Assembly (NCBI GenBank): GCA_934636465.1
Contig: CAKUAR010000002.1
Span: forward strand, 62,001 to 126,000
Direction: 5' to 3'
Origin: an uncultured Muribaculaceae bacterium
GTDB lineage: Bacteria; Bacteroidota; Bacteroidia; Bacteroidales; Muribaculaceae
DNA: 64,000 bases
The notes under the pieces were generated by a model, which had not been told where the DNA came from, did no database searches, and worked only from the letters and a program-made list of their open reading frames with translations. Shown one piece after another: positions 1 to 64,000 of this stretch. How positions within the stretch are numbered: the first letter of the stretch is position 1; the number at the start of each line of letters is the position of its first letter. The position numbers were made by a program, and so were the translations under genes.

Positions 1-300
1 GCCTATTTGCGGGAATTCTTTAGCCAGGGCTATTATGCGGTCAGTAAAAAAGCCGTTGGTCGATATGACGATGCGGTCGCTTTTTTTGTAGAGCTCGCGC
101 ACTATGTCGTTGAGGTCGGTACGAATGAACGGTTCACCTCCAGTGATGTTGGTGAAGTACATCTTCGGCAGTTTCTTTATGGTGTCGAGAGAGATTTCCT
201 CCTCTGGCCTTGATGGGGCTTTGTAGCGGTTGCACATTGTGCAGCGCGCATTGCATCGGTAGGTCACAATCACGGTGCCATTTAACTTTTTTTCTGCCAT
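1..300 (-). CDS. Radical SAM protein, N-terminal part (truncated by window edge)
   Basis: One hundred codons are visible from an ATG at 298-300 to the window edge with no stop. The N-terminus reads MAEKKLNGTVIVTYRCNARC, and the cluster CNARCTMC gives the CX3CX2C motif that binds the [4Fe-4S] cluster of radical SAM enzymes; an ITGGEPF stretch about 40 residues later is the usual SAM-binding GGEP motif. Radical SAM/SPASM proteins modify peptides or small molecules, but the C-terminal part that would say which is outside the window. It lies 87 nt downstream of the two glycosyltransferase genes on the same strand and may be co-transcribed with them. Confidence 0.85.
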   Translation of the reverse strand, partial: MAEKKLNGTVIVTYRCNARCTMCNRYKAPSRPEEEISLDTIKKLPKMYFTNITGGEPFIRTDLNDIVRELYKKSDRIVISTNGFFTDRIIALAKEFPQIG

Positions 301-387
301 GATAACTATATAGTAATTACTTTAATCCGATTTTTTGTCGGTTGCCGCTCATTAGTGTAGTGAAGGCGGTGCAAGCCGATTTTATAA

Positions 388-1590
388 TCAAAAGTACAGA
401 ATATATTGTTTTGCTGCAACACTCCAGCTGTATTCTTTGGTGATGAACTCACGCGCCTTTGCTTTTTCCTCGTCATATTTGGCGTTGTCATTGAGCAGGG
501 TGCTGAGGTCGGCGTCAAACGTCTGGGTTATGGGAATGATGCCATTTCCGTTGCCCGACTTCATAAATGGCAGTGAGTTTAATATGTTGCTGCATACAAA
601 TATAGGCCGGCTTGCCGACAGTGACTCCAGCATTACCAAGCTAAATGCCTCTGATTTTGAGTTGAATATGCTGACGCGCGATGCTGCATAGAGTGCGTTT
701 AGTTCTGCCCCTGGAGCAACTTCACCGGCATAAACCACTTGACTGGTTATGTCGTTTTGTGCGGCGAAATTGTCTATTTGTTGCTTGTAGGCAGCATCTA
801 TCACTCCACCGGCATACATATATGCAGTGTCGGGTTGTGACTTTAACGTGGGGAGCAGCAATTTGAGGCTTCCGAGCTGGTTTTTGCGGTCGCACACAGA
901 GCCGACTTGAAACACCACCTTTTTGCCAGCCAAGTTATTGGCGGCTATGAATGAGGCTATGCTTTGTGGGGTGGGTGCTTGCTCGTTATACACGCTGGTG
1001 TTTACGCCGTTTATCACCTTGTGCACCTTGCCGGGGACTACTCCAATTTTGTCAATCATCATAGCCTTTGCGCCGTCGTTGAGCACAAACACATGGTCGG
1101 CATGCCTCACGCAATACACTTCTTGAAAATAGCGTTTTTTGACGGTGTCGCAAATCTCATTCCAGTTGCCGAACCACACATGGCTGTGCACGGTGTAGGC
1201 TATGTTCACCCTGCTGCGCAATGCCGCAGGGGTCAATTTCAGGAAAAAGAAAAGATTATATTGGTTGTGGAAATGCAGCACTATTTTGCTGTCGGTGCAA
1301 CGTTTGATTATGCAGTGAAGCTTGAACGTCAGTGAAATGGAATAGAGCACGCGCTTCAACTTGTGGACTATGCCAAGGGTGGTGTCGGTGGTGTTGAAGA
1401 GCTGTGGCATATACACTTCAGTGATAGGCAAACTGGTGGCAGCGCGCTTGGAGTCTTTTATATCAACAATGGTAGCGTCGTAGCCGAGGCTCAGCAGCGA
1501 GGAGGTTAGCTCCTCGACCACAATCTCGGTTGCTGCGCCAATCTTTGCCGGTATGCTGGTGTAGCCAGTTCCTATTTCAAATATCTTCAT
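388..1590 (-). CDS. Glycosyltransferase, GT4-like
   Basis: This 400-residue protein begins MKIFEIGTGYTSIPAKIGAA, the N-terminal nucleotide-binding opening of GT-B fold family 4 enzymes. The C-terminal half has the donor-binding region (KVVFQVGSVCDRKNQLGSL) and an E-x7-E-like segment around NSKSEAFSLVMLESLSASRP, which in GT4 enzymes holds the sugar nucleotide. It should transfer a sugar to a growing cytoplasmic glycan on the inner membrane. The start overlaps the end of the upstream GT gene by 14 nt, indicating translational coupling. The acceptor and sugar cannot be read from sequence. Confidence 0.85.
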   Translation of the reverse strand: MKIFEIGTGYTSIPAKIGAATEIVVEELTSSLLSLGYDATIVDIKDSKRAATSLPITEVYMPQLFNTTDTTLGIVHKLKRVLYSISLTFKLHCIIKRCTDSKIVLHFHNQYNLFFFLKLTPAALRSRVNIAYTVHSHVWFGNWNEICDTVKKRYFQEVYCVRHADHVFVLNDGAKAMMIDKIGVVPGKVHKVINGVNTSVYNEQAPTPQSIASFIAANNLAGKKVVFQVGSVCDRKNQLGSLKLLLPTLKSQPDTAYMYAGGVIDAAYKQQIDNFAAQNDITSQVVYAGEVAPGAELNALYAASRVSIFNSKSEAFSLVMLESLSASRPIFVCSNILNSLPFMKSGNGNGIIPITQTFDADLSTLLNDNAKYDEEKAKAREFITKEYSWSVAAKQYILYF

Positions 1591-2803
1591 GAGATGCTAT
1601 CGTTTCATTAAAAATGTCCATTAACTTTTTGTAATGGATTTCCGGAGAGAAATTTGACAGTGCAAAGTTACGAGAAGCTACTGACATTTGCTGATAAGTT
1701 TCAGCATTAATTGCGTTTGCCTTAATGATGCAGCGCTTCAACTCCTCCACGTTGCCCATCTCAAAGAGGAAACCAGTGTCGGGTGTCACAATCTCCGGTA
1801 TTCCACCAGTGATGGAGCCTATCACTGGTTTGCCATGAGAATATGCTTCGATTATTGTGAGCGGATTGTTGTCCTCACACTCCGAGGGCACTATGACAAA
1901 AGACGCATGGCGCACCTGCTCAAACAGTTCTTCTCCTTTCTTGAAGCCAAGAAAGGCCACGTTTGCGGGGGCTTGCCGCTCGAGCGACTCTCTCAAGGGG
2001 CCGTCGCCAACCACACGGAGCTTTATGCCGGGCAAATCACGCATGGCACTGATAAGCGCGGCTATGCCTTTTTCTGCCGTTATGCGACCATAAAACAGCA
2101 TGTAGCCGTCGTGGGTGTGACATGGGGAGATTTCTCTCATGCCAGGCATGAAATTGTGAAGAATGGTACCTTTGTCTCTGAAATAGCTGTGACGCTCGGC
2201 ATGGAAGTCTTGAAAACGCTTGCTGACAAAGATGTAGCGGTCGATGTAGCGATTATAGTCAAACAGCTTCTCTTTTTGAAACATTTCAAAAGCACACACC
2301 CAGCTGTTGATGAAATTGTCTTGATAACACTTGAACAAGCCGCATGGCAGTCCGCCGAAATTCAAGCAGTTTTTGCATTTGCTGCCGCGAGTGTTAAACA
2401 GCGATGATGGGCACACGAAGCGAGTGTCGTGCATGGTGATGACGACAGGTATGTTGTGGCGGTGCAGCACCGGCAGTATCGACATGGAAATGCCGTTGAA
2501 AATGTTGTGCAAATGGGCAATTTCGGGCTTTTCTTGATTTATGAGTTGCTCGATTTTTCTTTCAGAGTCTTTGTTCCAGAAAAATGTGCCCATGTTCTTG
2601 ATCTTTTCCACGGTGCTCTGGTCGCGAAGTTCCGGCGCATGAGTGAAATATTTTGCAAACGCCGATTTTGTGTTTTTGGGATTGTCGGTGCAAAACGTGC
2701 ACACGTCATTGCCCATCTCCTCCAGCAGTCTTATCGTGTTGAAAAAAACGGTGTCAACTCCTCCTTTGAGGTAGTGGTATTTATTGATTTCAAGTACTTT
2801 CAT
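1577..2803 (-). CDS. Glycosyltransferase, GT4-like
   Basis: A GT-B fold glycosyltransferase of about 408 residues. The start chosen is the ATG at 2801-2803 (MKVLEINKYHYLKGG), because the KGGVDT motif sits at the usual position for GT4 proteins; an in-frame start 51 nt upstream gives an unlikely extension. The C-terminal domain shows FYGRITAEKGIAALISAM and the donor-site segment PSECEDNNPLTIIEAYSHGK with the conserved acidic pair. A Cys-rich insertion (CKNCLNFGGLPC) in the N-terminal half is seen in some capsule/LPS GT4 enzymes. First gene of the minus-strand GT-GT-radical SAM cluster. Confidence 0.86.
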   Translation of the reverse strand: MKVLEINKYHYLKGGVDTVFFNTIRLLEEMGNDVCTFCTDNPKNTKSAFAKYFTHAPELRDQSTVEKIKNMGTFFWNKDSERKIEQLINQEKPEIAHLHNIFNGISMSILPVLHRHNIPVVITMHDTRFVCPSSLFNTRGSKCKNCLNFGGLPCGLFKCYQDNFINSWVCAFEMFQKEKLFDYNRYIDRYIFVSKRFQDFHAERHSYFRDKGTILHNFMPGMREISPCHTHDGYMLFYGRITAEKGIAALISAMRDLPGIKLRVVGDGPLRESLERQAPANVAFLGFKKGEELFEQVRHASFVIVPSECEDNNPLTIIEAYSHGKPVIGSITGGIPEIVTPDTGFLFEMGNVEELKRCIIKANAINAETYQQMSVASRNFALSNFSPEIHYKKLMDIFNETIASHEDI

Positions 2804-3015
2804 TAAAATGTATGCGGAATGTTTTGCTGTTGTGCCAATTCCGTTTTGTGTCATGCAATCAGCACTGACATGCTCAGAAAACGTTTCTTAACACTATAAC
2901 GCAAAACAGGTCACGTTTATTATTCTGCAAAAGGGCAAAAATCTGCGTGCTTTTGTGTGGATTGTTGGCTATCTTTGCAAGTGGTATTTCATTTTAGCAA
3001 AAATAAACTGATTTG

Positions 3016-3594
3016 ATGCAGAAAGTGATTGTGATTGACGCTTGCATGCGCGACGAGGCATCGCGCACAAGACGCATTTTGATGCCGTTGGTGGCAGAGC
3101 TTGGCAAACGCTATGAGATTGAGACTATAAGGCTCGACGGCGAGGACTATTCTGCCGTGGGGCGCAAGGTGCTTGCAGAGCGTGGCAATGGATATGTTCC
3201 GGCTGAAATTGTGGCTACGGCAAAGAAGATTGCCGCTGCCGACCGCATCGTGATTGCCGCTCCGTTTTGGGACATGAGTTATCCGGCAATTTTGAAGGTG
3301 TTTGTTGAGAATATGTCGCTGTTTAACATCACGTTTCGTGACAATGGGACTTATTTTGAGGGGTTGTGCAAGTGCCAACGGTTGCTTTATGTGACGACGC
3401 GCGGCATGAACGTGTCAACTGACTCGCCACTTGACGGCGCCACGCCATATATTCGCGCAATAAGTGCGCTGTGGGGGCTTGGCGAGGTGAGTGTGGTTGC
3501 CGCTCAAAACTTGGACTACGGCACAGATGAGGAGATTGAGGACAAGATAGCCACAGCCGTTGCGCAGGGACTTGAAATCTGCCGTGAGTTTTAA
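3016..3594 (+). CDS. Flavodoxin-fold NAD(P)H oxidoreductase (azoreductase-like)
   Basis: A 192-residue protein of the Flavodoxin_2/AzoR type, which uses FMN and NAD(P)H to reduce quinones or azo compounds in the cytoplasm. The sequence shows the N-terminal MQKVIVIDACMRDEASRTRR phosphate-binding region, then APFWDMSYPAILKVFVENM, the segment that packs on the flavin, and a late TTRGMN turn. I prefer the ATG at 3016 to the TTG directly before it. A TATCTTTG box at 2970-2977 resembles a Bacteroidales -7 element, but no TTTG lies at the proper distance upstream (one at 2952 is only 14 nt away). Confidence 0.8.
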   Translation: MQKVIVIDACMRDEASRTRRILMPLVAELGKRYEIETIRLDGEDYSAVGRKVLAERGNGYVPAEIVATAKKIAAADRIVIAAPFWDMSYPAILKVFVENMSLFNITFRDNGTYFEGLCKCQRLLYVTTRGMNVSTDSPLDGATPYIRAISALWGLGEVSVVAAQNLDYGTDEEIEDKIATAVAQGLEICREF

Positions 3595-3679
3595 CTGCAA
3601 TTTAACATGCGGCACGAGCTGCGACATGAGTATTCGACATGTATTTGAGCCATAATAAACAAAGGAAAGGAGAAATCTT

Positions 3680-4096
3680 ATGAAAAAGACATTATTGTTG
3701 ATGATTATTTGTCTGCTGGCTATCGTGGCAAATGCCCAGCCGGTGGAAAACGCGCCTATGGTGAAGGTGTATTGCACGGTAACTTGCAGTGAGTATAACT
3801 TGCTTAAAAGCGATGTGAATGTGAAGGTGGATTTCGGCATCGCTCCAGACGCTGTGGGCGCATGGGGGTGGATTTACAACCGCCAGACAAACAAGAAAAT
3901 GTCATTCGCTTCGACAATGAGTGTGCTTAACTTCATGGCCAAACGTGGCTGGAAGTATAAAGGCAAGGTCAAGGAAATGAAACAAGGTGTTGATGGCAAG
4001 GTGTTTCCGCAAGATTATTATCTGTTGGAGAAGGAACTGCCGGCAGATTACTCGCCGCTTGATGTGGTGGGCGACATTTACTATCGTGTGGAGTGA
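3680..4096 (+). CDS. Small secreted protein of unknown function
   Basis: A 138-residue protein with a clean type I signal peptide (MKKTLLLMIICLLAIVANAQ), so the mature protein of about 118 residues should be periplasmic or surface-exposed. A strong AAGGAAAGGAG-like ribosome binding stretch precedes the ATG. The mature part has a VDFG turn, a WGWIYN segment and a KRGWKYKGKVKEM stretch. I do not recognise a family. It is followed by a strong terminator-like hairpin. Confidence 0.72.
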   Translation: MKKTLLLMIICLLAIVANAQPVENAPMVKVYCTVTCSEYNLLKSDVNVKVDFGIAPDAVGAWGWIYNRQTNKKMSFASTMSVLNFMAKRGWKYKGKVKEMKQGVDGKVFPQDYYLLEKELPADYSPLDVVGDIYYRVE

Positions 4097-4134
4097 AGAT
4101 GTGCCGCAAGGTCAGCTTTGCGCATAAAAATAAG

Positions 4135-4190
4135 GCAGAGGTCTGGAGCCAGTGAAAAAAGACTCGCAGACCTCTGCTCTTTTATTTTAT
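4135..4190. terminator. Bidirectional intrinsic terminator
   Basis: A perfect 11-bp inverted repeat, GCAGAGGTCTG (4135-4145) and CAGACCTCTGC (4167-4177), with a 21-nt loop is followed by a T-rich stretch. An A-rich stretch lies on the left side, so it can serve both the plus-strand secreted-protein gene and the convergent pepT gene. Confidence 0.85.
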
Positions 4191-4228
4191 GAGACGCGCG
4201 TTGATTGGCGTGTTAGCTCCCCCCGGCG

Positions 4229-5443
4229 TTACTCAGCCACGATTTTGCAGATTTCAATGATTACCTGCATGGCTTTCTGCATTGATGGAATTGGCACGAA
4301 CTCGTAGCGGCCGTGCATGTTCATGCCACCTGCGAATATGTTTGGGCAAGGCAGACCTTTGAATGAAAGCTGTGCGCCGTCGGTGCCACCTCTGATGGGT
4401 TGCACGATGGGCTTGACGTCGGCGTTTTTCATGGCTTTTTCCGCCACTTCCACAATGTGCATCACTGGCTCAATCTTTTCGCGCATGTTGTAGTATTGAT
4501 TCTTGATTTCGGCGGTGGCGCAACCAGGGAACTCACAGTTGATTTTGTGGCACAGGTGCTCGATTTCGCGTTTGCGGCTCTCGAAGCGTGCGCGGTCGTG
4601 GTCGCGAATGATGTAGGTGAGAACGGTTTTTTCCACAGAGCCCTCGAATGAAATCAGGTGATAGAAGCCCTCATAGCCCTCGGTGTGTTCCGGAGTTTCC
4701 CAGCGTGGCAGCATTATGGCAAATTGGTTGGCAACGCGAATGGAGTTGAGCATCTTGTGCTTGGCTGCTCCTGGGTGTACGTTAAGCCCCTTGAATGTTA
4801 TTTTTGCTGAGGCGGCATTGAAGTTCTCGTATTCCAGCTCGCCCACAGCACCACCGTCCATAGTGTAGGCCCAGTCGGCACCAAATTGCTTCACGTCGAA
4901 GTGATGCGCGCCCATGCCTATTTCCTCGTCGGGATTGAAGGCTATGCGAATGTCGCCGTGTCTCACTTCTGGGTGCTCAATGAAGTATTCCACAGCCGAG
5001 ATGATTTCGGCTATTCCAGCTTTGTCGTCAGCGCCGAGAAGGGTCGTTCCGTCGGTCACAATCAGTTGCTGGCCAATATAGTCATTCAGTTCAGGGAATT
5101 GTTCTGGGTCGAGAACTATGCCTTTTGCTTTGTTGAGCACAATCTTGCCGCCCTCGTAGTCCACGATGCTTGGCTTAACGTTCTGGCCGCTCATGTCGGG
5201 GCTTGTGTCAAGGTGGGAGATAAAGCCTATGGTTGGCACTTTTTTGTCGGTGTTCGATGGCAATGTAGCCATCAGATAGCCGTTCTCGTCGAGGGTGATG
5301 TCGCTCAACCCCATGCTTTTCAATTCTTTTTTGAGCTGTTGGGCAAAAATCATTTGTCCCGGAGTTGAAGGTGTCAGGTTTGTCTGCTCGTCGCTCTGAG
5401 TGTCATATTTGACATACTGAAGGAATCTGTCAACTAATTTCAT
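4229..5443 (-). CDS. pepT: Peptidase T (tripeptide aminopeptidase)
   Basis: A 404-residue M20-family metallopeptidase that removes N-terminal residues from tripeptides in the cytoplasm. Metal-binding and catalytic motifs are all visible: the early [11 protein letters not shown] (H and D), the [16 protein letters not shown] block with the bridging Asp, [14 protein letters not shown] with the Glu-Glu pair, DGG after YTM, and the C-terminal [11 protein letters not shown] with the last metal His. Length matches the family. I chose the ATG at 5441-5443 ([19 protein letters not shown]), which matches the family N-terminus; the longer in-frame ORF would add 22 unlikely residues. Confidence 0.95.
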
Positions 5444-5566
5444 AATCGATATGGTTTTTAATATCCGGCTTTTTTCAAAGCTAAGGATTGTTTTGTCACA
5501 CTTTATCAATAAGCAAAGTTAATAATAAATTTTGTAAATTTGTGCCACAAAAATGTCAGTTGTTTT

Positions 5567-6415
5567 ATGCCGGCACGCAAAAGAAGAAACAGTTTGTCGT
5601 TCAGCGACTTGAAGAGGGCTGGCATCGTGGTGCTATGGGCTGCGATGGTGGTTGGCGTACTTTTTCTGGTGATTAGGCATCTGGCGGTGGGCGAAATCGA
5701 TATGCGTGAGCAGCGCGCCTCGGCAGAATATGTGGCGGAGCTGCAGCAGGTTGACTTGCCTGGCGGCATGCCGTGTGAGCGCATAGCTTACAAGGGTTTT
5801 ACCGTGTATTTCAATCCCAGGCTGCACATTCCAATCTGTGTGGTCTATGAGCTGACTGCAAGTGAGACTGAGGGAACGGTGCCGCGCTTCGGCAGCTTTG
5901 AGCGAGACTCGGCGGTGGCTGGCTGCGCCAACCCCTGGGACTACACCTTGAGTGGTTATGACCGTGGCCACATGATTCCGGCTGGCGATTTGAAATGGGA
6001 TTCGCTGGCAATGCGCGAGTCGTTCAAGATGACCAACGTGTGTCCGCAGGTCAGGTCGCTCAACAGCGGTGGCTGGACCAAAATAGAGGAGAAAATCAGA
6101 GAATGGGCCGCTCGCGACAGTGCGCTGATTGTGGTCACCGGACCGGTAATCACGCGCGGCATGCCGACGATAGGTGCATCGCATGTGGCTGTGCCAACGG
6201 CGTTCTTCAAGGTAGTGCTGTTGCCGTTCACCACGCCCATGCGAGCCATAGGGTTCATTTATCCCAACAAATCGGCAAACGGCCCGCTAAAGCGATATGC
6301 CGTGAGCGTAGATGAGGTGGAGCGCCGCACTGGTATCGACTTTTTTTCGGCTTTGCCCGATGACATTGAAAATAAAACAGAGAGTCAGCTCAACCTTGAC
6401 GTGTGGACACATTGA
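5567..6415 (+). CDS. NUC-type DNA/RNA non-specific endonuclease, membrane-anchored
   Basis: A 282-residue beta-beta-alpha-metal nuclease (PF01223 type). The motif DRGHMIPAGD with His135 as the likely general base and NSGGW-type metal-binding Asn (SLNSGGW) are present. A single hydrophobic segment (about residues 19-37, AGIVVLWAAMVVGVLFLVI) after a positively charged start suggests an uncleaved inner-membrane anchor with the nuclease outside. The start is the ATG at 5567; a TAAATTTG box at 5535-5542 is a possible -7 promoter element. The gene just downstream is a paralogue. Confidence 0.88.
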   Translation: MPARKRRNSLSFSDLKRAGIVVLWAAMVVGVLFLVIRHLAVGEIDMREQRASAEYVAELQQVDLPGGMPCERIAYKGFTVYFNPRLHIPICVVYELTASETEGTVPRFGSFERDSAVAGCANPWDYTLSGYDRGHMIPAGDLKWDSLAMRESFKMTNVCPQVRSLNSGGWTKIEEKIREWAARDSALIVVTGPVITRGMPTIGASHVAVPTAFFKVVLLPFTTPMRAIGFIYPNKSANGPLKRYAVSVDEVERRTGIDFFSALPDDIENKTESQLNLDVWTH

Positions 6416-6430
6416 GGCGGCTGAAACACA

Positions 6431-7264
6431 ATGAGAAAGCATTTTATGAAAAAAATAAGAAAAGGTTGTTTGGCTTGCGTCGTTACCTTTTTGGCGATTT
6501 GCATGGCTTTTGCTGGTTGCACCGGACGCACCAGCGCTGCCACTGCCAACGAGCCGTCGGAAGTGCTACTGAAGGTGGTGCTGCCCGGCGATGTGGCCAA
6601 CGAGCATATCACATATAGTGCCATTTCAGTTGATTTCAACGACGAGAGGCGCATACCCAACTGCGTGGCCTACAATCTCACGCAGCAAATGGTGATGATG
6701 GCCGACGCCCCCGATGCTGAAAAACGCAAAAACTATAAGTTCAACAAAGATAAAAACGTGGCGGCGTGCCCCGACTGGTGGGAGTATAAGAACAGCGGCT
6801 ACGACCGTGGGCACATGGCTCCCGCCGACGACATGAAATGGAGTCGTGAGGCTATGACAGAATGTTTCTACATGACCAATATGTGTCCGCAGAACAATTC
6901 GCTCAACAGTGGTGCCTGGCGCTCGCTGGAGCAGAAGGTGCACCGCTGGGCGGCAAGATATGGCGAACTGCTCGTGTTCACAGGGCCTATAGTGCACTCC
7001 ACGCACAAAACCATAGGACCGGAGCACGACATTGTGGTGCCACAAGGCTTTTTCAAGGTGATATATGCCCCGAAGCAGCAACGTGCCATAGCGTTTGTCT
7101 ATGACAACGTGCAGGCCAAGGGAGGGCTGCGCCGTCACGCCGTGAGTGTTGACGATGTGGAGCGGCTCACAGGCATTGACTTTCTGTCGGCTTTGCCCGA
7201 CGATGTGGAGCAGAGCGTGGAGGCAAACAATGATGGGGCTTCATGGCTCGAAAACGGCAAATAA
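6431..7264 (+). CDS. NUC-type DNA/RNA non-specific endonuclease, probable lipoprotein
   Basis: A 277-residue paralogue of the preceding gene, 15 nt behind it. It keeps the catalytic DRGHMAPADD block (His128) and the NSLNSGAW metal-binding segment. The N-terminus is different: a hydrophobic stretch ends in AFAGC, a likely lipobox, so this copy is probably a lipoprotein. Translation may start at 6431 or at the ATG at 6446 (MKKIRKG), which gives a more typical signal peptide. The pair probably acts on extracellular or periplasmic nucleic acid; whether for nutrition or protection cannot be told. Confidence 0.88.
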   Translation: MRKHFMKKIRKGCLACVVTFLAICMAFAGCTGRTSAATANEPSEVLLKVVLPGDVANEHITYSAISVDFNDERRIPNCVAYNLTQQMVMMADAPDAEKRKNYKFNKDKNVAACPDWWEYKNSGYDRGHMAPADDMKWSREAMTECFYMTNMCPQNNSLNSGAWRSLEQKVHRWAARYGELLVFTGPIVHSTHKTIGPEHDIVVPQGFFKVIYAPKQQRAIAFVYDNVQAKGGLRRHAVSVDDVERLTGIDFLSALPDDVEQSVEANNDGASWLENGK

Positions 7265-7294
7265 GAAACAACAACAGGAATTTAAGAAGCGATT

Positions 7295-8692
7295 ATGATA
7301 GACAACACTACACTGCAAGACGACACAATAGTGGCAATCAGCACTCCTCATGGAGTGGGTGGCATAGCCGTAATCAGGGTCAGCGGCAAAGATGCCGTGC
7401 GGTTTGTGGGCCGATGCTGGCAAGGCAAGTCCATAGAAGACATGAAAAGCCACACCGCCCATTTCGGGCGCATAGCCGACGCTTCTGGCGAGGTGCTCGA
7501 CGAGGTGGTGCTCACCGTTTTTAAGACTCCTCATTCGTTCACCGGCGAAGATGTGATTGAAATCTCGTGTCATGGCTCTTTGTGGATTCAGCAGCAAATT
7601 GTGAATTTGCTTATCGACGACGGTTGCCGTGCGGCTTCGGGCGGAGAGTTCACGCGCAGGGCGTTTGCCAACGGCAAGCTCGACTTGTCGCAAGCCGAGG
7701 CGGTGGCCGACATCATAGCGTCGTCGTCGCGCGCGTCGCACCGTGTGGCCATGAACCAAATGCGCGGTGTGTTCAGTCAGCGCATAGGCGAGCTCAGGCA
7801 ACAGTTGCTGCAGTTTGTGTCACTGATAGAGCTTGAGCTCGACTTTAGCGAGGAAGACGTCACATTTGCCGACCGCGAAAAGCTGCTGTCGCTTGCCGAC
7901 AAAATACATGGCGTGATCAAGCGTCTGACGGAATCGTATGCCACTGGCAACGTGATTAAGAACGGACTTCCTGTGGCAATAGTGGGGCAAACCAACGCTG
8001 GAAAATCCACAATACTCAACGCCTTGCTGCACGACGACAAGGCTCTCGTGAGCGACATTCAAGGCACTACGCGCGACGTGATAGAGGACACCATAGTGAT
8101 AGGCGGCATTACGTTCCGCTTTATCGACACGGCCGGCATACGTCATTCGAGCGACGCAATAGAGGCAATGGGAATAGAACGCACGTTCCGCAAACTTGAC
8201 CAGGCGCAGATAGTGCTCTGGGTGATTGATGGCACTGAAAAGCCGCAAGATGTGGCGCAGTTTCTTGCCGACAACATTGAACCACATTGTCACGGCAAGC
8301 AGCTCTTGGCAGTGATTAACAAAGCCGATGTTGCCCCGGCTGACAATATAGCCGCCATAACAAAGGTTATTGGTCAACTGAATCACATAGTGATTTCGGC
8401 AAAACGCGAGGCCGACATAGCCATGCTGCAGCAGCGAGTGACAGAAGCCGCTGCCATACCGCAAATTGACGACAATGCTGTGGTGGTGACCAACGCACGC
8501 CATTATGAGGCGCTTGTGCGTGCCGACGAAGCGCTTGCTCGCAGCTTCGCCGGTCTGAAGTCGGGCTTGAGCGGAGACCTCGTGAGCCAAGACATCAGAG
8601 AATGTCTCCATTACCTTGGTGAAATCACCGGCGAAATCAGCAACAACGAAATCCTCGGTGAAATCTTCTCCCACTTCTGTATCGGAAAGTAA
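7295..8692 (+). CDS. mnmE: tRNA uridine-5-carboxymethylaminomethyl modification GTPase MnmE
   Basis: A 465-residue protein of normal length. MnmE works with MnmG to install the cmnm5 group at wobble U34 of certain tRNAs in the cytoplasm. Visible landmarks are the N-terminal tetrahydrofolate-binding domain (DDTIVAISTPHGVGGIAVIR), the G1 motif GQTNAGKST with Lys237, the G3 DTAGIR, the G4 NKAD, and the C-terminal FCIGK with the catalytic Cys. The gene is intact although the mobile island begins directly behind it, so any recombination there leaves the CIGK coding end unchanged. Confidence 0.97.
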   Translation: MIDNTTLQDDTIVAISTPHGVGGIAVIRVSGKDAVRFVGRCWQGKSIEDMKSHTAHFGRIADASGEVLDEVVLTVFKTPHSFTGEDVIEISCHGSLWIQQQIVNLLIDDGCRAASGGEFTRRAFANGKLDLSQAEAVADIIASSSRASHRVAMNQMRGVFSQRIGELRQQLLQFVSLIELELDFSEEDVTFADREKLLSLADKIHGVIKRLTESYATGNVIKNGLPVAIVGQTNAGKSTILNALLHDDKALVSDIQGTTRDVIEDTIVIGGITFRFIDTAGIRHSSDAIEAMGIERTFRKLDQAQIVLWVIDGTEKPQDVAQFLADNIEPHCHGKQLLAVINKADVAPADNIAAITKVIGQLNHIVISAKREADIAMLQQRVTEAAAIPQIDDNAVVVTNARHYEALVRADEALARSFAGLKSGLSGDLVSQDIRECLHYLGEITGEISNNEILGEIFSHFCIGK

Positions 8693-8734
8693 GTGGTGAT
8701 TACCAACGATTAGCATATATCATCAACGATTATT

Positions 8735-8765
8735 AAGGCGTTCATTTTGAGCGCCTTTCTTTTTA
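8735..8765 (+). terminator. Intrinsic terminator behind mnmE
   Basis: AAGGCG (8735-8740) pairs with CGCCTT (8752-8757) across an 11-nt loop and is followed by TCTTTTT. It ends the nuclease-mnmE transcript. Confidence 0.75.
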
Positions 8766-8939
8766 GTCTTATAAGCGATGGTTATCGTTTATAGGGCTTT
8801 TTCAGCTCTTTTTTGTACCGCATTTGTTGCTCGCTTGTTGAAGCCTTGTTTCTCGCCAACAAGGTAGTGTAGATTTGAGACACAGTGAGACGTGGTGAGA
8901 CGCACTGAAACAAAAATGGAGAAATAAACGGAGAAAAGA

Positions 8940-9839
8940 ATGAGCAGTAACATCGAAATCAAGAAAAAATGTAAGTGGTGTGGGCAGATTTTCATAGCCC
9001 ACAAGACGACTACGAACTATTGTTCTCATAGGTGCAACAATGCAGCTTACAAGGAACGGATTAGGCAAGAGCGTATAGCTTCTTATCAAAAAGAGTTTTC
9101 AATGAACGCAGAAGAACCGTCTGTTGAAGACAAAGAGTTCTATACGCCACCCGAAGCCGCAAAACTCTTAGGAATTAGTCGAGCCAGCATTTACCGCTAC
9201 ATGGCAGATAACGTAATTAAAGCGGTTCAATTCAAAGGAAAAACATTAGTCAGGAGGAAAGACATTGAGCTTTTATTTGAAAATGCTGCGGAGTATAAGA
9301 AGATAGTACCCATAGAGAAAGCCCCTATTACCGACTTCTACACCACAGCCGAAGTAAAAGAGAAATACCATGTAAACGAATCATGGATATTTGCGGTAGC
9401 CAAAAAGAACAACATACCTCGCACTTTCAATCGTGGCAAGACCTACTGGAGCAAGAAGCACATGGACGCTTACTTTGCCAAGAAAGCCCCGGATCCCGAC
9501 ATTACCGAATGGTATAGTACCCAAGAAATGCAGGAGAAATTCGGTATGACCTTATCAGCCATCTACACTTTCGTTTCCAAGAACGCCATTCCTAAGAAGA
9601 AAGAGGGTATCATGGTGTACTATTCCAAGAAGCATGTCGATATTGCCAAAGGAGTGGCAGCACCCGAAGAACCGCAATATTATACGGTAGTCGAAGCAAT
9701 GGAGAAGTTCAATCTCACCCGTGACCAACTCTATCATTATGCGAAGTATCATAATATCTCAAAGATCAAGAAAGGCAAATACACGCTTATTTTCAAACCC
9801 GAATTGGATAAGCTACTTGCAGCCCCAAAGATTGAATAA
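8940..9839 (+). CDS. Zinc-ribbon plus four-HTH regulator of the integrase region
   Basis: A 299-residue protein. Residues 11-32 carry a CKWCG...YCSHRC pair, a probable zinc ribbon. Four repeated helix-turn-helix units of the excisionase/HTH_17 type follow, each opening with a tyrosine-containing signature: FYTPPEAAKLLGIS, FYTTAEVKEKYHVN, WYSTQEMQEKFGMT and YYTVVEAMEKFNLT. Each ends with a K-rich strand and a helix. Such proteins lie next to integrases in Bacteroidales elements and probably bind DNA to control integration or excision. The gene is 84 nt upstream of the integrase on the same strand. Confidence 0.78.
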   Translation: MSSNIEIKKKCKWCGQIFIAHKTTTNYCSHRCNNAAYKERIRQERIASYQKEFSMNAEEPSVEDKEFYTPPEAAKLLGISRASIYRYMADNVIKAVQFKGKTLVRRKDIELLFENAAEYKKIVPIEKAPITDFYTTAEVKEKYHVNESWIFAVAKKNNIPRTFNRGKTYWSKKHMDAYFAKKAPDPDITEWYSTQEMQEKFGMTLSAIYTFVSKNAIPKKKEGIMVYYSKKHVDIAKGVAAPEEPQYYTVVEAMEKFNLTRDQLYHYAKYHNISKIKKGKYTLIFKPELDKLLAAPKIE

Positions 9840-9848
9840 GTTATTTAT

Positions 9849-9891
9849 CGGTGAATGTTACCACCATTGAATCACCATATTCCTTTGCACC
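9849..9891 (+). repeat. Island control repeat, copy A (upstream of integrase)
   Basis: A 43-nt stretch starting CGGTGAATGTTACCACCAT and ending TTCCTTTGCACC closely resembles one at 13696-13738 (about three quarters of positions match with one gap). Copy A lies just upstream of the integrase gene. It may be a shared promoter/operator or an integrase-arm binding site. Confidence 0.45.
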
Positions 9892-9923
9892 AAACAAATG
9901 TAAAACTCTAAATATTAAACAGT

Positions 9924-11030
9924 ATGACACACACGTGTACAAAAGTAACAGTTCGTCAGAGAGCGATTCGAAATAATCGCATCTCCTTGTATCTGGATTA
10001 TTATCCGGCAGTCCGTAACCCTGAGACAATGCAGATGAGTCGTCGGGAATATCTCGGCATCTACATCTATGCCCACCCGAAAAACGAAATGGAAAGGGAG
10101 TTCAACAACGATATGCTGAACAAGGCAGAGGCAATCCGTTGTATCAGAGTGCAATCGCTTATCAATGAAGAATTCGGTTTCTTGGATAAGACCAAGCAGA
10201 AAGCCGACTTCCTTGCCTATTTCAAAAAGATGTGCCGAAGCAAAGATCAGAAATGGACGTTTGTCTATCAGCATTTCTACAACTTCGTTAAAGGGCAATG
10301 TACCTTCAGCGAAGTAAATGTGGACTTGTGCAAGAAGTTCCGTGAATACCTATTGAACGCCAAGCAACTCAAACACAGCAACCGCTCCATATCCCTCAAT
10401 TCGGCATCCGGCTACTACTCCACTTTCAGAGGGTTGTTGAAGATTGCCTATCGGGACAAATGGCTTCGAGAAAACATCAATGACTACCTTGATAAGATTG
10501 AACCGCAAGATGTGAAGAAAGAATATCTGACATTAGACGAGGTGAAGCAACTTGCCGCCACACCTTGTGATATCCCTGTTCTGAAAGCAGCCTCTTTATT
10601 TGCTTGTCTGACAGGTTTACGCATCAGCGATATTCTCAATCTTCAATGGGAAGATTTCGCTATTGCTCCCGACCAAGGCTATTGCTTGCGTATAAGAACC
10701 CAGAAAACCCAAACGGAAGCGACACTCCCTATCAGCTACGAAGCCTACGAACTATGCGGTACGCCCGACACGGGTAAAGTATTCAAGGGTTTGAAACGGA
10801 GCATGATTAACTATCCGCTGAAGAACTGGCTCAAAAAGGCAGGAATAACGAAACCGATAACCTTCCATGGATTTCGACATAGCTACGCAGTCATACAAAT
10901 CTCCTTAGGTACAGATATTTACACGGTCTCAAAAATGCTAACCCACAAGAACGTTTCCACAACTCAAATCTATGCAGATTTAGTAAATGTAAAGAAACGA
11001 GAGACAGCCAATAAGATTTCACTGAAATAA
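9924..11030 (+). CDS. int: Tyrosine-type site-specific integrase
   Basis: A 368-residue tyrosine recombinase with an N-terminal SAM-like core-binding domain (phage_int_SAM_5 type) and a C-terminal catalytic domain. The catalytic set is visible: Arg233 in TGLRISD, His315 and Arg318 in FHGFRHSYA, His341 in LTHKN and nucleophile Tyr350 in TQIYADL. It should integrate and excise the island. It is intact, unlike the replication module further along, so the island might still be excisable if directionality factors are supplied. Confidence 0.93.
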   Translation: MTHTCTKVTVRQRAIRNNRISLYLDYYPAVRNPETMQMSRREYLGIYIYAHPKNEMEREFNNDMLNKAEAIRCIRVQSLINEEFGFLDKTKQKADFLAYFKKMCRSKDQKWTFVYQHFYNFVKGQCTFSEVNVDLCKKFREYLLNAKQLKHSNRSISLNSASGYYSTFRGLLKIAYRDKWLRENINDYLDKIEPQDVKKEYLTLDEVKQLAATPCDIPVLKAASLFACLTGLRISDILNLQWEDFAIAPDQGYCLRIRTQKTQTEATLPISYEAYELCGTPDTGKVFKGLKRSMINYPLKNWLKKAGITKPITFHGFRHSYAVIQISLGTDIYTVSKMLTHKNVSTTQIYADLVNVKKRETANKISLK

Positions 11031-11039
11031 ATTATAGCC

Positions 11040-11399
11040 ATGAAACGAGGAATCATAACAAACAACGGAGCAGTCATCCAGATTTCTGATGGCGAAGTAT
11101 GGATGACCTCTTGGGAGATTGCCGACTTGTTCTATACAACAACTGGAGCAATCAACTCTCGCACAAAAGCGATATTGAAAACCAATATCTTAAAGGAGTA
11201 TGAAGTACGCCAATGTATCAGATTAGAGAATGGGAGTAGTACCGATGTGTATAATCTCAATATGATTATAGCCCTATCCTATCAAATAGATACAGGACAT
11301 TCCGCTGCATTCAGAAAATGGCTAATACACAATGTTCAATCCTCACGAGAGAACAAGGTATCTTTCCTTGTTCATTTAGGAGGTAGGTTCTACTGCTAA
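11040..11399 (+). CDS. Short RhuM-like protein
   Basis: A 119-residue protein directly behind the integrase. The segment YNLNMIIALSYQIDTGHSAAFRKWL parallels YNLDMIIAVGYRVSSPKATKFRQWA of the larger RhuM-family protein at 20124-21125, so it belongs to the same broad family. It is much shorter than that paralogue, and its last 20 residues (ending HLGGRFYC) do not resemble the family, so it may be C-terminally truncated. The function of RhuM-type proteins is not established. Confidence 0.55.
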   Translation: MKRGIITNNGAVIQISDGEVWMTSWEIADLFYTTTGAINSRTKAILKTNILKEYEVRQCIRLENGSSTDVYNLNMIIALSYQIDTGHSAAFRKWLIHNVQSSRENKVSFLVHLGGRFYC

Positions 11400-11404
11400 T
11401 CAGA

Positions 11405-11439
11405 AAGCCCGAATTAGATATAAAGTCCAATTCGGGCTT
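11405..11439. terminator. Terminator-like hairpin
   Basis: AAGCCCGAATT (11405-11415) and AATTCGGGCTT (11429-11439) form a perfect 11-bp stem with a 13-nt loop directly behind the RhuM-like gene. No long T run follows, so termination may be weak. Confidence 0.6.
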
Positions 11440-11565
11440 CAATTCATTAAAAAGTGGCATAGGTTGTCTAGGGTACCGACGCAACACACTGCCACTTTCA
11501 AAAAAACGCATCTACTATCCATAGAATGATATATATTTGCACACAAACGATTAACATATATCATT

Positions 11566-12453
11566 ATGGAGCAGAAAAAGATAGAACATATTACTTTGAA
11601 TCTGATTGTTTTCGGGACAATCGCTATCATTGGTGTTTTAGCCCGCCAGACCGTACTTCACTATGGTTGGGATGAGTTCAGCAGCTACCTCATTTTAGTG
11701 GTATACTCTATTATCATGGGAGCTATCTATCTCAATCTGCAAATGGTATTCAGTCAAATTCTTTCGCCAACAATAGAAAAGTGTTTTATGAGATTTGAGT
11801 GCTACCACAATAAGGTTGTGGTGGTAGAAGCTCCAGTAACGCACCCGGAACTTACCGAAAGTACCATAATTTCAGAACCTATCGTTTCAGAACCTGAACT
11901 CAAAATTGAAATCAAAACGACATCTGACACAACAGAAGAAGTCTCTATTTCATCGTGTTCCAAACTCAACGAAGACGTAGCAGAACTTCCAAAGGAAGAA
12001 ACCACACCTTCTACCATCAACAATATATCCATCGAAGAATCCAATCAGCCAACAGAATACGAAATATTCCGTGCCAAAGCTATGGCAGAAAAAGAACGAG
12101 CATCACAAGAAAAGTTAGATAAGGTTCTTACATATACGAAACAAAACTTGGTTCTCTACCTTAGCGAAACTGACCTCAATCGTCTATGTATATATATTAC
12201 TGAATACTACTTCTCAGATTCTCTACCCAAAGTCGAGCAGATAAAGGTTGATGCCCAATTAAAAACCATTGACATCATGCACTTTGGTTGGAATATAGGT
12301 AAGGCATTTGGCAAGCCACGCCTACAGACTGCCACCTTTATAAAGAGGGTATTTGCTCATACTCTCCGTGATTCGGAAATATCTACCATTGAACGCAAGA
12401 TGTCGCACACAGAATCAGAGTGCAAGATTAAATTGGATAGAAAAATAACATAA
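11566..12453 (+). CDS. Membrane protein of mobilizable elements, function unknown
   Basis: A 295-residue protein with two hydrophobic segments near the N-terminus (about residues 10-25 and 40-65), then a low-complexity acidic Ser/Thr/Glu-rich linker (about 85-165) and a conserved-looking C-terminal domain with DIMHFGWNIGKAFGK and FIKRVFAHTLRDSE. Proteins of this plan occur near integrases in Bacteroidales mobilizable elements, but I know of no assigned role. The topology suggests an inner-membrane anchor with a cytoplasmic C-terminal domain. Confidence 0.55.
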   Translation: MEQKKIEHITLNLIVFGTIAIIGVLARQTVLHYGWDEFSSYLILVVYSIIMGAIYLNLQMVFSQILSPTIEKCFMRFECYHNKVVVVEAPVTHPELTESTIISEPIVSEPELKIEIKTTSDTTEEVSISSCSKLNEDVAELPKEETTPSTINNISIEESNQPTEYEIFRAKAMAEKERASQEKLDKVLTYTKQNLVLYLSETDLNRLCIYITEYYFSDSLPKVEQIKVDAQLKTIDIMHFGWNIGKAFGKPRLQTATFIKRVFAHTLRDSEISTIERKMSHTESECKIKLDRKIT

Positions 12454-12463
12454 AGTCTCAAAT

Positions 12464-12745
12464 TTATCTTGGCACTTCCATATAATCTATCTTTCGTGAG
12501 TATGGAAGTGCTTGGATTACAACTACTGCGTTATTCGGAGCAAGAAACAACTTTACAGTTCCATTTTCAACTGATGTCAAAAGCAAATCAAATGTTTTAA
12601 TAGAGTAATCATCAGTATCTTCCCATTCTTCTTTACTCACAAGGAATAAGCCATCACCAATTATTCCATTCTCATAATCATTTCTACGACACACAAGGAC
12701 AAACTCTTGTTCGTCAAACATTGGGATATATTTATTCTTTTTCAT
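12464..12745 (-). CDS. Hypothetical protein, cargo pair member
   Basis: A 93-residue protein beginning MKKNKYIPMFDEQEFVLVCR. It lies 14 nt behind the gene at 12760-13608 on the same strand and both oppose the surrounding element genes, so they look like a two-gene cargo cassette. No family recognised; no signal peptide or membrane segment. Confidence 0.55.
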   Translation of the reverse strand: MKKNKYIPMFDEQEFVLVCRRNDYENGIIGDGLFLVSKEEWEDTDDYSIKTFDLLLTSVENGTVKLFLAPNNAVVVIQALPYSRKIDYMEVPR

Positions 12746-12759
12746 ACTTCAAAATATAT

Positions 12760-13608
12760 TTAAAATATTGCTATTACTGGTGCCCCTAAAACACTTCCTT
12801 CCTCATGTAAAAGCCAATGTTCATTTGAGTCAGAAGTAATAAATAAAGATATCATTGGATGTTTCGGTATTTCTTTTGTAGATACTTTTCCTTTGACATT
12901 GCCAGCTTCAAAATATGGCTCCCCTGTGCTTTCATTCTTCTTTACATCAATTCTTGTAGCTGATATTCTATCTTTAAACTGTTCAATGGTAAGTGTTTCT
13001 TTTGGAGGATTCGGAATCCATTCTTCGTACGGATGATAATCTATAAAATGGAATTTTTTCCAACGCCCAAACAATAATATTGCATCTTGTTTGACAATAC
13101 CTAATTTCAACATTATATTCTCAACAGCTACATCTTTACTATTTGGAAAAATATCATTTATATACTTGTCAAAAGAACTCGTGTAAATGTCAATCTTAGA
13201 CCTTCCTGTTTTAATTTTGCTAAGGTATTTGTAATTATAATATATATCCGTCAATCGCATTTTAGGAAATAATTCATTTGTAGAATCTAAGATCGCATGG
13301 TATAACATTTCTGCAGTAACCTTACTATCATTATCACATTGCAAGGATAGGAAATCATCTATTTGCTTAGGATAATCCGTAAAATCACTTATATCATCCG
13401 TGATGAATAAATAATCTTTCCCATTTACTTCCTCTAGACTAATTTTCATCAACCCTCTGCAAGCTGCCACTACTATGTATTCAGATTGTTTAATTATATT
13501 ATGAGAACTCCACTTGTCATAATACAAGATTGCGAAATAGAATAACTCATCTATTTCCTTAATTGTAATTTTTTTATGTTCTTGAAAAATAATAGTTCTT
13601 TTACTCAT
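12760..13608 (-). CDS. Hypothetical protein, cargo pair member
   Basis: A 282-residue AT-rich-coded protein with no signal peptide or transmembrane segment. It contains LFGRWKKFHFIDYHPYEEW in the middle and ends with a HWLLHEEGSVLGAPVIAIF tail. I do not recognise a domain. It is transcribed against the element's own genes, sits between the membrane-protein gene and the broken excision gene, and is paired with the 93-residue gene downstream. The position is a typical cargo slot, so defence or stress functions are possible but not shown. Confidence 0.6.
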   Translation of the reverse strand: MSKRTIIFQEHKKITIKEIDELFYFAILYYDKWSSHNIIKQSEYIVVAACRGLMKISLEEVNGKDYLFITDDISDFTDYPKQIDDFLSLQCDNDSKVTAEMLYHAILDSTNELFPKMRLTDIYYNYKYLSKIKTGRSKIDIYTSSFDKYINDIFPNSKDVAVENIMLKLGIVKQDAILLFGRWKKFHFIDYHPYEEWIPNPPKETLTIEQFKDRISATRIDVKKNESTGEPYFEAGNVKGKVSTKEIPKHPMISLFITSDSNEHWLLHEEGSVLGAPVIAIF

Positions 13609-13695
13609 GACAGATATGTTTTCTACTTACAAAAGTAGCTAAATTCCTTGTAATCACTACCAATCACCACCAAAAGTTATCTCACAGTTATATCC

Positions 13696-13738
13696 CGGTG
13701 ATGTTTTCCACCATCAAAACACCAATTTCCTTTGCCAG
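13696..13738 (+). repeat. Island control repeat, copy B (upstream of HTH pseudogene)
   Basis: Degenerate second copy of the 9849-9891 stretch, running from CGGTGATGTTTTCCACCAT to TTTCCTTTGCC, 24 nt before the start of the helix-turn-helix gene at 13762. The equal placement upstream of both integrase and excision-module genes suggests common control. Confidence 0.45.
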
Positions 13739-13761
13739 CGAACAATTAAAAACGAGTACGT

Positions 13762-14127
13762 ATGGCAAACGAACAAATCACTTTTGATAAGCTGCCCGAA
13801 GCGGTAGGTTATCTGACCGAACAGATCATTGAGTTGAAAAGAATGGTGTCGCCACTTCAACCGCCAGCATCAGACAAACACGTGTTGGTTGAAATTGAGG
13901 ATGCTTGCCGTATCATCAAAAAAGCCAAGCCTACCATTTATACATTGGTGCGCAAAGGGCTGCTCCCTGCCTATAAGAAAGGCAAGAAGCTCTATTTCTA
14001 CGAGGACGAACTTCTGGCTTGAATTGAGAACGGGCGTAGAAAGACTTCCGAGCAAACATATGAGGAAATGCTTGCCAATATGCAAGGAGGTGTCCGTCAT
14101 AAGCCCAAATCATCCGTAAAATTTTAA
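13762..14127 (+). pseudogene. Helix-turn-helix (excisionase-like) protein, interrupted by in-frame TGA
   Basis: The first 86 codons encode a HTH_17 protein (VLVEIEDACRIIKKAKPTIYTLV...) that stops at TGA 14020-14022 after DELLA. The same frame continues for 34 more sensible codons (IENGRRKTSEQTYEEML..., ending SSVKF) to a TAA that overlaps the next gene's ATG (TAATG). The family normally reads DELLAWIENGRR here, so the TGA is best explained by a TGG to TGA change. The N-terminal HTH might still be made. In related mobilizable elements this gene opens the excision/replication operon. Confidence 0.8.
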
Positions 14128-15503
14128 TGGATACATCTTCTATTAATCCGGCATCCATCATTGATGAAGCGGTTGATTTAAGTATGCGAATAGCTGGCAC
14201 TGATTTTCCGGTCAGCATATTCCCGACAAGAATCCAACGCATCATCAGTGAGGTTCACGAATGCCATAACTACCCGACAGACTACATTGCCGCAGCTATC
14301 CTTACGGCAATAGCGGTCGGCATAGGTAACACACATCTTGCCCAAATCAAGCAAGGCTGGGTAGAAAGCCCTATCCTGTATATGGCATTGATCGGAAGAC
14401 CGGGAGCAAACAAAAGCCATCCGCTTAGCTTTTCCATGAAGCTGTTTCTTGATTATGACTATCAGCAAAATCAAGTCTTTGAAAAGGCTCTTGCCAAGTA
14501 TGATGAGCTGCTGAGTATGAGCCGTAAAGAACGTGCGGATAACGGTGAGGAACAATTTCCACAGGAACCAGTCCGTAAACGTTTCTTGATTTCGGATGTA
14601 ACACCTGAATGATTGAGCCTCATTCATGCACAGAACAAACGTGGTTTATGCTTGTGGGCTGATGAGTTATCCGCTTGGTTCAAGAACTTCAATCGTTACA
14701 ACAACGGTTCGGAAGAACAGTTTTGGTTGTCGGTATTCAGTGCCAAAACCACTATATCCGACCGCAAGAATTCCAAGAGTTCCATCTTCATCAAGCGACC
14801 GTACATCTCAGTTATCGGCACTATCCAAAAGAAGATTCTCAGTGAACTGGCTAAGGGCGAACGTTCCAGTAATGGATTCATTGACCGTATCCTGTTTGTA
14901 ATGCCCAATCTGCAACAGAAGGCACGTTGGAATGACAAGGAACTGCCGGAGAACATTGAAAAAGAGTGGAATGGTATTATTGGCAAGCTGATACAACAAG
15001 AATATGCCCTCAATGAGTTTGGAGAGATAGAACTACAGATTCTTCTCTTCACAGAGGATGCCAAAAGACGGCTTTACGAATGGCAGCACCATTTCTCAGA
15101 GTTATGCGACCGAGAGACAAACGACACAATCGTGAGTATCTATTGCAAGTTGGAGATATACATCATCCGCTTCTGCCTGATTATCCAATTAGCCCGATGG
15201 ACTTGCGGAGAATGTGATAAAACCCACATCGACCTGTTGACGGTGGAACGAGCCATCAAACTAACGGAGTATTTCAAAGAATCCGCATTGAGCGTTCAAA
15301 ACATACTCAATGAAAATGCGCTCAACAACCAGCAACTGGCGATAGTCAATCTGCTTCCTCCAGCCTTTACAACTGCCCAAGCTATACAAATAGCCGAGCA
15401 GAACAGAATGAAGGAGCGCACATTTCAACGCTTTCTCAATGACAACATCGGGACTTTGTTCCGCAAAGAGAAGCATGGAGAATATTCAAAGATTAACCCG
15501 TGA
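14127..15503 (+). pseudogene. DUF3987-type replication-module protein, interrupted by in-frame TGA
   Basis: One frame spans 14127-15503 (458 codons) but is cut by TGA at 14610-14612 after ISDVTPE; it continues at once with LSLIHAQNKRGLCLWADELS. The two parts together resemble DUF3987 proteins found in Bacteroidales mobilizable elements: a Walker-like IGRPGANKSHPLSFS turn before the stop, and ADELSAWFKNFNRYN, GTIQKKIL and RILFVMPN afterwards. No frameshift is seen, so a single substitution seems responsible. The 3' part could only be made by re-initiation at a TTG. Confidence 0.82.
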
Positions 15504-15581
15504 CATTTTTGTCGGTTTTGACACTTTCCAAGCGAAGACGACAATAACGACAAAAGTGACACACCAAAAAAGAAACATACA

Positions 15582-16657
15582 ATGAGTACACATAGATTCA
15601 TATTAGAACCCTACAAAGGTGTCAGCACTCGGCACACTTGCCCGAACTGCCACCGCCAAAGATGCTTTTCCAAGTATATTGATACGGAGAAGCAAATCCA
15701 GTTCCCAGAATATGTGGGGCGTTGTGACCATGAGCAGAAATGCGGTTATCACTTCACGCCTCGTGATTACTTTGAGCAGAACCCGTCCGAGAAAGAAAGG
15801 TTTGCAGAAGATAGTTTCAGGAGTTAGTACCGATTAAGGAAGCACAACCTCTAGTCACATCCTACATTGATTTGGATATAGTCAACCAATCATTGCGTGG
15901 TTATTCTGCAAACAAGTTGTTTCAATTTCTGTCAACTTAGTTCGGAGAAACAGAAACATTAAAACTCATGAAGAGATACAAGGTTGGTACTTCTAAGTAT
16001 TGGGACGGTGCAACTGTATTCTGGCAAACGGATAACAAGAATAAAGTCCGCACTGGTAAAATAATGCTTTACAATCCCGAAACAGGTAATCGGATAAAAG
16101 AACCATACAATCATGTTACATGGGTACACTCCGTGCTGCACAAAGGTGATTATAATCTGAAGCAATGTTTCTTCGGTGAACATCTGCTTGCTGAAGACAG
16201 AAGCCGCCCTGTTGCACTGGTAGAAAGCGAGAAAACGGCACTCATTGCTTCCTACTATCTGCCACAATTCCTATGGATAGCATCAGGAGGAAAGAACGGT
16301 TGCTTCAATGCTAACAACCTATCCGTTCTGGCAGGAAGAAGCGTTGTATTATTCCCCGATTTAGAAGCGACAGACTATTGGCAGAGCAAAATCGGGCTGA
16401 TGAAAAGCTACGGGATTAAGGTGCGAATGTTCGATTATTTGGAAGCCCATGCCACCGAAAGCGAGCGAAAAGAGGGGTACGACATAGCCGATTATCTGCT
16501 CAAAGTGAAGCCTGATGAAGCTATCCTCCAACAGATGATAAGGAAAAATCCTGTCTTGAAAACACTGATAGAAACATTCGATTTGAAGCTCGTCAGCGTA
16601 CAACAAGGCACTCTACAACCAAAGGTTTCACCACCTAAGAAACGAGGTTTCAAATAA
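15582..16657 (+). pseudogene. Element primase (zinc-ribbon plus TOPRIM-like), frameshift and stop
   Basis: The 5' part (15582-15827) encodes a zinc-ribbon region (CPNCHRQRC...CDHEQKCGYHF). At about 15820 one G seems lost from a G run; restoring it gives RELVPIKEAQPLVTSYIDL and rejoins the downstream frame, which is cut again by TAG at 15938-15940 (STxFGETE). The 3' part, open from the ATG at 15968 to 16657, carries a TOPRIM-like segment (VALVESEKTALIA, VVLFPDLEA). So the gene has two independent lesions and full-length primase cannot be made. Confidence 0.82.
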
Positions 16658-16679
16658 GGAATACAGGGAGATAAATCGA

Positions 16680-16760
16680 GACTTTTTTACTGTAGCAAGT
16701 TAATGTCGGTGTATTACATTTCCCGACCACTTGCTCCTCAAAAAGTCTGAGGAGGTAGCT
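16680..16760 (+). other. Putative oriT of the mobilizable island
   Basis: Directly upstream of mobC lie nested inverted repeats: GCAAGT (16695-16700) with ACTTGC (16729-16734), enclosing GTCGG (16705-16709) with CCGAC (16723-16727), followed by a second hairpin TCCTCA (16735-16740)/TGAGGA (16748-16753). Position and structure fit a relaxase recognition and nick region. The nick site itself cannot be fixed by eye. Confidence 0.45.
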
Positions 16761-16798
16761 CCCGATGGTCACAAATTATTCACTAAAAAACAATTCAA

Positions 16799-17107
16799 AT
16801 GGAAAAGAAATATACAATAACACTTCGTCTGTCATATCAGCAACACGCATGGTTAGGTGCGCTTTGCAGACGAAGCAAGCAGACTCAAAGCGAAGTCATC
16901 CGTTCGCTCATCGAGAACGGTTCGGTACGTGAACGAATCACGCAAGAGCATATCCACATCATCCGGCAACTAATTGGTGAAAGTACCAATCTTAACCAGT
17001 TGGCAAGACAGGCAAACACCTACGGTTTCTTTGCCGTTGCGGACAGATGCGAGGAAATGGCTCAGTACATTAATCAACTTATAAAACGACTGAAAGATGA
17101 TAGGTAA
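16799..17107 (+). CDS. mobC: MobC-like relaxosome accessory protein
   Basis: A 102-residue protein. The N-terminus (YTITLRLSYQQHAWLGALCRRSKQTQSEVIRSLI) is ribbon-helix-helix-like, and the C-terminal half carries ESTNLNQLARQANTYG, the signature of MobC (PF05713) proteins that help the relaxase open oriT. It overlaps the relaxase gene by 11 nt, so the two are translationally coupled, and the oriT-like hairpins lie directly upstream. Confidence 0.85.
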   Translation: MEKKYTITLRLSYQQHAWLGALCRRSKQTQSEVIRSLIENGSVRERITQEHIHIIRQLIGESTNLNQLARQANTYGFFAVADRCEEMAQYINQLIKRLKDDR

Positions 17108-18038
17108 ACAAACTAAAGGGACTTCGTTCGGTGGATGCGTCCGCTATGTTCTCAAAGAGGAAAAATCCAAGCTATTAGAAGCGGCCGGAGTAGAATGTAC
17201 ACCCGAACAGATGGCAGTGCAATTTGAGTTACAGGCATTACTCAATGACAAGGTAAAGAATATTGTCGGACACACTTCGCTCAACTTTTCACCGGAAGAT
17301 AGCGCAAGGCTAAAGTCTGATGATACTCTGATGCTGAGCATAGCGCACGACTATATGAAACTGATGGGTATTGAAAACACGCAATACATCATTGCCCGGC
17401 ATATCGACCGTGAACATCCGCATTGCCATATCGTTTTCAACCGAGTGGACAATGACGGCAAAACGATTAGCGACAAGAACGACTTCCGTAGGAATGAGAA
17501 AGTTTGCAAAATGCTGACCGCCAAATATCGCTTGTACTTTGCCAATGGGAAAGACCATATCAAAGAGGAACGCTTACGCCCTTATGACAAGGCAAAGCAT
17601 GAGATATACAAGGCTTTGAAAAAAGAACTACCCAAAGCTCATAGTTGGGATGATTTGAAAGATGTGCTTGCCGACCGAGACATTGATATGAAATTCAAGG
17701 TCAGCCGGACTACACGAGAAATACAGGGTATCAAGTTTGAGCATAACGGTTTTTCTTTCTCCGGTTCAAAAATAAGTCGAGAGTTCAGCTACCTGAATAT
17801 CGACAACCGACTGGAAGAGAATGCTTGTGCATCCTTGTTGAAGTCTGCCAAGCAGGAATCCCAACAACAGAAAAAAGAGGTACAGCAAAGCATTTCCCAT
17901 TCCGATAATGGCATTGGCTTCAGTCTCGGTTTATTGAACAGTAGCTCATCTTACGATGCCACTGCCGCAGAAGAAGCAGAGTTCAATCGCCTGATGAAAA
18001 GAAAAAAGGCTAAGCGCAAGCGAGGCTTTCATTTATAA
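17097..18038 (+). CDS. mobB: Relaxase/mobilization nuclease
   Basis: A 313-residue relaxase of the PF03432 type found in Bacteroidales mobilizable elements (NBU/Tn4555-like). It starts MIGKQTKGTSFGGCVRYVLK, and the metal-binding three-His motif is present in ARHIDREHPHCHIVFNRV. The C-terminus is short and basic (KRKKAKRKRGFHL). It should nick the island at oriT and stay bound to the 5' end for transfer by a helper conjugative system. The catalytic Tyr is not assigned. The gene is intact. Confidence 0.88.
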   Translation: MIGKQTKGTSFGGCVRYVLKEEKSKLLEAAGVECTPEQMAVQFELQALLNDKVKNIVGHTSLNFSPEDSARLKSDDTLMLSIAHDYMKLMGIENTQYIIARHIDREHPHCHIVFNRVDNDGKTISDKNDFRRNEKVCKMLTAKYRLYFANGKDHIKEERLRPYDKAKHEIYKALKKELPKAHSWDDLKDVLADRDIDMKFKVSRTTREIQGIKFEHNGFSFSGSKISREFSYLNIDNRLEENACASLLKSAKQESQQQKKEVQQSISHSDNGIGFSLGLLNSSSSYDATAAEEAEFNRLMKRKKAKRKRGFHL

Positions 18039-18073
18039 TTCACTTTTTATTAACAACTTAAATTCAATTATTT

Positions 18074-18472
18074 ATGGTACAAAAAGATTTAATTCTTGAT
18101 TTCAATCTCTACTTGTGTGAGAAATTTGGCTATAGAGAAAGCTGTAGCGTGATGCAAAATGCCAATGGCTTTTGTGTGGACATCCGTGAACGTGACTTAG
18201 ACTGCTACATCCGCTTCTGGGAGTATAGCTGTGGAAGAGGCAACTTTCCCAACTGGTCTATCATCATTGTGCGCAGTAATTTCAAAAAGAACCAAGAAGA
18301 AAGCCTGAAAGACTTGGCTCGGTTCTTCAAGGAGTACATGCCACGCTACGGTTACAAATACCTCTGCACCGAAGATGATGACTACAAGTATTATCAGACA
18401 CTTGGTTTAAAGTGTATAATGGACGGTTTTTATCCCAATTATGCACTTGCACTGAAGGATTTGAATGTCTGA
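18074..18472 (+). CDS. Hypothetical protein behind the relaxase
   Basis: A 132-residue protein without signal peptide or membrane segment, 35 nt behind the relaxase on the same strand. It has FCVDIRERDLDCYIRFWEYSCGRGNFPNWSIII split by short turns and ends YALALKDLNV. No family recognised. A strong terminator follows 17 nt after its stop. Confidence 0.6.
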   Translation: MVQKDLILDFNLYLCEKFGYRESCSVMQNANGFCVDIRERDLDCYIRFWEYSCGRGNFPNWSIIIVRSNFKKNQEESLKDLARFFKEYMPRYGYKYLCTEDDDYKYYQTLGLKCIMDGFYPNYALALKDLNV

Positions 18473-18488
18473 GACATGGTTTAGAGTT

Positions 18489-18517
18489 AAGGAGGGGATT
18501 TTTCCTCTCCTTTTCTT
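18489..18517 (+). terminator. Intrinsic terminator of the mob operon
   Basis: AAGGAGGGGA (18489-18498) pairs with TCCTCTCCTT (18503-18512), one G-T pair included, across a TTTT loop and is followed by a T-rich tail. It lies just outside the invertible hsdS segment. Confidence 0.8.
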
Positions 18518-18524
18518 ATATACC

Positions 18525-18540
18525 GATAAATCAGAATTTA
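18525..18540 (+). repeat. hsdS inversion site, right-reading copy
   Basis: GATAAATCAGAATTTA, identical in inverted orientation to 19247-19262. It encodes I-N-Q-N-L at the junction between HsdS conserved region and the next specificity half. Confidence 0.85.
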
Positions 18541-19272
18541 GAAGCAATGGCAAAACAGCTATATGACTACTGGTTTGTGCAGTTTGATTTCCCGAATGAG
18601 GAAGGGAAACCGTATAAATCTAGTGGAGGTAAGATGGTTTGGAATGAGAAGTTGAAGCGAGAAATTCCCGAAGGATGGGATATATCTTTAATAAAAGATA
18701 TTGCTACCACATATTCAGGAGGTACACCCAAATCAACAAATATAGAATACTACGATAACGGAGAAATAGCTTGGATAAACAGTGGGGAACTGAATAGTCC
18801 TATAATCACTAAGACTACCAATTATATTACAAAATGTGGATTAGAAAACTCAAGTGTAAAGTTATATCCAAGCAACAGTATATTGGTCGCAATGTATGGC
18901 GCAACAGCAGGTAAAGTTAGCTTGCTTACATTCGAGGCTTGTTCTAATCAAGCCGTTTGTGGCGTTATCCCTACAATAGAAAATATGTTATACTATGTGT
19001 ACTTCCATATATCATCATTGTATAGCCATTTCATTACACTCAGTACGGGTTCTGCAAGGGATAATATTTCTCAAGATACAATCAAGAATATCTTATTGCC
19101 CATACCAACAAGAAATATTCTGAAACTATTTGATGAAAAGATTGGAAGCATTTACCAAACGATTGTAAATAACTACCAACAAATAGATTCCTTGACTAAG
19201 CAGCGAGACGAACTTCTCCCGCTTCTGATGAACTGTCAAGTGTCGGTAAATTCTGATTTATCTGACGATTAA
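18525..19272 (+). CDS. hsdS': Silent HsdS C-terminal half (invertible cassette, no own start)
   Basis: An open frame without a sensible start encodes the second half of a type I specificity subunit. It begins INQNLEAMAKQLYDYWFVQF, the conserved HsdS spacer, then a target recognition domain (GWDISLIKDIATTYSGGTPK, LVAMYGATAGKVS) and the C-terminal coiled-coil spacer (YQQIDSLTKQRDELLPLLMN). It is oriented against the hsd operon. Inverting the segment between the 16-bp repeats would fuse it in frame to the 184 residues encoded by the minus-strand hsdS gene, giving a two-TRD HsdS of about 460 residues. Confidence 0.82.
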
Positions 19273-19798
19273 GTTCTATTTTGCTGTCAATAGAACTTAA
19301 TAACTTACCGATGCGTTTTTGTTCTGATAATTCGGGAATCCACACTGTGCAATCTTTGATTTTATCAGGTGATGTGTGGCGAATTTTAGTCTGTTGGGCA
19401 GCGGCACTTAATTGCTGTTTTACGAGTGCAGAGGATATAAGATAAAAAGCAAAGTTCTTGTCTAACAAGTCCTCTTTGCAAACAATCTTTGCCACATCTT
19501 GACTTTGGATATATTTACCACTTTCGGGAATAATGGCAGTAGAACCAAGCAATCCTATTGCTTGTTCGGTCAAAGGAGTGATAATATCTCCCTCCTCCAT
19601 TAGGAATTCAGATCTAAAGTCACCAACATAATAAAGATTGTCTTTGGACTTATTCTCCTTAAAGCAGTTATTTTGATAGTCAAAGTTACCACAAGTCAGG
19701 CGAATATACTCCCCCTCAGTGGCGTAAAACTCGCCACTGAGACTTGCTCCTCTTGTAACATTGAGGATTTCTCCCAATTTATATCTTGTCAATTTCAT
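19196..19798 (-). CDS. hsdS: Type I restriction specificity subunit HsdS, currently truncated to one half
   Basis: A 200-residue protein with the first target recognition domain (MKLTRYKLGEILNVTRGASL through KIRHTSPDKIKDCTVWIP) and the central conserved helix (EQKRIGKLLSSIDSKIELNRQINQNL). After NQNL the frame runs into antisense cassette sequence and ends with PTLDSSSEAGEVRLAA, which is junk from the back of the inverted half. Full HsdS is about twice this length, so in this orientation only half the specificity subunit is made; such halves may dimerise or be inactive. Overlaps the upstream small gene by 4 nt. Confidence 0.85.
   Translation of the reverse strand: MKLTRYKLGEILNVTRGASLSGEFYATEGEYIRLTCGNFDYQNNCFKENKSKDNLYYVGDFRSEFLMEEGDIITPLTEQAIGLLGSTAIIPESGKYIQSQDVAKIVCKEDLLDKNFAFYLISSALVKQQLSAAAQQTKIRHTSPDKIKDCTVWIPELSEQKRIGKLLSSIDSKIELNRQINQNLPTLDSSSEAGEVRLAA
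19247..19262 (-). repeat. hsdS inversion site, left-reading copy
   Basis: TAAATTCTGATTTATC, the exact inverse of 18525-18540. The two copies bound an invertible segment of about 0.7 kb. Confidence 0.85.
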
Positions 19799-20058
19799 TG
19801 CAATCTATTTTGGCTTTTAAGATACACTTTGATTTGTTCTTCAAGAGATTTCAAAATAAGTTCTCGTCTCTTCTTTTCCATTTCTTTCTGTTCCGTAGTG
19901 GCATAACGGTTTTCTTCTATATCCTTTTTATGAAGAGCAATTATGTATTCAATCCCATCATGCAAATCCTTTTCTGATATAACCTGATTTTTTGCTCCAA
20001 ATAAATCATCAATAGCAATATTTGTCAATTGCGCACAACTACCTGATTTTAGGAGCAA
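19795..20058 (-). CDS. Small hypothetical protein in the hsd operon, N-terminus doubtful
   Basis: An open frame of 87 codons between the RhuM-like gene and hsdS, overlapping hsdS by 4 nt (ATGA). The only available start is a TTG; a nearby ATG at about 20071 is out of frame and hits a stop after three codons, so the gene may be frameshifted or degraded at its 5' end. The C-terminal half is highly charged (DIEENRYATTEQKEMEKKRR), likely a coiled coil. No family recognised. Confidence 0.4.
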   Translation of the reverse strand: MLLKSGSCAQLTNIAIDDLFGAKNQVISEKDLHDGIEYIIALHKKDIEENRYATTEQKEMEKKRRELILKSLEEQIKVYLKSQNRLQ

Positions 20059-20123
20059 GTTAGATATTCATTTACTTTATCGTAATCAATCATTCAAATA
20101 AATATTATATTCGTATACTATAA

Positions 20124-21125
20124 CTACTCATTCAACATTCCTCTAACTTGTTTATCGAAGTCAGAGTCTATCCGTTGGGTTTTATTAAAAATATCGTACT
20201 CGCTTTCCGCTTTTGCCTTAGCCTGTGATGCGGAGACACGCCCTTTATCCGGCAAAATCTGATAGCGACGAAATGTAAGGAACTCATTGACACTCCCCGA
20301 AAACTGCGACATATTGAACGTATTCTCACGCTCGATAAGGTCTTCTATATAATCAAAGAAACCTGTTACAGCACGTTCCAACTGGCGGATTTCCTTTTCC
20401 TGCAAATAGTTCTTGGCTATTGATACATCAGACTTCAATATACGTCCATCGGGAGCATTCTTCCATGTGGTCAAACCCATGTGTTCTTTGCGATGGTCTG
20501 CCTTTGTGTAGATAATTTCGGCAGCTGTCTGTCCTGTAATGGCATAATGAAAACGGTTCTGTATCATAGCATAGAAATCACGTGTTGTGGGCGAGTTCTT
20601 GTCATAGTCAACACTACATTCTGCATATATATCAGTAATTTGCTGCCAAATACGGCGTTCACTGGCACGGATAGAGCGTACTCTTTCCAGTAATTCACGA
20701 AAATAGTCTTTCCCGAAGACCGTTGTTCCTTGCTTCAAACGATCATCGTCAAGTACAAATCCTTTTTTGATGTACTCATTAAGAATTTTTGTTGCCCATT
20801 GGCGGAACTTGGTTGCTTTAGGGGAAGATACACGATAGCCAACAGCAATAATCATATCAAGATTATAGAAATCGACCAACTCTTCAACCTCGCCTCTTAT
20901 GCCTCTATTTACGACGGTTGCAATTTTTGCAACTGTCGTGTCTTGCTGAAGTTCATCTTCCTTAAAAATATTGGATATGTGGCGACTAATACCTGATTTA
21001 TCAATACCAAACAGCTGCGCCATAGCCTTTTGGGTACACCAAATCGTTTCGTCTTTGATAACGACTTGCACCTTCCCTTGTTCATCAGGCAGGCTATATA
21101 ATAAAAACTGTATCTCGTTACTCAT
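20124..21125 (-). CDS. RhuM family protein in the restriction-modification operon
   Basis: A 333-residue protein of the RhuM family. The N-terminal KilA-N/BRO-like part has VIKDETIWCTQKAMAQLFGIDKSGISRHI, a helix-turn-helix-like region, followed by VDFYNLDMIIAVGYRVSSPKATKFRQWA, and the C-terminal half has FDYIEDLIERENTF. RhuM proteins are frequent between hsdM and hsdS in Bacteroidales type I systems; their role is unknown, though DNA binding is likely. It overlaps hsdM by 8 nt. Confidence 0.82.
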   Translation of the reverse strand: MSNEIQFLLYSLPDEQGKVQVVIKDETIWCTQKAMAQLFGIDKSGISRHISNIFKEDELQQDTTVAKIATVVNRGIRGEVEELVDFYNLDMIIAVGYRVSSPKATKFRQWATKILNEYIKKGFVLDDDRLKQGTTVFGKDYFRELLERVRSIRASERRIWQQITDIYAECSVDYDKNSPTTRDFYAMIQNRFHYAITGQTAAEIIYTKADHRKEHMGLTTWKNAPDGRILKSDVSIAKNYLQEKEIRQLERAVTGFFDYIEDLIERENTFNMSQFSGSVNEFLTFRRYQILPDKGRVSASQAKAKAESEYDIFNKTQRIDSDFDKQVRGMLNE

Positions 21126-22779
21126 TGTTCCCTACATTTGTGTTGAACTGCAAAGCATCCAACTGTTTCATTATTTCCTCTTCCAAACGATGGCTCTCTG
21201 CAAATTGCTCGGAAAGGATTTGCTTGTAGTCCGCCATTCGGAAATTAAACTCTTCTTCCGTTATATCTACATAATCAATCTTGATGTCGAAATATTGTCC
21301 GGCAGAAAGAGAATATCCTTTTTCCTTTATCTCATCGTAAGAAACAGCTACGGAAAAATCCTCCACTGCCTCCTTGCGCTGGAATGTGCCGACAATCTTT
21401 TCTATCTCGTCATCGTTCAACCGCACCTTTTTCAGTCCGTTTGCATCCTTGTATTCCTCGCCCAATTTGCTGGCATCAATCAAGATTACTTTGTCAGTGG
21501 TTGCGGACTTGTCGAAGAACAAGACACTGACATTCGTACCCGTATTGGCGAATACATTACTTGGCATGGAGACACAACCATACACTATTTTTTCATCTAC
21601 AATTTTATGAAGGATTTTGTTTTCAATACCACTTTTAGCCGTTATAAAGCCTGTCGGAATTACAATAGCTCCCTTTCCTGTCTTTTTCAAAGAATTGATG
21701 ACATGTTGAATAAAGCAGGTATAAATTGCCATTGATTCTTTCTTCTTGGCTGGTACATTGGGAACTCCTGCCCAAAAACGTGCCGGCATGGCTGCAATCT
21801 TCTCTCTGGTATCGGAAAAATCCATCTTGAAAGGAGGATTGCTCACCACAAAATCAAATTGGCGTAACTGTTGTCCGTCATCGCTTTTGTGATAAGGGCT
21901 TACAAGCGTATCGCCCTGAATGGCATTGTCGAGTGAAGACACAAGTCCATTGAGCAACAAATTCAGTTTCAACATCTTGTTGCTTCGTTGGGATATATCT
22001 TGCGAGAAGATGGTGCAACGGTCTTCGCCTATCTGATGGCTGAGTGCCATAAGCAATGTACCCGTTCCTGCCGATGGATCGTAACACTCCATGCTATGTA
22101 GGTCGGCATTGTCCCCAACCAGTAAACGTGCCATAATGGTAGCAATAGCATGAGGGGTATAATATTCCGCATATTTGCCACCTCCAGCGGTATTATAGTC
22201 TTTAATTAAATATTCAAAGATACTGGAGAAGAAATCGTAGTTCTGTGCAAACGCCTCTTCAAAAGAGAAATTCACAAGTTTGTCCACCAACGCACGGGCA
22301 AATGGCGCACGTTGTGCCGTATCGGTTACAAAAGGCGTAAGAGGTTCAAACAGGGGTATTTTCGTGTTAGCCGTTGTTTGTGTGGAGAAAATATCTGCAT
22401 TCTTTTCCGCTATATCCGTCATAGTGGAATCGAAGATAGTGTCAAAGTCCCCTTTTCCTTGCTGATTCCAAAGATAGGCTATCAGGTGATAAGGTTCAAG
22501 CATTGGGACATCGGGTGATATGGCACTCTGAATCAACATACGCTCATCATCAGAAAGATTCTCGTATGCCGTTTCCCATTTTTCATCACCATTCAGTTTC
22601 TTGGCAATGTCACTTTTCGCATTCTTTAGTTCATAGCCGAATTTGTCATTCAGGAATTTATAGAGAAATACCTGAGTGATAATTTTATATTCGTTACCAT
22701 CGTTACTCATGCCGTATGACTGGCAAGTGGCTTTCAGACCGTCGATGAGCTTTAATGTTTTTTCTTTAATGTCAGACAT
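21118..22779 (-). CDS. hsdM: Type I restriction-modification methyltransferase subunit HsdM
   Basis: A 553-residue N6-adenine DNA methyltransferase. The N-terminal HsdM_N helical domain (YKIITQVFLYKFLNDKFGYEL) is followed by the SAM-binding motif I DPSAGTGTLL (Asp234 to Gly240) and the catalytic NPPF at 314-317. It methylates the site chosen by HsdS, protecting self DNA, and forms the M2S1 core that HsdR joins. Starts 5 nt behind hsdR's stop, in the order hsdR-hsdM-rhuM-small-hsdS. Length is within the family range. Confidence 0.93.
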   Translation of the reverse strand: MSDIKEKTLKLIDGLKATCQSYGMSNDGNEYKIITQVFLYKFLNDKFGYELKNAKSDIAKKLNGDEKWETAYENLSDDERMLIQSAISPDVPMLEPYHLIAYLWNQQGKGDFDTIFDSTMTDIAEKNADIFSTQTTANTKIPLFEPLTPFVTDTAQRAPFARALVDKLVNFSFEEAFAQNYDFFSSIFEYLIKDYNTAGGGKYAEYYTPHAIATIMARLLVGDNADLHSMECYDPSAGTGTLLMALSHQIGEDRCTIFSQDISQRSNKMLKLNLLLNGLVSSLDNAIQGDTLVSPYHKSDDGQQLRQFDFVVSNPPFKMDFSDTREKIAAMPARFWAGVPNVPAKKKESMAIYTCFIQHVINSLKKTGKGAIVIPTGFITAKSGIENKILHKIVDEKIVYGCVSMPSNVFANTGTNVSVLFFDKSATTDKVILIDASKLGEEYKDANGLKKVRLNDDEIEKIVGTFQRKEAVEDFSVAVSYDEIKEKGYSLSAGQYFDIKIDYVDITEEEFNFRMADYKQILSEQFAESHRLEEEIMKQLDALQFNTNVGNNE

Positions 22780-22784
22780 AAATT

Positions 22785-25700
22785 TTATGCAATGCCATAA
22801 GTGGCGTTATATTGGTTGATATATTGTTGTGAAATACGTGTTTGGATAAACTTGTAGTCATCCATTTCCGGCTTTATCTGTGGAAAATGATACAAGCACC
22901 CATTGATAAGTGCCATCACCGTACGATTAAAATAAGCGTCCTTTTTTAGAATGTCGTTACGGTCATATACTTTAGCATCCACATCCTCTTTTATGATATT
23001 GAGAATGGCTGCAATCTCTTCATCAAGGAAAGAGAACATGGGCTTTTGTCCTTTCTCCTTTCTCCTTTCTCCTTTCTCCTTTCTCCTTTCTCCTTTCTCC
23101 TTTCTCTGCTTATTTACTTCACGTATGCGCTTGTGCACACGGGCAAATTTTTCATCACCCTTATACTTTTTCACTAACGCATTATTTCGTTTTTGCAGGT
23201 CTTGCAGACGAACTATGATTTCATCCAATGCTTGGGTTTCTTCATTAAACTTTGCTATAGAGTCAATCACAAATCCATGTTCTTTGAATCGTTCCATAAA
23301 AGCGTCACGCAACGAAATGAATTCAGGATCGTCTTGGTCGAAGTTCTGCGTGAATGAAGTAATGGTACGCTGCCATTTTTCTTTCAGTTCTATTCCTCCC
23401 GATATAAGGTGCATTTCTTCTTGCCCAATTTTAGAGAAAGTGAACTCAATATCCATCATGGCTTCGTTGATAAGCGTTTTTGTCTCATCACCTATGCTAA
23501 AAGCCTCCTTTTGATTGATGATACCAATGCGCCTTTGTACTTCAGATAACAGTTGCGGCAACTTGGTAATTTCAAGTTTTGCGAATTGCTCTTTCATATC
23601 ATCATCGCCAAAGGTACGCACAATATTCGCCATATTCTTCGCTGCCTCTAATGCTTGTTTTAGGTCAAGAAGTACAGCTTTGTCTTCCTCTGTGGAGATT
23701 TCGGACGAGAACTCTTCCGCATTGTCATAAGAATAATCAAAAAGTGTCTGACGCACCTGTTTCATTTGCTTCAAAATCTCTTCCTTATCCTCTATGACTT
23801 GGGTAAACGTGTCTGTGGCAGCGGATTCTCCGGTTTCATCCACGTCATTAAAACGGTTCAACTCTTGCAAATATGCCTCGTTTGTTTCCTGAAAATTGCG
23901 TTTGATGTCGGCAAAATCGATGACAAAGCCGTAACGCATTCCCGGATAAGGACGATTCACACGGGTAATGGCTTGGAGCAAATTATGATCTTTCAATTTA
24001 CGACCAAAATATAGACGCTTCAAGCGAGGGGCGTCAAAACCAGTCAGAAGCATATTGAAGACAATGAGAATATCCACCGTCATATTCTTCTTGAAGTCCT
24101 TGACTATCTGCTTTCTCGTTTCTTTGTCATCCGTATCGTGAAGAATGATTCCCGCTTTCAATGGTCTGTACTTTGATTTGTAATCCACTTCAGGTTCACC
24201 TACAACATATGAACCATCAGAAAGTTTTACCTTGATAGGCTTCGGTTGATATTTTTGCCATTCTTCTTGGAACACATCATAAAGTCGCCGTGCCTGCTCG
24301 CTGGTCTCGCAGATAACCATGCCGCCCAAAGTATCATCACCCTGTATCTTACGAAACTCTTTTAAGTCATTCATGATATAGCGAGCCAACTCATTTACAT
24401 AACTCGGATGCTCTATGATTTCCGACTTGCGGATGTCTTTCTTTTGCACAAGGGTTTCCAGTTTATCGTACACATCAGACAAACGCTTTTTATAGGAGGT
24501 TTCTATATCTTCACGTATGATTTTCAGCGTGTAGCCATCCGCAATGGATTTATCGTAATAATAGGTATGCAAATAGTTTCCGAACACCTTGCAACTGGCA
24601 CGTTCCTCCTTTAACAGTGGTGTACCTGTAAGTGCGATTTTAACCGCATCGGTATCGGCATCAAAGAGATTGGCAAGAAAGCAGCCGCCGGGTTTATACC
24701 CTCGGTGTGCCTCGTCAAGAATGAAGATACGTTGAAGATTGGTTGCATAATCGCTGATGCGTACTTTTTCTTTATCCTCGGCAAAGCGTTGAATGTTTAC
24801 AACCGTGATTTCTGCCTGTCCGCTTACACCTTGTTGTGCCTGATTACTGCGGAATTGTTCCATCAGTTCGGTTCTTGTATTGGCGGTAGATACAACCAAT
24901 CCACGAGCTTCAAACTCTTGTGTGGCTTGTTCCAAAAGGTCAAGGCGGTCTACTATGAAATAGAATTTGGCAACCTTATTCTGTTTGGAGTAGAAATCGT
25001 TGAGAATATAGGTCAGATAGTATGACAAGGCGGTTTTACCACTTCCTTGTGTATGCCAGACTACGCCAGATTTCACCCCTTCTGCCAGTTTTTGGCGAAT
25101 AGCTAACGATGCAAACAATTGTTGGTAACGCATGATATGCTTTTGGTCGGTAGATTCTATTTTTCCATCCACCTCACGCTCCATACGAACATAGGCAATA
25201 CCATATCTAATGATATACAACAAACGGTCAGGCGAACACATGGATGTTAGGATTCTGTTTGTAGGGGTGTTGAAACCAAGATTTGTCTGATACTCAGGAC
25301 TTGTATGAATGACTTGGCAATTATAATCAGACAATATCTGTTTTTCCACCGTCTTGTCAATCTCCTTATACGGATAGTCACGATGGAACGGTGCTATTTT
25401 CTGACCGTTTAAATTTTCTTCACGGAAGCAATTGAATGGTGCGTATGAACGTGCCCCAGTACAATAGAAAGCCCCTTGTATGGGTACGATACCGCCCAAC
25501 GCATCATATTCCATATTATTGCTGAATATCATCAACTGCGTAATGTTGATGAAGTGGCGAAACTTTTTATTTGGGAAGCGTTCTTTATTCATTCGTGCGC
25601 TCTCCGCCAACATACCACTATGATTGTTGGGTTTCTTCACTTCTACAAAACAAAGTGGCAATCCGTTTACGAACAAAGTAATGTCAGGACGGAATTCGTC

Positions 25701-26057
25701 CTGTCCGTTCTTACAGGTAAATTCGGCTGTGAAATGAAACGTGTTATTCCCAATGTTATCAAAGTCTATCAGCTTTACAGGCGAAACAGCTTTGAGACGG
25801 TTATAAAAGCCTCGACCGAGGTCATCATCGTTCAGTTCCTTACGAATATCTTTCAAAACTTGAAGAAACTCTCCCTCATGTCCGGGATTCAGATTCTTAA
25901 ACTGCCGTTCAAATACCTGCAAAAGAATATTCGTGTCACTGTCATAGACCGTGCCATTCTTATCTTCGCTCAACTTGCCGAAGTAAGTATATCCTATTCG
26001 AGTGAGGTGAACCATTGCAGGCATCTGCACCCGTGTAGCTTCCGAAAACTGTTTCAT
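22785..26057 (-). CDS. hsdR: Type I restriction endonuclease subunit HsdR, with internal heptanucleotide repeat
   Basis: A 1090-residue translocase-nuclease. The N-terminal nuclease domain has the PD-(D/E)xK pattern (Asp125 in RPDITLF, Glu139 and Lys141 in FVEVKKPN). The superfamily 2 motor has Walker A TQGSGKTA (Lys341), DEAH at 448-451, and later helicase motifs LTGFDAPRLKRLYF and QAITRVNRPYPG. Near residues 985-1003 the heptamer repeat encodes an ERRKEKG-type stretch, separating the motor from the C-terminal helical domain that contacts HsdM. Gain or loss of one repeat would shift the frame and remove roughly the last 90 residues. Confidence 0.94.
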   Translation of the reverse strand: MKQFSEATRVQMPAMVHLTRIGYTYFGKLSEDKNGTVYDSDTNILLQVFERQFKNLNPGHEGEFLQVLKDIRKELNDDDLGRGFYNRLKAVSPVKLIDFDNIGNNTFHFTAEFTCKNGQDEFRPDITLFVNGLPLCFVEVKKPNNHSGMLAESARMNKERFPNKKFRHFINITQLMIFSNNMEYDALGGIVPIQGAFYCTGARSYAPFNCFREENLNGQKIAPFHRDYPYKEIDKTVEKQILSDYNCQVIHTSPEYQTNLGFNTPTNRILTSMCSPDRLLYIIRYGIAYVRMEREVDGKIESTDQKHIMRYQQLFASLAIRQKLAEGVKSGVVWHTQGSGKTALSYYLTYILNDFYSKQNKVAKFYFIVDRLDLLEQATQEFEARGLVVSTANTRTELMEQFRSNQAQQGVSGQAEITVVNIQRFAEDKEKVRISDYATNLQRIFILDEAHRGYKPGGCFLANLFDADTDAVKIALTGTPLLKEERASCKVFGNYLHTYYYDKSIADGYTLKIIREDIETSYKKRLSDVYDKLETLVQKKDIRKSEIIEHPSYVNELARYIMNDLKEFRKIQGDDTLGGMVICETSEQARRLYDVFQEEWQKYQPKPIKVKLSDGSYVVGEPEVDYKSKYRPLKAGIILHDTDDKETRKQIVKDFKKNMTVDILIVFNMLLTGFDAPRLKRLYFGRKLKDHNLLQAITRVNRPYPGMRYGFVIDFADIKRNFQETNEAYLQELNRFNDVDETGESAATDTFTQVIEDKEEILKQMKQVRQTLFDYSYDNAEEFSSEISTEEDKAVLLDLKQALEAAKNMANIVRTFGDDDMKEQFAKLEITKLPQLLSEVQRRIGIINQKEAFSIGDETKTLINEAMMDIEFTFSKIGQEEMHLISGGIELKEKWQRTITSFTQNFDQDDPEFISLRDAFMERFKEHGFVIDSIAKFNEETQALDEIIVRLQDLQKRNNALVKKYKGDEKFARVHKRIREVNKQRKEKGERRKEKGERRKEKGQKPMFSFLDEEIAAILNIIKEDVDAKVYDRNDILKKDAYFNRTVMALINGCLYHFPQIKPEMDDYKFIQTRISQQYINQYNATYGIA
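23049..23104 (-). repeat. Eight-copy 7-bp tandem repeat inside hsdR
   Basis: Eight uninterrupted copies of TCCTTTC on the plus strand (GAAAGGA on the coding strand), 56 bp in all. Because 7 is not a multiple of 3, slipped-strand changes alter the reading frame. The present count is in frame with the full hsdR. Confidence 0.92.
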
Positions 26058-26058
26058 A

Positions 26059-26262
26059 TCACCTATCCTTTTTGTCGGTTATCAAATCCTTCAAATCGAC
26101 CTGCAATATCTCTGCTATCTGTTGCAAGGTCTCTAAATTTGGTTGAATCCTATTACAGGCATAAGCATTTACCATACTGAAACTCTTATCGAGTTTCTTT
26201 GCCAACCATGTCTGAGAGATACCTTTTTCAGATAATACAGCCTTTATTCTATTTAGTTTCAT
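26059..26262 (-). CDS. XRE-family regulator upstream of hsdR
   Basis: A 67-residue, single-domain HTH protein (MKLNRIKAVLSEKGISQTWLAKKLDKSFSMVNAYACNRIQP, split helices plus ILQVDLKDLITDK tail). Its stop lies next to the hsdR start, so it is the first gene of the operon. Size and place are those of restriction controller (C) proteins, which delay restriction until methylation is established. A palindrome at 26297-26311 in its own promoter region is a plausible operator. Confidence 0.85.
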   Translation of the reverse strand: MKLNRIKAVLSEKGISQTWLAKKLDKSFSMVNAYACNRIQPNLETLQQIAEILQVDLKDLITDKKDR

Positions 26263-26284
26263 TCTTTGATGCGATTTTATAGTG

Positions 26285-26333
26285 CAAATATAGTGAATTA
26301 TATTCGATAATCGGGATCGTTTTTGTACTTTTG
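26285..26333. promoter_or_regulatory. Divergent promoters and candidate XRE operator
   Basis: On the minus strand TATATTTG (plus 26285-26292) fits a Bacteroidales -7 box for the XRE-hsd operon. On the plus strand TACTTTTG (26326-26333) preceded by TTCG at 26303-26306 (19-nt gap) fits a promoter for the antitoxin-like gene. Between them ATTAT-N5-ATAAT (26297-26311) is a small palindrome that could bind the XRE protein; its TATTCGATA core recurs at 26641-26649. Confidence 0.5.
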
Positions 26334-26386
26334 CATCATAGGTAGCTCAAATTTGGGCATAAAACTCAAAAAGAACAAATAAGATC

Positions 26387-26572
26387 ATGCATATATTTGA
26401 CGAATACTTAAATGATGAAAACGTAGATAAACGTGAACGTGCCAAACTTTGGCGAACATCTATTGGTTTGCAGGCTGTTGATAATCTCACGGTTTCAGGC
26501 TTCCTTATTGAAATGGCACGTAAACATATAGAGGGAGAAATATCAATGGATGAAGTCAATAAAATGATATAA
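26387..26572 (+). CDS. VbhA-like antitoxin, orphan
   Basis: A 61-residue protein. The C-terminal half, SIGLQAVDNLTVSGFLIEMARKHIEG split around EISMDEVNKMI, resembles the antitoxin_VbhA helical fold that blocks Fic-domain AMP-transferases (typical pattern ... y..GeIs.dE). Usually a Fic toxin gene follows, but none is found in the next 350 nt on either strand. It may be a remnant, act on a toxin elsewhere, or have another role. Family call is by pattern only. Confidence 0.5.
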   Translation: MHIFDEYLNDENVDKRERAKLWRTSIGLQAVDNLTVSGFLIEMARKHIEGEISMDEVNKMI

Positions 26573-26735
26573 GAGCATTACGCACAAAAACGACTAAGAA
26601 ATGACTAAAATGCTCACATACAATATTGTTGCATTTCAGTTATTCGATATTTTCGAATGGCTAAAAGATTAGAATCATCACACTGGTGTAGTAAAAAGTT
26701 ACACCGAACAAGTAATAACCCTCATAATAGTTTAG

Positions 26736-26868
26736 TTTATACTTCAAGTGGGATGAATTTGTGCATTCATTGAGTTGACAGACTATCTGTCATCCTGAGC
26801 GCAGTCGAAGGATCTTCTCCATTGCTCTTGCGTCGAGATGCACAAACAGATACCGAGAAAAGTATAAA
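26736..26868. repeat. 133-bp palindromic intergenic unit with TGTCATCCTGAGCG-type core
   Basis: The ends are 31-nt imperfect inverted arms: TTTATACTT...TTTGTGCAT (26736-26744, 26758-26766) and ATGCACAAA...AAGTATAAA (26838-26846, 26860-26868), each with a 13-nt middle. Inside lies a hairpin TGACAGA-CTA-TCTGTCA (26776-26792) running into TGTCATCCTGAGCGCAGTCG and AAGGATCT (to 26815), a motif dispersed in many bacterial genomes. It could be a small non-autonomous mobile repeat, or a structured RNA upstream of the RT operon. Apart from it, 26573-26925 holds only a short GGTGTA/TACACC hairpin (26685-26705) and no gene. Confidence 0.7.
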
Positions 26869-26925
26869 TATTGGTTAGCTCATCTATTCCCGAATAGGTG
26901 TCTAAAAATTTAAATAAATATCAAA

Positions 26926-27966
26926 ATGAGAATACCGGATGAAATAATTAGACAACTTCACGAAATTAACTGTGAAGATGCTGCCAAACGCTTTGGACTT
27001 GATGTCAAAAAACATATGGCTCATTGTTTTAAGCATAATGACCGTATTGCAAGTCTTGGCTTTAGAAATAATCATTGGAAATGTTTTTCATGCGATATAG
27101 GTGGAGACGCAATAACTTTTATTCAAGAAAAATTTTCAGTATCTTTCGTTGAGGCTTGTATAATTCTGGCTAATGAATATGGTGTTCACATCCCTTCTGT
27201 TGAAAGACGGTCTGCAAAATGGAAAGATTCTGTTATAAATCTACCACAAAGGGAATCAACTAATGACGTTTCACCTCTTTTCGATCGAGAGGTTGCTGAA
27301 TTTATAATGGAACACACAACCCTGACAAAGGCCGGAATTAATTTTTTACGAAGTCAGAGAAACATTAAAAGTGATGTAATTGAGTTCTCCAAGATTCATT
27401 CTATTGATGGCGTGAATAGTTTAAAAGATATAATACAAGTTCGATTCGGAATAGATCGATTAAAAACAGCGAAGATTTTAACATCAAATGGAAAATATCT
27501 AACTATTGATGCACCCTCATTAATCATTCCTTACTATGATGAGAGTAATAATCTAATAGGTTTGCAGACTCGATATTTGGGAAAAGATAATCCAGATTTT
27601 CACATACCAAGATTTAAAAGAATATGTGGCTCATCAATTAGATTATATAACCTCCCTATTTTGAAATCAATGCAACATGGTGCAAGACTTTTTATTACTG
27701 AGGGCATAACTGACTGTTTAGCCATGTTATCAGTAGGTTATAATAGTGTAGCACTTCCTAGTGCGACTTCGTTACCAACTGAAGACCTTACCCAAATAAA
27801 AAGCTATAATCTTTATATGATAGCTGACCAAGATAAGGCAGGAAATGATGCTTTCATAAAGTTATATCGACTTATGCTCAGATTTGGGTGCGAAGTAAAA
27901 AGAATTAAACTTCCAAGCGGTGTTAAAGATTTTTGCGATTATTATCTAAAGACTACAAAGGATTAA
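26926..27966 (+). CDS. DnaG-like primase: CHC2 zinc finger plus TOPRIM domain
   Basis: A 346-residue protein. A CHC2 zinc finger near the N-terminus uses Cys34, His37, Cys53 and Cys56 (CFKH...CFSC followed by GGDAITFIQ, as in DnaG). The middle (LIIPYYDESNNLIGLQTRYLG, then SSIRLYNLPIL) resembles the primase RNA-polymerase basic domain, and the TOPRIM domain has Glu259 in ITEGITD and Asp301/Asp303 in IADQDKAG, all needed for metal-dependent catalysis. The C-terminal helicase-binding domain of housekeeping DnaG is absent. It is the first gene of a three-gene operon with the RT, 6 nt before the next start. It could make RNA primers for the RT or sense phage replication; both are inference. Confidence 0.88.
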   Translation: MRIPDEIIRQLHEINCEDAAKRFGLDVKKHMAHCFKHNDRIASLGFRNNHWKCFSCDIGGDAITFIQEKFSVSFVEACIILANEYGVHIPSVERRSAKWKDSVINLPQRESTNDVSPLFDREVAEFIMEHTTLTKAGINFLRSQRNIKSDVIEFSKIHSIDGVNSLKDIIQVRFGIDRLKTAKILTSNGKYLTIDAPSLIIPYYDESNNLIGLQTRYLGKDNPDFHIPRFKRICGSSIRLYNLPILKSMQHGARLFITEGITDCLAMLSVGYNSVALPSATSLPTEDLTQIKSYNLYMIADQDKAGNDAFIKLYRLMLRFGCEVKRIKLPSGVKDFCDYYLKTTKD

Positions 27967-27971
27967 ACAAT

Positions 27972-28649
27972 ATGGAAAACATATACCCCAGCAATCTCGA
28001 ACAAGTTTTATTTAAGGACTTGAATAGAGAGGTGTTATACAAATTGTTCATCAATAGTAATGCCCAATCAATGGATGTAGATGAGATAGGTATGATTGAT
28101 GAAGGAGTACAGTCATCGCCTAAAGAGAGAGAGGTAAGACATAGAGTAGAGAAGCTATTATTCTTGAATTTATTGATGGATTATGATTTGGAAAATCAGA
28201 TAGAGCGAAGGAAAAACGCCAAGTATGATTATATGAACGGCCTTCTTCTATACATTGCTTCGAATCATCATTTCAAATATGGGTTTGGATATTTTAAAGA
28301 CAACATACAATCATTTGATAATATGCTTGGGCAATGGTGTAAATTCCTGAACGCAGTTATATCAGACATCAAGGTTCTTCCTATTATCAAACTGGACCAG
28401 CAGATCGCTGTTGAATTTGGAGAAATTCTTAATATTACGTTATCAAAGGATGTTATTTACAATGTGAATATTAACATGGATAACTTTGATAGGTTATTTA
28501 GAGAAATGCCCCCAAAATACGACTTTTGTATAAGAGTTGATAAGGGTACATTTGAGTGTGGCAAAAGCGATGGGAGCGGACTACAGAGCGACTTATATAA
28601 GGCATTCTCAGAGCTTAATCGATTAATACAGACATTATCGTCAAAATAA
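27972..28649 (+). CDS. Unrecognised protein between primase and RT
   Basis: A 225-residue protein starting at the ATG at 27972 (MENIYPSNLEQVLFKDLNRE), 6 nt after the primase stop and 20 nt before the RT start, so clearly in the operon. No signal peptide or membrane segment. It has a helical first half (RVEKLLFLNLLMDYDLENQ) and a C-terminal part with IKLDQQIAVEFGEILNITLS and MPPKYDFCIRV. I recognise no family; it may be a small subunit of the RT or primase complex. Confidence 0.75.
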   Translation: MENIYPSNLEQVLFKDLNREVLYKLFINSNAQSMDVDEIGMIDEGVQSSPKEREVRHRVEKLLFLNLLMDYDLENQIERRKNAKYDYMNGLLLYIASNHHFKYGFGYFKDNIQSFDNMLGQWCKFLNAVISDIKVLPIIKLDQQIAVEFGEILNITLSKDVIYNVNINMDNFDRLFREMPPKYDFCIRVDKGTFECGKSDGSGLQSDLYKAFSELNRLIQTLSSK

Positions 28650-28668
28650 AATTAGTACACATAGAATT

Positions 28669-31600
28669 ATGAGCACCAAATTAAGAGAACAAATACTATC
28701 AGAGGAGAATATCTATAAGGCAATTTTTGCTATGGAGTCATATATATCAGAGCGTGATTTGCTTAGCCCCGAAGATCTGGATACATTTCTTCGGCTAAGG
28801 GATAAATATGACTTTAATGGCATTGTTTCTGATACTATTGAAAAATGTAAGAAAACTCTAACCCAATTACTTGACGATGAAAATGAATTGCTAGAAGTCA
28901 ATGTTTTCTTTAAAATCAAGAAACTGAGTTCCGAAGGAAATACAGTTGTAGAGTATCGCCCATTGCACACGGCTAGTCTCGTCAATCAGATTTGTATGGC
29001 ATCAATGCTTATGCCTTTAATGTTTGACGATTCTAATGGGAAACGGAATCTATCGGAATTATCACGTATGCTACCTCATAATTTCTATGGTAATATTCCA
29101 AGTTGTAATATAGGTAGTATCTTTATGAATTGGACAGAGAAATACCGCCAATATTCTCAAATAGTAACGACTCGCTGTCGGGAATATTCCAAGACACGCG
29201 AATATGATAAAGAAATAAGTTTTGACCTTAAAGACTTTTTCCCATCTATCAATCCTTTGAAGATTCTGAATTTTATTTGGAATGCTGTTTCGAGTAAATA
29301 TAAAAACGATACTGATAAAAAGTGTCTGAAGACCATTATATCTAAACTTCTATATTTTAAAATTTCCGAGGAGAACCTCCGGGAATGGAAAGATGTATAT
29401 TATAAGGAACAACATAATAATGTAAAATCGGTTAACGGTTTCTATCCTGTCCGGGGAATAGCGCAAGGACTACCACAATCATACTTTTTTGGTAATTTAT
29501 GCATGATAGAAGTCGCTGATTGTATGAGTCATGTCGATAAATTAATGGATTCAGACTCGTATTTCTATGTGGATGATTCAGTCGTATTTGCTAAAAACAT
29601 TAATTCGGATTTATTTGGAGAATTAATCCAAAGACTCAATAATTCGGTTACTGAAGCCAAAAAAGATTGGGAGGAATATCCAGTTATAGGTCAGGATTTA
29701 CTGTCACAAGCAATGGATATAAATTATAACATACAGTTTCATCCTAATGGAAAGAGTACAATTTGTGATATAAATGACTCTTTTAAAGGTATGGATGGTC
29801 TGTTTCTAGTTCAACGACCTGTGTCAATGGGCGGATGGATAAAGGGAAATATTGATGAAGTTGACGATAACGTTGCCTTGAAAAAGCTAACGGCTTTACA
29901 GGATGTCGTTAATCTTGAGATAAATAAACTCCGTTCGAAAAGAACTAAACTTGGAGATAATTCTTATGGTGAAGAACGACTTAAGTGGCTCAGACGATAC
30001 AAACGATATTTTCTATTTAGACAAAGAAAACTGCAAATTCTTTTGAATGGGAAATATGATAAGGAGCTAAAAGCGAAGTTCTACGAAACATTCAAAATTG
30101 ACGATGTTACATCTCAGGACAATACTTCAAAAGAACTAATTAATGCTTTATTTGAGGTCTTTGAGGAAGAAATATTCAAATCTGAATTTGAGTTGATTCT
30201 AAGAGATATGCCTTTCAGTGAAAAAAAAGGTTTCTGCGCCAAAATTCAACAATATGATATCGCTCTGTCAAAATATAATTGCAGCACTCATAGGTCTGAT
30301 AAATACTTGTATTACCATAGAATCAGTTCGATGTTATGCAGTGCAGATGTTGCCACTGTGGACGAATATGAATCCCTTTCGCGTGTTGTGCGAAGTGTAC
30401 GTCCTTTCCGTAACTCTGAAAGATTTGTTGAGGCTATAAAGAATACATCTTATAATGCCAATGATGTGTGGGAATTGTTCCCATTCCTAAATTCAATCAC
30501 AGGAGTGTCTGATTCCGGAAATCCATGTCTTAATTCAAAAACAGGATTTCCTTCTTGGTGCGAGTTTGTTTTCAGAAATTCAGAGAACTTCAGACGTAAA
30601 ATTTTGAATTGCTGTTTCTCATTCGCTTGCAACATTCAATCTGGAGATAATCTATCAATTTTGAGGTCTGACATTAAGCCAATAAAATACTATGAGTTAA
30701 GAATTATTTCAATGCTCAGGAATTATCGTTTGAAAATTTGCGATTTCTTTGAGTTTGTGAGATCTCTTGATCCAAAAGATTTGAACGAGAGGATGGATAT
30801 AGATCTCGGAATTCTTGAAGGGCTCGGTATATACCGGCAAAAGATTCAAGATCCTGAAAAGATTGACCGATTAATCCAAACACATAGACTTGTTAAAAGC
30901 CTTTGGCATAATGGTTCCAAATTCTTGAATGCTTATACATTACACAATCACGAACACGCTATCAATCTAATAAAGAATGTAGTTAGGCTCGTGAATAATG
31001 TGGATTTTTTGAATTTGAAGGCTAATGATTTCTTCTTGCTATTTAATGCGTGTTATCTACATGATATAAGCATGGTTATACATCCGAGTGTATCCTTGTT
31101 TAACGATTCTAATGTCAAGTCTGAACAATTAATCAGTAAGTGGCTTAATCGTATGTTGACACTTAACAAAAAAGTTGACAATGCCTATAAATCAAACAAA
31201 TTCGCAATGGACGAGATTCATCGGATTAGGAAAGAGATGGGATTGTCTTTGATTGAGGTATTTCAAGATATTTTTGACTTCTTTGAGAACCGTGTGCGTG
31301 CACCTCACGCATATGAAAGTGCTATGTTTATCCGTCATTGGCAAGAAGATATGTTGTCTTTCCTATCAGAGCTTGAAGCTGAAACAATAGCTACAATATC
31401 CGATAGTCATGGATGGAATACAACAGATGTATATGAAATGAAATCTTCAGCGAAGGAAGAGTTAATCAGCTTGAAGTACATGATGATTCTCATACGTTTG
31501 GCAGACTTGCTCGACTTGGCAAATGATAGAATAGATTATTTCTTACTGAAGCAAAATCGTTCGCAGATGAGTCCGGTTTCACTATACCATTGGATTTCCC

Positions 31601-32094
31601 ATCTGATAACTGAGCGATATGAATTGGATGTTGATTACGAAATCATTAATGAAAAGGAACTAACAGATCAACCTATCCAAGAACTGATACATCTTGATAT
31701 TTTCTTAAATGCAGAGATTCTTGCAAATATAGAAGTGCATAAAGAGTGTTGCAGAGGATTTCAAGCAGAACTTACCAAATGTAGAAAAAATAAGATTCCA
31801 AAGAACGATACAGAATATAAATGCCTAGAATTTAAGGTAGGGAAAGATGATGAACCCTGCTGTTCAAATATGTGCAAACGAAATGGAGATTCTCATAGTT
31901 GCCCATTCATTTGTCTATGGATGAGCGACAAGCATTGGTGGTTATTCTCTGAGCTTGGCAAACTCAAACATTATCTGAATTCCGTCAATTCAAAACTGAT
32001 AAAATCAGATATTTCAGTTAGATTTTTCTATAATAATACCAACAAACTTGACTCTGAGTTTTTTGACGATGTTAAGAATTATCTGAGTAGATAA
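28669..32094 (+). CDS. Reverse transcriptase fused to HD phosphohydrolase-like domain and Cys-rich tail
   Basis: A 1141-residue protein. The RT palm has motif A FDLKDFFPSI (Asp186), motif B GIAQGLPQS (263-271) and motif C YVDD (300-303), so it looks catalytically intact; the thumb and an unassigned region follow to about 740. The next domain is HD-like: HNHEH (759-763), LHD (798-799), His880 in APHAYES, His914 in DSHGW, and ADLLDLANDR (945-954), resembling HD-CE-type domains. The C-terminus has a Cys cluster (1064, 1065, 1069, 1078, 1082). No maturase/endonuclease domain, integron or retron hallmark is seen, so it falls with the defence-associated unknown-group/Abi RTs; I cannot assign a subgroup. 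The HD part may degrade nucleotides or nucleic acid once activated (inference). Confidence 0.9.
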   Translation: MSTKLREQILSEENIYKAIFAMESYISERDLLSPEDLDTFLRLRDKYDFNGIVSDTIEKCKKTLTQLLDDENELLEVNVFFKIKKLSSEGNTVVEYRPLHTASLVNQICMASMLMPLMFDDSNGKRNLSELSRMLPHNFYGNIPSCNIGSIFMNWTEKYRQYSQIVTTRCREYSKTREYDKEISFDLKDFFPSINPLKILNFIWNAVSSKYKNDTDKKCLKTIISKLLYFKISEENLREWKDVYYKEQHNNVKSVNGFYPVRGIAQGLPQSYFFGNLCMIEVADCMSHVDKLMDSDSYFYVDDSVVFAKNINSDLFGELIQRLNNSVTEAKKDWEEYPVIGQDLLSQAMDINYNIQFHPNGKSTICDINDSFKGMDGLFLVQRPVSMGGWIKGNIDEVDDNVALKKLTALQDVVNLEINKLRSKRTKLGDNSYGEERLKWLRRYKRYFLFRQRKLQILLNGKYDKELKAKFYETFKIDDVTSQDNTSKELINALFEVFEEEIFKSEFELILRDMPFSEKKGFCAKIQQYDIALSKYNCSTHRSDKYLYYHRISSMLCSADVATVDEYESLSRVVRSVRPFRNSERFVEAIKNTSYNANDVWELFPFLNSITGVSDSGNPCLNSKTGFPSWCEFVFRNSENFRRKILNCCFSFACNIQSGDNLSILRSDIKPIKYYELRIISMLRNYRLKICDFFEFVRSLDPKDLNERMDIDLGILEGLGIYRQKIQDPEKIDRLIQTHRLVKSLWHNGSKFLNAYTLHNHEHAINLIKNVVRLVNNVDFLNLKANDFFLLFNACYLHDISMVIHPSVSLFNDSNVKSEQLISKWLNRMLTLNKKVDNAYKSNKFAMDEIHRIRKEMGLSLIEVFQDIFDFFENRVRAPHAYESAMFIRHWQEDMLSFLSELEAETIATISDSHGWNTTDVYEMKSSAKEELISLKYMMILIRLADLLDLANDRIDYFLLKQNRSQMSPVSLYHWISHLITERYELDVDYEIINEKELTDQPIQELIHLDIFLNAEILANIEVHKECCRGFQAELTKCRKNKIPKNDTEYKCLEFKVGKDDEPCCSNMCKRNGDSHSCPFICLWMSDKHWWLFSELGKLKHYLNSVNSKLIKSDISVRFFYNNTNKLDSEFFDDVKNYLSR

Positions 32095-32181
32095 GGTTAT
32101 CGAAGTTTATTGCAAATCTTCGTGTTTGAAGCAGAAGCTGTTTCGTAATCAAGGAGCTTAGTCAATAAGTTATGAAATCAG

Positions 32182-32218
32182 GGACTGAACCTATATCATT
32201 CATGTATAGATTCAGTCC
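32182..32218. terminator. Bidirectional terminator-like hairpin behind the RT operon
   Basis: GGACTGAA (32182-32189) pairs with TTCAGTCC (32211-32218), with an inner CTATA/TATAG pair after single unpaired bases. It lies between the RT gene and the convergent small gene, and marks the end of the three-gene operon. Confidence 0.7.
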
Positions 32219-32226
32219 TCATTAAA

Positions 32227-32505
32227 CTACTCCATTGATTCCCGAATAATCCGCAAAGTTTCTTTCTTATACTCCTTGCGATCATATTCAAATCCTCTAC
32301 ACATCCAACAGCTACATGGAGTACCTGTCGTTTTGTATACTTGTGCCCATTTGTCTTTTGCCAACTCAAACCAATGAGGGTGTTCATAATAGCTTCCATC
32401 CTCACGAATAATACAATGCCCATAAGCGGCATAAAGAACCATGCGAGCCTTAAACACACGAGCCATTTGTTGGCGTCTCCAAAATTTGTTTCTTTTGTCC
32501 ATCAT
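32227..32505 (-). CDS. Small Cys-motif protein of mobile elements
   Basis: A 92-residue basic protein ending with PCSCWMCRGFEYDRKEYKKE. A short family of proteins with CSCxMCGNPR-like ends is common in bacterial genomes and mobile regions; this one looks like a member, with the C-x-C-x2-C cluster probably binding metal. No function is known to me. It is the last of three minus-strand genes. Confidence 0.6.
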   Translation of the reverse strand: MMDKRNKFWRRQQMARVFKARMVLYAAYGHCIIREDGSYYEHPHWFELAKDKWAQVYKTTGTPCSCWMCRGFEYDRKEYKKETLRIIRESME

Positions 32506-32599
32506 CTCTTTCTATTAAAGTTAGGATGAACAATGATGCTATTTTGGTTAGATTTAATGTATCCATAATAATTGTCTTATAAAATATGTTCAGTCAATA

Positions 32600-33217
32600 C
32601 TATTCTTCTTCCTCCTCAAACCCTTCTGACGCATTAGCAATCAGTGCTTTTCCTATCTCCATCTGTAAATATTTAGGAAGACGAAGTAACTTTGTAATCA
32701 GCTGGCTATAAGTAAACTCAACTTTGGTATCAAATATAGGTTCTTCTTCAATGCTCGTATCAATTTTCTCAACGATTCCAGCCCTCTCTATAAAATCGGA
32801 AAAGTCTGGCTCGTCAGGCCAATTTTCTATCGTGCCGTCATAGTTGATTCTTAAGCGGATATAATCTCCACAATCATCCACCTCTGGTATTAAGCCATTG
32901 GGAACATAATCGGCAATTCTGCATATCACCTTTTTGTCTTTATCAAGTAAGAAATAGGTTCCGCTATCACATACCTTGGCTTGAAAATACAAACTTCCAT
33001 ACTCTTGTTTCCAATTCAGGAGCTTATGAGTTTTCAAGTTAATCATAGCTGACCACATCCCCTTAGAGACCAAAGGATACTTGTTTTCATAAAGTTCACC
33101 CAACCAATTATCGGTATAACTACACAGTTCCTCATTGAATGGGAGGTATATCATAAGGTAATGAGCAACCTCATTCAAATCTTGCTCTCTGATTCCAACT
33201 AATATCTGCTTTGCCAT
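32600..33217 (-). CDS. Hypothetical protein paired with the ATPase
   Basis: A 205-residue protein, start 17 nt after the ATPase stop on the same strand, so probably co-transcribed. No signal peptide or membrane segment. It has a VEVD-type acidic middle and ends in a run of glutamates (EGFEEEEE). No family recognised. Confidence 0.6.
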   Translation of the reverse strand: MAKQILVGIREQDLNEVAHYLMIYLPFNEELCSYTDNWLGELYENKYPLVSKGMWSAMINLKTHKLLNWKQEYGSLYFQAKVCDSGTYFLLDKDKKVICRIADYVPNGLIPEVDDCGDYIRLRINYDGTIENWPDEPDFSDFIERAGIVEKIDTSIEEEPIFDTKVEFTYSQLITKLLRLPKYLQMEIGKALIANASEGFEEEEE

Positions 33218-33234
33218 AATGTCTTTATTTATAA

Positions 33235-34626
33235 TTAAATGGTAGTCAATAAACTCAAATCAACATCAGGAATGATAACATCCGCAAGCTTATCTTCAAC
33301 AAGGAATCCCATATAAAGCGGAATGGTGAGTATATCTCCCTCACGTCCTACATTATATTGACCCAACTTGATTGCATTTTTGACATGATACACATCCTTG
33401 TTCTTCAGAACCGTAGTCATGCTTTTTGCCTTTCCTGACTTTGCCTTGACTTCAAGGATAATGCATTCCCCTTTGAATCTTACCAAAAAGTCCAATTCAA
33501 GACCGCTATCCTTATGAAAGTAGTATAGCTTTTGCCCAGACTTGCATAAGAAATCAGCCATCAGATTCTCAAAGATAGCTCCCTTATATCCAAGAAGATT
33601 ACCCTTCAAAATATCCGCCTGCGTGCCATAGTCGAGCATAGCCATAAGAATACCTATATCGGTAGTATATACCTTGAAACACTCTTTGATGGAATTACCC
33701 TCTAACGGCAGTTCCGTAATCTGCGTGTTATAGCATCTACGAACTATCCCGGCATCCTCCAACCATTGGATACTACCGATATATTGCGAAGAGCGTCCGC
33801 CCTTCTTGACGATGGAATACTGAAATTTCTTGTTCTCTTTGGCTAATTGTTTCGGAATAGATTCAAAACATTCACGGATGTTAGGTTTGTCTGCATCATC
33901 CGCATATTTAACCATATCCTCTTCGTATTCAGCAATAAGATTGCGCTGCGCCTTATATATAAGTTCGATATTCTTGGTTTCAAGGAAACAGTTCACCACT
34001 TCCGGCAGACCTCCAACAATGACATACCTGTACAACAGCTCCATCATTGCCTTGTGAATTCCATCTGGAACAGGCTGTTCATTTTCAAAGCATGATTTAA
34101 CCGCATCAATAACCGCCTCGCCGATTCCATTTGCCCATAAGAACTCTTCAAAATCTAACGGATACATATCTATCACGGTTTCATATCCGACAGGAACAGA
34201 ATCTTGTCCCTCTTCTTCGTTTTTCTTCCTGCTTTTGCCGTAGCCTTTCACACCTAAAAGAGAACCTGTAGCAATAATATCGAAACGCCCGTCTATATGG
34301 AATGACTTCAAGGCTGTCCTTGCCTCCTTGCATTCCTGAATCTCATCAAGAATAATACAGGTTTTCCCCTCAATGAAACGACTACCTTGAATCAAAGCAG
34401 AGAGGTTGAGAATAATGGTATCGACATCTATATTACCCGTAAAGGCAGACTTCTTATCCGGCTCAAGTATGAAGTTCATATAGACCACATTTTCATAATT
34501 TTCTCTTGCAAACTTCTGGACAATGTATGTCTTTCCGCATTGGCGGATACCTTTTATCACAAGAGGCTTTTTGTCCTCAGACTCTTTCCACTTAGCTAAA
34601 TATGTTTCTATTTTCCTTTTAAGCAT
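33235..34626 (-). CDS. AAA ATPase with DUF4143-like C-terminal domain
   Basis: A 463-residue protein from the ATG at 34624-34626 (MLKRKIETYLAKWKESEDKK). The N-terminal AAA_14 domain has Walker A KGIRQCGKTYIVQKF and Walker B CIILDEIQE with sensor TGSLLG; the C-terminal DUF4143 part has LLGYKGAIFENLMADFL and a PD-(D/E)xK-like GLELDFLVRFKGECIILEVKAK (Asp, Glu, Lys). Members of this family are widespread in Bacteroidales and archaea; the usual role is unknown, with a nuclease-like fold at the end. Close to the right end of the island. Confidence 0.88.
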   Translation of the reverse strand: MLKRKIETYLAKWKESEDKKPLVIKGIRQCGKTYIVQKFARENYENVVYMNFILEPDKKSAFTGNIDVDTIILNLSALIQGSRFIEGKTCIILDEIQECKEARTALKSFHIDGRFDIIATGSLLGVKGYGKSRKKNEEEGQDSVPVGYETVIDMYPLDFEEFLWANGIGEAVIDAVKSCFENEQPVPDGIHKAMMELLYRYVIVGGLPEVVNCFLETKNIELIYKAQRNLIAEYEEDMVKYADDADKPNIRECFESIPKQLAKENKKFQYSIVKKGGRSSQYIGSIQWLEDAGIVRRCYNTQITELPLEGNSIKECFKVYTTDIGILMAMLDYGTQADILKGNLLGYKGAIFENLMADFLCKSGQKLYYFHKDSGLELDFLVRFKGECIILEVKAKSGKAKSMTTVLKNKDVYHVKNAIKLGQYNVGREGDILTIPLYMGFLVEDKLADVIIPDVDLSLLTTI

Positions 34627-35269
34627 AGCGCAATCATATTCTTCCAATGGCAAAGTTACACTTTTTCCAGCGAACAACCATCAAGCTCATACATTTTTTC
34701 AAGCGAATAAATCACATATATCCACATTTATTCAAGCCAATCACATATTTTCACACAAAAAACTATCGCAACCCACAGAAATCCCAAGAAAACCACTACC
34801 TTTGTATTCAACAAGCGTTCTGTAACATACCAGCGGAAATGCCCTATCATTAAGTACCTTGTATCTGATATAGGACATTCCACAAAAGGGCTGAAAAGAG
34901 GCGGTACAACACGTATATGCAAAGCGATGAAACACAACGGTTTGCATTTGTCCCTACATTCTGTGTATTTGTCAAAATAGAGGTTGTACCGATTAAAATG
35001 AATAGTCACAGATAATCAGTAATATAAATATGCTGCGTGGGAAAGTGATCTTTCTGAATTATAATATATTGCTGTTCTTTTCTGCATACGTTGCTCGTCT
35101 TTAATTACTCAATGGCAAAGGAAATATTGGCTTCAATAGTGGAATCTTTCACCAAAATAGAACTGATTGAATAACGACGAATTACGTTTGAGTTTTTTTT
35201 TGGAGTGGGCGGAATGTTGTACTTTTACGAAACTAAACGATTGACAGAAAACGTAATTTGACTAAACAA
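34627..35269. other. Intergenic stretch containing the probable right end of the island
   Basis: About 640 nt without a supported gene. It holds a 9-bp inverted repeat CGGTACAAC (34911-34919)/GTTGTACCG (34983-34991), whose TTGTACCG also occurs in direct orientation at 8813-8820, and CTGCGTGGGAAAGT at 35033-35046, partly matching the mnmE 3' end. Base composition shifts from island-like to host-like across this stretch. Confidence 0.45.
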
Positions 35270-36238
35270 ATGAGAAAAATCATCTATTTTGTGATTAGCT
35301 TGGTGGCGATTTCTGCCGCTGTGTGCTGTTATGCTGGCGGCACTGTGGTTCAACGGTTGAAGTTCACTAATGCTTTCCCTGCCAGTGACAAGGCTCCACG
35401 TGATGCCGAGCTGTCGTGCGTACGCACCAATCCGTCAACCCCAAAAGACGGGTACGACTCTCTGGACGTGCTTAAAGAAACCGACTCTTTGCGCACCCGG
35501 CTTGTGATTGGGGGCAAGAAAACCCTGTGCACATACACTAACTGGTTTTACTTGACAATTGATAGCCTTGAGGTGCAAGACAAGACCATAAAGCGAAAGA
35601 AAACCATTGACGGCATTGAGGCTGGTGACACCATACGCACGGAGAAACATTATTTCATCATAGGAAGAAGCGCGACATGGAACAACGGCTACTGCACGCT
35701 CGACAATAAGCCTATTGATTATCGCCTTAACATTAAAAAGGATTACAGTCGAAAGGAAATTACTAAGGAGTTTTTCGATTGGCTACATTCACATGACTTG
35801 AAATGGAAAGTTTATAATAGCAAATTGGCAGATAACCTTAGTTTCTCAATAAACGTGAATGGTCCTGACCGTAATTTTTCGCTCACAACCGATGATGGGC
35901 GCAAAATAAAAGTATTTGTCGGGTCAACGTCGGTTATGACTTTGACTATTGCCGGCAAAAACGGCAAGGCGGAGAGTTATAAATTTGAGAAAGGAAAAGC
36001 TGAGCTTGTTGACCGTAAGGGCTGGGAGCAAGCGTTCACTTTGGGTGATGATGATGGCGGAAGATACTTCGGCTTGAACGACAAGGGCGAAATGGCATAT
36101 TGCTCCAAGGACGACGCTGTGATATGGAAAGTGAAAACTGACGTGAAAAAAATGGGCGAATGTCTGAAACTTGCCCGAATGAGAGAAATTCTCAAAGATG
36201 GTACAGCGTCGTTATTTGACTTTTTATTTATGTTTTAA
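35270..36238 (+). CDS. Secreted hypothetical protein
   Basis: A 322-residue protein from the ATG at 35270 (a TTG 12 nt earlier is less likely) with a signal peptide MRKIIYFVISLVAISAAVCC YAGG. The mature part has WFYLTIDSLEVQDKTIKRKK and a KVFVGSTSVMTLTIAGKNGK stretch suggesting beta structure. No family recognised. Codon use is host-like, so it marks the return to core chromosome. Confidence 0.7.
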   Translation: MRKIIYFVISLVAISAAVCCYAGGTVVQRLKFTNAFPASDKAPRDAELSCVRTNPSTPKDGYDSLDVLKETDSLRTRLVIGGKKTLCTYTNWFYLTIDSLEVQDKTIKRKKTIDGIEAGDTIRTEKHYFIIGRSATWNNGYCTLDNKPIDYRLNIKKDYSRKEITKEFFDWLHSHDLKWKVYNSKLADNLSFSINVNGPDRNFSLTTDDGRKIKVFVGSTSVMTLTIAGKNGKAESYKFEKGKAELVDRKGWEQAFTLGDDDGGRYFGLNDKGEMAYCSKDDAVIWKVKTDVKKMGECLKLARMREILKDGTASLFDFLFMF

Positions 36239-36309
36239 TGGTTGACGCTGCTAATTTTTGCAGCAGTTTATTGTTGCTCATTGCATATATTGCGCTGAAT
36301 TGAGCCAAA

Positions 36310-36341
36310 TTTGCTAATGTCTGCGGTTTGATTTAAATTTG
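36310..36341 (+). promoter_or_regulatory. Bacteroidales-type promoter of the GH127 gene
   Basis: TTTG at 36310-36313 and TAAATTTG at 36334-36341 are separated by 20 nt, exactly the Bacteroides primary sigma pattern. Transcription should start near 36348, about 35 nt before the ATG. Confidence 0.75.
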
Positions 36342-36381
36342 CAGACAAACAATAATATTTTTAACGAAAACTTCCATTGAC

Positions 36382-38259
36382 ATGAACAAATTTCTCACAA
36401 TGTGCTGCGTGGCTGTGGTTTATGCCATGTCGGCGAGTGCCCAGACCGCAGCACCATTGAAGGTGAACGACGTGTTCACACCACTGCCAGCCGGAAGCAT
36501 AAAACTTTCCGGATATTTTGAGAACGACATTCAAAACAACATCACGCACTGGAACAAGGGGGTGCTGCCCTACGGCAAGCTGGTGGATTTCTTCCGCAGC
36601 GGCCGGCCGCAATTCGCATTGGGTGAAATGTGGGGCAAGGCTGTGCGCTCCGGTGCCATGTATTACCGCTACACCCATGACTCGGAGCTAAAGCGAATAC
36701 TTCACGCCACCGTGGAGGACTTGCTGACCACAACGCGCTCCAACGGAAGCATAAGCTGCGACCCTGTGGAGAAACAGCCCGACGTGAACGGCGGCGACAT
36801 GTGGGAGCGCAAATATGTGCTTCTCGGACTGCACGAATACTACACTCAAGTGGAAGCTGACCCGGCAGTGCTCGAAGCTATGAAGCGCGAGGCTCTCAAC
36901 ATAATAGACCTGGTGGGCGAAGCTCCGAAAACTGACATCAACACTCTTGGGTGGAGCGCAAACAAAATAGAGTCGTCATCGCTTCTCGAACCGTTTATGA
37001 GGCTTTACAAGATGACTGCCGACAAGCGTTTCCTTGATTTTGCCACCTATATTGTGAATCATGGCGGCTGCCAAGGGTCGAATATCTTCCAGCAGGCCAT
37101 AGACAATGTGTTGCCTCGCCAAATGGCTCTGCCATATCCCAAAGCCTATGAGATGATGTCGGTGTTTGAGGGACTGACCGAATATTATCGGGTGACTGGT
37201 GACCCCAAGTGGAAAACAAGCTTCATGAACTTGTTTCATAACGTGATTGACCGTGAGATAACCATTGTGGGCAATGCCGGCGGCGACCAGCCTTATTTCC
37301 CCGACTGGGCAGGTGAGGCTTGGGACGACACCAAGTTTGAGCAGACGAATCCCAACATAAAGCGCATGATGGAAACCTGCATCGGCATCACTTGGGAGAA
37401 GCTTTGCAGCCAGATTTTGCGCATAACAGGCACTCCGCTTGCTGTTGACTACATAGAAAAATACATCTATAACGGACTGCTTGGAGCCATGAAGCCATCG
37501 GGCGACGGATTCAGCTATGTAAATCTGCTCAACGGCGAGAAAGTGACAAACCAAGGCTGGGGCTGGAACTTCGACGGACTTCCTGTGACATGTTGCAACC
37601 TAAATGGTCCGATGGGTTTGGCCTACATTCCGTTTGTGGCCGTTATGCAGTCGAAGCAAGGCCCTGTTGTGAACCTCTATAATGCTGCGCAAGCCACGGC
37701 ATCGTCGCCAAAAGGCAACCCGGTTAAGCTCGACATAGCCACCAAGTTCCCGTTGTCAAATGTGGCTACGATAACAGTTAATCCTGCCAAAACGGAGTCG
37801 TTCACCATAAAGCTGCACATGCCACTATGGAGCGAAAACACCATTGTCAAAGTCAACGGCAAGGCCATGACCAACGTGGTTGCCGGTCAATATCTCAACT
37901 TGAAGCGCAAGTGGAAGCGTGCCGACAAGATAGAAGTGACATTCGATATGAAGTGTCGCCTAATTGATGCACCCACGCAAGGCAGCAACCCTGCCGGTCG
38001 CTATTTCCAAGCGGTGCAATATGGCCCGATAGTGCTTGCGCGCGACGAGAACACCGACCCGTCGTTTGACAAGCCTGTGCAAGTGGTGGCCGATGCCAAT
38101 GGCATTGTTGCAGTGAAACGTGTGGCGCCCACGCTTAAAGGCACACGCATGGAGTTTGAGGTGCCAACGACTGACGGCCCTATTCGCATGATTGACTTCT
38201 CTTCGGTCAATTGCTGGAACGGTAAAAAGATTTGCACTTGGTTGCCCATGAAGAGGTAA
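36382..38259 (+). CDS. GH127-family glycosidase (beta-L-arabinofuranosidase-like, DUF1680)
   Basis: A 625-residue secreted protein with signal peptide (MNKFLTMCCVAVVYAMSASA). The (alpha/alpha)6-barrel domain typical of PF07944 follows, with WERKYVLLGLHEYY and NHGGCQGSNIFQQ. Catalytic zinc-site residues of GH127 enzymes are present: Glu331 and Cys333 in METCIGITWEK and the Cys404-Cys405 pair in PVTCCN, corresponding to the Glu and three Cys of the founding enzyme. Two beta-sandwich domains end the protein. It should remove terminal arabinofuranose or a related sugar from glycans in the periplasm; the exact substrate is uncertain. Confidence 0.88.
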   Translation: MNKFLTMCCVAVVYAMSASAQTAAPLKVNDVFTPLPAGSIKLSGYFENDIQNNITHWNKGVLPYGKLVDFFRSGRPQFALGEMWGKAVRSGAMYYRYTHDSELKRILHATVEDLLTTTRSNGSISCDPVEKQPDVNGGDMWERKYVLLGLHEYYTQVEADPAVLEAMKREALNIIDLVGEAPKTDINTLGWSANKIESSSLLEPFMRLYKMTADKRFLDFATYIVNHGGCQGSNIFQQAIDNVLPRQMALPYPKAYEMMSVFEGLTEYYRVTGDPKWKTSFMNLFHNVIDREITIVGNAGGDQPYFPDWAGEAWDDTKFEQTNPNIKRMMETCIGITWEKLCSQILRITGTPLAVDYIEKYIYNGLLGAMKPSGDGFSYVNLLNGEKVTNQGWGWNFDGLPVTCCNLNGPMGLAYIPFVAVMQSKQGPVVNLYNAAQATASSPKGNPVKLDIATKFPLSNVATITVNPAKTESFTIKLHMPLWSENTIVKVNGKAMTNVVAGQYLNLKRKWKRADKIEVTFDMKCRLIDAPTQGSNPAGRYFQAVQYGPIVLARDENTDPSFDKPVQVVADANGIVAVKRVAPTLKGTRMEFEVPTTDGPIRMIDFSSVNCWNGKKICTWLPMKR

Positions 38260-38288
38260 TCGCTTCATGATTTGCAAGCAAAAAATAA

Positions 38289-38335
38289 TTTGGGAGTGAT
38301 GCACTGATATTAAGGCATCACTCCCAAACTTTATA
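38289..38335. terminator. Bidirectional intrinsic terminator
   Basis: A perfect 14-bp stem, TTTGGGAGTGATGC (38289-38302) and GCATCACTCCCAAA (38315-38328), with a 12-nt loop, between the convergent GH127 and OadA-like genes. Confidence 0.9.
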
Positions 38336-38372
38336 GTGTTTCAAAAACTGATGTGCGTTGACCTATAATGTG

Positions 38373-40508
38373 TCAAGCATTTTGGTCAATTTCCACAAGG
38401 GGTGCTCCGTCGGGCACTGCATCGCCCACCGACACGAGCACTTGCTTCACTGTGCCTGCGCACGAGGTGGTGATGGTGTTTTCCATCTTCATTGCCTCAA
38501 GCACCACCACAGTGTCGCCATTAGCCACCTTGTCGCCAGCCTTCACCTTGATGTCAACCACGCGGCCTGGCAGGGGAGCATCTACGGTGTAGCCGGTGAT
38601 GGGCTGCACTGCTGGTTTTGCGTTGCCAGCTGCGGCTGTGCCAACCTGTGCCGAGTCGGCAATTTCTATGATATGAGCACCTGCAAGTATGGCATCGCCT
38701 TCCTTGACCAAAATCTGACGCACAACGCCGTCACATTCGGCCACAATGGCGTTTTGCATCTTCATAGCTTCAAGTGTGGCCACCACATCGCCCGTCTTGA
38801 CAGTTTGACCCACTTTCACTTTGATGTCAACCACACGGCCTGGCAGGGGAGCATCTACGGCAAAACCAACTATGGGTTGTGCGGCAACTGCGCCACTGGC
38901 TTTTGCTGTGGTTGCGGCCTCGGCAGCGTGTTTGGCTTCATAGGCTTTTTCCTTCAAGTTGGTGAGATAGGTCTTGGCAACCGATGGGAAAAGCTCAAGC
39001 AGAAGTTCCTCTTTCTCGTTTTCGGCAAGCTTCACGCCACCAGCTTCTGGCAGAGTGGGATTTGGCTGTGTCATATACTTTGATGTGTCGTATGGCGTTT
39101 CTTCACGCACTCCACAAATCTTGAAGCGAAATTCTGGGTCAACCTTTACAGGTGTGTGGCCATATTCACCCTTTACAAGTCCGGCAAACTGCATGCTTGT
39201 GTTAGTGTACATGGGGCGTCCGGCTTTTTCGTCAAGGGCACAGTTCACTGCCTGTGCACCCACGATTTGTGACGTTGGAGTCACGAGTGGCGGCAGGCCG
39301 GCAGCCAGACGCACTGTTGGTATCAGCTCCATGGCGCGCGGCAATATCTCACTTGCTTTGAGTTGCTTGAGCTGTGCCACCATGTTGCTGTACATTCCGC
39401 CAGGAATTTCTGCCTCTTGCACCAGTTTGTTTGGAGCTGGGAAACCAAAGTATGCTTCTATCTTTTGGCAGGCTTCGAGCAGTGTGGCAAAGTCGTCGGT
39501 TTGCACAGCGCTAACAGCAGTGTCAAACATGGCCTCAACGTTGGCCGGCAGCTTGTCGGTCAGAGGGTTGAATGGCTTGGGTTCTGGTTTAGATGCACCA
39601 AACACTGACAACTCAAGCTCATGGCGTATGCCGCGCAGTTGTTCGTTGATTTTGGCCACAGCCTCCATGTTAACGTCTATTTCCACGCCAAGTTTCTTGC
39701 AGAACACATATATCAGCTCAAGAGCCGGAGCTCCTGTGCCCTCGCTGAACCACCAGCAGTTGGTGTCAACAATGTCAGCGCCAGCCACAATGGCTGCCAC
39801 CACCGATGCCAGTCCGTAGCCTGGTGTGCAGTGCGTATGGAAGTCGATAGGCAAGTTGATGTGTTGTTTGAAGAGCTTTATCAGTCGGCTGATGCGGTGA
39901 GGCGGAATCAAGCCCGACATGTCTTTTATGGTTATCATGTCAGCACCAAGAGCAGCCATCTGCATAGCTTTGTCGAGGAAATATTCATCGGTGAACACCG
40001 GCTTCGGGTTCTTCTTGCCCATAAGGCGCTGCATAAGCGACAGCTTGGGGTAGCGTGGGTCCACAGTGTAGCACACTGCACAGTCGGCTATGCCGCCATA
40101 TTGTTTCACATATTTTACGGTGGATTTCACGTTGTCAACGTCGTTAAGAGCGTCGAAAATGCGCATTATGCCCAGTCCGCTTTTTATGGCGTTGCGGCAG
40201 AAACCATCAATTATTTCGTCGGTATATGGCGAGTAGCCAAAGAGGTTGCGGCCTCTTGACAAGGCGGTGAGTTTCGACACGTGGCCCACGGCATAGTGTA
40301 TCTTCTCAAGGCGAGTCCAAGGGTTTTCGTTCAGATAGCGCATCACCGAGTCGGGCACTGCGCCACCCCACACTTCCATAGCATAAAAACCAGCCTCGGG
40401 ATAGTATGGCAAACAACGGTCAATCTGCTCCTGCGTCATGCGCGTGGCAAATGAGGACTGCTGACCGTCACGCAAGGTCAAGTCCCTTATCTTCAATACT
40501 TTTGTCAT
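38373..40508 (-). CDS. oadA: Oxaloacetate decarboxylase alpha-like carboxyltransferase with two biotinyl domains
   Basis: A 711-residue protein. The N-terminal carboxyltransferase domain shows IRDLTLRDGQQS, DMSGLIPP and FHTHCTPGYG (metal ligands), followed by the conserved C-terminal carboxylase segment. Two biotinyl domains end the protein, each with EAMKM: Lys583 (EAMKMQN) and Lys674 (EAMKMEN), both preceded by the same VDAPLPGRVVDIKVK sequence. The usual family has one. It moves CO2 between oxaloacetate/pyruvate and biotin, with partner beta and gamma subunits that are not encoded here. The duplication is recent enough that long identical DNA remains. Length is therefore about 90 residues above the norm. 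Confidence 0.9.
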   Translation of the reverse strand: MTKVLKIRDLTLRDGQQSSFATRMTQEQIDRCLPYYPEAGFYAMEVWGGAVPDSVMRYLNENPWTRLEKIHYAVGHVSKLTALSRGRNLFGYSPYTDEIIDGFCRNAIKSGLGIMRIFDALNDVDNVKSTVKYVKQYGGIADCAVCYTVDPRYPKLSLMQRLMGKKNPKPVFTDEYFLDKAMQMAALGADMITIKDMSGLIPPHRISRLIKLFKQHINLPIDFHTHCTPGYGLASVVAAIVAGADIVDTNCWWFSEGTGAPALELIYVFCKKLGVEIDVNMEAVAKINEQLRGIRHELELSVFGASKPEPKPFNPLTDKLPANVEAMFDTAVSAVQTDDFATLLEACQKIEAYFGFPAPNKLVQEAEIPGGMYSNMVAQLKQLKASEILPRAMELIPTVRLAAGLPPLVTPTSQIVGAQAVNCALDEKAGRPMYTNTSMQFAGLVKGEYGHTPVKVDPEFRFKICGVREETPYDTSKYMTQPNPTLPEAGGVKLAENEKEELLLELFPSVAKTYLTNLKEKAYEAKHAAEAATTAKASGAVAAQPIVGFAVDAPLPGRVVDIKVKVGQTVKTGDVVATLEAMKMQNAIVAECDGVVRQILVKEGDAILAGAHIIEIADSAQVGTAAAGNAKPAVQPITGYTVDAPLPGRVVDIKVKAGDKVANGDTVVVLEAMKMENTITTSCAGTVKQVLVSVGDAVPDGAPLVEIDQNA

Positions 40509-40642
40509 TATTTTGAACTTTTTGGTTAAATTTCTGTATGGTTAACATATTGCAACAAATCTCTAAAACACGGTTTCAAGCAACCATAATGTCTTTCGAA
40601 ATAGTGTGTTTACTCTTTTTGCTATGCAAAATTACATTTTTT

Positions 40643-41122
40643 ATGCGACATGGCACACCTTGTGGGGCATATTTTTCTGCTACAGGCACAACCAAAGAGG
40701 CTGCCACGCAGCTTGCCAAGGCAGCAAATGCCGACCTATATGAAATTGTGCCCGAAAAGCCTTACACGTCGGCCGACCTCGACTGGAACGACGACAATTC
40801 GCGCAGCTCCGTTGAAATGAAAAACCCTAAATCACGCCCTGCCATCAAAGGCAAAGTTGAGAATCTGTGGCAATACGACACCGTGTATGTGGGTTTCCCC
40901 ATCTGGTGGTACACGGCTCCCACAATCATCAACACCTTTGTTGAGAGCAACGACCTGAAAGGCAAAACCGTCATAACATTTGCCACTTCGGGTGGCAGCA
41001 CCGTAACCAAGGCCACAAAAGACCTAAAAGCTGCATATCCGGGCATCAACTGGAAAGAAGGCTCGCTGCTCAACGGCCGCACGCTTCAAGAAGCCAAAGC
41101 TCTCGTTGGCAAAGTGAAGTAA
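40643..41122 (+). CDS. Flavodoxin, N-terminus possibly frameshifted
   Basis: About 159 residues with the flavodoxin phosphate-binding loop AYFSATGTTKEAATQLAKA, GFPIWWYTAPTIINTFVE and TFATSGGSTV. It should be an FMN electron carrier or flavodoxin-fold reductase. The family normally opens M-x-x-LVAYFSATGTT. Here the in-frame ATG at 40643 gives MRHGTPCGAYFSATGTT, while an ATG at 40650 in another frame gives MAHLV immediately before the G run at 40664-40667. One G more, or two fewer, would join MAHLV to AYFSATGTT. So either the start is unusual or a G-run indel exists (real or a sequencing error). Confidence 0.75.
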   Translation: MRHGTPCGAYFSATGTTKEAATQLAKAANADLYEIVPEKPYTSADLDWNDDNSRSSVEMKNPKSRPAIKGKVENLWQYDTVYVGFPIWWYTAPTIINTFVESNDLKGKTVITFATSGGSTVTKATKDLKAAYPGINWKEGSLLNGRTLQEAKALVGKVK

Positions 41123-41156
41123 TCGCCATACGTTAGCCCAGCATAACAAAAACAAA

Positions 41157-41190
41157 AAAGCCGGCGCGCATCACTGCGCATCGGCTTTTC
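41157..41190 (+). terminator. Intrinsic terminator behind the flavodoxin gene
   Basis: AAAAGCCG and CGGCTTTT form the outer stem with an inner GCGCA/TGCGC pair, ending in TTTT. It lies in the gap to the convergent hsp20 gene. Confidence 0.75.
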
Positions 41191-41273
41191 ATTCTAATTA
41201 TCTATTAAACAAATTTATCTCAGAACTATCATCGGTTTGCTATGCTTGGCAAGTTGTGCCACATTCAAGCGTG

Positions 41274-41702
41274 TCACTTGATGTCGATAACCTTAGATTC
41301 TTTCTTCATGTCTTCTTGCGACACTTTAGGAAGCACCACTGCAAGCACACCATTGTTGACGCTTGCGGTTATCTTGTCTTTGTCAACGTCGTCAGGCAAA
41401 ATCAATTCCTGATGAAATTGAGAATAATAGAACTCGCGACGCAAATACTTGCCGTCTTCCTTCTTATCCTCTTTCTTGTTTTCTTTTTCGATTGCAATCA
41501 CAAGGTTGTAGTCCTCATTGAGGCTCACCTTGAAATCGTCCTTGGTCAAACCAGGGGCTGCAACCTCAACATCATATTCTTTTTCTTTTTCAATAACATT
41601 GATTGCCGGAGCCGTGGCGTTAGCCTTAGGCAGGTATTCATTGTCAAAAAAGTCATTGAATACATCGGGTAACCAATTCTGATTGTTTCTGCGTGTTGTC
41701 AT
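41274..41702 (-). CDS. Small heat shock protein, Hsp20/alpha-crystallin family
   Basis: A 142-residue holdase chaperone. The alpha-crystallin domain runs from about INVIEKEKEYDVEVAAPGLTK to the conserved NNGVLAVVLPK (A-x-x-x-n-GvL motif). The N-terminus MTTRRNNQNWLPDVFNDFF is typical of Bacteroidales Hsp20. A TAGGAG-type ribosome binding site precedes the ATG. It keeps denatured proteins from aggregating in the cytoplasm. Confidence 0.92.
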   Translation of the reverse strand: MTTRRNNQNWLPDVFNDFFDNEYLPKANATAPAINVIEKEKEYDVEVAAPGLTKDDFKVSLNEDYNLVIAIEKENKKEDKKEDGKYLRREFYYSQFHQELILPDDVDKDKITASVNNGVLAVVLPKVSQEDMKKESKVIDIK

Positions 41703-42045
41703 AGTTTTAATCTCCTATATTTTTAATTTTGTTGTTCAATTTATCTTTGAACGCCGCACCCTTGCGAGCCGCGCTCACCATAAGTAATGGCAAAAGCAGT
41801 GCCACTCCGCATCAGCCTCTGCTTTACTGCAAAAATGTCCACCTTGCATGACAATATGTGTCTAAAAGGCAGTCGTTTACCCCCCCCCAAAAAAAAAATA
41901 GTGACTTTTTGGCCACCCAGCTTTACACCCATACCAAATCACCGTCCTTTGCGCTGGCTTTGCACTTTGTTTAAGTTTAAACATGGTTAGTTACAAAGAC
42001 TCATTTGAAATTTGAGGCGTGGTTCTCTTTTTTGAGAGGGGAAAG
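41703..42045. other. Intergenic stretch with C9-A10 homopolymer run
   Basis: No supported gene. A run of nine C followed by ten A lies at 41880-41898, about 180 nt upstream of the hsp20 start. Frames read through it here are composition artefacts. Confidence 0.6.
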
Positions 42046-42078
42046 TTTGGGTGGGGTGGAGAAAATGTATTAAATTTG
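42046..42078 (+). promoter_or_regulatory. Bacteroidales-type promoter of the Gfo/Idh - DUF1080 operon
   Basis: TTTG at 42046-42049 and TAAATTTG at 42071-42078, 21 nt apart, match the consensus. The leader to the ATG at 42172 would be about 85 nt. Confidence 0.75.
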
Positions 42079-42171
42079 GATTGATAAAAAACCATTGTTT
42101 GGGACTTTAAACGATGAACGCTTAGTTTAAGCTGTTAACATCAAATTGCAAACGAAATAAAATGCTAGTAT

Positions 42172-43458
42172 ATGGGCTCTAACAGACGTAATTTCCTTAA
42201 GACGCTGGGCTGTGTTGGATTGTTTTCAATAGTGCCCCGCAACGTGCTTGGAGGCAATGGATATGTTGCTCCGAGCGACCAGTTAACCAAAGGTATAATC
42301 GGCACAGGCGGAATAGGCCGGTCGTCATATCACTTCACAAGCGACAAGCAATGCCGCCTTGTGGCTCTGTGTGATGTTGACAGCAATCACTTGAACGATG
42401 CCGCAGCCGCAGCCAAGAAACGTTTTGGCGAGACGGTGAGCACTTACCACAACTTTGTGGATTTAATCAACGACAAGAATGTAGATGTGGTGCATATCTG
42501 CACTCCGCCTCACTGGCACGGCATAATGAGTGTTATGGCTGCAAAGGCTGGAAAAGACATCTGGTGCGAGAAACCCATGACGCGCACCATAGGCGAGGGA
42601 CGCAGGGTGAAAGAGGCTGTGGAACGCTACAACCGTGTGTTCCGTCTTAACACCTGGTTCCGCTTCACTGACACGTTCTATGGCATGGGCACCACAGTGC
42701 AACCGCTGAAGAAATTGATTGACAGCGGTCTGCTTGGTTGGCCGCTTAAAGTGACGGTTTCGGGCGCAACTGGTTTTGCTTGGAAGTTCTATTGGGTAGG
42801 CAAGGAAAATCTTGTGCCGCAGCAAGTTCCGGCTGAACTTGACTATGATTTGTGGCTTGGCCCGGCTCCTTACAAGCCATATAACAAGCATCGCGTGCAT
42901 GAGACGTTCCGTGGCTATTGGGACTATGATGGCGGTGGCTTGACCGACATGGGACAGCACTACCTTGATCCTGTGCAATATATGCTCGGCAAGGACAATG
43001 ACCTGCCGGTGAAGATAGAAGTTGACGCTCCACAGCAGCACCCCGAAGCAGTGGGCACTTGGCGCAAAATCACCTACACTTATAGTGACGGCTGTCAGAT
43101 AGTGCTTGAAGGCGAGGGCTATGAGAGCAAGGGCGACACTCCATATATTGAAGGACCTAAGGGTAAGGTATATAAGGGATTTAGGTGCACAATACCAGAT
43201 GTGTTTAACAAAATTGCGGAATATCCAGACCCGGAACCGCAACGCACCGATTTCATAGAGTGTATTCGCACACGGCAGAAATTTGCTCTCAATGAGCAAA
43301 ATGGTTTCAACAGCTGCACGCTTGTGAATATGGGTACAATAGGCTTGAGGCTTAATCGCCAGACGCTTGAGTTTAATCCGGCGACAGGGTTGTTTGTTAA
43401 TGACGATGCTGCCAATGCACTCATTGACCAGCCGATGCGTTCTCCGTGGAAAATATGA
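42172..43458 (+). CDS. Gfo/Idh/MocA-family oxidoreductase with Tat-like signal
   Basis: A 428-residue protein. The N-terminus (GSNRRNFLKTLGCVGLFSIV) has a twin-arginine signal, so the folded enzyme with its NAD(P) should be exported. The Rossmann part has GIIGTGGIGR and the catalytic EKP motif (IWCEKPMTRTIGEGRR). The C-terminal domain has GGGLTDMGQHYLDPVQYMLG with the usual His. Family members oxidise or epimerise sugars at C3 or act as glycosidases by a redox mechanism (GH109). The next two genes complete a pattern typical of 3-keto-glycoside metabolism. Confidence 0.88.
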   Translation: MGSNRRNFLKTLGCVGLFSIVPRNVLGGNGYVAPSDQLTKGIIGTGGIGRSSYHFTSDKQCRLVALCDVDSNHLNDAAAAAKKRFGETVSTYHNFVDLINDKNVDVVHICTPPHWHGIMSVMAAKAGKDIWCEKPMTRTIGEGRRVKEAVERYNRVFRLNTWFRFTDTFYGMGTTVQPLKKLIDSGLLGWPLKVTVSGATGFAWKFYWVGKENLVPQQVPAELDYDLWLGPAPYKPYNKHRVHETFRGYWDYDGGGLTDMGQHYLDPVQYMLGKDNDLPVKIEVDAPQQHPEAVGTWRKITYTYSDGCQIVLEGEGYESKGDTPYIEGPKGKVYKGFRCTIPDVFNKIAEYPDPEPQRTDFIECIRTRQKFALNEQNGFNSCTLVNMGTIGLRLNRQTLEFNPATGLFVNDDAANALIDQPMRSPWKI

Positions 43459-43487
43459 AAAAAGCAAACCAAGAAAAAGGAAACAAC

Positions 43488-46400
43488 ATGAAACGAAATA
43501 AAATATTATCGATATTTCTGCTTTCTGCCATGGTTCTTGGCAGTTTCAGCACCTATGCCCAGGACAGCCGCAACCGCGCTGCCTCGACGGTGGTTGCCGA
43601 CGGATTGGCACAACTGCCAGCAAGCAATGTGACGGTTTTCAACCAGGTGATGGGTGAGATGGCGCGCACCGGCGCACAAGGCGTTGAGCAGATAGCCGGC
43701 ATGCTGACGCCTGCCGACAAGGGTAAAAACGCCAAATTTGAATATGCGCTTAACGGAATTGTGGATTTTGTGACACTGCCTGGCAATGAAAAACTCGCAA
43801 CTGATGTGCGCAAGGGTCTAATAGCAAGCCTTGATAAGGTGACAGACAATCCAAACAAGGCATTTTTGCTCACGCTGCTTGCAAACTGCGGCAAAAGTGA
43901 AGATGCCAAAGTGATGGCAAAATATATAACCGACGATTATTTGAGCAAATTTGCTGCACAAGGTCTTGCCAAGCTGCCAGATTGCGACAATGCGGTGCTT
44001 GAGCTGATGAAAGCCGGTTCTGCCCCAAAGGCACTGCTTGCTGATGTGGCTTATAAGCGCAAAATAAAAGCAGCCGAACCGATATTGTTGTCGTGGCTTG
44101 CGGCAGGCGGCGATGCGACAACACTTGCAGCCGTGCAAGGCGCACTGGGCGTGTGCGGCTCTGCCAAGTCGCTCAAAGCACTCGAAAAAGCAGCAAAGGC
44201 AGTTAAGTTTGCCGACGATGCAACTTCTGCCACCGACAGCTATTTGCAGTTGCTTGACAATTTGGGTAAAAGCAACGATGTGGTGAAAGCCGCCAAAGTG
44301 TTGCTCAAGGCTGACGTGGAGCCAGTGCAATGTGCCGGACTCAGACTGCTCATAAAGAATGATGCCGCAAATGCCTCAAAATATGTGACCGAAGCCCTCA
44401 AGAGCAACAACCGCGACTTCCGCAATGCTGCTTTGCGATATGGTGTGGATTATGCCGGCAAAGGCATTATAGATGCCGTGGCTGCAAAAGCTGGCGGACT
44501 TAGTGCTGATGCCTTGACCGATGTGGTCAGATGGCTTGGCAACAGCAAGGCTACCAATCAAATGAACATAGTGGAAAAAGCCATTGGCTCAAGCAATGAG
44601 GAGTTAGCACATGCAGGTATTGAGGCCGCTGGCAAGATAGGCGGTGATGCTGCGCTGCAAGTACTGATGACCGCACTGCAAGGCAATTACTCGGCGCAGG
44701 CTCAGTCGACATTGCTGTCGTTTAATGGCAACATAGGTAACGCTGTGGTCAAAGCACTTGACGGCGACGCCAATATGCAGGTGAAGGCTCTTGAACTGGC
44801 TTCGCAACGCCACATTCATGCAGCCTACGACAAGGTGATAAACCTGGTGTCGGCTGGCGATGCAACTGTAAGCGCAGCAGCCATACAGGCAATGAAAGGC
44901 GTGGCATCAAAAGACAATTTCGCCCAGCTTGGCACACTGCTCGAAAGCGCATCGACCGACAACGTGAAAGCTTTGCAATCAGCAATGAAGAATGCAATAG
45001 CAGCCGAGTCGCAAGACGAGCAATATGCCGTGGTGAACAATCAGTTGAAAAAATCTGCAAAACCGCAATTATATTATCCGCTGCTTGCACAGGTGGGCAA
45101 TGAGCCTGCACTCACCACTCTTGTGGCTGCCTATGGCAAAGCTGACACTCGCAGTGCCGCCCTTGACGCTCTGATGCAGGTCAACAACCAAGGCGCAATC
45201 AACCCTCTGTTTGACATTGCAGAGGCAGAGAGCGACTTGCGCTCTACCATATTGCCGCGCTATCTGCAACTCGTCAAGGGGTCAAACCTGAACGACGCGT
45301 TGCGCTATTTGTGCTATCGCCGTGCGCTTGACCTCAAACCAGAAGCTAAAATAGGCAACGCCTACATAAAGGCTCTGGGTGATGTGAGAACTTTGCAATC
45401 GCTCATGCTTGTGGGCAACTATCTTGGCAATGCCGAAACTGCTCTCACAGCAGCACAGGCAGTGCAGAGCATAGCTAAAAATCACGAATTGCTTGGCGGC
45501 GACGCTGTGAAACATGTGCTCGTGAAAGCGAAAGAAGTGTTTGCTGCACAAAGCGACGCTGACTCTGGCTATGCCGTGAACGAGCTGAATGGCTTGATTG
45601 CAAAAGTTAAAACCACAGGGTTCAAAAAACTTGTGAATAACGAGACTGCACGCAACCAGTTTGCCTTGCCGAGTAAATATGAAAATTTTGAAATGTGCTT
45701 CGACTGGCGTTCTGCCGATGAATCTACTCTGTGTCTGCGCTCCATGCCAGAAGTGACTATTAACGGCAATGACGGAGTTTCATTCATGTATGGCGACAAG
45801 AAGAACAAAGAAACTGTGAACACCGACGAGTGCTGGAACACGCTTTATGTGAAAGTGGTTAACGACCGCCTGAAAGTGGTGTCGAACGGCGTGATAATCG
45901 CAGAAAATGTCACTATGCTAAATAGCCCAAAAACAAAACAGGTGAACTTTAGCGGACTGATAAAACTCATTGGCAAAGACAGTGGACTTTTTGACATTCG
46001 TGACCTCTATATTAATGAACTTGCCACGACACCAGTGTTCAAGTTGAGCGCCGATGAGGTCAAACAGGGCTACGAGGTGCTGTTTGACGGACGCACGCTC
46101 GACAAGTGGCACGGCAACAAGACCAGCTATGTGCCCGAAGATGGAGCGATTGTGGTTTCGGCTCAATATGGCGGTGAGGGCAACCTATACACCAACAAGA
46201 AGTATAGCGACTTTGTGTTGCGTTTTGAGTTCTGCTTTGTGGAAGAAGGCGCAAACAACGGCATAGGCATACGCACCACTGAAGGCGTTGATGCGGCATA
46301 CGAAGGCATGGAAATACAGGTGCTTGACCACGATGCGCCAATCTATAAAGGACTGCACCCATATCAGCAGCACGGTTCGGTGTATGGCGTGGTGGTGCCA

Positions 46401-46691
46401 AAGCACGTGAATTTCACACAAAACAAATGGAATGTGGAAGAAATTGTGGCCAAGGGCGACAACATAAAAGTAACTGTGAACGGCGAGGTAATCACCGACT
46501 GCAACATTCGTGAGGCATGCAAGGGTCACAATGTGGCTCCTGACGGCTCTAAAAACAACCCATACACCATTGACCACCGCAATCACCCAGGTTTGTTCAA
46601 CAAGGACGGACTGGTGTGCTTCTGCGGTCATGGTCCAGGAGTGAAGTTCCGCAATGTGCGCATACTTGATTTGAGCAAAAACAAGAAATGA
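43488..46691 (+). CDS. HEAT-repeat protein with C-terminal DUF1080 (3-keto-disaccharide hydrolase-like)
   Basis: A 1067-residue protein with signal peptide MKRNKILSIFLLSAMVLGSF. The start at 43488 is chosen over the in-frame 43446 one, which lies inside the previous gene's end. About 700 residues are alpha-helical HEAT-like repeats rich in Ala and Lys. A second beta domain follows, and residues from about 860 form DUF1080: VLFDGRTLDKWHG, LRFEFCFVEEGANNGIGIRT, EMEIQVLDHD-like GMEIQVLDHD, GHGPGVKFRNVRI. DUF1080 enzymes cleave 3-keto-glycosides. The large repeat domain may dock the enzyme to partners or glycan. Confidence 0.87.
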   Translation: MKRNKILSIFLLSAMVLGSFSTYAQDSRNRAASTVVADGLAQLPASNVTVFNQVMGEMARTGAQGVEQIAGMLTPADKGKNAKFEYALNGIVDFVTLPGNEKLATDVRKGLIASLDKVTDNPNKAFLLTLLANCGKSEDAKVMAKYITDDYLSKFAAQGLAKLPDCDNAVLELMKAGSAPKALLADVAYKRKIKAAEPILLSWLAAGGDATTLAAVQGALGVCGSAKSLKALEKAAKAVKFADDATSATDSYLQLLDNLGKSNDVVKAAKVLLKADVEPVQCAGLRLLIKNDAANASKYVTEALKSNNRDFRNAALRYGVDYAGKGIIDAVAAKAGGLSADALTDVVRWLGNSKATNQMNIVEKAIGSSNEELAHAGIEAAGKIGGDAALQVLMTALQGNYSAQAQSTLLSFNGNIGNAVVKALDGDANMQVKALELASQRHIHAAYDKVINLVSAGDATVSAAAIQAMKGVASKDNFAQLGTLLESASTDNVKALQSAMKNAIAAESQDEQYAVVNNQLKKSAKPQLYYPLLAQVGNEPALTTLVAAYGKADTRSAALDALMQVNNQGAINPLFDIAEAESDLRSTILPRYLQLVKGSNLNDALRYLCYRRALDLKPEAKIGNAYIKALGDVRTLQSLMLVGNYLGNAETALTAAQAVQSIAKNHELLGGDAVKHVLVKAKEVFAAQSDADSGYAVNELNGLIAKVKTTGFKKLVNNETARNQFALPSKYENFEMCFDWRSADESTLCLRSMPEVTINGNDGVSFMYGDKKNKETVNTDECWNTLYVKVVNDRLKVVSNGVIIAENVTMLNSPKTKQVNFSGLIKLIGKDSGLFDIRDLYINELATTPVFKLSADEVKQGYEVLFDGRTLDKWHGNKTSYVPEDGAIVVSAQYGGEGNLYTNKKYSDFVLRFEFCFVEEGANNGIGIRTTEGVDAAYEGMEIQVLDHDAPIYKGLHPYQQHGSVYGVVVPKHVNFTQNKWNVEEIVAKGDNIKVTVNGEVITDCNIREACKGHNVAPDGSKNNPYTIDHRNHPGLFNKDGLVCFCGHGPGVKFRNVRILDLSKNKK

Positions 46692-46734
46692 TAAATAAAA
46701 TCCTCTGCTTCACGTTTTTGGTAAACATTTGAAA

Positions 46735-47988
46735 GTGAAAATAGAAAACAATATAGTGCGAGAACCGGTTTCGATAGTTGCTATCGGAGCCGGTAATCGC
46801 ATGAATACTTATCTGCACTATGTGCAGCAGCACCGGTCAACCGTGTCGCTGGCTGCCGTGGTGGAACCTGACGACATAAGGCGCGATGCGGTGGCACAAA
46901 AATTCGGCTTGCCGGCCGACAGGTGCTTCAAGTCGGCTGACGATTATTTCCGCAATCCGGTGAGTGGCGTTAATGCCGCATTTGTGTGCACACCAGAAGA
47001 CAAGCATGTGAAGCCCACGCTGCAGGCAATAGCAGTCGGCTATCATGTGCTGCTTGAGAAGCCCATAGCTCAAACTGTGGCTGAGTGTGAGCGTATAGCC
47101 GATGCCGCACGCCGAGCCGGAGTGGTGGTGGGCGTGTGCCATGTGATGCGCTACCACCCCTATTTCATGAAAATAAAGGAAATAGTGGATTCTGGAGAGC
47201 TTGGCAAAATCATATCGGTGGAGCACAGCACAGGCGTGGGTATTGACCGCTTTGCACATGGTTTTGTGCGTGGGTGTTGGCGCAACTCCGAGGTTACAAA
47301 TCCGCTGATTTTGGCAAAATGCTGTCATGATGTGGATTTCTTGCTTTGGCTCGTTGGCGGCAAGTGTCAGCGAGTTAGCTCCATGGGGTCGCTGCGATGG
47401 TTCAAGGCGGAAAACGCGCCGAAAGGGTCGGCCGCGCGCTGTGTAGATTGCAAAGTGGAGGACAAATGCCCATTCTCGGCGATTGACCTCTATAAGCGTA
47501 GGCATGAGTGGATAAGAAACTTTGATGTGCCGCAAGGGCAGACCATAGACGGCGTGATAGACTGGCAACTGCGAGAAGGACCATTCGGGCGATGCGTGTA
47601 TCACTGCGACAACAATGTGGCCGATAACCAAACGCTGATAATGCAGCAGTCAACTGGCGTGGACATGACCATGACCATCAACGTGTTTACTTGCAAAGAC
47701 GACCGCTTCACGCGCATCAACTTGACCGAGGGCGAGATTGTGGGTGATGAACGGACTCTGACCATAAGCCATTTTCGCAGTCGCACGAGTCGCACCATTG
47801 ACTTTAGCGAGGTGATGAAGCAGCCATTTCATGCAGGCTCTGACTTGAGTCTTGTGGAGGCGTTTGTCAACACCATAACAGGCAAGCAAGGTGGGCTTGT
47901 GTCAACGATAGATGCAAGCATAGAGAGCCACCGTATATGTCTGGAAGCCGAGCGCAGCCGCCTCACTGGCGTTACGGTGGAACTTTAA
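46735..47988 (+). CDS. Gfo/Idh/MocA-family oxidoreductase, cytoplasmic
   Basis: About 417 residues. No ATG fits: the start is GTG at 46735 or the TTG at 46729, and the Rossmann core REPVSIVAIGAGNRMNTYL follows. The catalytic EKP motif is in HVLLEKPIAQTV. Instead of a signal peptide it begins directly with the nucleotide-binding fold, so it acts in the cytoplasm, unlike the exported paralogue two genes upstream. A Cys cluster (CVDCKVEDKCPF) in the middle may bind metal. Same strand, 43 nt after the DUF1080 gene, likely one operon. Confidence 0.82.
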   Translation: MKIENNIVREPVSIVAIGAGNRMNTYLHYVQQHRSTVSLAAVVEPDDIRRDAVAQKFGLPADRCFKSADDYFRNPVSGVNAAFVCTPEDKHVKPTLQAIAVGYHVLLEKPIAQTVAECERIADAARRAGVVVGVCHVMRYHPYFMKIKEIVDSGELGKIISVEHSTGVGIDRFAHGFVRGCWRNSEVTNPLILAKCCHDVDFLLWLVGGKCQRVSSMGSLRWFKAENAPKGSAARCVDCKVEDKCPFSAIDLYKRRHEWIRNFDVPQGQTIDGVIDWQLREGPFGRCVYHCDNNVADNQTLIMQQSTGVDMTMTINVFTCKDDRFTRINLTEGEIVGDERTLTISHFRSRTSRTIDFSEVMKQPFHAGSDLSLVEAFVNTITGKQGGLVSTIDASIESHRICLEAERSRLTGVTVEL

Positions 47989-48067
47989 TTTGCGGTGATG
48001 CGGCTCATGGCAGTTGCGTTGCGAAAAAGATTTGTGGCAAATTTAACCAAAAATCTTGTTGGCGCAT

Positions 48068-48075
48068 TATCTTTG
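48068..48075 (+). promoter_or_regulatory. Possible -7 promoter box
   Basis: TATCTTTG fits the Bacteroidales -7 pattern 26 nt before the lipoprotein ATG; no TTTG lies 19-21 nt upstream, so it is only weakly supported. Confidence 0.35.
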
Positions 48076-48100
48076 CAGTGTTCTAAAAAAAAGCGAAAAG

Positions 48101-48973
48101 ATGAGAAGCAGGCAATTTAATGCAATATTGACGCTGCTGGCGGTAGGCACTGTGCTTGTGTGCTCTTGCTCCACGCAGCACGAGCGTGCCGTGACTGTTG
48201 AGGCCGGTCAGCTGTGGCAAAACGGAGAGGCACTATATCAGGTGGAAGACTCTGGTTCGGTTTGGAATTTGTATGGCGGCACTTTGCACGAGGGTGGCTT
48301 TGAAATGAAACTGCCAAAATCGGGCGAGTGGCAACTTGTGACAACCGCAGGCAAGACGGCGCTGGTGCTGAAAGAGAATGGCAAGTCGACCGATGTGTTG
48401 CTGCTCGTTGACGGCAAGCGATGCACCGCGCGCGACTCCATGTATGCTTGTGTGACGACAGCGCTCGACAGCGCACAATCCCACGGCATCAAGGCACTGC
48501 TGCGAGGCACATACAGGGCTGAGGACGGCCAGACATGGCATTTTGCTGACAGCACTGTCACTATAGGCAAGACGAAGAAGACATATCATCTGGGCAAGTC
48601 GCTTGACATGTATGACCGCGTGACAACAATTGACGGCGACACCACGGCATTTGCCTACACGTTTAACAGCCCAAGACACATGAAACTTGTGCCGGCACGT
48701 TACTCCGACGACCCTGGCGCATATAGCTATTTCCTTGATGACGAGAACGGCACACTGCTGACATCGACGCAAAAAGACCGTTTTGCAAAGATGCTTGATG
48801 AGCAGCTCGTGCCACAATACTGGGTGAGATATATGATTAGCGGTTTCAGTCATGGGCAACGAGTGGCATTTCTGAACTCGCTGAAAGCAAAAAGCGGCAA
48901 TAACACTACGCTTAAAACCAATATAGAGATACTTGAGGCGGCAATCAAGGCTGTTGAGCGTGAGGAGTCGTAA
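48101..48973 (+). CDS. Lipoprotein of unknown function
   Basis: A 290-residue protein from the ATG at 48101; its signal peptide MRSRQFNAILTLLAVGTVLV ends in a CSCS lipobox region, so it should be lipid-anchored. The mature part has GGTLHEGGFEMKLPKSG, a DUF-like beta-rich domain, and a C-terminal helical part ending AAIKAVEREES. Followed after 31 nt by the glutaredoxin-like gene. No family recognised. Confidence 0.65.
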   Translation: MRSRQFNAILTLLAVGTVLVCSCSTQHERAVTVEAGQLWQNGEALYQVEDSGSVWNLYGGTLHEGGFEMKLPKSGEWQLVTTAGKTALVLKENGKSTDVLLLVDGKRCTARDSMYACVTTALDSAQSHGIKALLRGTYRAEDGQTWHFADSTVTIGKTKKTYHLGKSLDMYDRVTTIDGDTTAFAYTFNSPRHMKLVPARYSDDPGAYSYFLDDENGTLLTSTQKDRFAKMLDEQLVPQYWVRYMISGFSHGQRVAFLNSLKAKSGNNTTLKTNIEILEAAIKAVEREES

Positions 48974-49004
48974 ATGAGTAAATAGTCTATTAAAAACACA
49001 AGTT

Positions 49005-49301
49005 ATGATAAGGATTTATGGAATGTCAACTTGCCCTGACTGCACGTTTGTGGAAAAGCAAGTGAAGGGCGACAAACGTTTTGAAATTGTTGACATAGGC
49101 AGCCATGTGCGTCACTTGAAGGAATTTTTGAGATTGCGCGACACCAGTCCACTTTTCGACGAGGCCAGAGCCAACGGCTCTGTGGGAATACCCTGCTTTG
49201 TGCTTGACGACGGCACGGTTACGTTGTCGCCCGAAGAAGTGGGGCTTAAATCGCGAGTGCCCGAAGGCTCTTACTGCAGCATAGACGGCAAAGGTTGCTA
49301 A
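49005..49301 (+). CDS. Glutaredoxin-like protein
   Basis: A 98-residue thioredoxin-fold protein with an N-terminal CPDC active site (MIRIYGMSTCPDCTFVEKQV) and a cis-Pro region SVGIPCFVLDDG. It should reduce disulfides or act as a glutaredoxin-type redox partner in the cytoplasm. It may share a transcript with the VanX-like gene, whose ATG lies 5 nt after its stop. Confidence 0.8.
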   Translation: MIRIYGMSTCPDCTFVEKQVKGDKRFEIVDIGSHVRHLKEFLRLRDTSPLFDEARANGSVGIPCFVLDDGTVTLSPEEVGLKSRVPEGSYCSIDGKGC

Positions 49302-49306
49302 AACAC

Positions 49307-50032
49307 ATGAGAATGAATTTGACAAGAAATGTGGTGCGTTGCGTGTTGGCAACGATGCTATGCGTGGCCATGGGCTGTGGTGTGGCCGACGCAAAAGGCG
49401 GTGTTAAGTCAGATGACAACTCCGACTTTGTGTCGCTGTCGGAATATATTCCCGATGTGATGCTTGACGTAAGATATTACAGCACATATAACTTTGTGGG
49501 ACGGCGCATTAATGGCTACGAAGAGCCTTGCGCGTTGTTGACAAAAAAGGCTGCACAGGCGCTGAAGGCTGTAAGCGATGAGGTGACAGGCATGGGCTAT
49601 AGGCTGAAAATATATGACTCCTACCGCCCACAAAAGGCTGTTGACCACTTTGTGAAATGGGGCAAAAATTTGGGTGACACCATAATGAAGTCTTATTTTT
49701 ATCCGGAGCGGCCAAAGAAAGTACTGTTTGCAGAGGGCTACATAGCCCATCGCTCTGGTCACAGCCGTGGGAGCACGGTTGACCTCACGCTGTGGGATAT
49801 GCGCACTGGGCGCGACCTCGACATGGGCGGAACGTTTGACTATTTTGGAAAACGCTCGCATCCTGATTTTGCCGATGTGACACCAGAGCAGCTTGCAAAC
49901 CGCAACCTGCTGCGCAATGTGATGATGAAGCATGGCTTCGTGCCGCTCGACACAGAGTGGTGGCACTTCACACTGAAAAATGAGCCATACCCCAGCACCT
50001 ATTTCACGTTTCCTGTGCGTTGGCCAAAATGA
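49307..50032 (+). CDS. ddpX: D-alanyl-D-alanine dipeptidase (VanX/DdpX family)
   Basis: A 241-residue zinc dipeptidase with a signal peptide ending near GCGVADA. The VanX-type active site is complete: His152 and Asp159 in SGHSRGSTVD and Glu217-x-x-His220 in EWWH, with Arg in YDSYRPQ. It cleaves D-Ala-D-Ala, recycling peptidoglycan material. This is a housekeeping location with no van ligase, regulators or other resistance genes nearby, so glycopeptide resistance should not be inferred. Confidence 0.87.
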   Translation: MRMNLTRNVVRCVLATMLCVAMGCGVADAKGGVKSDDNSDFVSLSEYIPDVMLDVRYYSTYNFVGRRINGYEEPCALLTKKAAQALKAVSDEVTGMGYRLKIYDSYRPQKAVDHFVKWGKNLGDTIMKSYFYPERPKKVLFAEGYIAHRSGHSRGSTVDLTLWDMRTGRDLDMGGTFDYFGKRSHPDFADVTPEQLANRNLLRNVMMKHGFVPLDTEWWHFTLKNEPYPSTYFTFPVRWPK

Positions 50033-50106
50033 GGCAGCCCGGTGTCACGACCACTATTGTGAGGTGACTGATTATATGAATGGCAAGAGGCGGAGGTGTT
50101 GTAGTG

Positions 50107-50137
50107 TTTCTTATCTGAATGTTTTTCTGTAACTTTG
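50107..50137 (+). promoter_or_regulatory. Bacteroidales-type promoter of ychF
   Basis: TTTC at 50107-50110 and TAACTTTG at 50130-50137 are 19 nt apart; the -33 box has one mismatch. The start would be about 28 nt before the ATG. Confidence 0.6.
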
Positions 50138-50171
50138 CGTGAATTTTAGGACAATAAAAAATCTTTGATAT

Positions 50172-51272
50172 ATGGCACTTCAATGCGGCATAGTGGGACT
50201 CCCTAACGTGGGCAAGTCCACTTTGTTTAATTGCCTGTCGAATGCTAAGGCACAGGCTGCGAATTTTCCTTTTTGTACGATAGAACCTAATGTGGGCGTG
50301 ATAACCGTGCCCGATGAACGACTTAACAAACTTGCCGAGCTTGTTCACCCGGAGCGCATAGTGCCTACCACGGTGGAAATTGTGGATATTGCCGGACTTG
50401 TGAAAGGCGCTTCAAAGGGAGAGGGTCTTGGTAACAAGTTTTTGGCAAACATTCGTGAGACTGACGCTATAATACATGTGTTGAGGTGCTTTGACGACTG
50501 CAATGTGACACACGTTGACGGTTCGGTTGACCCAGTGCGTGACAAGGAGGTGATTGACACTGAGCTTCAGTTGCGCGATTTGGAGACCATAGAGAGCCGC
50601 ATAAGCCGTGTACAGAAACAAGCACAGGCTGGCGACCGTGATGCCAAAATGCAGTGCGAAGTGATGAAACGCTATGAGGAGGCGCTGTCGGAAGGCAAAA
50701 ATGCACGCCAAGTGGAGCTTGCAAGCAAGGAGGAGGAACGCATAGCGCGCGAATTGTTCTTGCTGACCAATAAGCCTGTGTTGTATGTGTGCAACGTTGA
50801 CGACGTGAGCGCTGCCGCTGGCAATGCCTACGTAGATGCAGTGCGTGAGGCAATAAAGGACGAAAATGCCCAGATGCTTGTGATTGCAGCTCAAACGGAG
50901 AGTGAGATTGCCGAACTTGACACATACGAGGAGCGGCAAATGTTTTTGCAGGAGATTGGCTTGCAGGAGAGTGGTGTGAACCGCTTGATTAAGTCTGCCT
51001 ACGCATTGCTCAACTTGCAGACATTCCTCACCGCCGGACCAAAGGAAGTGAGGGCATGGACATTCCACAAGGGTGACAAGGCTCCACAGTGTGCCGGCGT
51101 GATTCACAGCGACTTTGAACGCGGATTTATTCGTGCCGAGATTATAAAATATGACGACTACATAGCCTATGGCAGCGAGGCGGCAGTGAAAGAGGCCGGA
51201 AAGATGCACATAGAGGGCAAGGAATATGTGGTGCAAGACGGCGACATAGTGGTGTTCCGCTTCAATGTGTAA
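50172..51272 (+). CDS. ychF: Redox-regulated ATPase YchF
   Basis: A 366-residue Obg-family protein of normal length. It has G1 [10 protein letters not shown]3 [14 protein letters not shown], and the YchF-specific [11 protein letters not shown] at G4, which favours ATP over GTP, then a coiled-coil insertion and the C-terminal TGS domain ([12 protein letters not shown] ... IVVFRFNV). YchF binds ribosomes and is linked to stress responses. Confidence 0.96.
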
Positions 51273-51305
51273 TCCGGAAAAACTAATAACAAAATATAGT
51301 TTGTC

Positions 51306-52949
51306 ATGACGAGATTTCTCGCTGTGGTGGTGCTTGCGATGTGCGTGTTGCTGTCGCAAGGCACTGTGCGTGTGCTTAACTTCAAAAAATCGGGTCAAGA
51401 TGTGACTGCCGCATGGCAACGCGCGGCAGCCGGCCTTACGGAGCGCGACACGGTGAAGGTGAATTTTGGGGCTGGCACATATTATTTGAGCGGCACTGTG
51501 GAAATGCTGTGCAACTTGACCATGACAGGAAAAGGCTCTGCAAAAACCACACTGAAATGTCGTGTCAACAGCCGTTTTTCTGACGACTGTTTCATAAAGG
51601 CTGCCGGACACTTCGGGCGCACGATAGCCGTGGGGGTGACAAACATGGGCATTGACCTTGAGAAACATAAGGGAATGGCCTGGGACGTGAACAGCGCGAA
51701 ATATTTGCTGAAAATCTATCATGCCGACCGTGTTGACATCAAATCGGTGTCGAGCTACATAGACAATGCTGTGTGCACGAATCTAAACATGCGTTGTTGC
51801 AATAATGTGACAGTGACCAGCTGCAGCTTGATAAACTACAACAACAATCATGATGGCGGAATCCTGTGGCTCTCTGGAAACACCGAGAACGTGCTTGTGT
51901 CGAATAATGAATTCAAAAAGCAGGGAAATGATGAAGTGGTAGGATTCTATGGAACTGGAAACAACGCATGGAGTGCCGGCACAAATGCAACATCGGCTTA
52001 TAAGCGCAACATAAAAGTTTGTGATAACAAATTGTGGCTTTCTGGTGCAGCTGGCCAGCCATTGACCATGGCATTCTCGATGTTTAATGTAGAGGGGCAG
52101 AAGAGCAGCAATGTTGCTGCTGATGTGCGCGATGTGACGTTCTCGGGCAATGATATAACTGTGGCTGGCGACGTGCGCTGCATTTTTGCTTTTCAAAAAG
52201 AGAAAAACACTACTGGCCAAAATATAAGGTACATAAACAACACCGTGAGGTGTTTGGCAGAGTCGTCTGTAAAAGGGTCGGCGAGGTCAATTTTTAGAAT
52301 TGTGGATCACTCTGAGACAAAAGAATCATTTGTGATAAGCGGCAATGTGATAGATAGCAAGGCTAATGTGTTGGGGGCTGACGGCTATAATTATTATAAT
52401 TTGCTTGACATAGATGGTGCTACTGTGGAGTTTGATGGCAACAACGTGTCCTCCACCAAAGATGCTGCCAATAAGCAAAGTGGCATGGTGGGAATGTATG
52501 TTAACAATGCCGGAGGCAAAGTGAATATGAGAAACAATGTGCTGAAAGGGCTGTGTGTGCTGGCAAGTTTGTCGGTTACAAAGGGAATCATACAGCGTAT
52601 GGAGATAAATGCTTCTGGTAATCGGTTTGAGGGAGGAACTACGATATTCTGCAATAACCTTGACCGTCTTGACTTGAATTTCTCAAACAACGAATTCTTG
52701 AGTACGAGTTGGGAATATTTCTTGCAGGAGTTTGCAAAGACAGGAACACTTGTTTTTAGAAACAATGTCGTGACTGCAAATAAAGGCGGCGGCAGCCTCT
52801 TAGCTCACTATTCCAATGTTCCAACCAAGAATATGCGTTTCGAGCGTCTGGAGGTGTGCAACAATAAGTTTTATGGCATACGAGGCTCGGAGTTGCTGAA
52901 TAACATAACTAACGTGAAGCGTCGGGTGGTGTCGGGCAACACGTTCTGA
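51306..52949 (+). CDS. Secreted parallel beta-helix repeat protein
   Basis: A 547-residue protein with signal peptide MTRFLAVVVLAMCVLLSQGT. Many Asn-rich turns typical of right-handed beta-helix repeats are visible (VTVTSCSLINYNNNHDGG, VLVSNNEFKKQGND, VSGNVIDSK, ASGNRFEGG). Folds like this are found in pectate lyases and other polysaccharide-active enzymes; no catalytic set is assigned. 33 nt behind ychF on the same strand and followed by the convergent exopolysaccharide operon, so it may act on that polymer. Confidence 0.72.
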   Translation: MTRFLAVVVLAMCVLLSQGTVRVLNFKKSGQDVTAAWQRAAAGLTERDTVKVNFGAGTYYLSGTVEMLCNLTMTGKGSAKTTLKCRVNSRFSDDCFIKAAGHFGRTIAVGVTNMGIDLEKHKGMAWDVNSAKYLLKIYHADRVDIKSVSSYIDNAVCTNLNMRCCNNVTVTSCSLINYNNNHDGGILWLSGNTENVLVSNNEFKKQGNDEVVGFYGTGNNAWSAGTNATSAYKRNIKVCDNKLWLSGAAGQPLTMAFSMFNVEGQKSSNVAADVRDVTFSGNDITVAGDVRCIFAFQKEKNTTGQNIRYINNTVRCLAESSVKGSARSIFRIVDHSETKESFVISGNVIDSKANVLGADGYNYYNLLDIDGATVEFDGNNVSSTKDAANKQSGMVGMYVNNAGGKVNMRNNVLKGLCVLASLSVTKGIIQRMEINASGNRFEGGTTIFCNNLDRLDLNFSNNEFLSTSWEYFLQEFAKTGTLVFRNNVVTANKGGGSLLAHYSNVPTKNMRFERLEVCNNKFYGIRGSELLNNITNVKRRVVSGNTF

Positions 52950-52975
52950 CGGCATGACACTGCCACTGTGGTTGC

Positions 52976-54022
52976 TCACTCTTTGCGAAACTTGAGTAAG
53001 AGATTCTTCACGACCTCAAACGCATAGCACAACCAGAAATTTTGCGACATAACAATCTTAAAGCGCACCCTTGTGGCAAAAGAAAGGTATTGAACAGGAT
53101 ATGTGGAATAAGTGCTTTTTAGTTTATTGAAATCGAGATTGTAATATGCGTCTTTTTTACTATCTAAATTTAAGTTGGAATTAAAAATGTGTTTTATAAA
53201 AGCAAATAGACTGCTGAATATATGTCCAGAAGCAACGACTTTAGCATTAGGATAGTTTAAGCTTTCTAACCTTTTTGCAAGGTGATTTGGAAAAAAGAAA
53301 ATGTTCTTTAAATATCTATCGGGGTTAAAAGACATGCTCACAGATTGGAAATTATGCCGGTAGTTGTAAAAAACATATTCTGTAAAAACTATTGTTTTGC
53401 AAGCTGCAGCAAAATCTAAATTAAAGAAAAAATCTTCGCTAATTAATTCTTTTTCGGATTGAAATTTCAAGTTGTGCCGCTTTATTACAGTTGTCTTGTA
53501 GATTGCAGTACATTGACTTGCATCAGATTTTATTTGCGATTCCTGTCTTAGCAGTGGTGCCATATTTGTCAAGATAGGATTGAGCTTTTCAATTAAATTT
53601 GAAGTCTGGTATATTTTCGCAGCCGAATTGTCACTTGTTGTTATGTTTGCATGGTCATGAAACCTGCGGTGTAGGAAGCGGACTTCATCTGCATTTTGTG
53701 CTACAGCCATATTATAGCATATTTCGTAAGTGTTTAGTGCAACGAAGTCATCACTGTCGCAAAAAGCTATATATTCGCCATCAGCAGCCTCTAAACCTTT
53801 GTTTCTGGCACTACTAGGACCACCGTTTTTTTTGTGTATGACCTTAATTCTGTTATCTTGCTTTGCGTAACTGTCACAGAGCTCAGGACATTTGTCAGGA
53901 GACTCATCGTCAACTAATATTATTTCAATATCTTTTAGCGTCTGATTGATGAGTGATTTTAAGCAAGTCGCTAAATATAGCTCTGTTTTATAGATGGGAA
54001 CAATTATAGATACTTTAACCAT
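52976..54022 (-). CDS. Glycosyltransferase family 2
   Basis: A 348-residue GT-A enzyme beginning MVKVSIIVPIYKTELYLATC, the classic GT2 opening. The DDESPDKCPELCD and AFCDSDDF segments hold the nucleotide-sugar and metal-binding Asp residues. It is the last gene of the exopolysaccharide operon, 26 nt after the polymerase gene, and adds a sugar to the lipid-linked repeat unit on the inner membrane. Confidence 0.88.
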   Translation of the reverse strand: MVKVSIIVPIYKTELYLATCLKSLINQTLKDIEIILVDDESPDKCPELCDSYAKQDNRIKVIHKKNGGPSSARNKGLEAADGEYIAFCDSDDFVALNTYEICYNMAVAQNADEVRFLHRRFHDHANITTSDNSAAKIYQTSNLIEKLNPILTNMAPLLRQESQIKSDASQCTAIYKTTVIKRHNLKFQSEKELISEDFFFNLDFAAACKTIVFTEYVFYNYRHNFQSVSMSFNPDRYLKNIFFFPNHLAKRLESLNYPNAKVVASGHIFSSLFAFIKHIFNSNLNLDSKKDAYYNLDFNKLKSTYSTYPVQYLSFATRVRFKIVMSQNFWLCYAFEVVKNLLLKFRKE

Positions 54023-54048
54023 GGCGTCAAATCAAAAGCGTGTCAGTG

Positions 54049-55395
54049 CTATGCTGTGGTGGAGAGGTTGGCTTTTGGGGTGTCTGTATTTAGTTGTTTT
54101 GTGTCTTTTCTTTCCCATGAAAAATACAGGATTGCTATAAGAATATAGCAGAAATTCATATCACGGAAAAGAGGACCATAGATTAACATGCCAACGATGA
54201 TTGCAATTATGAGCAACTGAATATTGATATCTCGTTTATCAAAGGGCTTTGGATGACTAGTGAACCAAGTAATCCATACGAAAGTTGTCCAAATGCACCC
54301 TAAAATACCGAGTTGAACAAAGACTAAAAAAATCATGGGCGAAGTTCCTACAAGTAGCCAATCCCAATTTTCATATAATTCTGTTGTTCCAAAGAAACTT
54401 CCTGTCATAAAATGTCCCACACCGAAGCCGAACAAAGGATTTCCGCCTTCTTGGTCTAAAAGTATTGGGAGAAATGCAATTTTTGTTATTCTGGGGACAT
54501 CTGGTAGCTGATTCTCTGTTTCAAGTCCATATTTAGCATTGCCTTCACTCTCTTCAAAATCAGCGTACATGTATTTTTCCAAAAAATTGATAGAGAACAC
54601 ATCGTCGGCTGTAAAATTACCGTTATACATGGTTAGAGAAGAAAACAGCAATACGGCTCCCGCTAAAATGCCAACTATGGCAGGAATTCCAATCATGAGT
54701 CTTTTTGCTGTTTTTTTGTTTATAGGAATTAAAAGTATGAGATAAAGAGCCAATAGAATGAAACTTATTTTAGTTTCGTTCATAAAAGTTGGTATGAGTA
54801 GTGCAAGATATTTCCAGTTTGCAGCAACACTTCTCCAAAGATTTTGATTATCCAGCCGTTTACGAATCAAATATAAGGAAATTAAATAAATACATATACT
54901 GACAGTTCCCGAAAACCCTTTTGTTCCAAAAGAGCCACCGCCTGGATCTCCAGCACCATACTCAAAATACTGCCATGTTATGCAAAATGCTTGTACGTAA
55001 AGCCAAATAAGTAATGTTCGGTCGAATTTTTTCACAAAATTGTCACGCAACATTTCATCATCACAAATAAATCTGAAAATAGGAACGGTGAAAATAAATC
55101 CCCAAAAGATGCGTGAGCCATTAAGCCATGTGATTGGTGAGAGATGATTGATTATGCAGGTGCATATGAATGAGATAATAACGTAACTTATAGCTATAGC
55201 AATATCTAATTTATGACGTATTGTTATTAGACCAAGTATCAGAAAAGCGGCATTTGATGACAGAAGCATCAACTGTTCTACAGTGTTGCATAAATCTGTG
55301 GATAGGAATTCATCACAAACAAAGCCGTAGCAAGTAGATATCCAAAACCACCAGTATAGGAATTTACTGACTATGTTACCTTTTGTTAGTTCCAT
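54049..55395 (-). CDS. wzy: O-antigen/exopolysaccharide polymerase-like membrane protein (Wzy type)
   Basis: A 448-residue protein with about ten to twelve hydrophobic segments and a long periplasmic loop (around NGNFTADDVFSINFLEKYMYADFEESEGNAK, in parts), the layout of Wzy polymerases and WaaL-type ligases. Such proteins have little sequence identity, so the call rests on topology and the neighbouring Wzc, Wza and flippase genes. It would join repeat units at the outer face of the inner membrane. Confidence 0.68.
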   Translation of the reverse strand: MELTKGNIVSKFLYWWFWISTCYGFVCDEFLSTDLCNTVEQLMLLSSNAAFLILGLITIRHKLDIAIAISYVIISFICTCIINHLSPITWLNGSRIFWGFIFTVPIFRFICDDEMLRDNFVKKFDRTLLIWLYVQAFCITWQYFEYGAGDPGGGSFGTKGFSGTVSICIYLISLYLIRKRLDNQNLWRSVAANWKYLALLIPTFMNETKISFILLALYLILLIPINKKTAKRLMIGIPAIVGILAGAVLLFSSLTMYNGNFTADDVFSINFLEKYMYADFEESEGNAKYGLETENQLPDVPRITKIAFLPILLDQEGGNPLFGFGVGHFMTGSFFGTTELYENWDWLLVGTSPMIFLVFVQLGILGCIWTTFVWITWFTSHPKPFDKRDINIQLLIIAIIVGMLIYGPLFRDMNFCYILIAILYFSWERKDTKQLNTDTPKANLSTTA

Positions 55396-55419
55396 TGTCG
55401 TTTTTCTACCAACTTGTCT

Positions 55420-57762
55420 TTAGTCTTCGTTGTCGTTGGTTTGACCATAGCCGTATGTGTTGTCGCTGCTTGGCTTGGTGTCGTTGATGATAAGACCCAC
55501 GTTTGGCAGACGATTGGTCTCAACGAGCTTGTTGATGAATTTGACCATGTTGCGCTTGGTGTAGTTGGCGCGTGTCACAACCAATGTGGCATCGGCAAAC
55601 TTAGCAAGCGAGAATGTGTCACTCACCATGCCCACAGGGGCAGAGTCGATGATGATTACGTCGTAGTGGCTGCGAAGCTCGTCGATGAATTGCGCTGTGC
55701 GGTTGCTCAACAGCAATTCTGATGGGTTCGGTGGAATTGCTCCGCCAACGAACACGTCAAGGCCGTCAACATCGCTTGTGTGTTGCGCAACACCATCGAT
55801 GGTTTGCTCTGGGTCGGCCAAGTAGCTTGTAACGCCAGGCACGCTCTTCAAGTTGAGCATTTCGGCAAGTTTCGGGCTACGAATGTCCATGCCCACAAGT
55901 GCAACTCTCTTGCCGAGCAGGGCGAAAGATGACGCAACATTGGTGCTTATAAATGATTTTCCCTCACCACTCACACCAGAGGTCACGAGCACCACTTTAT
56001 CGTTCTTGCCATTGAGCATGAATTGCACGTTGTTGCGCACATAGCGGAACAGTTCAACGATTGATGACGTTTTGCCAGATTTGACAACTAGCGGCGTATT
56101 GTGGCGGTTGTGGTGAATGTGACCTATTACCGGAGAGTTGGCAATGGCTTCAAGTTCGTCTTGCGTGTTGAATTTGGTGTTGAGCGCTTTTTTGAGTTGA
56201 ATTATAATTATTGGAATCAGAAATCCAGCCAAAAGTGCAATCATTATCACAATTGCAGGCTTTGGCTTAATTGGTTTGCTCATTGCATAGGCAGGGTCAA
56301 CGACCTTGCCTTTTGGTGTGGTTGAAGCAAGTCGCAGTGCATTTTCTTCACGTTTTTGAAGGAGGAAAATGTAGAGCTCGTTTTGTATCTCTTGTTCGCG
56401 ATACAAGTTTTTGGCCTCACGCTCTGTGGTGGGCAGCTCATTCACCTTGTCGGTTGCCTCGGCATTGACAGAACCAACTTGGCTCATCTGAATGCGAATG
56501 GCAGCCAAAGTGTTGTCAATGCTTTTCTTGACGGTGTTGCGCATCACGTCAATCTGCTCGTCAAGGATTTTGAGACTTTGGTTGTTGTCCTTTGCAGAGC
56601 TTGACAGATGCATGCGGTCGGTAAGTAATTTGTTATAAGTCTTGATGGCTGAACTTGCAGCAGTGGAGTCGGCTTCAAAAGGCACTATGGTGTGTTTGTT
56701 GGCAGGGTTTGCCATGAAGTCTTTAATCATCTTCACAATGCGATATTGGGTTTCCATGCCAATGAGTTTGCTTTGCGTGATGTCTTGCTTACCAATGATG
56801 CTCTTTACTTGAATTTCAGGGTCAACCATCTTGTGCGCCTTTTTGTAGGACTCTATTTCAGCCTCAGTGCCCATAAGATTCTTATAGATCAAATTTATGC
56901 GCTCGTCAATGAATTTGGCTGTGTTGATGGCCTGGTTATCCTTGTCTTTCAATCCGCGCTCGTTATACAAGGCCATAAGCGTGTTGAGAATGTCACGACC
57001 ACGCTTCACGTCGGTGTCAAGGACATCAAGGTAGATGGCATCGGCTTTTTTTGACATTACTTTTATTGTCATGTCTTCAGACAATGCTTCAGATTTTGGT
57101 ATGTTTCCGGAAATCACAGCGTTTATTGTCAAATCTTTGCCCGGGACGTAATAGCGAGTTTTGTTGACGGTGAAAGTGCCATAAGGCGTTTTTACCGCAG
57201 TTGGCAACTGCACGTCTTTCACGTTGGCAATGGTGCTGAACATTCCCTTTTTGACGCTTATGTTGGCTTTGCCTGCTTTGTTAATTTCTATTTTGAATTT
57301 CAGAACTAACGATAGGGTGTCGAAAATTTGCTCTGGAGCGTCAACAGTGACAGGCGAAGTGCGATACAAGTCCTTTTTCTGCAAAAACCCCGTTTTTTGA
57401 TAGTAGCTACGGTTGATACCAAGCGCACTTATCATTTGCGCGTTAAGGCTTTCAGACCCCATAATCACAAGTTCGTTATCAACGTTGGCATTGCCACCAC
57501 CTATAAGGCTTTTCATGATGGAGGAACCTGGGCTTTTTGAAGAACCACCACCTCCGCCACCCATAGCGGCATCGTCGTCACCAATGAGAATTGATGACGC
57601 AATAAGATAAGTTGGTGACTTTATTTTGAGGTAAAAGCCGGCTAAAGCTCCGCACACTATGAACGATGCGAGAAACAGCCACCAATATTTAAAGTATCCT
57701 TTTAGAGTTGAAGATAAATCAACAGATTTGTCTTTTGTGGTGCTTACTGTATTTTGTTCCAT
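55420..57762 (-). CDS. wzc: Polysaccharide co-polymerase with BY-kinase domain (Wzc-like)
   Basis: A 780-residue protein. Wzz-type N-terminal membrane segment (about 25-45) and coiled-coil periplasmic part are followed by a second membrane segment (AIVIMIALLAGFLIPIIII) and the cytoplasmic kinase with Walker A SGVSGEGKSF (Lys602), Walker A' GMDIRSPKL (Asp626) and Walker B IIIDSAPVG (Asp706). The C-terminal tail is short with only two tyrosines (YGYGQ), fewer than in Wzc of enterics. It controls chain length and export together with Wza. Confidence 0.92.
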   Translation of the reverse strand: MEQNTVSTTKDKSVDLSSTLKGYFKYWWLFLASFIVCGALAGFYLKIKSPTYLIASSILIGDDDAAMGGGGGGSSKSPGSSIMKSLIGGGNANVDNELVIMGSESLNAQMISALGINRSYYQKTGFLQKKDLYRTSPVTVDAPEQIFDTLSLVLKFKIEINKAGKANISVKKGMFSTIANVKDVQLPTAVKTPYGTFTVNKTRYYVPGKDLTINAVISGNIPKSEALSEDMTIKVMSKKADAIYLDVLDTDVKRGRDILNTLMALYNERGLKDKDNQAINTAKFIDERINLIYKNLMGTEAEIESYKKAHKMVDPEIQVKSIIGKQDITQSKLIGMETQYRIVKMIKDFMANPANKHTIVPFEADSTAASSAIKTYNKLLTDRMHLSSSAKDNNQSLKILDEQIDVMRNTVKKSIDNTLAAIRIQMSQVGSVNAEATDKVNELPTTEREAKNLYREQEIQNELYIFLLQKREENALRLASTTPKGKVVDPAYAMSKPIKPKPAIVIMIALLAGFLIPIIIIQLKKALNTKFNTQDELEAIANSPVIGHIHHNRHNTPLVVKSGKTSSIVELFRYVRNNVQFMLNGKNDKVVLVTSGVSGEGKSFISTNVASSFALLGKRVALVGMDIRSPKLAEMLNLKSVPGVTSYLADPEQTIDGVAQHTSDVDGLDVFVGGAIPPNPSELLLSNRTAQFIDELRSHYDVIIIDSAPVGMVSDTFSLAKFADATLVVTRANYTKRNMVKFINKLVETNRLPNVGLIINDTKPSSDNTYGYGQTNDNED

Positions 57763-57778
57763 GAGTCCTATGTTTCGT

Positions 57779-58582
57779 TTATCGTGTTAATGCAATTACG
57801 AGAGAGGCTATGACCGAGACAGCACTCACAACAGTTGATATGACTGACAGCTTATAAGCATTGTTTTGGTCATATTTAGAATTGTTGGTTCTAATTTTGT
57901 TAGGTTCAACATAAACCACATCGTTTTGCTGCATGTAGAAATATGGCGATTTAAACAAATCGGGGTCGTTTAGGCTGACGCGGTGGTATGTCAGTTGGCC
58001 ATTTTCGGTGCGCATTATGAGTATGTTGTCACGTTTTGCATAGACGGTAAGGTCGCCGGCTGCAGAAAGCGCATCAAGTAGAGTGAAGCGTTGCTTGTTG
58101 ATTTCAACTCGGTGTGGGCTTTGCACTTCTCCCATAACATTTACACCAAATTGAATCATCTCAACTCTGACGAAAGGGTCTTTTACGTTTTGGGCTACTT
58201 TACCTTTTATTAATTCTGAGATTTCATTGGTGGTCAATCCTTGTACATGAAGTTTGCCTATGAGTGGTAACTCAATGTCTCCTTTTGGGTCAACGATGTA
58301 TGTCTGAAGCCGAGGCTGCGACGATGCAGTGACATTGCCTCGTGTAGATGGGTTTCCTAAAGGCAAGTTATACATGGCAGTGGCTTCAGGTACAGAAGAT
58401 GTGATGGTTATTATTAACTCGTCATCAGGCTGGACTCTGATTATATATTTATCGTCAACATTGGCTAAAACTCCGTCATTTCCAGTTAAATTTTTAAAGT
58501 AAACGAGTTTGTTATCTTTTGTGCTTGAGCAAGAAGCCAAGACGACGAGTGAGATAATTGCGAATAGAATCCTATTTTTCAT
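57779..58582 (-). CDS. wza: Polysaccharide export lipoprotein (Wza-like)
   Basis: A 267-residue outer-membrane lipoprotein with signal peptide MKNRILFAIISLVVLASCSS (lipobox LASC). The Poly_export domain (DDELIITITSSVPEA) and SLBB-like part (GDIELPLIGKLHVQGLTTNE, GVNVMGEVQSPHRVEI) follow, with a hydrophobic C-terminal helix (VISTVVSAVSVIASLVIALT). It forms the exit channel for the polymer, 17 nt upstream of wzc. Confidence 0.92.
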   Translation of the reverse strand: MKNRILFAIISLVVLASCSSTKDNKLVYFKNLTGNDGVLANVDDKYIIRVQPDDELIITITSSVPEATAMYNLPLGNPSTRGNVTASSQPRLQTYIVDPKGDIELPLIGKLHVQGLTTNEISELIKGKVAQNVKDPFVRVEMIQFGVNVMGEVQSPHRVEINKQRFTLLDALSAAGDLTVYAKRDNILIMRTENGQLTYHRVSLNDPDLFKSPYFYMQQNDVVYVEPNKIRTNNSKYDQNNAYKLSVISTVVSAVSVIASLVIALTR

Positions 58583-58635
58583 ATATACGTTTATTTCGAA
58601 ATAATCTTATTCTTTTTAACGGCAATGGTTTTTGT

Positions 58636-60081
58636 TTATTGTGCATTGCACTTTGTTTTATTGAAAAAGCGATTCAAAATTGAGTGAAATATGGCTTTTG
58701 GCATAAACCACAATTGAAGGCTGATTGCAATGAAAGCAACCAGCATGTCTTGCCACCAAAATGTTGTTAGGTAGTATGCGACTCCTGCTATTAACATTAT
58801 AATCAATGGCGCAAAAGTTTCTTTTTTTAGCGTGAACAGAATGTAACGGCGCATGTCGAACCAGCGATAGAGGACAAGGACTGTGTAGGTTATTATGGAA
58901 GTGGCTATTACGCCCCAAACACCCCAAATTTGCACTAAAACATAATTTGACACAACGTTAATCACGGCACTTAGGGTGATTGCGGGCAATGTGCGAGCTG
59001 TGTCCTTCGCACACTGATAACCCATATCGAAGAAGGCTGACACGGCAAAAAGCAAAGCAGAAATAGCCATTGGGTATAAATACCACTTGCTGTAACTATA
59101 TTGGTTTCCAATAAGCCAAAAATAATTAACTTTTAATACAAAGCAGAAACCAACAACCATTATTGCCAGCAAAACAATGTAATTGCTCAGCATTTTTGAA
59201 AAGAAACTGTCTCGGTCAGGACTGTTGTATTGCAGTATGGCGGTTTCTTGCCAGGCTTGATAAAATATAGTGGCAAATGTGGTTAAAATGCTTGTGAATC
59301 TTATAGAGACGGCGTAGATGCCATTGACGTCACGCCCTAAGAACTCTAAGATGAACCATCGGTCGCTACTGCTTGTGAGCCACCAGCATAAAGAGCCCGA
59401 CAAAAGAGGCAATGAAAAACTTAAAACATTTTTCGCAGTGTCTTTTATAGGAACTTTTATGTTGAAAAAACGTTTTATGGTGCGAACTTTTAGTTCCACA
59501 AGGGCAATTGCTATTATACGAGCCAGAATATTGGCTATGAAAATACCCTTGATGCCAAGGTCTGCCCACACTACAAAAATCACGCTGAAAACTCCTATGC
59601 CAAAAGCTGATAAAATTCCAACAGAAATGAAAGCTTTATTGTCTCCGAGTCCTCTGAACACTTGAGATACGACTTCTTGTAGGCTCATTGCCAGAAGCAA
59701 AGCAATGGTGTAGCCTAAATAGTCGATTTTGAAAAAGCAGGCTATGGTTAAGGCGATTGCAATGGTCAATGCAAACGTTAGTGCCAATGTCCTGTAAACC
59801 ATTGAGACGATGTGGACGCGTTGCTGCTTGTCTTCGGTTTCAAGCAAAAAACGAAAAGCCCCATCGCGCAGCTGCATGGTTACAAACGGCATTATCAGGA
59901 AAACCGCAGTTAAGCAAATGTCATAGTAGCCATAATCGCTGCTGTTTTCAATGAAATGGGTGTAAAGAGGCACCATGCAAAAAGTGATAATCTTGGAGCC
60001 AAGATTACCAATAGCGTAAATTCCTATGTCTTTTAGGAATTTGGAAGTTCTTTTTTGTGATGAACCCTGATTCAATGCCAA
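58636..60081 (-). CDS. wzx: Lipid-linked oligosaccharide flippase (Wzx/polysaccharide_synt family)
   Basis: About 481 residues with roughly 12-14 hydrophobic segments of the Wzx/MATE-like type, beginning FLKDIGIYAIGNLGSKII. It should flip lipid-linked repeat units across the inner membrane. The longest frame starts at ATG 60114, but the promoter at 60101-60131 places the transcript start near 60094, downstream of that ATG. I therefore use the TTG at 60081 (LALNQGSSQKR); the TTG six nt later is another choice. First gene of the operon. Confidence 0.83.
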   Translation of the reverse strand: MALNQGSSQKRTSKFLKDIGIYAIGNLGSKIITFCMVPLYTHFIENSSDYGYYDICLTAVFLIMPFVTMQLRDGAFRFLLETEDKQQRVHIVSMVYRTLALTFALTIAIALTIACFFKIDYLGYTIALLLAMSLQEVVSQVFRGLGDNKAFISVGILSAFGIGVFSVIFVVWADLGIKGIFIANILARIIAIALVELKVRTIKRFFNIKVPIKDTAKNVLSFSLPLLSGSLCWWLTSSSDRWFILEFLGRDVNGIYAVSIRFTSILTTFATIFYQAWQETAILQYNSPDRDSFFSKMLSNYIVLLAIMVVGFCFVLKVNYFWLIGNQYSYSKWYLYPMAISALLFAVSAFFDMGYQCAKDTARTLPAITLSAVINVVSNYVLVQIWGVWGVIATSIITYTVLVLYRWFDMRRYILFTLKKETFAPLIIMLIAGVAYYLTTFWWQDMLVAFIAISLQLWFMPKAIFHSILNRFFNKTKCNAQ

Positions 60082-60100
60082 TTTCGTTTGTATAACCTTG

Positions 60101-60131
60101 CAAAGGTAAGTCATTTTTTGTGATGTTCAAA
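60101..60131 (-). promoter_or_regulatory. Bacteroidales-type promoter of the exopolysaccharide operon
   Basis: On the minus strand TTTG (plus 60128-60131) and TACCTTTG (plus 60101-60108) are 19 nt apart, a full match. It predicts a short, near-leaderless transcript and decides the wzx start. Confidence 0.8.
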
Positions 60132-60286
60132 ATGAGTGTCGTGGGCTTGCCGGCAGCTGTGCGTGTGATTGAAATTTGTGTGTTATTTGGCTGCGAAGTG
60201 GCAAAAATGGGAGCGTTGATGATAACTATTTCTGCAAGTATAACTAATTTTGTACGAAGAATTGACAGTATATTTTTTATTTAAGC

Positions 60287-61456
60287 ATGTGTTTTTCATT
60301 GGCATTTAATCCGATTTCGTGTTTGTTGCTTGGCTTGGGGCTGCTGTTTGCCCTTATTTTTGCCGTGTGGCACTGGAGCCGCACCGTGCGCTTGAAGCGC
60401 CAGCTGCGCTATGAGGACGAGCGCGACTATGCGGAGGAGTTGCAACCGGTTTCGGTTATTGTTTATGCGTGCAACGATGCCGATTGGCTGTCACGCTTTC
60501 TGCCCATGATGCTTGAGCAGGATTATCCGGAGTTTGAGGTGATTGTGGTGAATGACGGCTCTACCGACGGCACGCGCGATTTGCTGAGCGACATGAAAAC
60601 CGGCTATCCGCATCTGCACGTCACATTCACGCCAATGGAAACAAGAGGCTTGTCGCGAAAGAAACTGGCGCTGATGATAGGCGTGAAAGCTGCTAAATAT
60701 GACGTGGTGCTGACTACTAACGCCAACTGTCGTGCAATGAGCCCCAACTGGCTTGCAACCATGATGCGCAATTTCACGCCCGAAGTTGGCGTGGTGATAG
60801 GCTATTCGCACTATCGTTATAGCAAAGATAAAGGACTTGGACGTGGCTACAGAGTGTTTGACACCGTGACCGTTGCCTCGCAATACCTTAACAGCGCAAT
60901 AAAGGGACGGCCTTATCGCGGCACATGCGACAACCTTGCCTACCGCAAGAAATTGTTTTTCGACAACAATGGCTTCTCTAAGTCGATGGACTTGCGATGG
61001 GGCGATGATGACGTGTTTTTGAGTGTGATAGCCACGCGCACCAACACGCGTGTGGAGATTGCCCCAGAAAGCCAGCTTGTGGCATATTATGACAACGTGG
61101 CTTCGGCGCATAAGGAGTTGAAGCTCCGCCGTGATTTCACTTCGCGTTTTGTGAGACGCACACCATTTGTTGTGCAAGGGCTGATGTCGCTTGTGAATTA
61201 TATGCAGATAGGTGCGCTTGCGGCTGCTGTGGCTTTTGACTATCGCAATGCGTTTGTGCTGATTGCCGCCGTGGCAATTTTGCTGCTGTCGTGGCTGTTG
61301 CTTATGATTTCGTTCAATCACTCTGGCCGTGTGCTTCAAGTCCCTGGACTGGTGCTCTCACCAGTGTATGCCTTGTGGCGACCTGTGGTTAACTTTGTGT
61401 ATAAGTTGCACGGACAACGCTCAAAATCGAGCAACTACACTTCAATGCTCGGCTGA
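60287..61456 (+). CDS. Membrane-anchored glycosyltransferase family 2
   Basis: A 389-residue protein with an N-terminal membrane helix (CLLLGLGLLFALIFAVWHW), a GT2 domain (VSVIVYACNDADWLSRFLP, VVNDGSTDGT, TTNANCRAMSP in the usual DxD place, RWGDDDVFLS) and two C-terminal membrane helices. The TTNAN in place of a DxD is a possible variant metal site. A TAATTTTG box at 60245-60252 is a possible -7 element. 11 nt before the acyltransferase gene. Confidence 0.84.
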   Translation: MCFSLAFNPISCLLLGLGLLFALIFAVWHWSRTVRLKRQLRYEDERDYAEELQPVSVIVYACNDADWLSRFLPMMLEQDYPEFEVIVVNDGSTDGTRDLLSDMKTGYPHLHVTFTPMETRGLSRKKLALMIGVKAAKYDVVLTTNANCRAMSPNWLATMMRNFTPEVGVVIGYSHYRYSKDKGLGRGYRVFDTVTVASQYLNSAIKGRPYRGTCDNLAYRKKLFFDNNGFSKSMDLRWGDDDVFLSVIATRTNTRVEIAPESQLVAYYDNVASAHKELKLRRDFTSRFVRRTPFVVQGLMSLVNYMQIGALAAAVAFDYRNAFVLIAAVAILLLSWLLLMISFNHSGRVLQVPGLVLSPVYALWRPVVNFVYKLHGQRSKSSNYTSMLG

Positions 61457-61467
61457 AAAATCCTGTT

Positions 61468-62556
61468 ATGAGCAGGCAGAAGCAAAACATACCGGTTGTG
61501 GCATCGTGGCGAGGCGTGCTTGCCATGTGCATTTTCATGTTTCACTTCGGTTTTAAGCAGGAGTTTTGTCAACTGACGTGGTGCGGTGTGGTTTTTTTCT
61601 TCGTGTCGAGTGGATTTCTCGTGACGCTTCATCATCGTGGCGAAAAGCTGACTTGGCGTGACAGTTTGCCTTTTTGGTTCAGACGTGCTGTCAAGCTCTA
61701 TCCGGCTCACTGGCTTGCCATGCTGCTGTTTGTGTTGCTTGCTGTGAGGGGTGGCACTTTCGTTGCCAAGTTGTGGCCGCTGACGGTGAACTTGCTGCTT
61801 TTGCAGACCTTTGTGCCTGTACAAGAGTGTTTCTTCTCCTATAACGTGCTGTCGTGGTTCTTGGGCGCCTTACTGCTGTGCTACGCCGTCTATCCACTGC
61901 TGGCGCGCTTCTGGTCGAAAACCAAACTCGGCGCGCTTTGGTGCATAGTGGTGGTATTGTTGTGCGTGAACGTTGCGGCAATTCATTTTGCCGTGGCAGA
62001 AGAAATGAAAAACTATCTGTATGTGTGCCCATTGGCACGCGTGGGGGAGTTTGCCCTCGGCATGACACTTGGCGAGACTTGGGTTCGCACAGGGGGCAAA
62101 GCCACGCGGCGTGGCGCACGTTGGCTTGAGATGGGCGCATGGGGCAGTCTGGTGGCGTTTATTGTGCTTCACCGCAGTTTTGCCGCTGCGCTTGAGTGGT
62201 ATGACGCCACGGTTTTATGGTGGATTCCGGCTGGTGCGCTGATGTGGACTATGGCGGCTTGCAATGGGGTGGAAGGACCGGTGGGCAGGTTGCTGCTTAC
62301 CAAGCCGCTGCGCTTCTTGGGCAAAATCAGTTTTGAGTTATATCTTTATCAGGCCATTGCGCCCATGGCACTTAGCGTGACACTGCTTCCGCTGGTGTAT
62401 CACTACACCGGCGTGACGCTTGGCTATCACAATGCGTGGTTCGTGGCGACTTCGGTGCTGTGTCAGATAGCACTGTCGTGGGGCTTGCACAAGTTGGTGG
62501 TGAGGCCATATTGGCAGTGGTGCTCACGGCGCGGCGAAGCGGTGCAAAAAGTGTGA
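61468..62556 (+). CDS. Acyltransferase 3 family membrane protein
   Basis: A 362-residue protein with about ten hydrophobic helices. The family motif near the N-terminus (ASWRGVLAMCIFMFHF) contains the catalytic His and Arg region, followed by FWFRRAVKLYPAHWLAM. Such proteins O-acetylate surface sugars or lipids. Together with the GT2 upstream it may decorate the exopolysaccharide made by the opposite operon. Confidence 0.87.
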   Translation: MSRQKQNIPVVASWRGVLAMCIFMFHFGFKQEFCQLTWCGVVFFFVSSGFLVTLHHRGEKLTWRDSLPFWFRRAVKLYPAHWLAMLLFVLLAVRGGTFVAKLWPLTVNLLLLQTFVPVQECFFSYNVLSWFLGALLLCYAVYPLLARFWSKTKLGALWCIVVVLLCVNVAAIHFAVAEEMKNYLYVCPLARVGEFALGMTLGETWVRTGGKATRRGARWLEMGAWGSLVAFIVLHRSFAAALEWYDATVLWWIPAGALMWTMAACNGVEGPVGRLLLTKPLRFLGKISFELYLYQAIAPMALSVTLLPLVYHYTGVTLGYHNAWFVATSVLCQIALSWGLHKLVVRPYWQWCSRRGEAVQKV

Positions 62557-62606
62557 AAAAGAGAGCCGTTTGCAATATCGGCTCAAAAAATGCGTTATAA
62601 AAATTG

Positions 62607-63353
62607 ATGGCGACAAAAAAAATACGACATATAACATTGGCTTTGGTCATGCTGCTGTGCGCTTGCGCGGCAGTGGCGCAGGAAAACGACAAGATTTTGA
62701 ACCGTCCGTATGCCGACATGAGGAAGATTCATTTCGGTTTTTCTGTGGGCATGAACTTTCAAGACCTGAATTTGACCAACAACGGCTATGTGACCGATGA
62801 CGGACAGTCGTGGTTTGCCGACATTCCGAGCCATTCGCCTGGATTTTGCGTGAACGTGCTCGCCGATTTCCGTTTGTCGCAATATTTTAACCTGCGTTTC
62901 ACTCCAGGCATGTATTTCGGCAACAAGGTGGTGAAATATCGCAATGCGCTGGGCGATCCCGACGCTGCGAACCAGCAAGAATATAAGCAGAGTCAAAATG
63001 TGAAGGCAACCTACATAGTGCTGCCTGTGGATTTGAAATATTCGGCACTGCGCTATCGCCAGATGCGCCCATACTTCACAGGCGGCGTGATGGCGATATA
63101 TGATGTGGGCAAGGAACGCCCGGAGCAGTTGCGCTTTAAGGACATGGATTTCATGCTCACTGTGGGCATGGGGTGCGATTTGTATCTGCCATTCTTCAAG
63201 CTGTGCCCAGAGCTTAAATTCTGCTTCGGACTGAAAAATATACTTGAAAAGAAACGTCCTGACTTGAAAGATAACCCGGAAATGATGCGATTCACGCAAA
63301 GTGTTGACAAGGCACAGGACAACATGGTGGTCTTGACGTTTTATTTTGAATGA
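62607..63353 (+). CDS. porT: PorT-like outer membrane beta-barrel protein (type IX secretion)
   Basis: A 248-residue protein from the ATG at 62607 with signal peptide MATKKIRHITLALVMLLCAC AAVA. Alternating beta strands fill the mature part and it ends with the aromatic FYFE. HFGFSVGMNFQDLNLTNNGY and RPYFTGGVMAIYDVG are typical of PorT-family proteins of the Bacteroidota type IX secretion system. The stop overlaps the next gene's start region. The assignment is by similarity of layout; other outer-membrane barrels are possible. Confidence 0.8.
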   Translation: MATKKIRHITLALVMLLCACAAVAQENDKILNRPYADMRKIHFGFSVGMNFQDLNLTNNGYVTDDGQSWFADIPSHSPGFCVNVLADFRLSQYFNLRFTPGMYFGNKVVKYRNALGDPDAANQQEYKQSQNVKATYIVLPVDLKYSALRYRQMRPYFTGGVMAIYDVGKERPEQLRFKDMDFMLTVGMGCDLYLPFFKLCPELKFCFGLKNILEKKRPDLKDNPEMMRFTQSVDKAQDNMVVLTFYFE

Positions 63354-64000
63354 TGAACTGCACTGCAAGGAAATATAGACACCGCGTGCTGGCACGCCTG
63401 TTGCTGGTGGTGGCACTGCTTGGCTGGGGCTGTGGAGAGGCTTCGGGCCAGGTAGATGCGCAGTTCACGCAATACTGGGCTGCACCCACCTACTACAACC
63501 CTGCGGCAGCCGGCAATCTCGATTCGATACACATCACAGGCGGTAGCCGTGCGCAATGGGTGGGCATAAAGCATGCTCCGCTCACATTTGTGGCTCTGGG
63601 CGACATGCCGTTTAAGTTTCTCAACAAGCGTTGGGGCACAGGAGTGAGCGTGCAGCAGGAAAGCATGGGTCTTTATAAGTCGATTCATGCAGGGGCACAG
63701 CTCGCGTTCAAGAAAAAGATGCTCGGCGGAATGTTGAGCGTGGGTATTCAAGCCGGAATCATCAACGAGTCGTTTAATGGCGACAGCATATTCATACCCG
63801 AAGGCGACAACTATCATCAGGGCACCGACGAGGCCATACCGCGCACGCAGGTGGGCGGTACGGCGTTTGACGCCAACGTGGGCGTGTTTTACACGCACAA
63901 ATGGTTTTGGACAGGAATATCCGCCACCCACATCACACAGCCCACGGTCACTCTAAAGACCGACCAGAGCGAGGACCAGCAATATGAGTTTGATGCCGGC
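63353..64000 (+). CDS. PorP/SprF family type IX secretion membrane protein (truncated by window end)
   Basis: Visible 216 codons with no stop. The start is at 63353 or the overlapping ATG at 63350 (ATGATGAAC). The signal peptide (LARLLLVVALLGWGCGEASG) is followed by QVDAQFTQYWAAPTYYNPAAAG, the family signature of PorP/SprF proteins that anchor gliding or type IX substrates. Translationally coupled to porT. Confidence 0.88.
   Translation, partial: MNCTARKYRHRVLARLLLVVALLGWGCGEASGQVDAQFTQYWAAPTYYNPAAAGNLDSIHITGGSRAQWVGIKHAPLTFVALGDMPFKFLNKRWGTGVSVQQESMGLYKSIHAGAQLAFKKKMLGGMLSVGIQAGIINESFNGDSIFIPEGDNYHQGTDEAIPRTQVGGTAFDANVGVFYTHKWFWTGISATHITQPTVTLKTDQSEDQQYEFDAG

Follow-up and report, generated by a model that had tools for sequence, protein, structure and literature searches.

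A UG24 reverse transcriptase–HD gene with a partner gene and a DnaG-like primase gene in a mobile island of a Bacteroidota-type genome

INTRODUCTION

AbiA is composed of a reverse transcriptase (RT), a helical domain and a HEPN domain, and Abi RTs synthesize DNA without a template, according to the available part of one study (PMC11077055). As stated in the same part of that source, the polymerase activity of AbiA requires the HEPN domain, which is itself enzymatically inactive. In the accessible portion of another account (PMC13174585), a helical repeat domain and template-free synthesis are typical of Class 1 UG/Abi systems, Class 2 systems use an ncRNA, and predicted effectors, for example phosphohydrolases, frequently accompany Class 3 UG RTs. 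Several DRTs use an adjacent ncRNA, as reported in the available part of PMC13213688; this source tabulates DRT1–9, and UG24 is unnamed in that part. The available parts of PMC12632851 and PMC8934634 contain nothing on UG24 function, and no paper on this subject was found in the open literature searched, most subscription papers lying outside that scope.

Many UG RTs are without a known mechanism, and UG24 appears to be among them. PADLOC-DB holds the models RT_UG24 and RTasDnaG-like, both as DRT components; the pairing of an RT with a primase, which an earlier note on this DNA had described as unfamiliar, is therefore not new. The names used in PADLOC presumably derive from a 2022 UG/Abi survey. 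Here we describe a locus encoding both proteins and a third, small protein in a DNA stretch of 64,000 nucleotides (the window), and compare it with its relatives.

RESULTS

Organization and genomic setting of the locus

The features of the locus, all on the + strand, are as follows.

26926..27966, +: DnaG-like primase gene, 346 aa, with CHC2 and TOPRIM domains; PADLOC RTasDnaG-like
about 27025-27093, +: codons C34-C56 of the CHC2 zinc finger
about 27691-27942, +: TOPRIM of the primase
27972..28649, +: middle gene, 225 aa from the ATG; putative constant UG24 RT partner and remote RTas1299 relative
28669..32094, +: UG24 RT-HD gene, 1141 aa, with RT, helical domain, HD-CE and Cys-bearing tail
29224, +: codon of RT motif residue D186
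29566-29577, +: codons of the RT motif YVDD
about 29857-30843, +: helical part of RT-HD (residues 397-725), from the predicted model
30931-31653, +: HD-CE domain of RT-HD
32181..32219, +: hairpin with a terminator-like stem lacking a T run, located between the RT gene and the convergent gene that follows

The three open reading frames (ORFs) agree in coordinates and size with those of the earlier note. The tight spacing described there also stands, but the gaps are 5 nt (primase to middle gene) and 19 nt (middle gene to RT) rather than 6 and 20 nt. The mechanically listed ORF of the middle gene begins at a TTG 5΄ of the ATG, which gives a 238-aa form. Because the gene order is conserved and the genes diverge jointly in distant relatives (see below), we regard the three genes as a unit, and a chance neighborhood was ruled out on these grounds.

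This unit sits in a mobile island. A tyrosine recombinase gene is located at 9924–11027, DUF3987, DUF6371 and relaxase genes lie within 14127–18038, and the island also contains two hsdS pieces and a RhuM gene; the ORFs at 21118–22779 and 22785–26057 we take to be putative hsdM and hsdR. The hsdS pieces and mobility genes bear out the earlier placement of the RT in an island with restriction genes.

The primase and the RT-HD protein

The primase matched the Pfam families CHC2 zinc finger (E = 1.3e-11) and Toprim_2 (E = 4.6e-11), and over residues 1–344 it matched PADLOC RTasDnaG-like (E = 2.9e-97). Against the NCBIfam dnaG model (E = 1.7e-32) it reached 112.8 bits, below the cut-off of 283.6, and an ordinary DnaG equivalog was rejected on this score. 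The zinc ligands C34, H37, C53 and C56, the TOPRIM residue E259 and D301/D303 are intact and, as read by eye, kept in 20 aligned relatives (the L005 primase is cut by a contig edge before the first two zinc ligands), in agreement with the earlier description of a primase with all catalytic residues. The protein ends at residue 346, which leaves no room for a helicase-binding C-terminal domain of the DnaG type.

The RT-HD protein matched PADLOC RT_UG24 with 1210.2 bits over profile positions 2–1035 of 1036, and the next model, RT_UG6, reached 22.5 bits. Judged by this match, the protein is a UG24 reverse transcriptase, of the non-retron UG/Abi (DRT) kind that had been supposed; a retron was rejected, NCBIfam retron_St85_RT giving 18.6 bits against a cut-off of 235. 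The RVT_1 match (E = 1.9e-6, 28.2 bits) lies just below the Pfam cut-off of 29.6, and the HD-CE domain was found with E = 1.3e-25. The RT and HD sites that had been read from the sequence are intact: D186 and Y300-V301-D302-D303 are invariant in 47 sequences, as are the HD residues H759, H763, H798, D799, H880, H914 and D946. The predicted model (pLDDT 85.8, pTM 0.83) consists of RT, helical and HD parts and a beta-rich C-terminal tail with the invariant cysteines C1028, C1078 and C1082. With this model, AbiA was the top Foldseek match (E = 3.6e-7, TM-score on the target 0.34), and the matches listed by VIA-align were RTs and viral RNA polymerases.

Distribution and joint divergence of the three genes

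The protein search yielded 525 RT relatives, of which the best 120 were listed, and 32 middle-protein relatives. We compared 46 loci, 44 from GTDB genome contigs (scan with alignment) and 2 from IMG/VR. The primase was present in 21 of them (phmmer), one copy being broken (L045), and a small ORF of 110–294 aa was found directly 5΄ of the RT in 42, from both Bacteroidota and Firmicutes; homologs of the RT are thus not always without the primase and the middle gene, the pattern that the earlier note had named as refuting its reading. In 393 genomes of the order sample and 399 of the family sample, the locus was found in 2 and 8, including 1 and 4 known carriers, respectively.

A quick IQ-TREE analysis of the RTs was performed with 45 rows and a midpoint root, leaving out L016 and L044 (broken RT) and with long-branch warnings for L019, L020, L021, L024, L026, L027, L031, L036 and L039. 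The primase-bearing loci formed one Bacteroidota-type clade of 24 rows (SH-aLRT 91), comprising 21 rows with the primase (the window among them), 2 truncated at contig ends and 1, L013, in which the primase is absent and the middle and RT ORFs are open. One row of this clade, L018, comes from a bin labeled Akkermansia. Outside the clade, all 14 of the 17 Firmicutes rows with enough upstream DNA were primase-free, as were the 4 Bacteroidota rows (L019, L020, L021 and L031). The primase state changes twice on this tree; one gain and one loss would be the simplest reading, the root being a midpoint only. These sequence comparisons suggest that the primase is an add-on of one Bacteroidota-type lineage.

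Within the clade, the pairwise distances were strongly correlated (primase–middle, r = 0.948; primase–RT, r = 0.883; middle–RT, r = 0.909), and none of 9999 permutations gave a value as high (Mantel test on the window and 15 loci; L003, L005, L016, L040, L045 and L046 were left out as near-copies, broken or short). These correlations, compared among the unit's own three genes, show joint inheritance only.

The IMG/VR sequence L045 is near-identical to positions 27155–35044 of the window (97.7% identity). Its RT ORF is fully open, its primase is cut on the 5΄ side and frameshifted, and its middle ORF differs from that of the window over the last ~40 residues, apparently owing to a frameshift; as the middle ORF is altered in addition to the broken primase, it is no clean control. 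Phage and plasmid records gave no match to the locus, and none was found in IMG/VR scans with Firmicutes RTs or with the middle-protein alignment. With the PADLOC RT_UG29 model, matches came from 388 of 395 and 370 of 398 genomes and from 10 of 14 controls; as all listed matches fall within the first ~500 of its 2280 positions, we take them to be hits on chromosomal dnaG, and no genuine UG29 member came to light in these genomes and controls.

The middle protein

In NCBIfam, PHROGs and PADLOC, nothing matched the 238-aa form of the middle protein at E ≤ 1, and its two Pfam matches (E = 0.12 and 0.14) were insignificant, so that the protein described earlier as unrecognized has no convincing match in four libraries. 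Judged by position and sequence, this unrecognized gene is a constant partner of UG24 RTs; the loci without a small middle ORF are L003 (split), L014 and L033 (contig ends) and L044 (RT in pieces). Median identity among middle proteins of the primase lineage is 20%, and Y103, within a common central stretch, is kept in 90% or more of the 58 rows aligned. The predicted model (pLDDT 82.6) had no clear relative among solved structures in a structure search.

Profile comparisons connected the window group with the L004–L018 group (98.2%, E = 2.7e-14) and with the short forms of deep Bacteroidota (95.1%, E = 3.1e-8), and the latter with the Firmicutes forms (97.7%, E = 2e-12). Compared directly, the window group showed no significant link to the Firmicutes group (2.2%) or the L022 group (3.7%), and homology of the window protein to these forms therefore rests on intermediates and position. 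PADLOC RTas1299 matched both scanned Firmicutes middle proteins (2.2e-16 and 4.8e-64); it did not match the window middle gene within the limit of E ≤ 1, nor did it match the L022 counterpart. These intermediates link the window protein to RTas1299, of which it would be a remote relative.

The part of the protein before the conserved Tyr differs in length between loci with and without a primase. This arm has 89–120 residues in 16 primase-bearing rows and 39–76 in 17 primase-free rows, all values being upper bounds because the middle-ORF starts are first-start-codon calls. The tally covered 16 primase-bearing and 18 primase-free rows, of which L030 (58 residues; upstream DNA too short) was set aside; L013 was counted apart, database proteins (P numbers) were uncounted, and L041 and some other loci lay outside the alignment. 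The primase-lineage protein has about 55 extra N-terminal residues, and L013 keeps an arm of 107 residues. The arm lengths suggest that this N-terminal extension may serve the primase; since the primase and the long arm change on the same branch, as one event, their association lends docking no independent support.

Genes in the position of the primase

In five primase-free Firmicutes loci (L028, L035, L038, L041 and L043), RTas1808 lies 5΄ of the middle gene (PADLOC was run for L035 and L038, and the others were assigned by alignment, four being 40–67% identical to L038). The overlap with the middle gene is 4 nt in L035, L038 and L043 and 25 nt in L028, the start in L041 being unsure. RTas1808 has the conserved pattern R...SFxSxSK...ExExLLPP and looks like an ADP-ribosyltransferase (ART) by motif reading; it had a weak Pfam match (0.012) in one of the five and no PDB match. 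In L029, the ORF of a CAP12/Pycsar TIR gene (E = 1.9e-26) overlaps the middle ORF, and in L023 and L034 RES-like genes (E = 0.017 and 0.045, both short of the curated cut-off) lie 36–39 nt 5΄ of the middle gene. A Schlafen AlbA_2 gene is 316 nt away in L024, and in L022 AbiGi overlaps the end of the RT gene, where L042 DNA is conserved. In the rest of the primase-free loci, the upstream gene is different, far away or missing (glycosyltransferase, integrase, ParE, AAA and S-layer genes occur there), so that replacement in the upstream position is a tendency and no rule.

The neighbor survey covered 94 of 195 candidate genes, the nearest ones, picked by hand, and omitted L005, L009, L012, L014, L016, L042 and L044. 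Raw counts among these 94 genes were up to 7 for integrase domains, 3 for Schlafen AlbA_2 and 2 for type I restriction, and PADLOC families were taken from the best 25 of 237 matching.

Flanking DNA

Compared with 100 shuffles, the 352 nt 5΄ of the primase have a better fold (z = –2.52), and this folded stretch contains a REP-like palindrome at 26788–26814. On the 3΄ side, the hairpin at 32181–32219 lies inside a 138-nt stretch with a folding z of –4.05; the hairpin of the earlier note was thus found, but its terminator-like stem lacks a T run and it was absent from the list of the terminator scan. Rfam gave 4 matches at E ≤ 5, none of them at the cut-off.

In 6 of 8 close primase-lineage pairs, the DNA conservation adjoining the genes (77–93% identity) begins no farther than 9 nt from the primase ATG, and in 7 of 8 it extends 2 nt or less past the RT stop. 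Since conservation stops at the gene ends in most of the informative pairs, no flanking ncRNA was seen in these; the sub-lineage of the window has no such pair, and the window itself has no close relative with an intact 5΄ flank. The match of L004/L009 reaches 101 nt upstream, and that of L022/L042 about 114 nt upstream as well as downstream through AbiGi; in L006/L010, a separate upstream block is shared (83%), which stops about 145 nt short of the ATG. Among seven Firmicutes loci, upstream DNA matches only between L023 and L034 (79.6%, 1347 nt), where the match runs through neighbor genes.

DISCUSSION

The locus is a genuine member of the UG24 kind, which is catalogued and apparently uncharacterized. 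As far as our searches show, the new part is the comparative gene pattern across 46 loci. At the level of sequence, this comparison showed a core of two predicted proteins, the middle protein and the RT–helical–HD protein, found from Firmicutes to Bacteroidota.

We put at about even chances a UG24-type DRT with an abortive, template-free anti-phage RT, output through the HD domain and a docked primase as primer-maker. Upon phage infection, the RT would make DNA without an RNA template, by analogy with Abi RTs, with the middle protein as its cofactor or regulator, and the HD domain would hydrolyze nucleotides or nucleic acid, an output that could arrest the cell or the replication of the phage. 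The longer N-terminal arm that the middle protein has in the primase lineage would dock the primase, which would lay short primers from which the RT starts or double-strands its product. The anti-phage function is suggested by family and setting, and template-free synthesis by the AbiA-like shape together with the lack of a visible ncRNA. Because the primase is absent from the 18 non-clade loci with enough upstream DNA, priming is not a general need of this RT. The pathway drawn in the earlier note, from primase-made primers through cDNA to the HD domain, is possible, but the primase is no general requirement.

A possible though less probable explanation is that the middle and RT-HD proteins form a sensing and activating core and that an exchangeable output is encoded by the gene preceding the middle gene; the primase in this position would strike phage or host replication by mis-priming, NTP use or competition for ssDNA, and would make no primers for the RT. 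RTas1808 in five primase-free loci, the overlapping TIR ORF of L029, the RES-like genes of L023 and L034, and L013, with open core ORFs and no primase inside the clade, are all in line with such exchange. However, the position is not always filled, the ART assignment is a motif reading with the weak Pfam and absent PDB matches given above, and the primase has intact catalytic residues and a divergence that follows that of the RT itself. With the Firmicutes swaps weighed, the primer-maker reading is not far ahead of this one. It is very unlikely that the primase is simply one of the replication genes of the mobile island and stands before the RT by chance: the island does have replication and mobility genes of its own (DUF3987, relaxase), but the primase adjoins the middle gene in primase-bearing relatives and diverges with its neighbors (r of 0.88–0.95), which contradicts this explanation, as do the 5-nt gap and the existence of a dedicated PADLOC model.

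We consider it improbable that the RT-HD protein makes DNA from a hidden template RNA, in the manner of Class 2 DRTs (DRT2, DRT9 and DRT10) or retrons. The folding of the DNA 5΄ of the primase, the adjacent ncRNAs of several DRTs, the upstream conservation in three pairs (L004/L009, L022/L042 and L006/L010) and the want of a close relative of the window with an intact 5΄ flank would fit such an RNA. Against this, conservation stops at the gene ends in most close pairs, the genes within the unit overlap or nearly touch, all Rfam matches are below the cut-off, the folded stretch of the window contains the REP-like palindrome, and the only upstream match among the seven Firmicutes loci runs through neighbor genes. 

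More speculatively, and with low probability in our view, the primase might be an exchangeable immune module and the partner arm an adaptor choosing the module, the primase and the RT together writing an RNA-started DNA alarm that is sensed by the HD domain or the host. If so, the UG24 RT-HD protein and its partner would activate a DnaG-like primase, RTas1808 or a Pycsar-type TIR according to lineage.

The comparison of loci predicts that the middle gene is essential, that the primase is dispensable for the RT itself and that the partner arm holds the primase; L013, with an open core and no primase inside the primase clade, provides a natural comparison. If a primase can indeed take the place in which some relatives have a TIR or ART-like gene, either primases could act as immune effectors or RT products could be passed to quite different enzymes.

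Among known proteins and systems, bacterial DnaG shares with the window primase the CHC2 zinc finger, TOPRIM and catalytic core residues, whereas the latter is below the dnaG cut-off and is without the helicase-binding domain. DRT7/UG10, as described in the available parts of PMC13213688 and PMC13174585, likewise joins an RT to a primase-type polymerase; however, its PrimPol is fused to the RT, whereas the window primase, of the DnaG/TOPRIM type, has a gene of its own, missing from many relatives, and DRT7/UG10 was rejected, as no PrimPol family appeared in the Pfam, NCBIfam or PADLOC matches at E ≤ 1. RT_UG29 is also a UG RT model, and DnaG-like proteins match its first ~480 positions, but it is a single model of 2280 positions. 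Effectors of the phosphohydrolase type are frequent with Class 3 UG RTs, a class to which UG24 may or may not belong; the RT of the window has a fused HD-CE domain with invariant HD residues, a putative hydrolase. AbiA, an abortive-infection RT of Lactococcus, has the same order of RT, helical domain and defense-type C-terminal domain as the predicted model of the RT-HD protein, but HEPN stands in place of HD, its length is about 590 rather than 1141 residues, and its published description, in the part available, has no primase or partner gene. The closest likeness is to the UG24/DRT candidate of PADLOC-DB: the RT of the window is RT_UG24 end to end, the primase is RTasDnaG-like and relatives carry RTas1299 and RTas1808, although the middle gene of the window escapes the RTas1299 model. 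The PADLOC models say nothing on which genes co-occur in each lineage, and this grouping of genes is established here.

Variation among related UG24 loci

We examined the related UG24 loci for genes that accompany or replace parts of the unit. At one Muribaculaceae locus (L022), the UG24 RT gene is overlapped at its end by an AbiGi gene (L022:13752-14471), and it is possible that AbiGi represents a fourth gene of the system at that locus. A CAP12/Pycsar-type TIR gene was observed at another locus (L029:9056-9535), where its ORF overlaps the middle ORF. One further locus of the Bacteroidota type (L018) was found in a bin labeled Akkermansia, which could reflect either transfer or a misbinned contig.

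A near-identical copy of the window's unit was found on an IMG/VR contig (L045:4447-5980), in which the primase is truncated and frameshifted and the 3' end of the middle gene is altered; the RT ORF is open. From these sequence differences, the copy is apparently decaying. The 171-nt stretch adjoining the RT gene in the window (32246-32416) shows 81% identity to a segment elsewhere in L045 (L045:16101-16271), and may represent a small island gene that has been duplicated.

The first part of the PADLOC model RT_UG29 (positions about 3-500) yielded matches in nearly every genome, and these are apparently chromosomal dnaG genes. Used alone, this part would call dnaG genes DRT.

Sequences upstream of the unit

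The following features were identified upstream of the primase:

18412-19272, forward strand, hsdS specificity piece 1 (Methylase_S domain)
19199-19798, reverse strand, hsdS specificity piece 2 (Methylase_S domain)
22785-26057, reverse strand, hsdR-like ORF (by reading of the ORF)
26788-26814, palindrome TGTCATCCTGAGCGCAGTCGAAGGATC

The palindrome, which is REP-like, occurs as a single copy within the 64-kb window with up to three mismatches allowed. A small ORF of 61 aa (26387-26569) also lies between the hsdR-like ORF and the primase; a Pfam scan assigned it to no Pfam family, and it has a GEIS-type ending that we take to be reminiscent of Fic antitoxins.

Within the coding frame of the hsdR-like ORF, the 7-nt unit TTTCTCC is present in 8.9 copies (23045-23106, 98% matches). 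Because seven is not a multiple of three, a change in copy number would shift the reading frame, and this repeat makes the hsdR-like gene a candidate phase-variable restriction gene. The two hsdS pieces are convergent, and their layout recalls that of invertible specificity genes.
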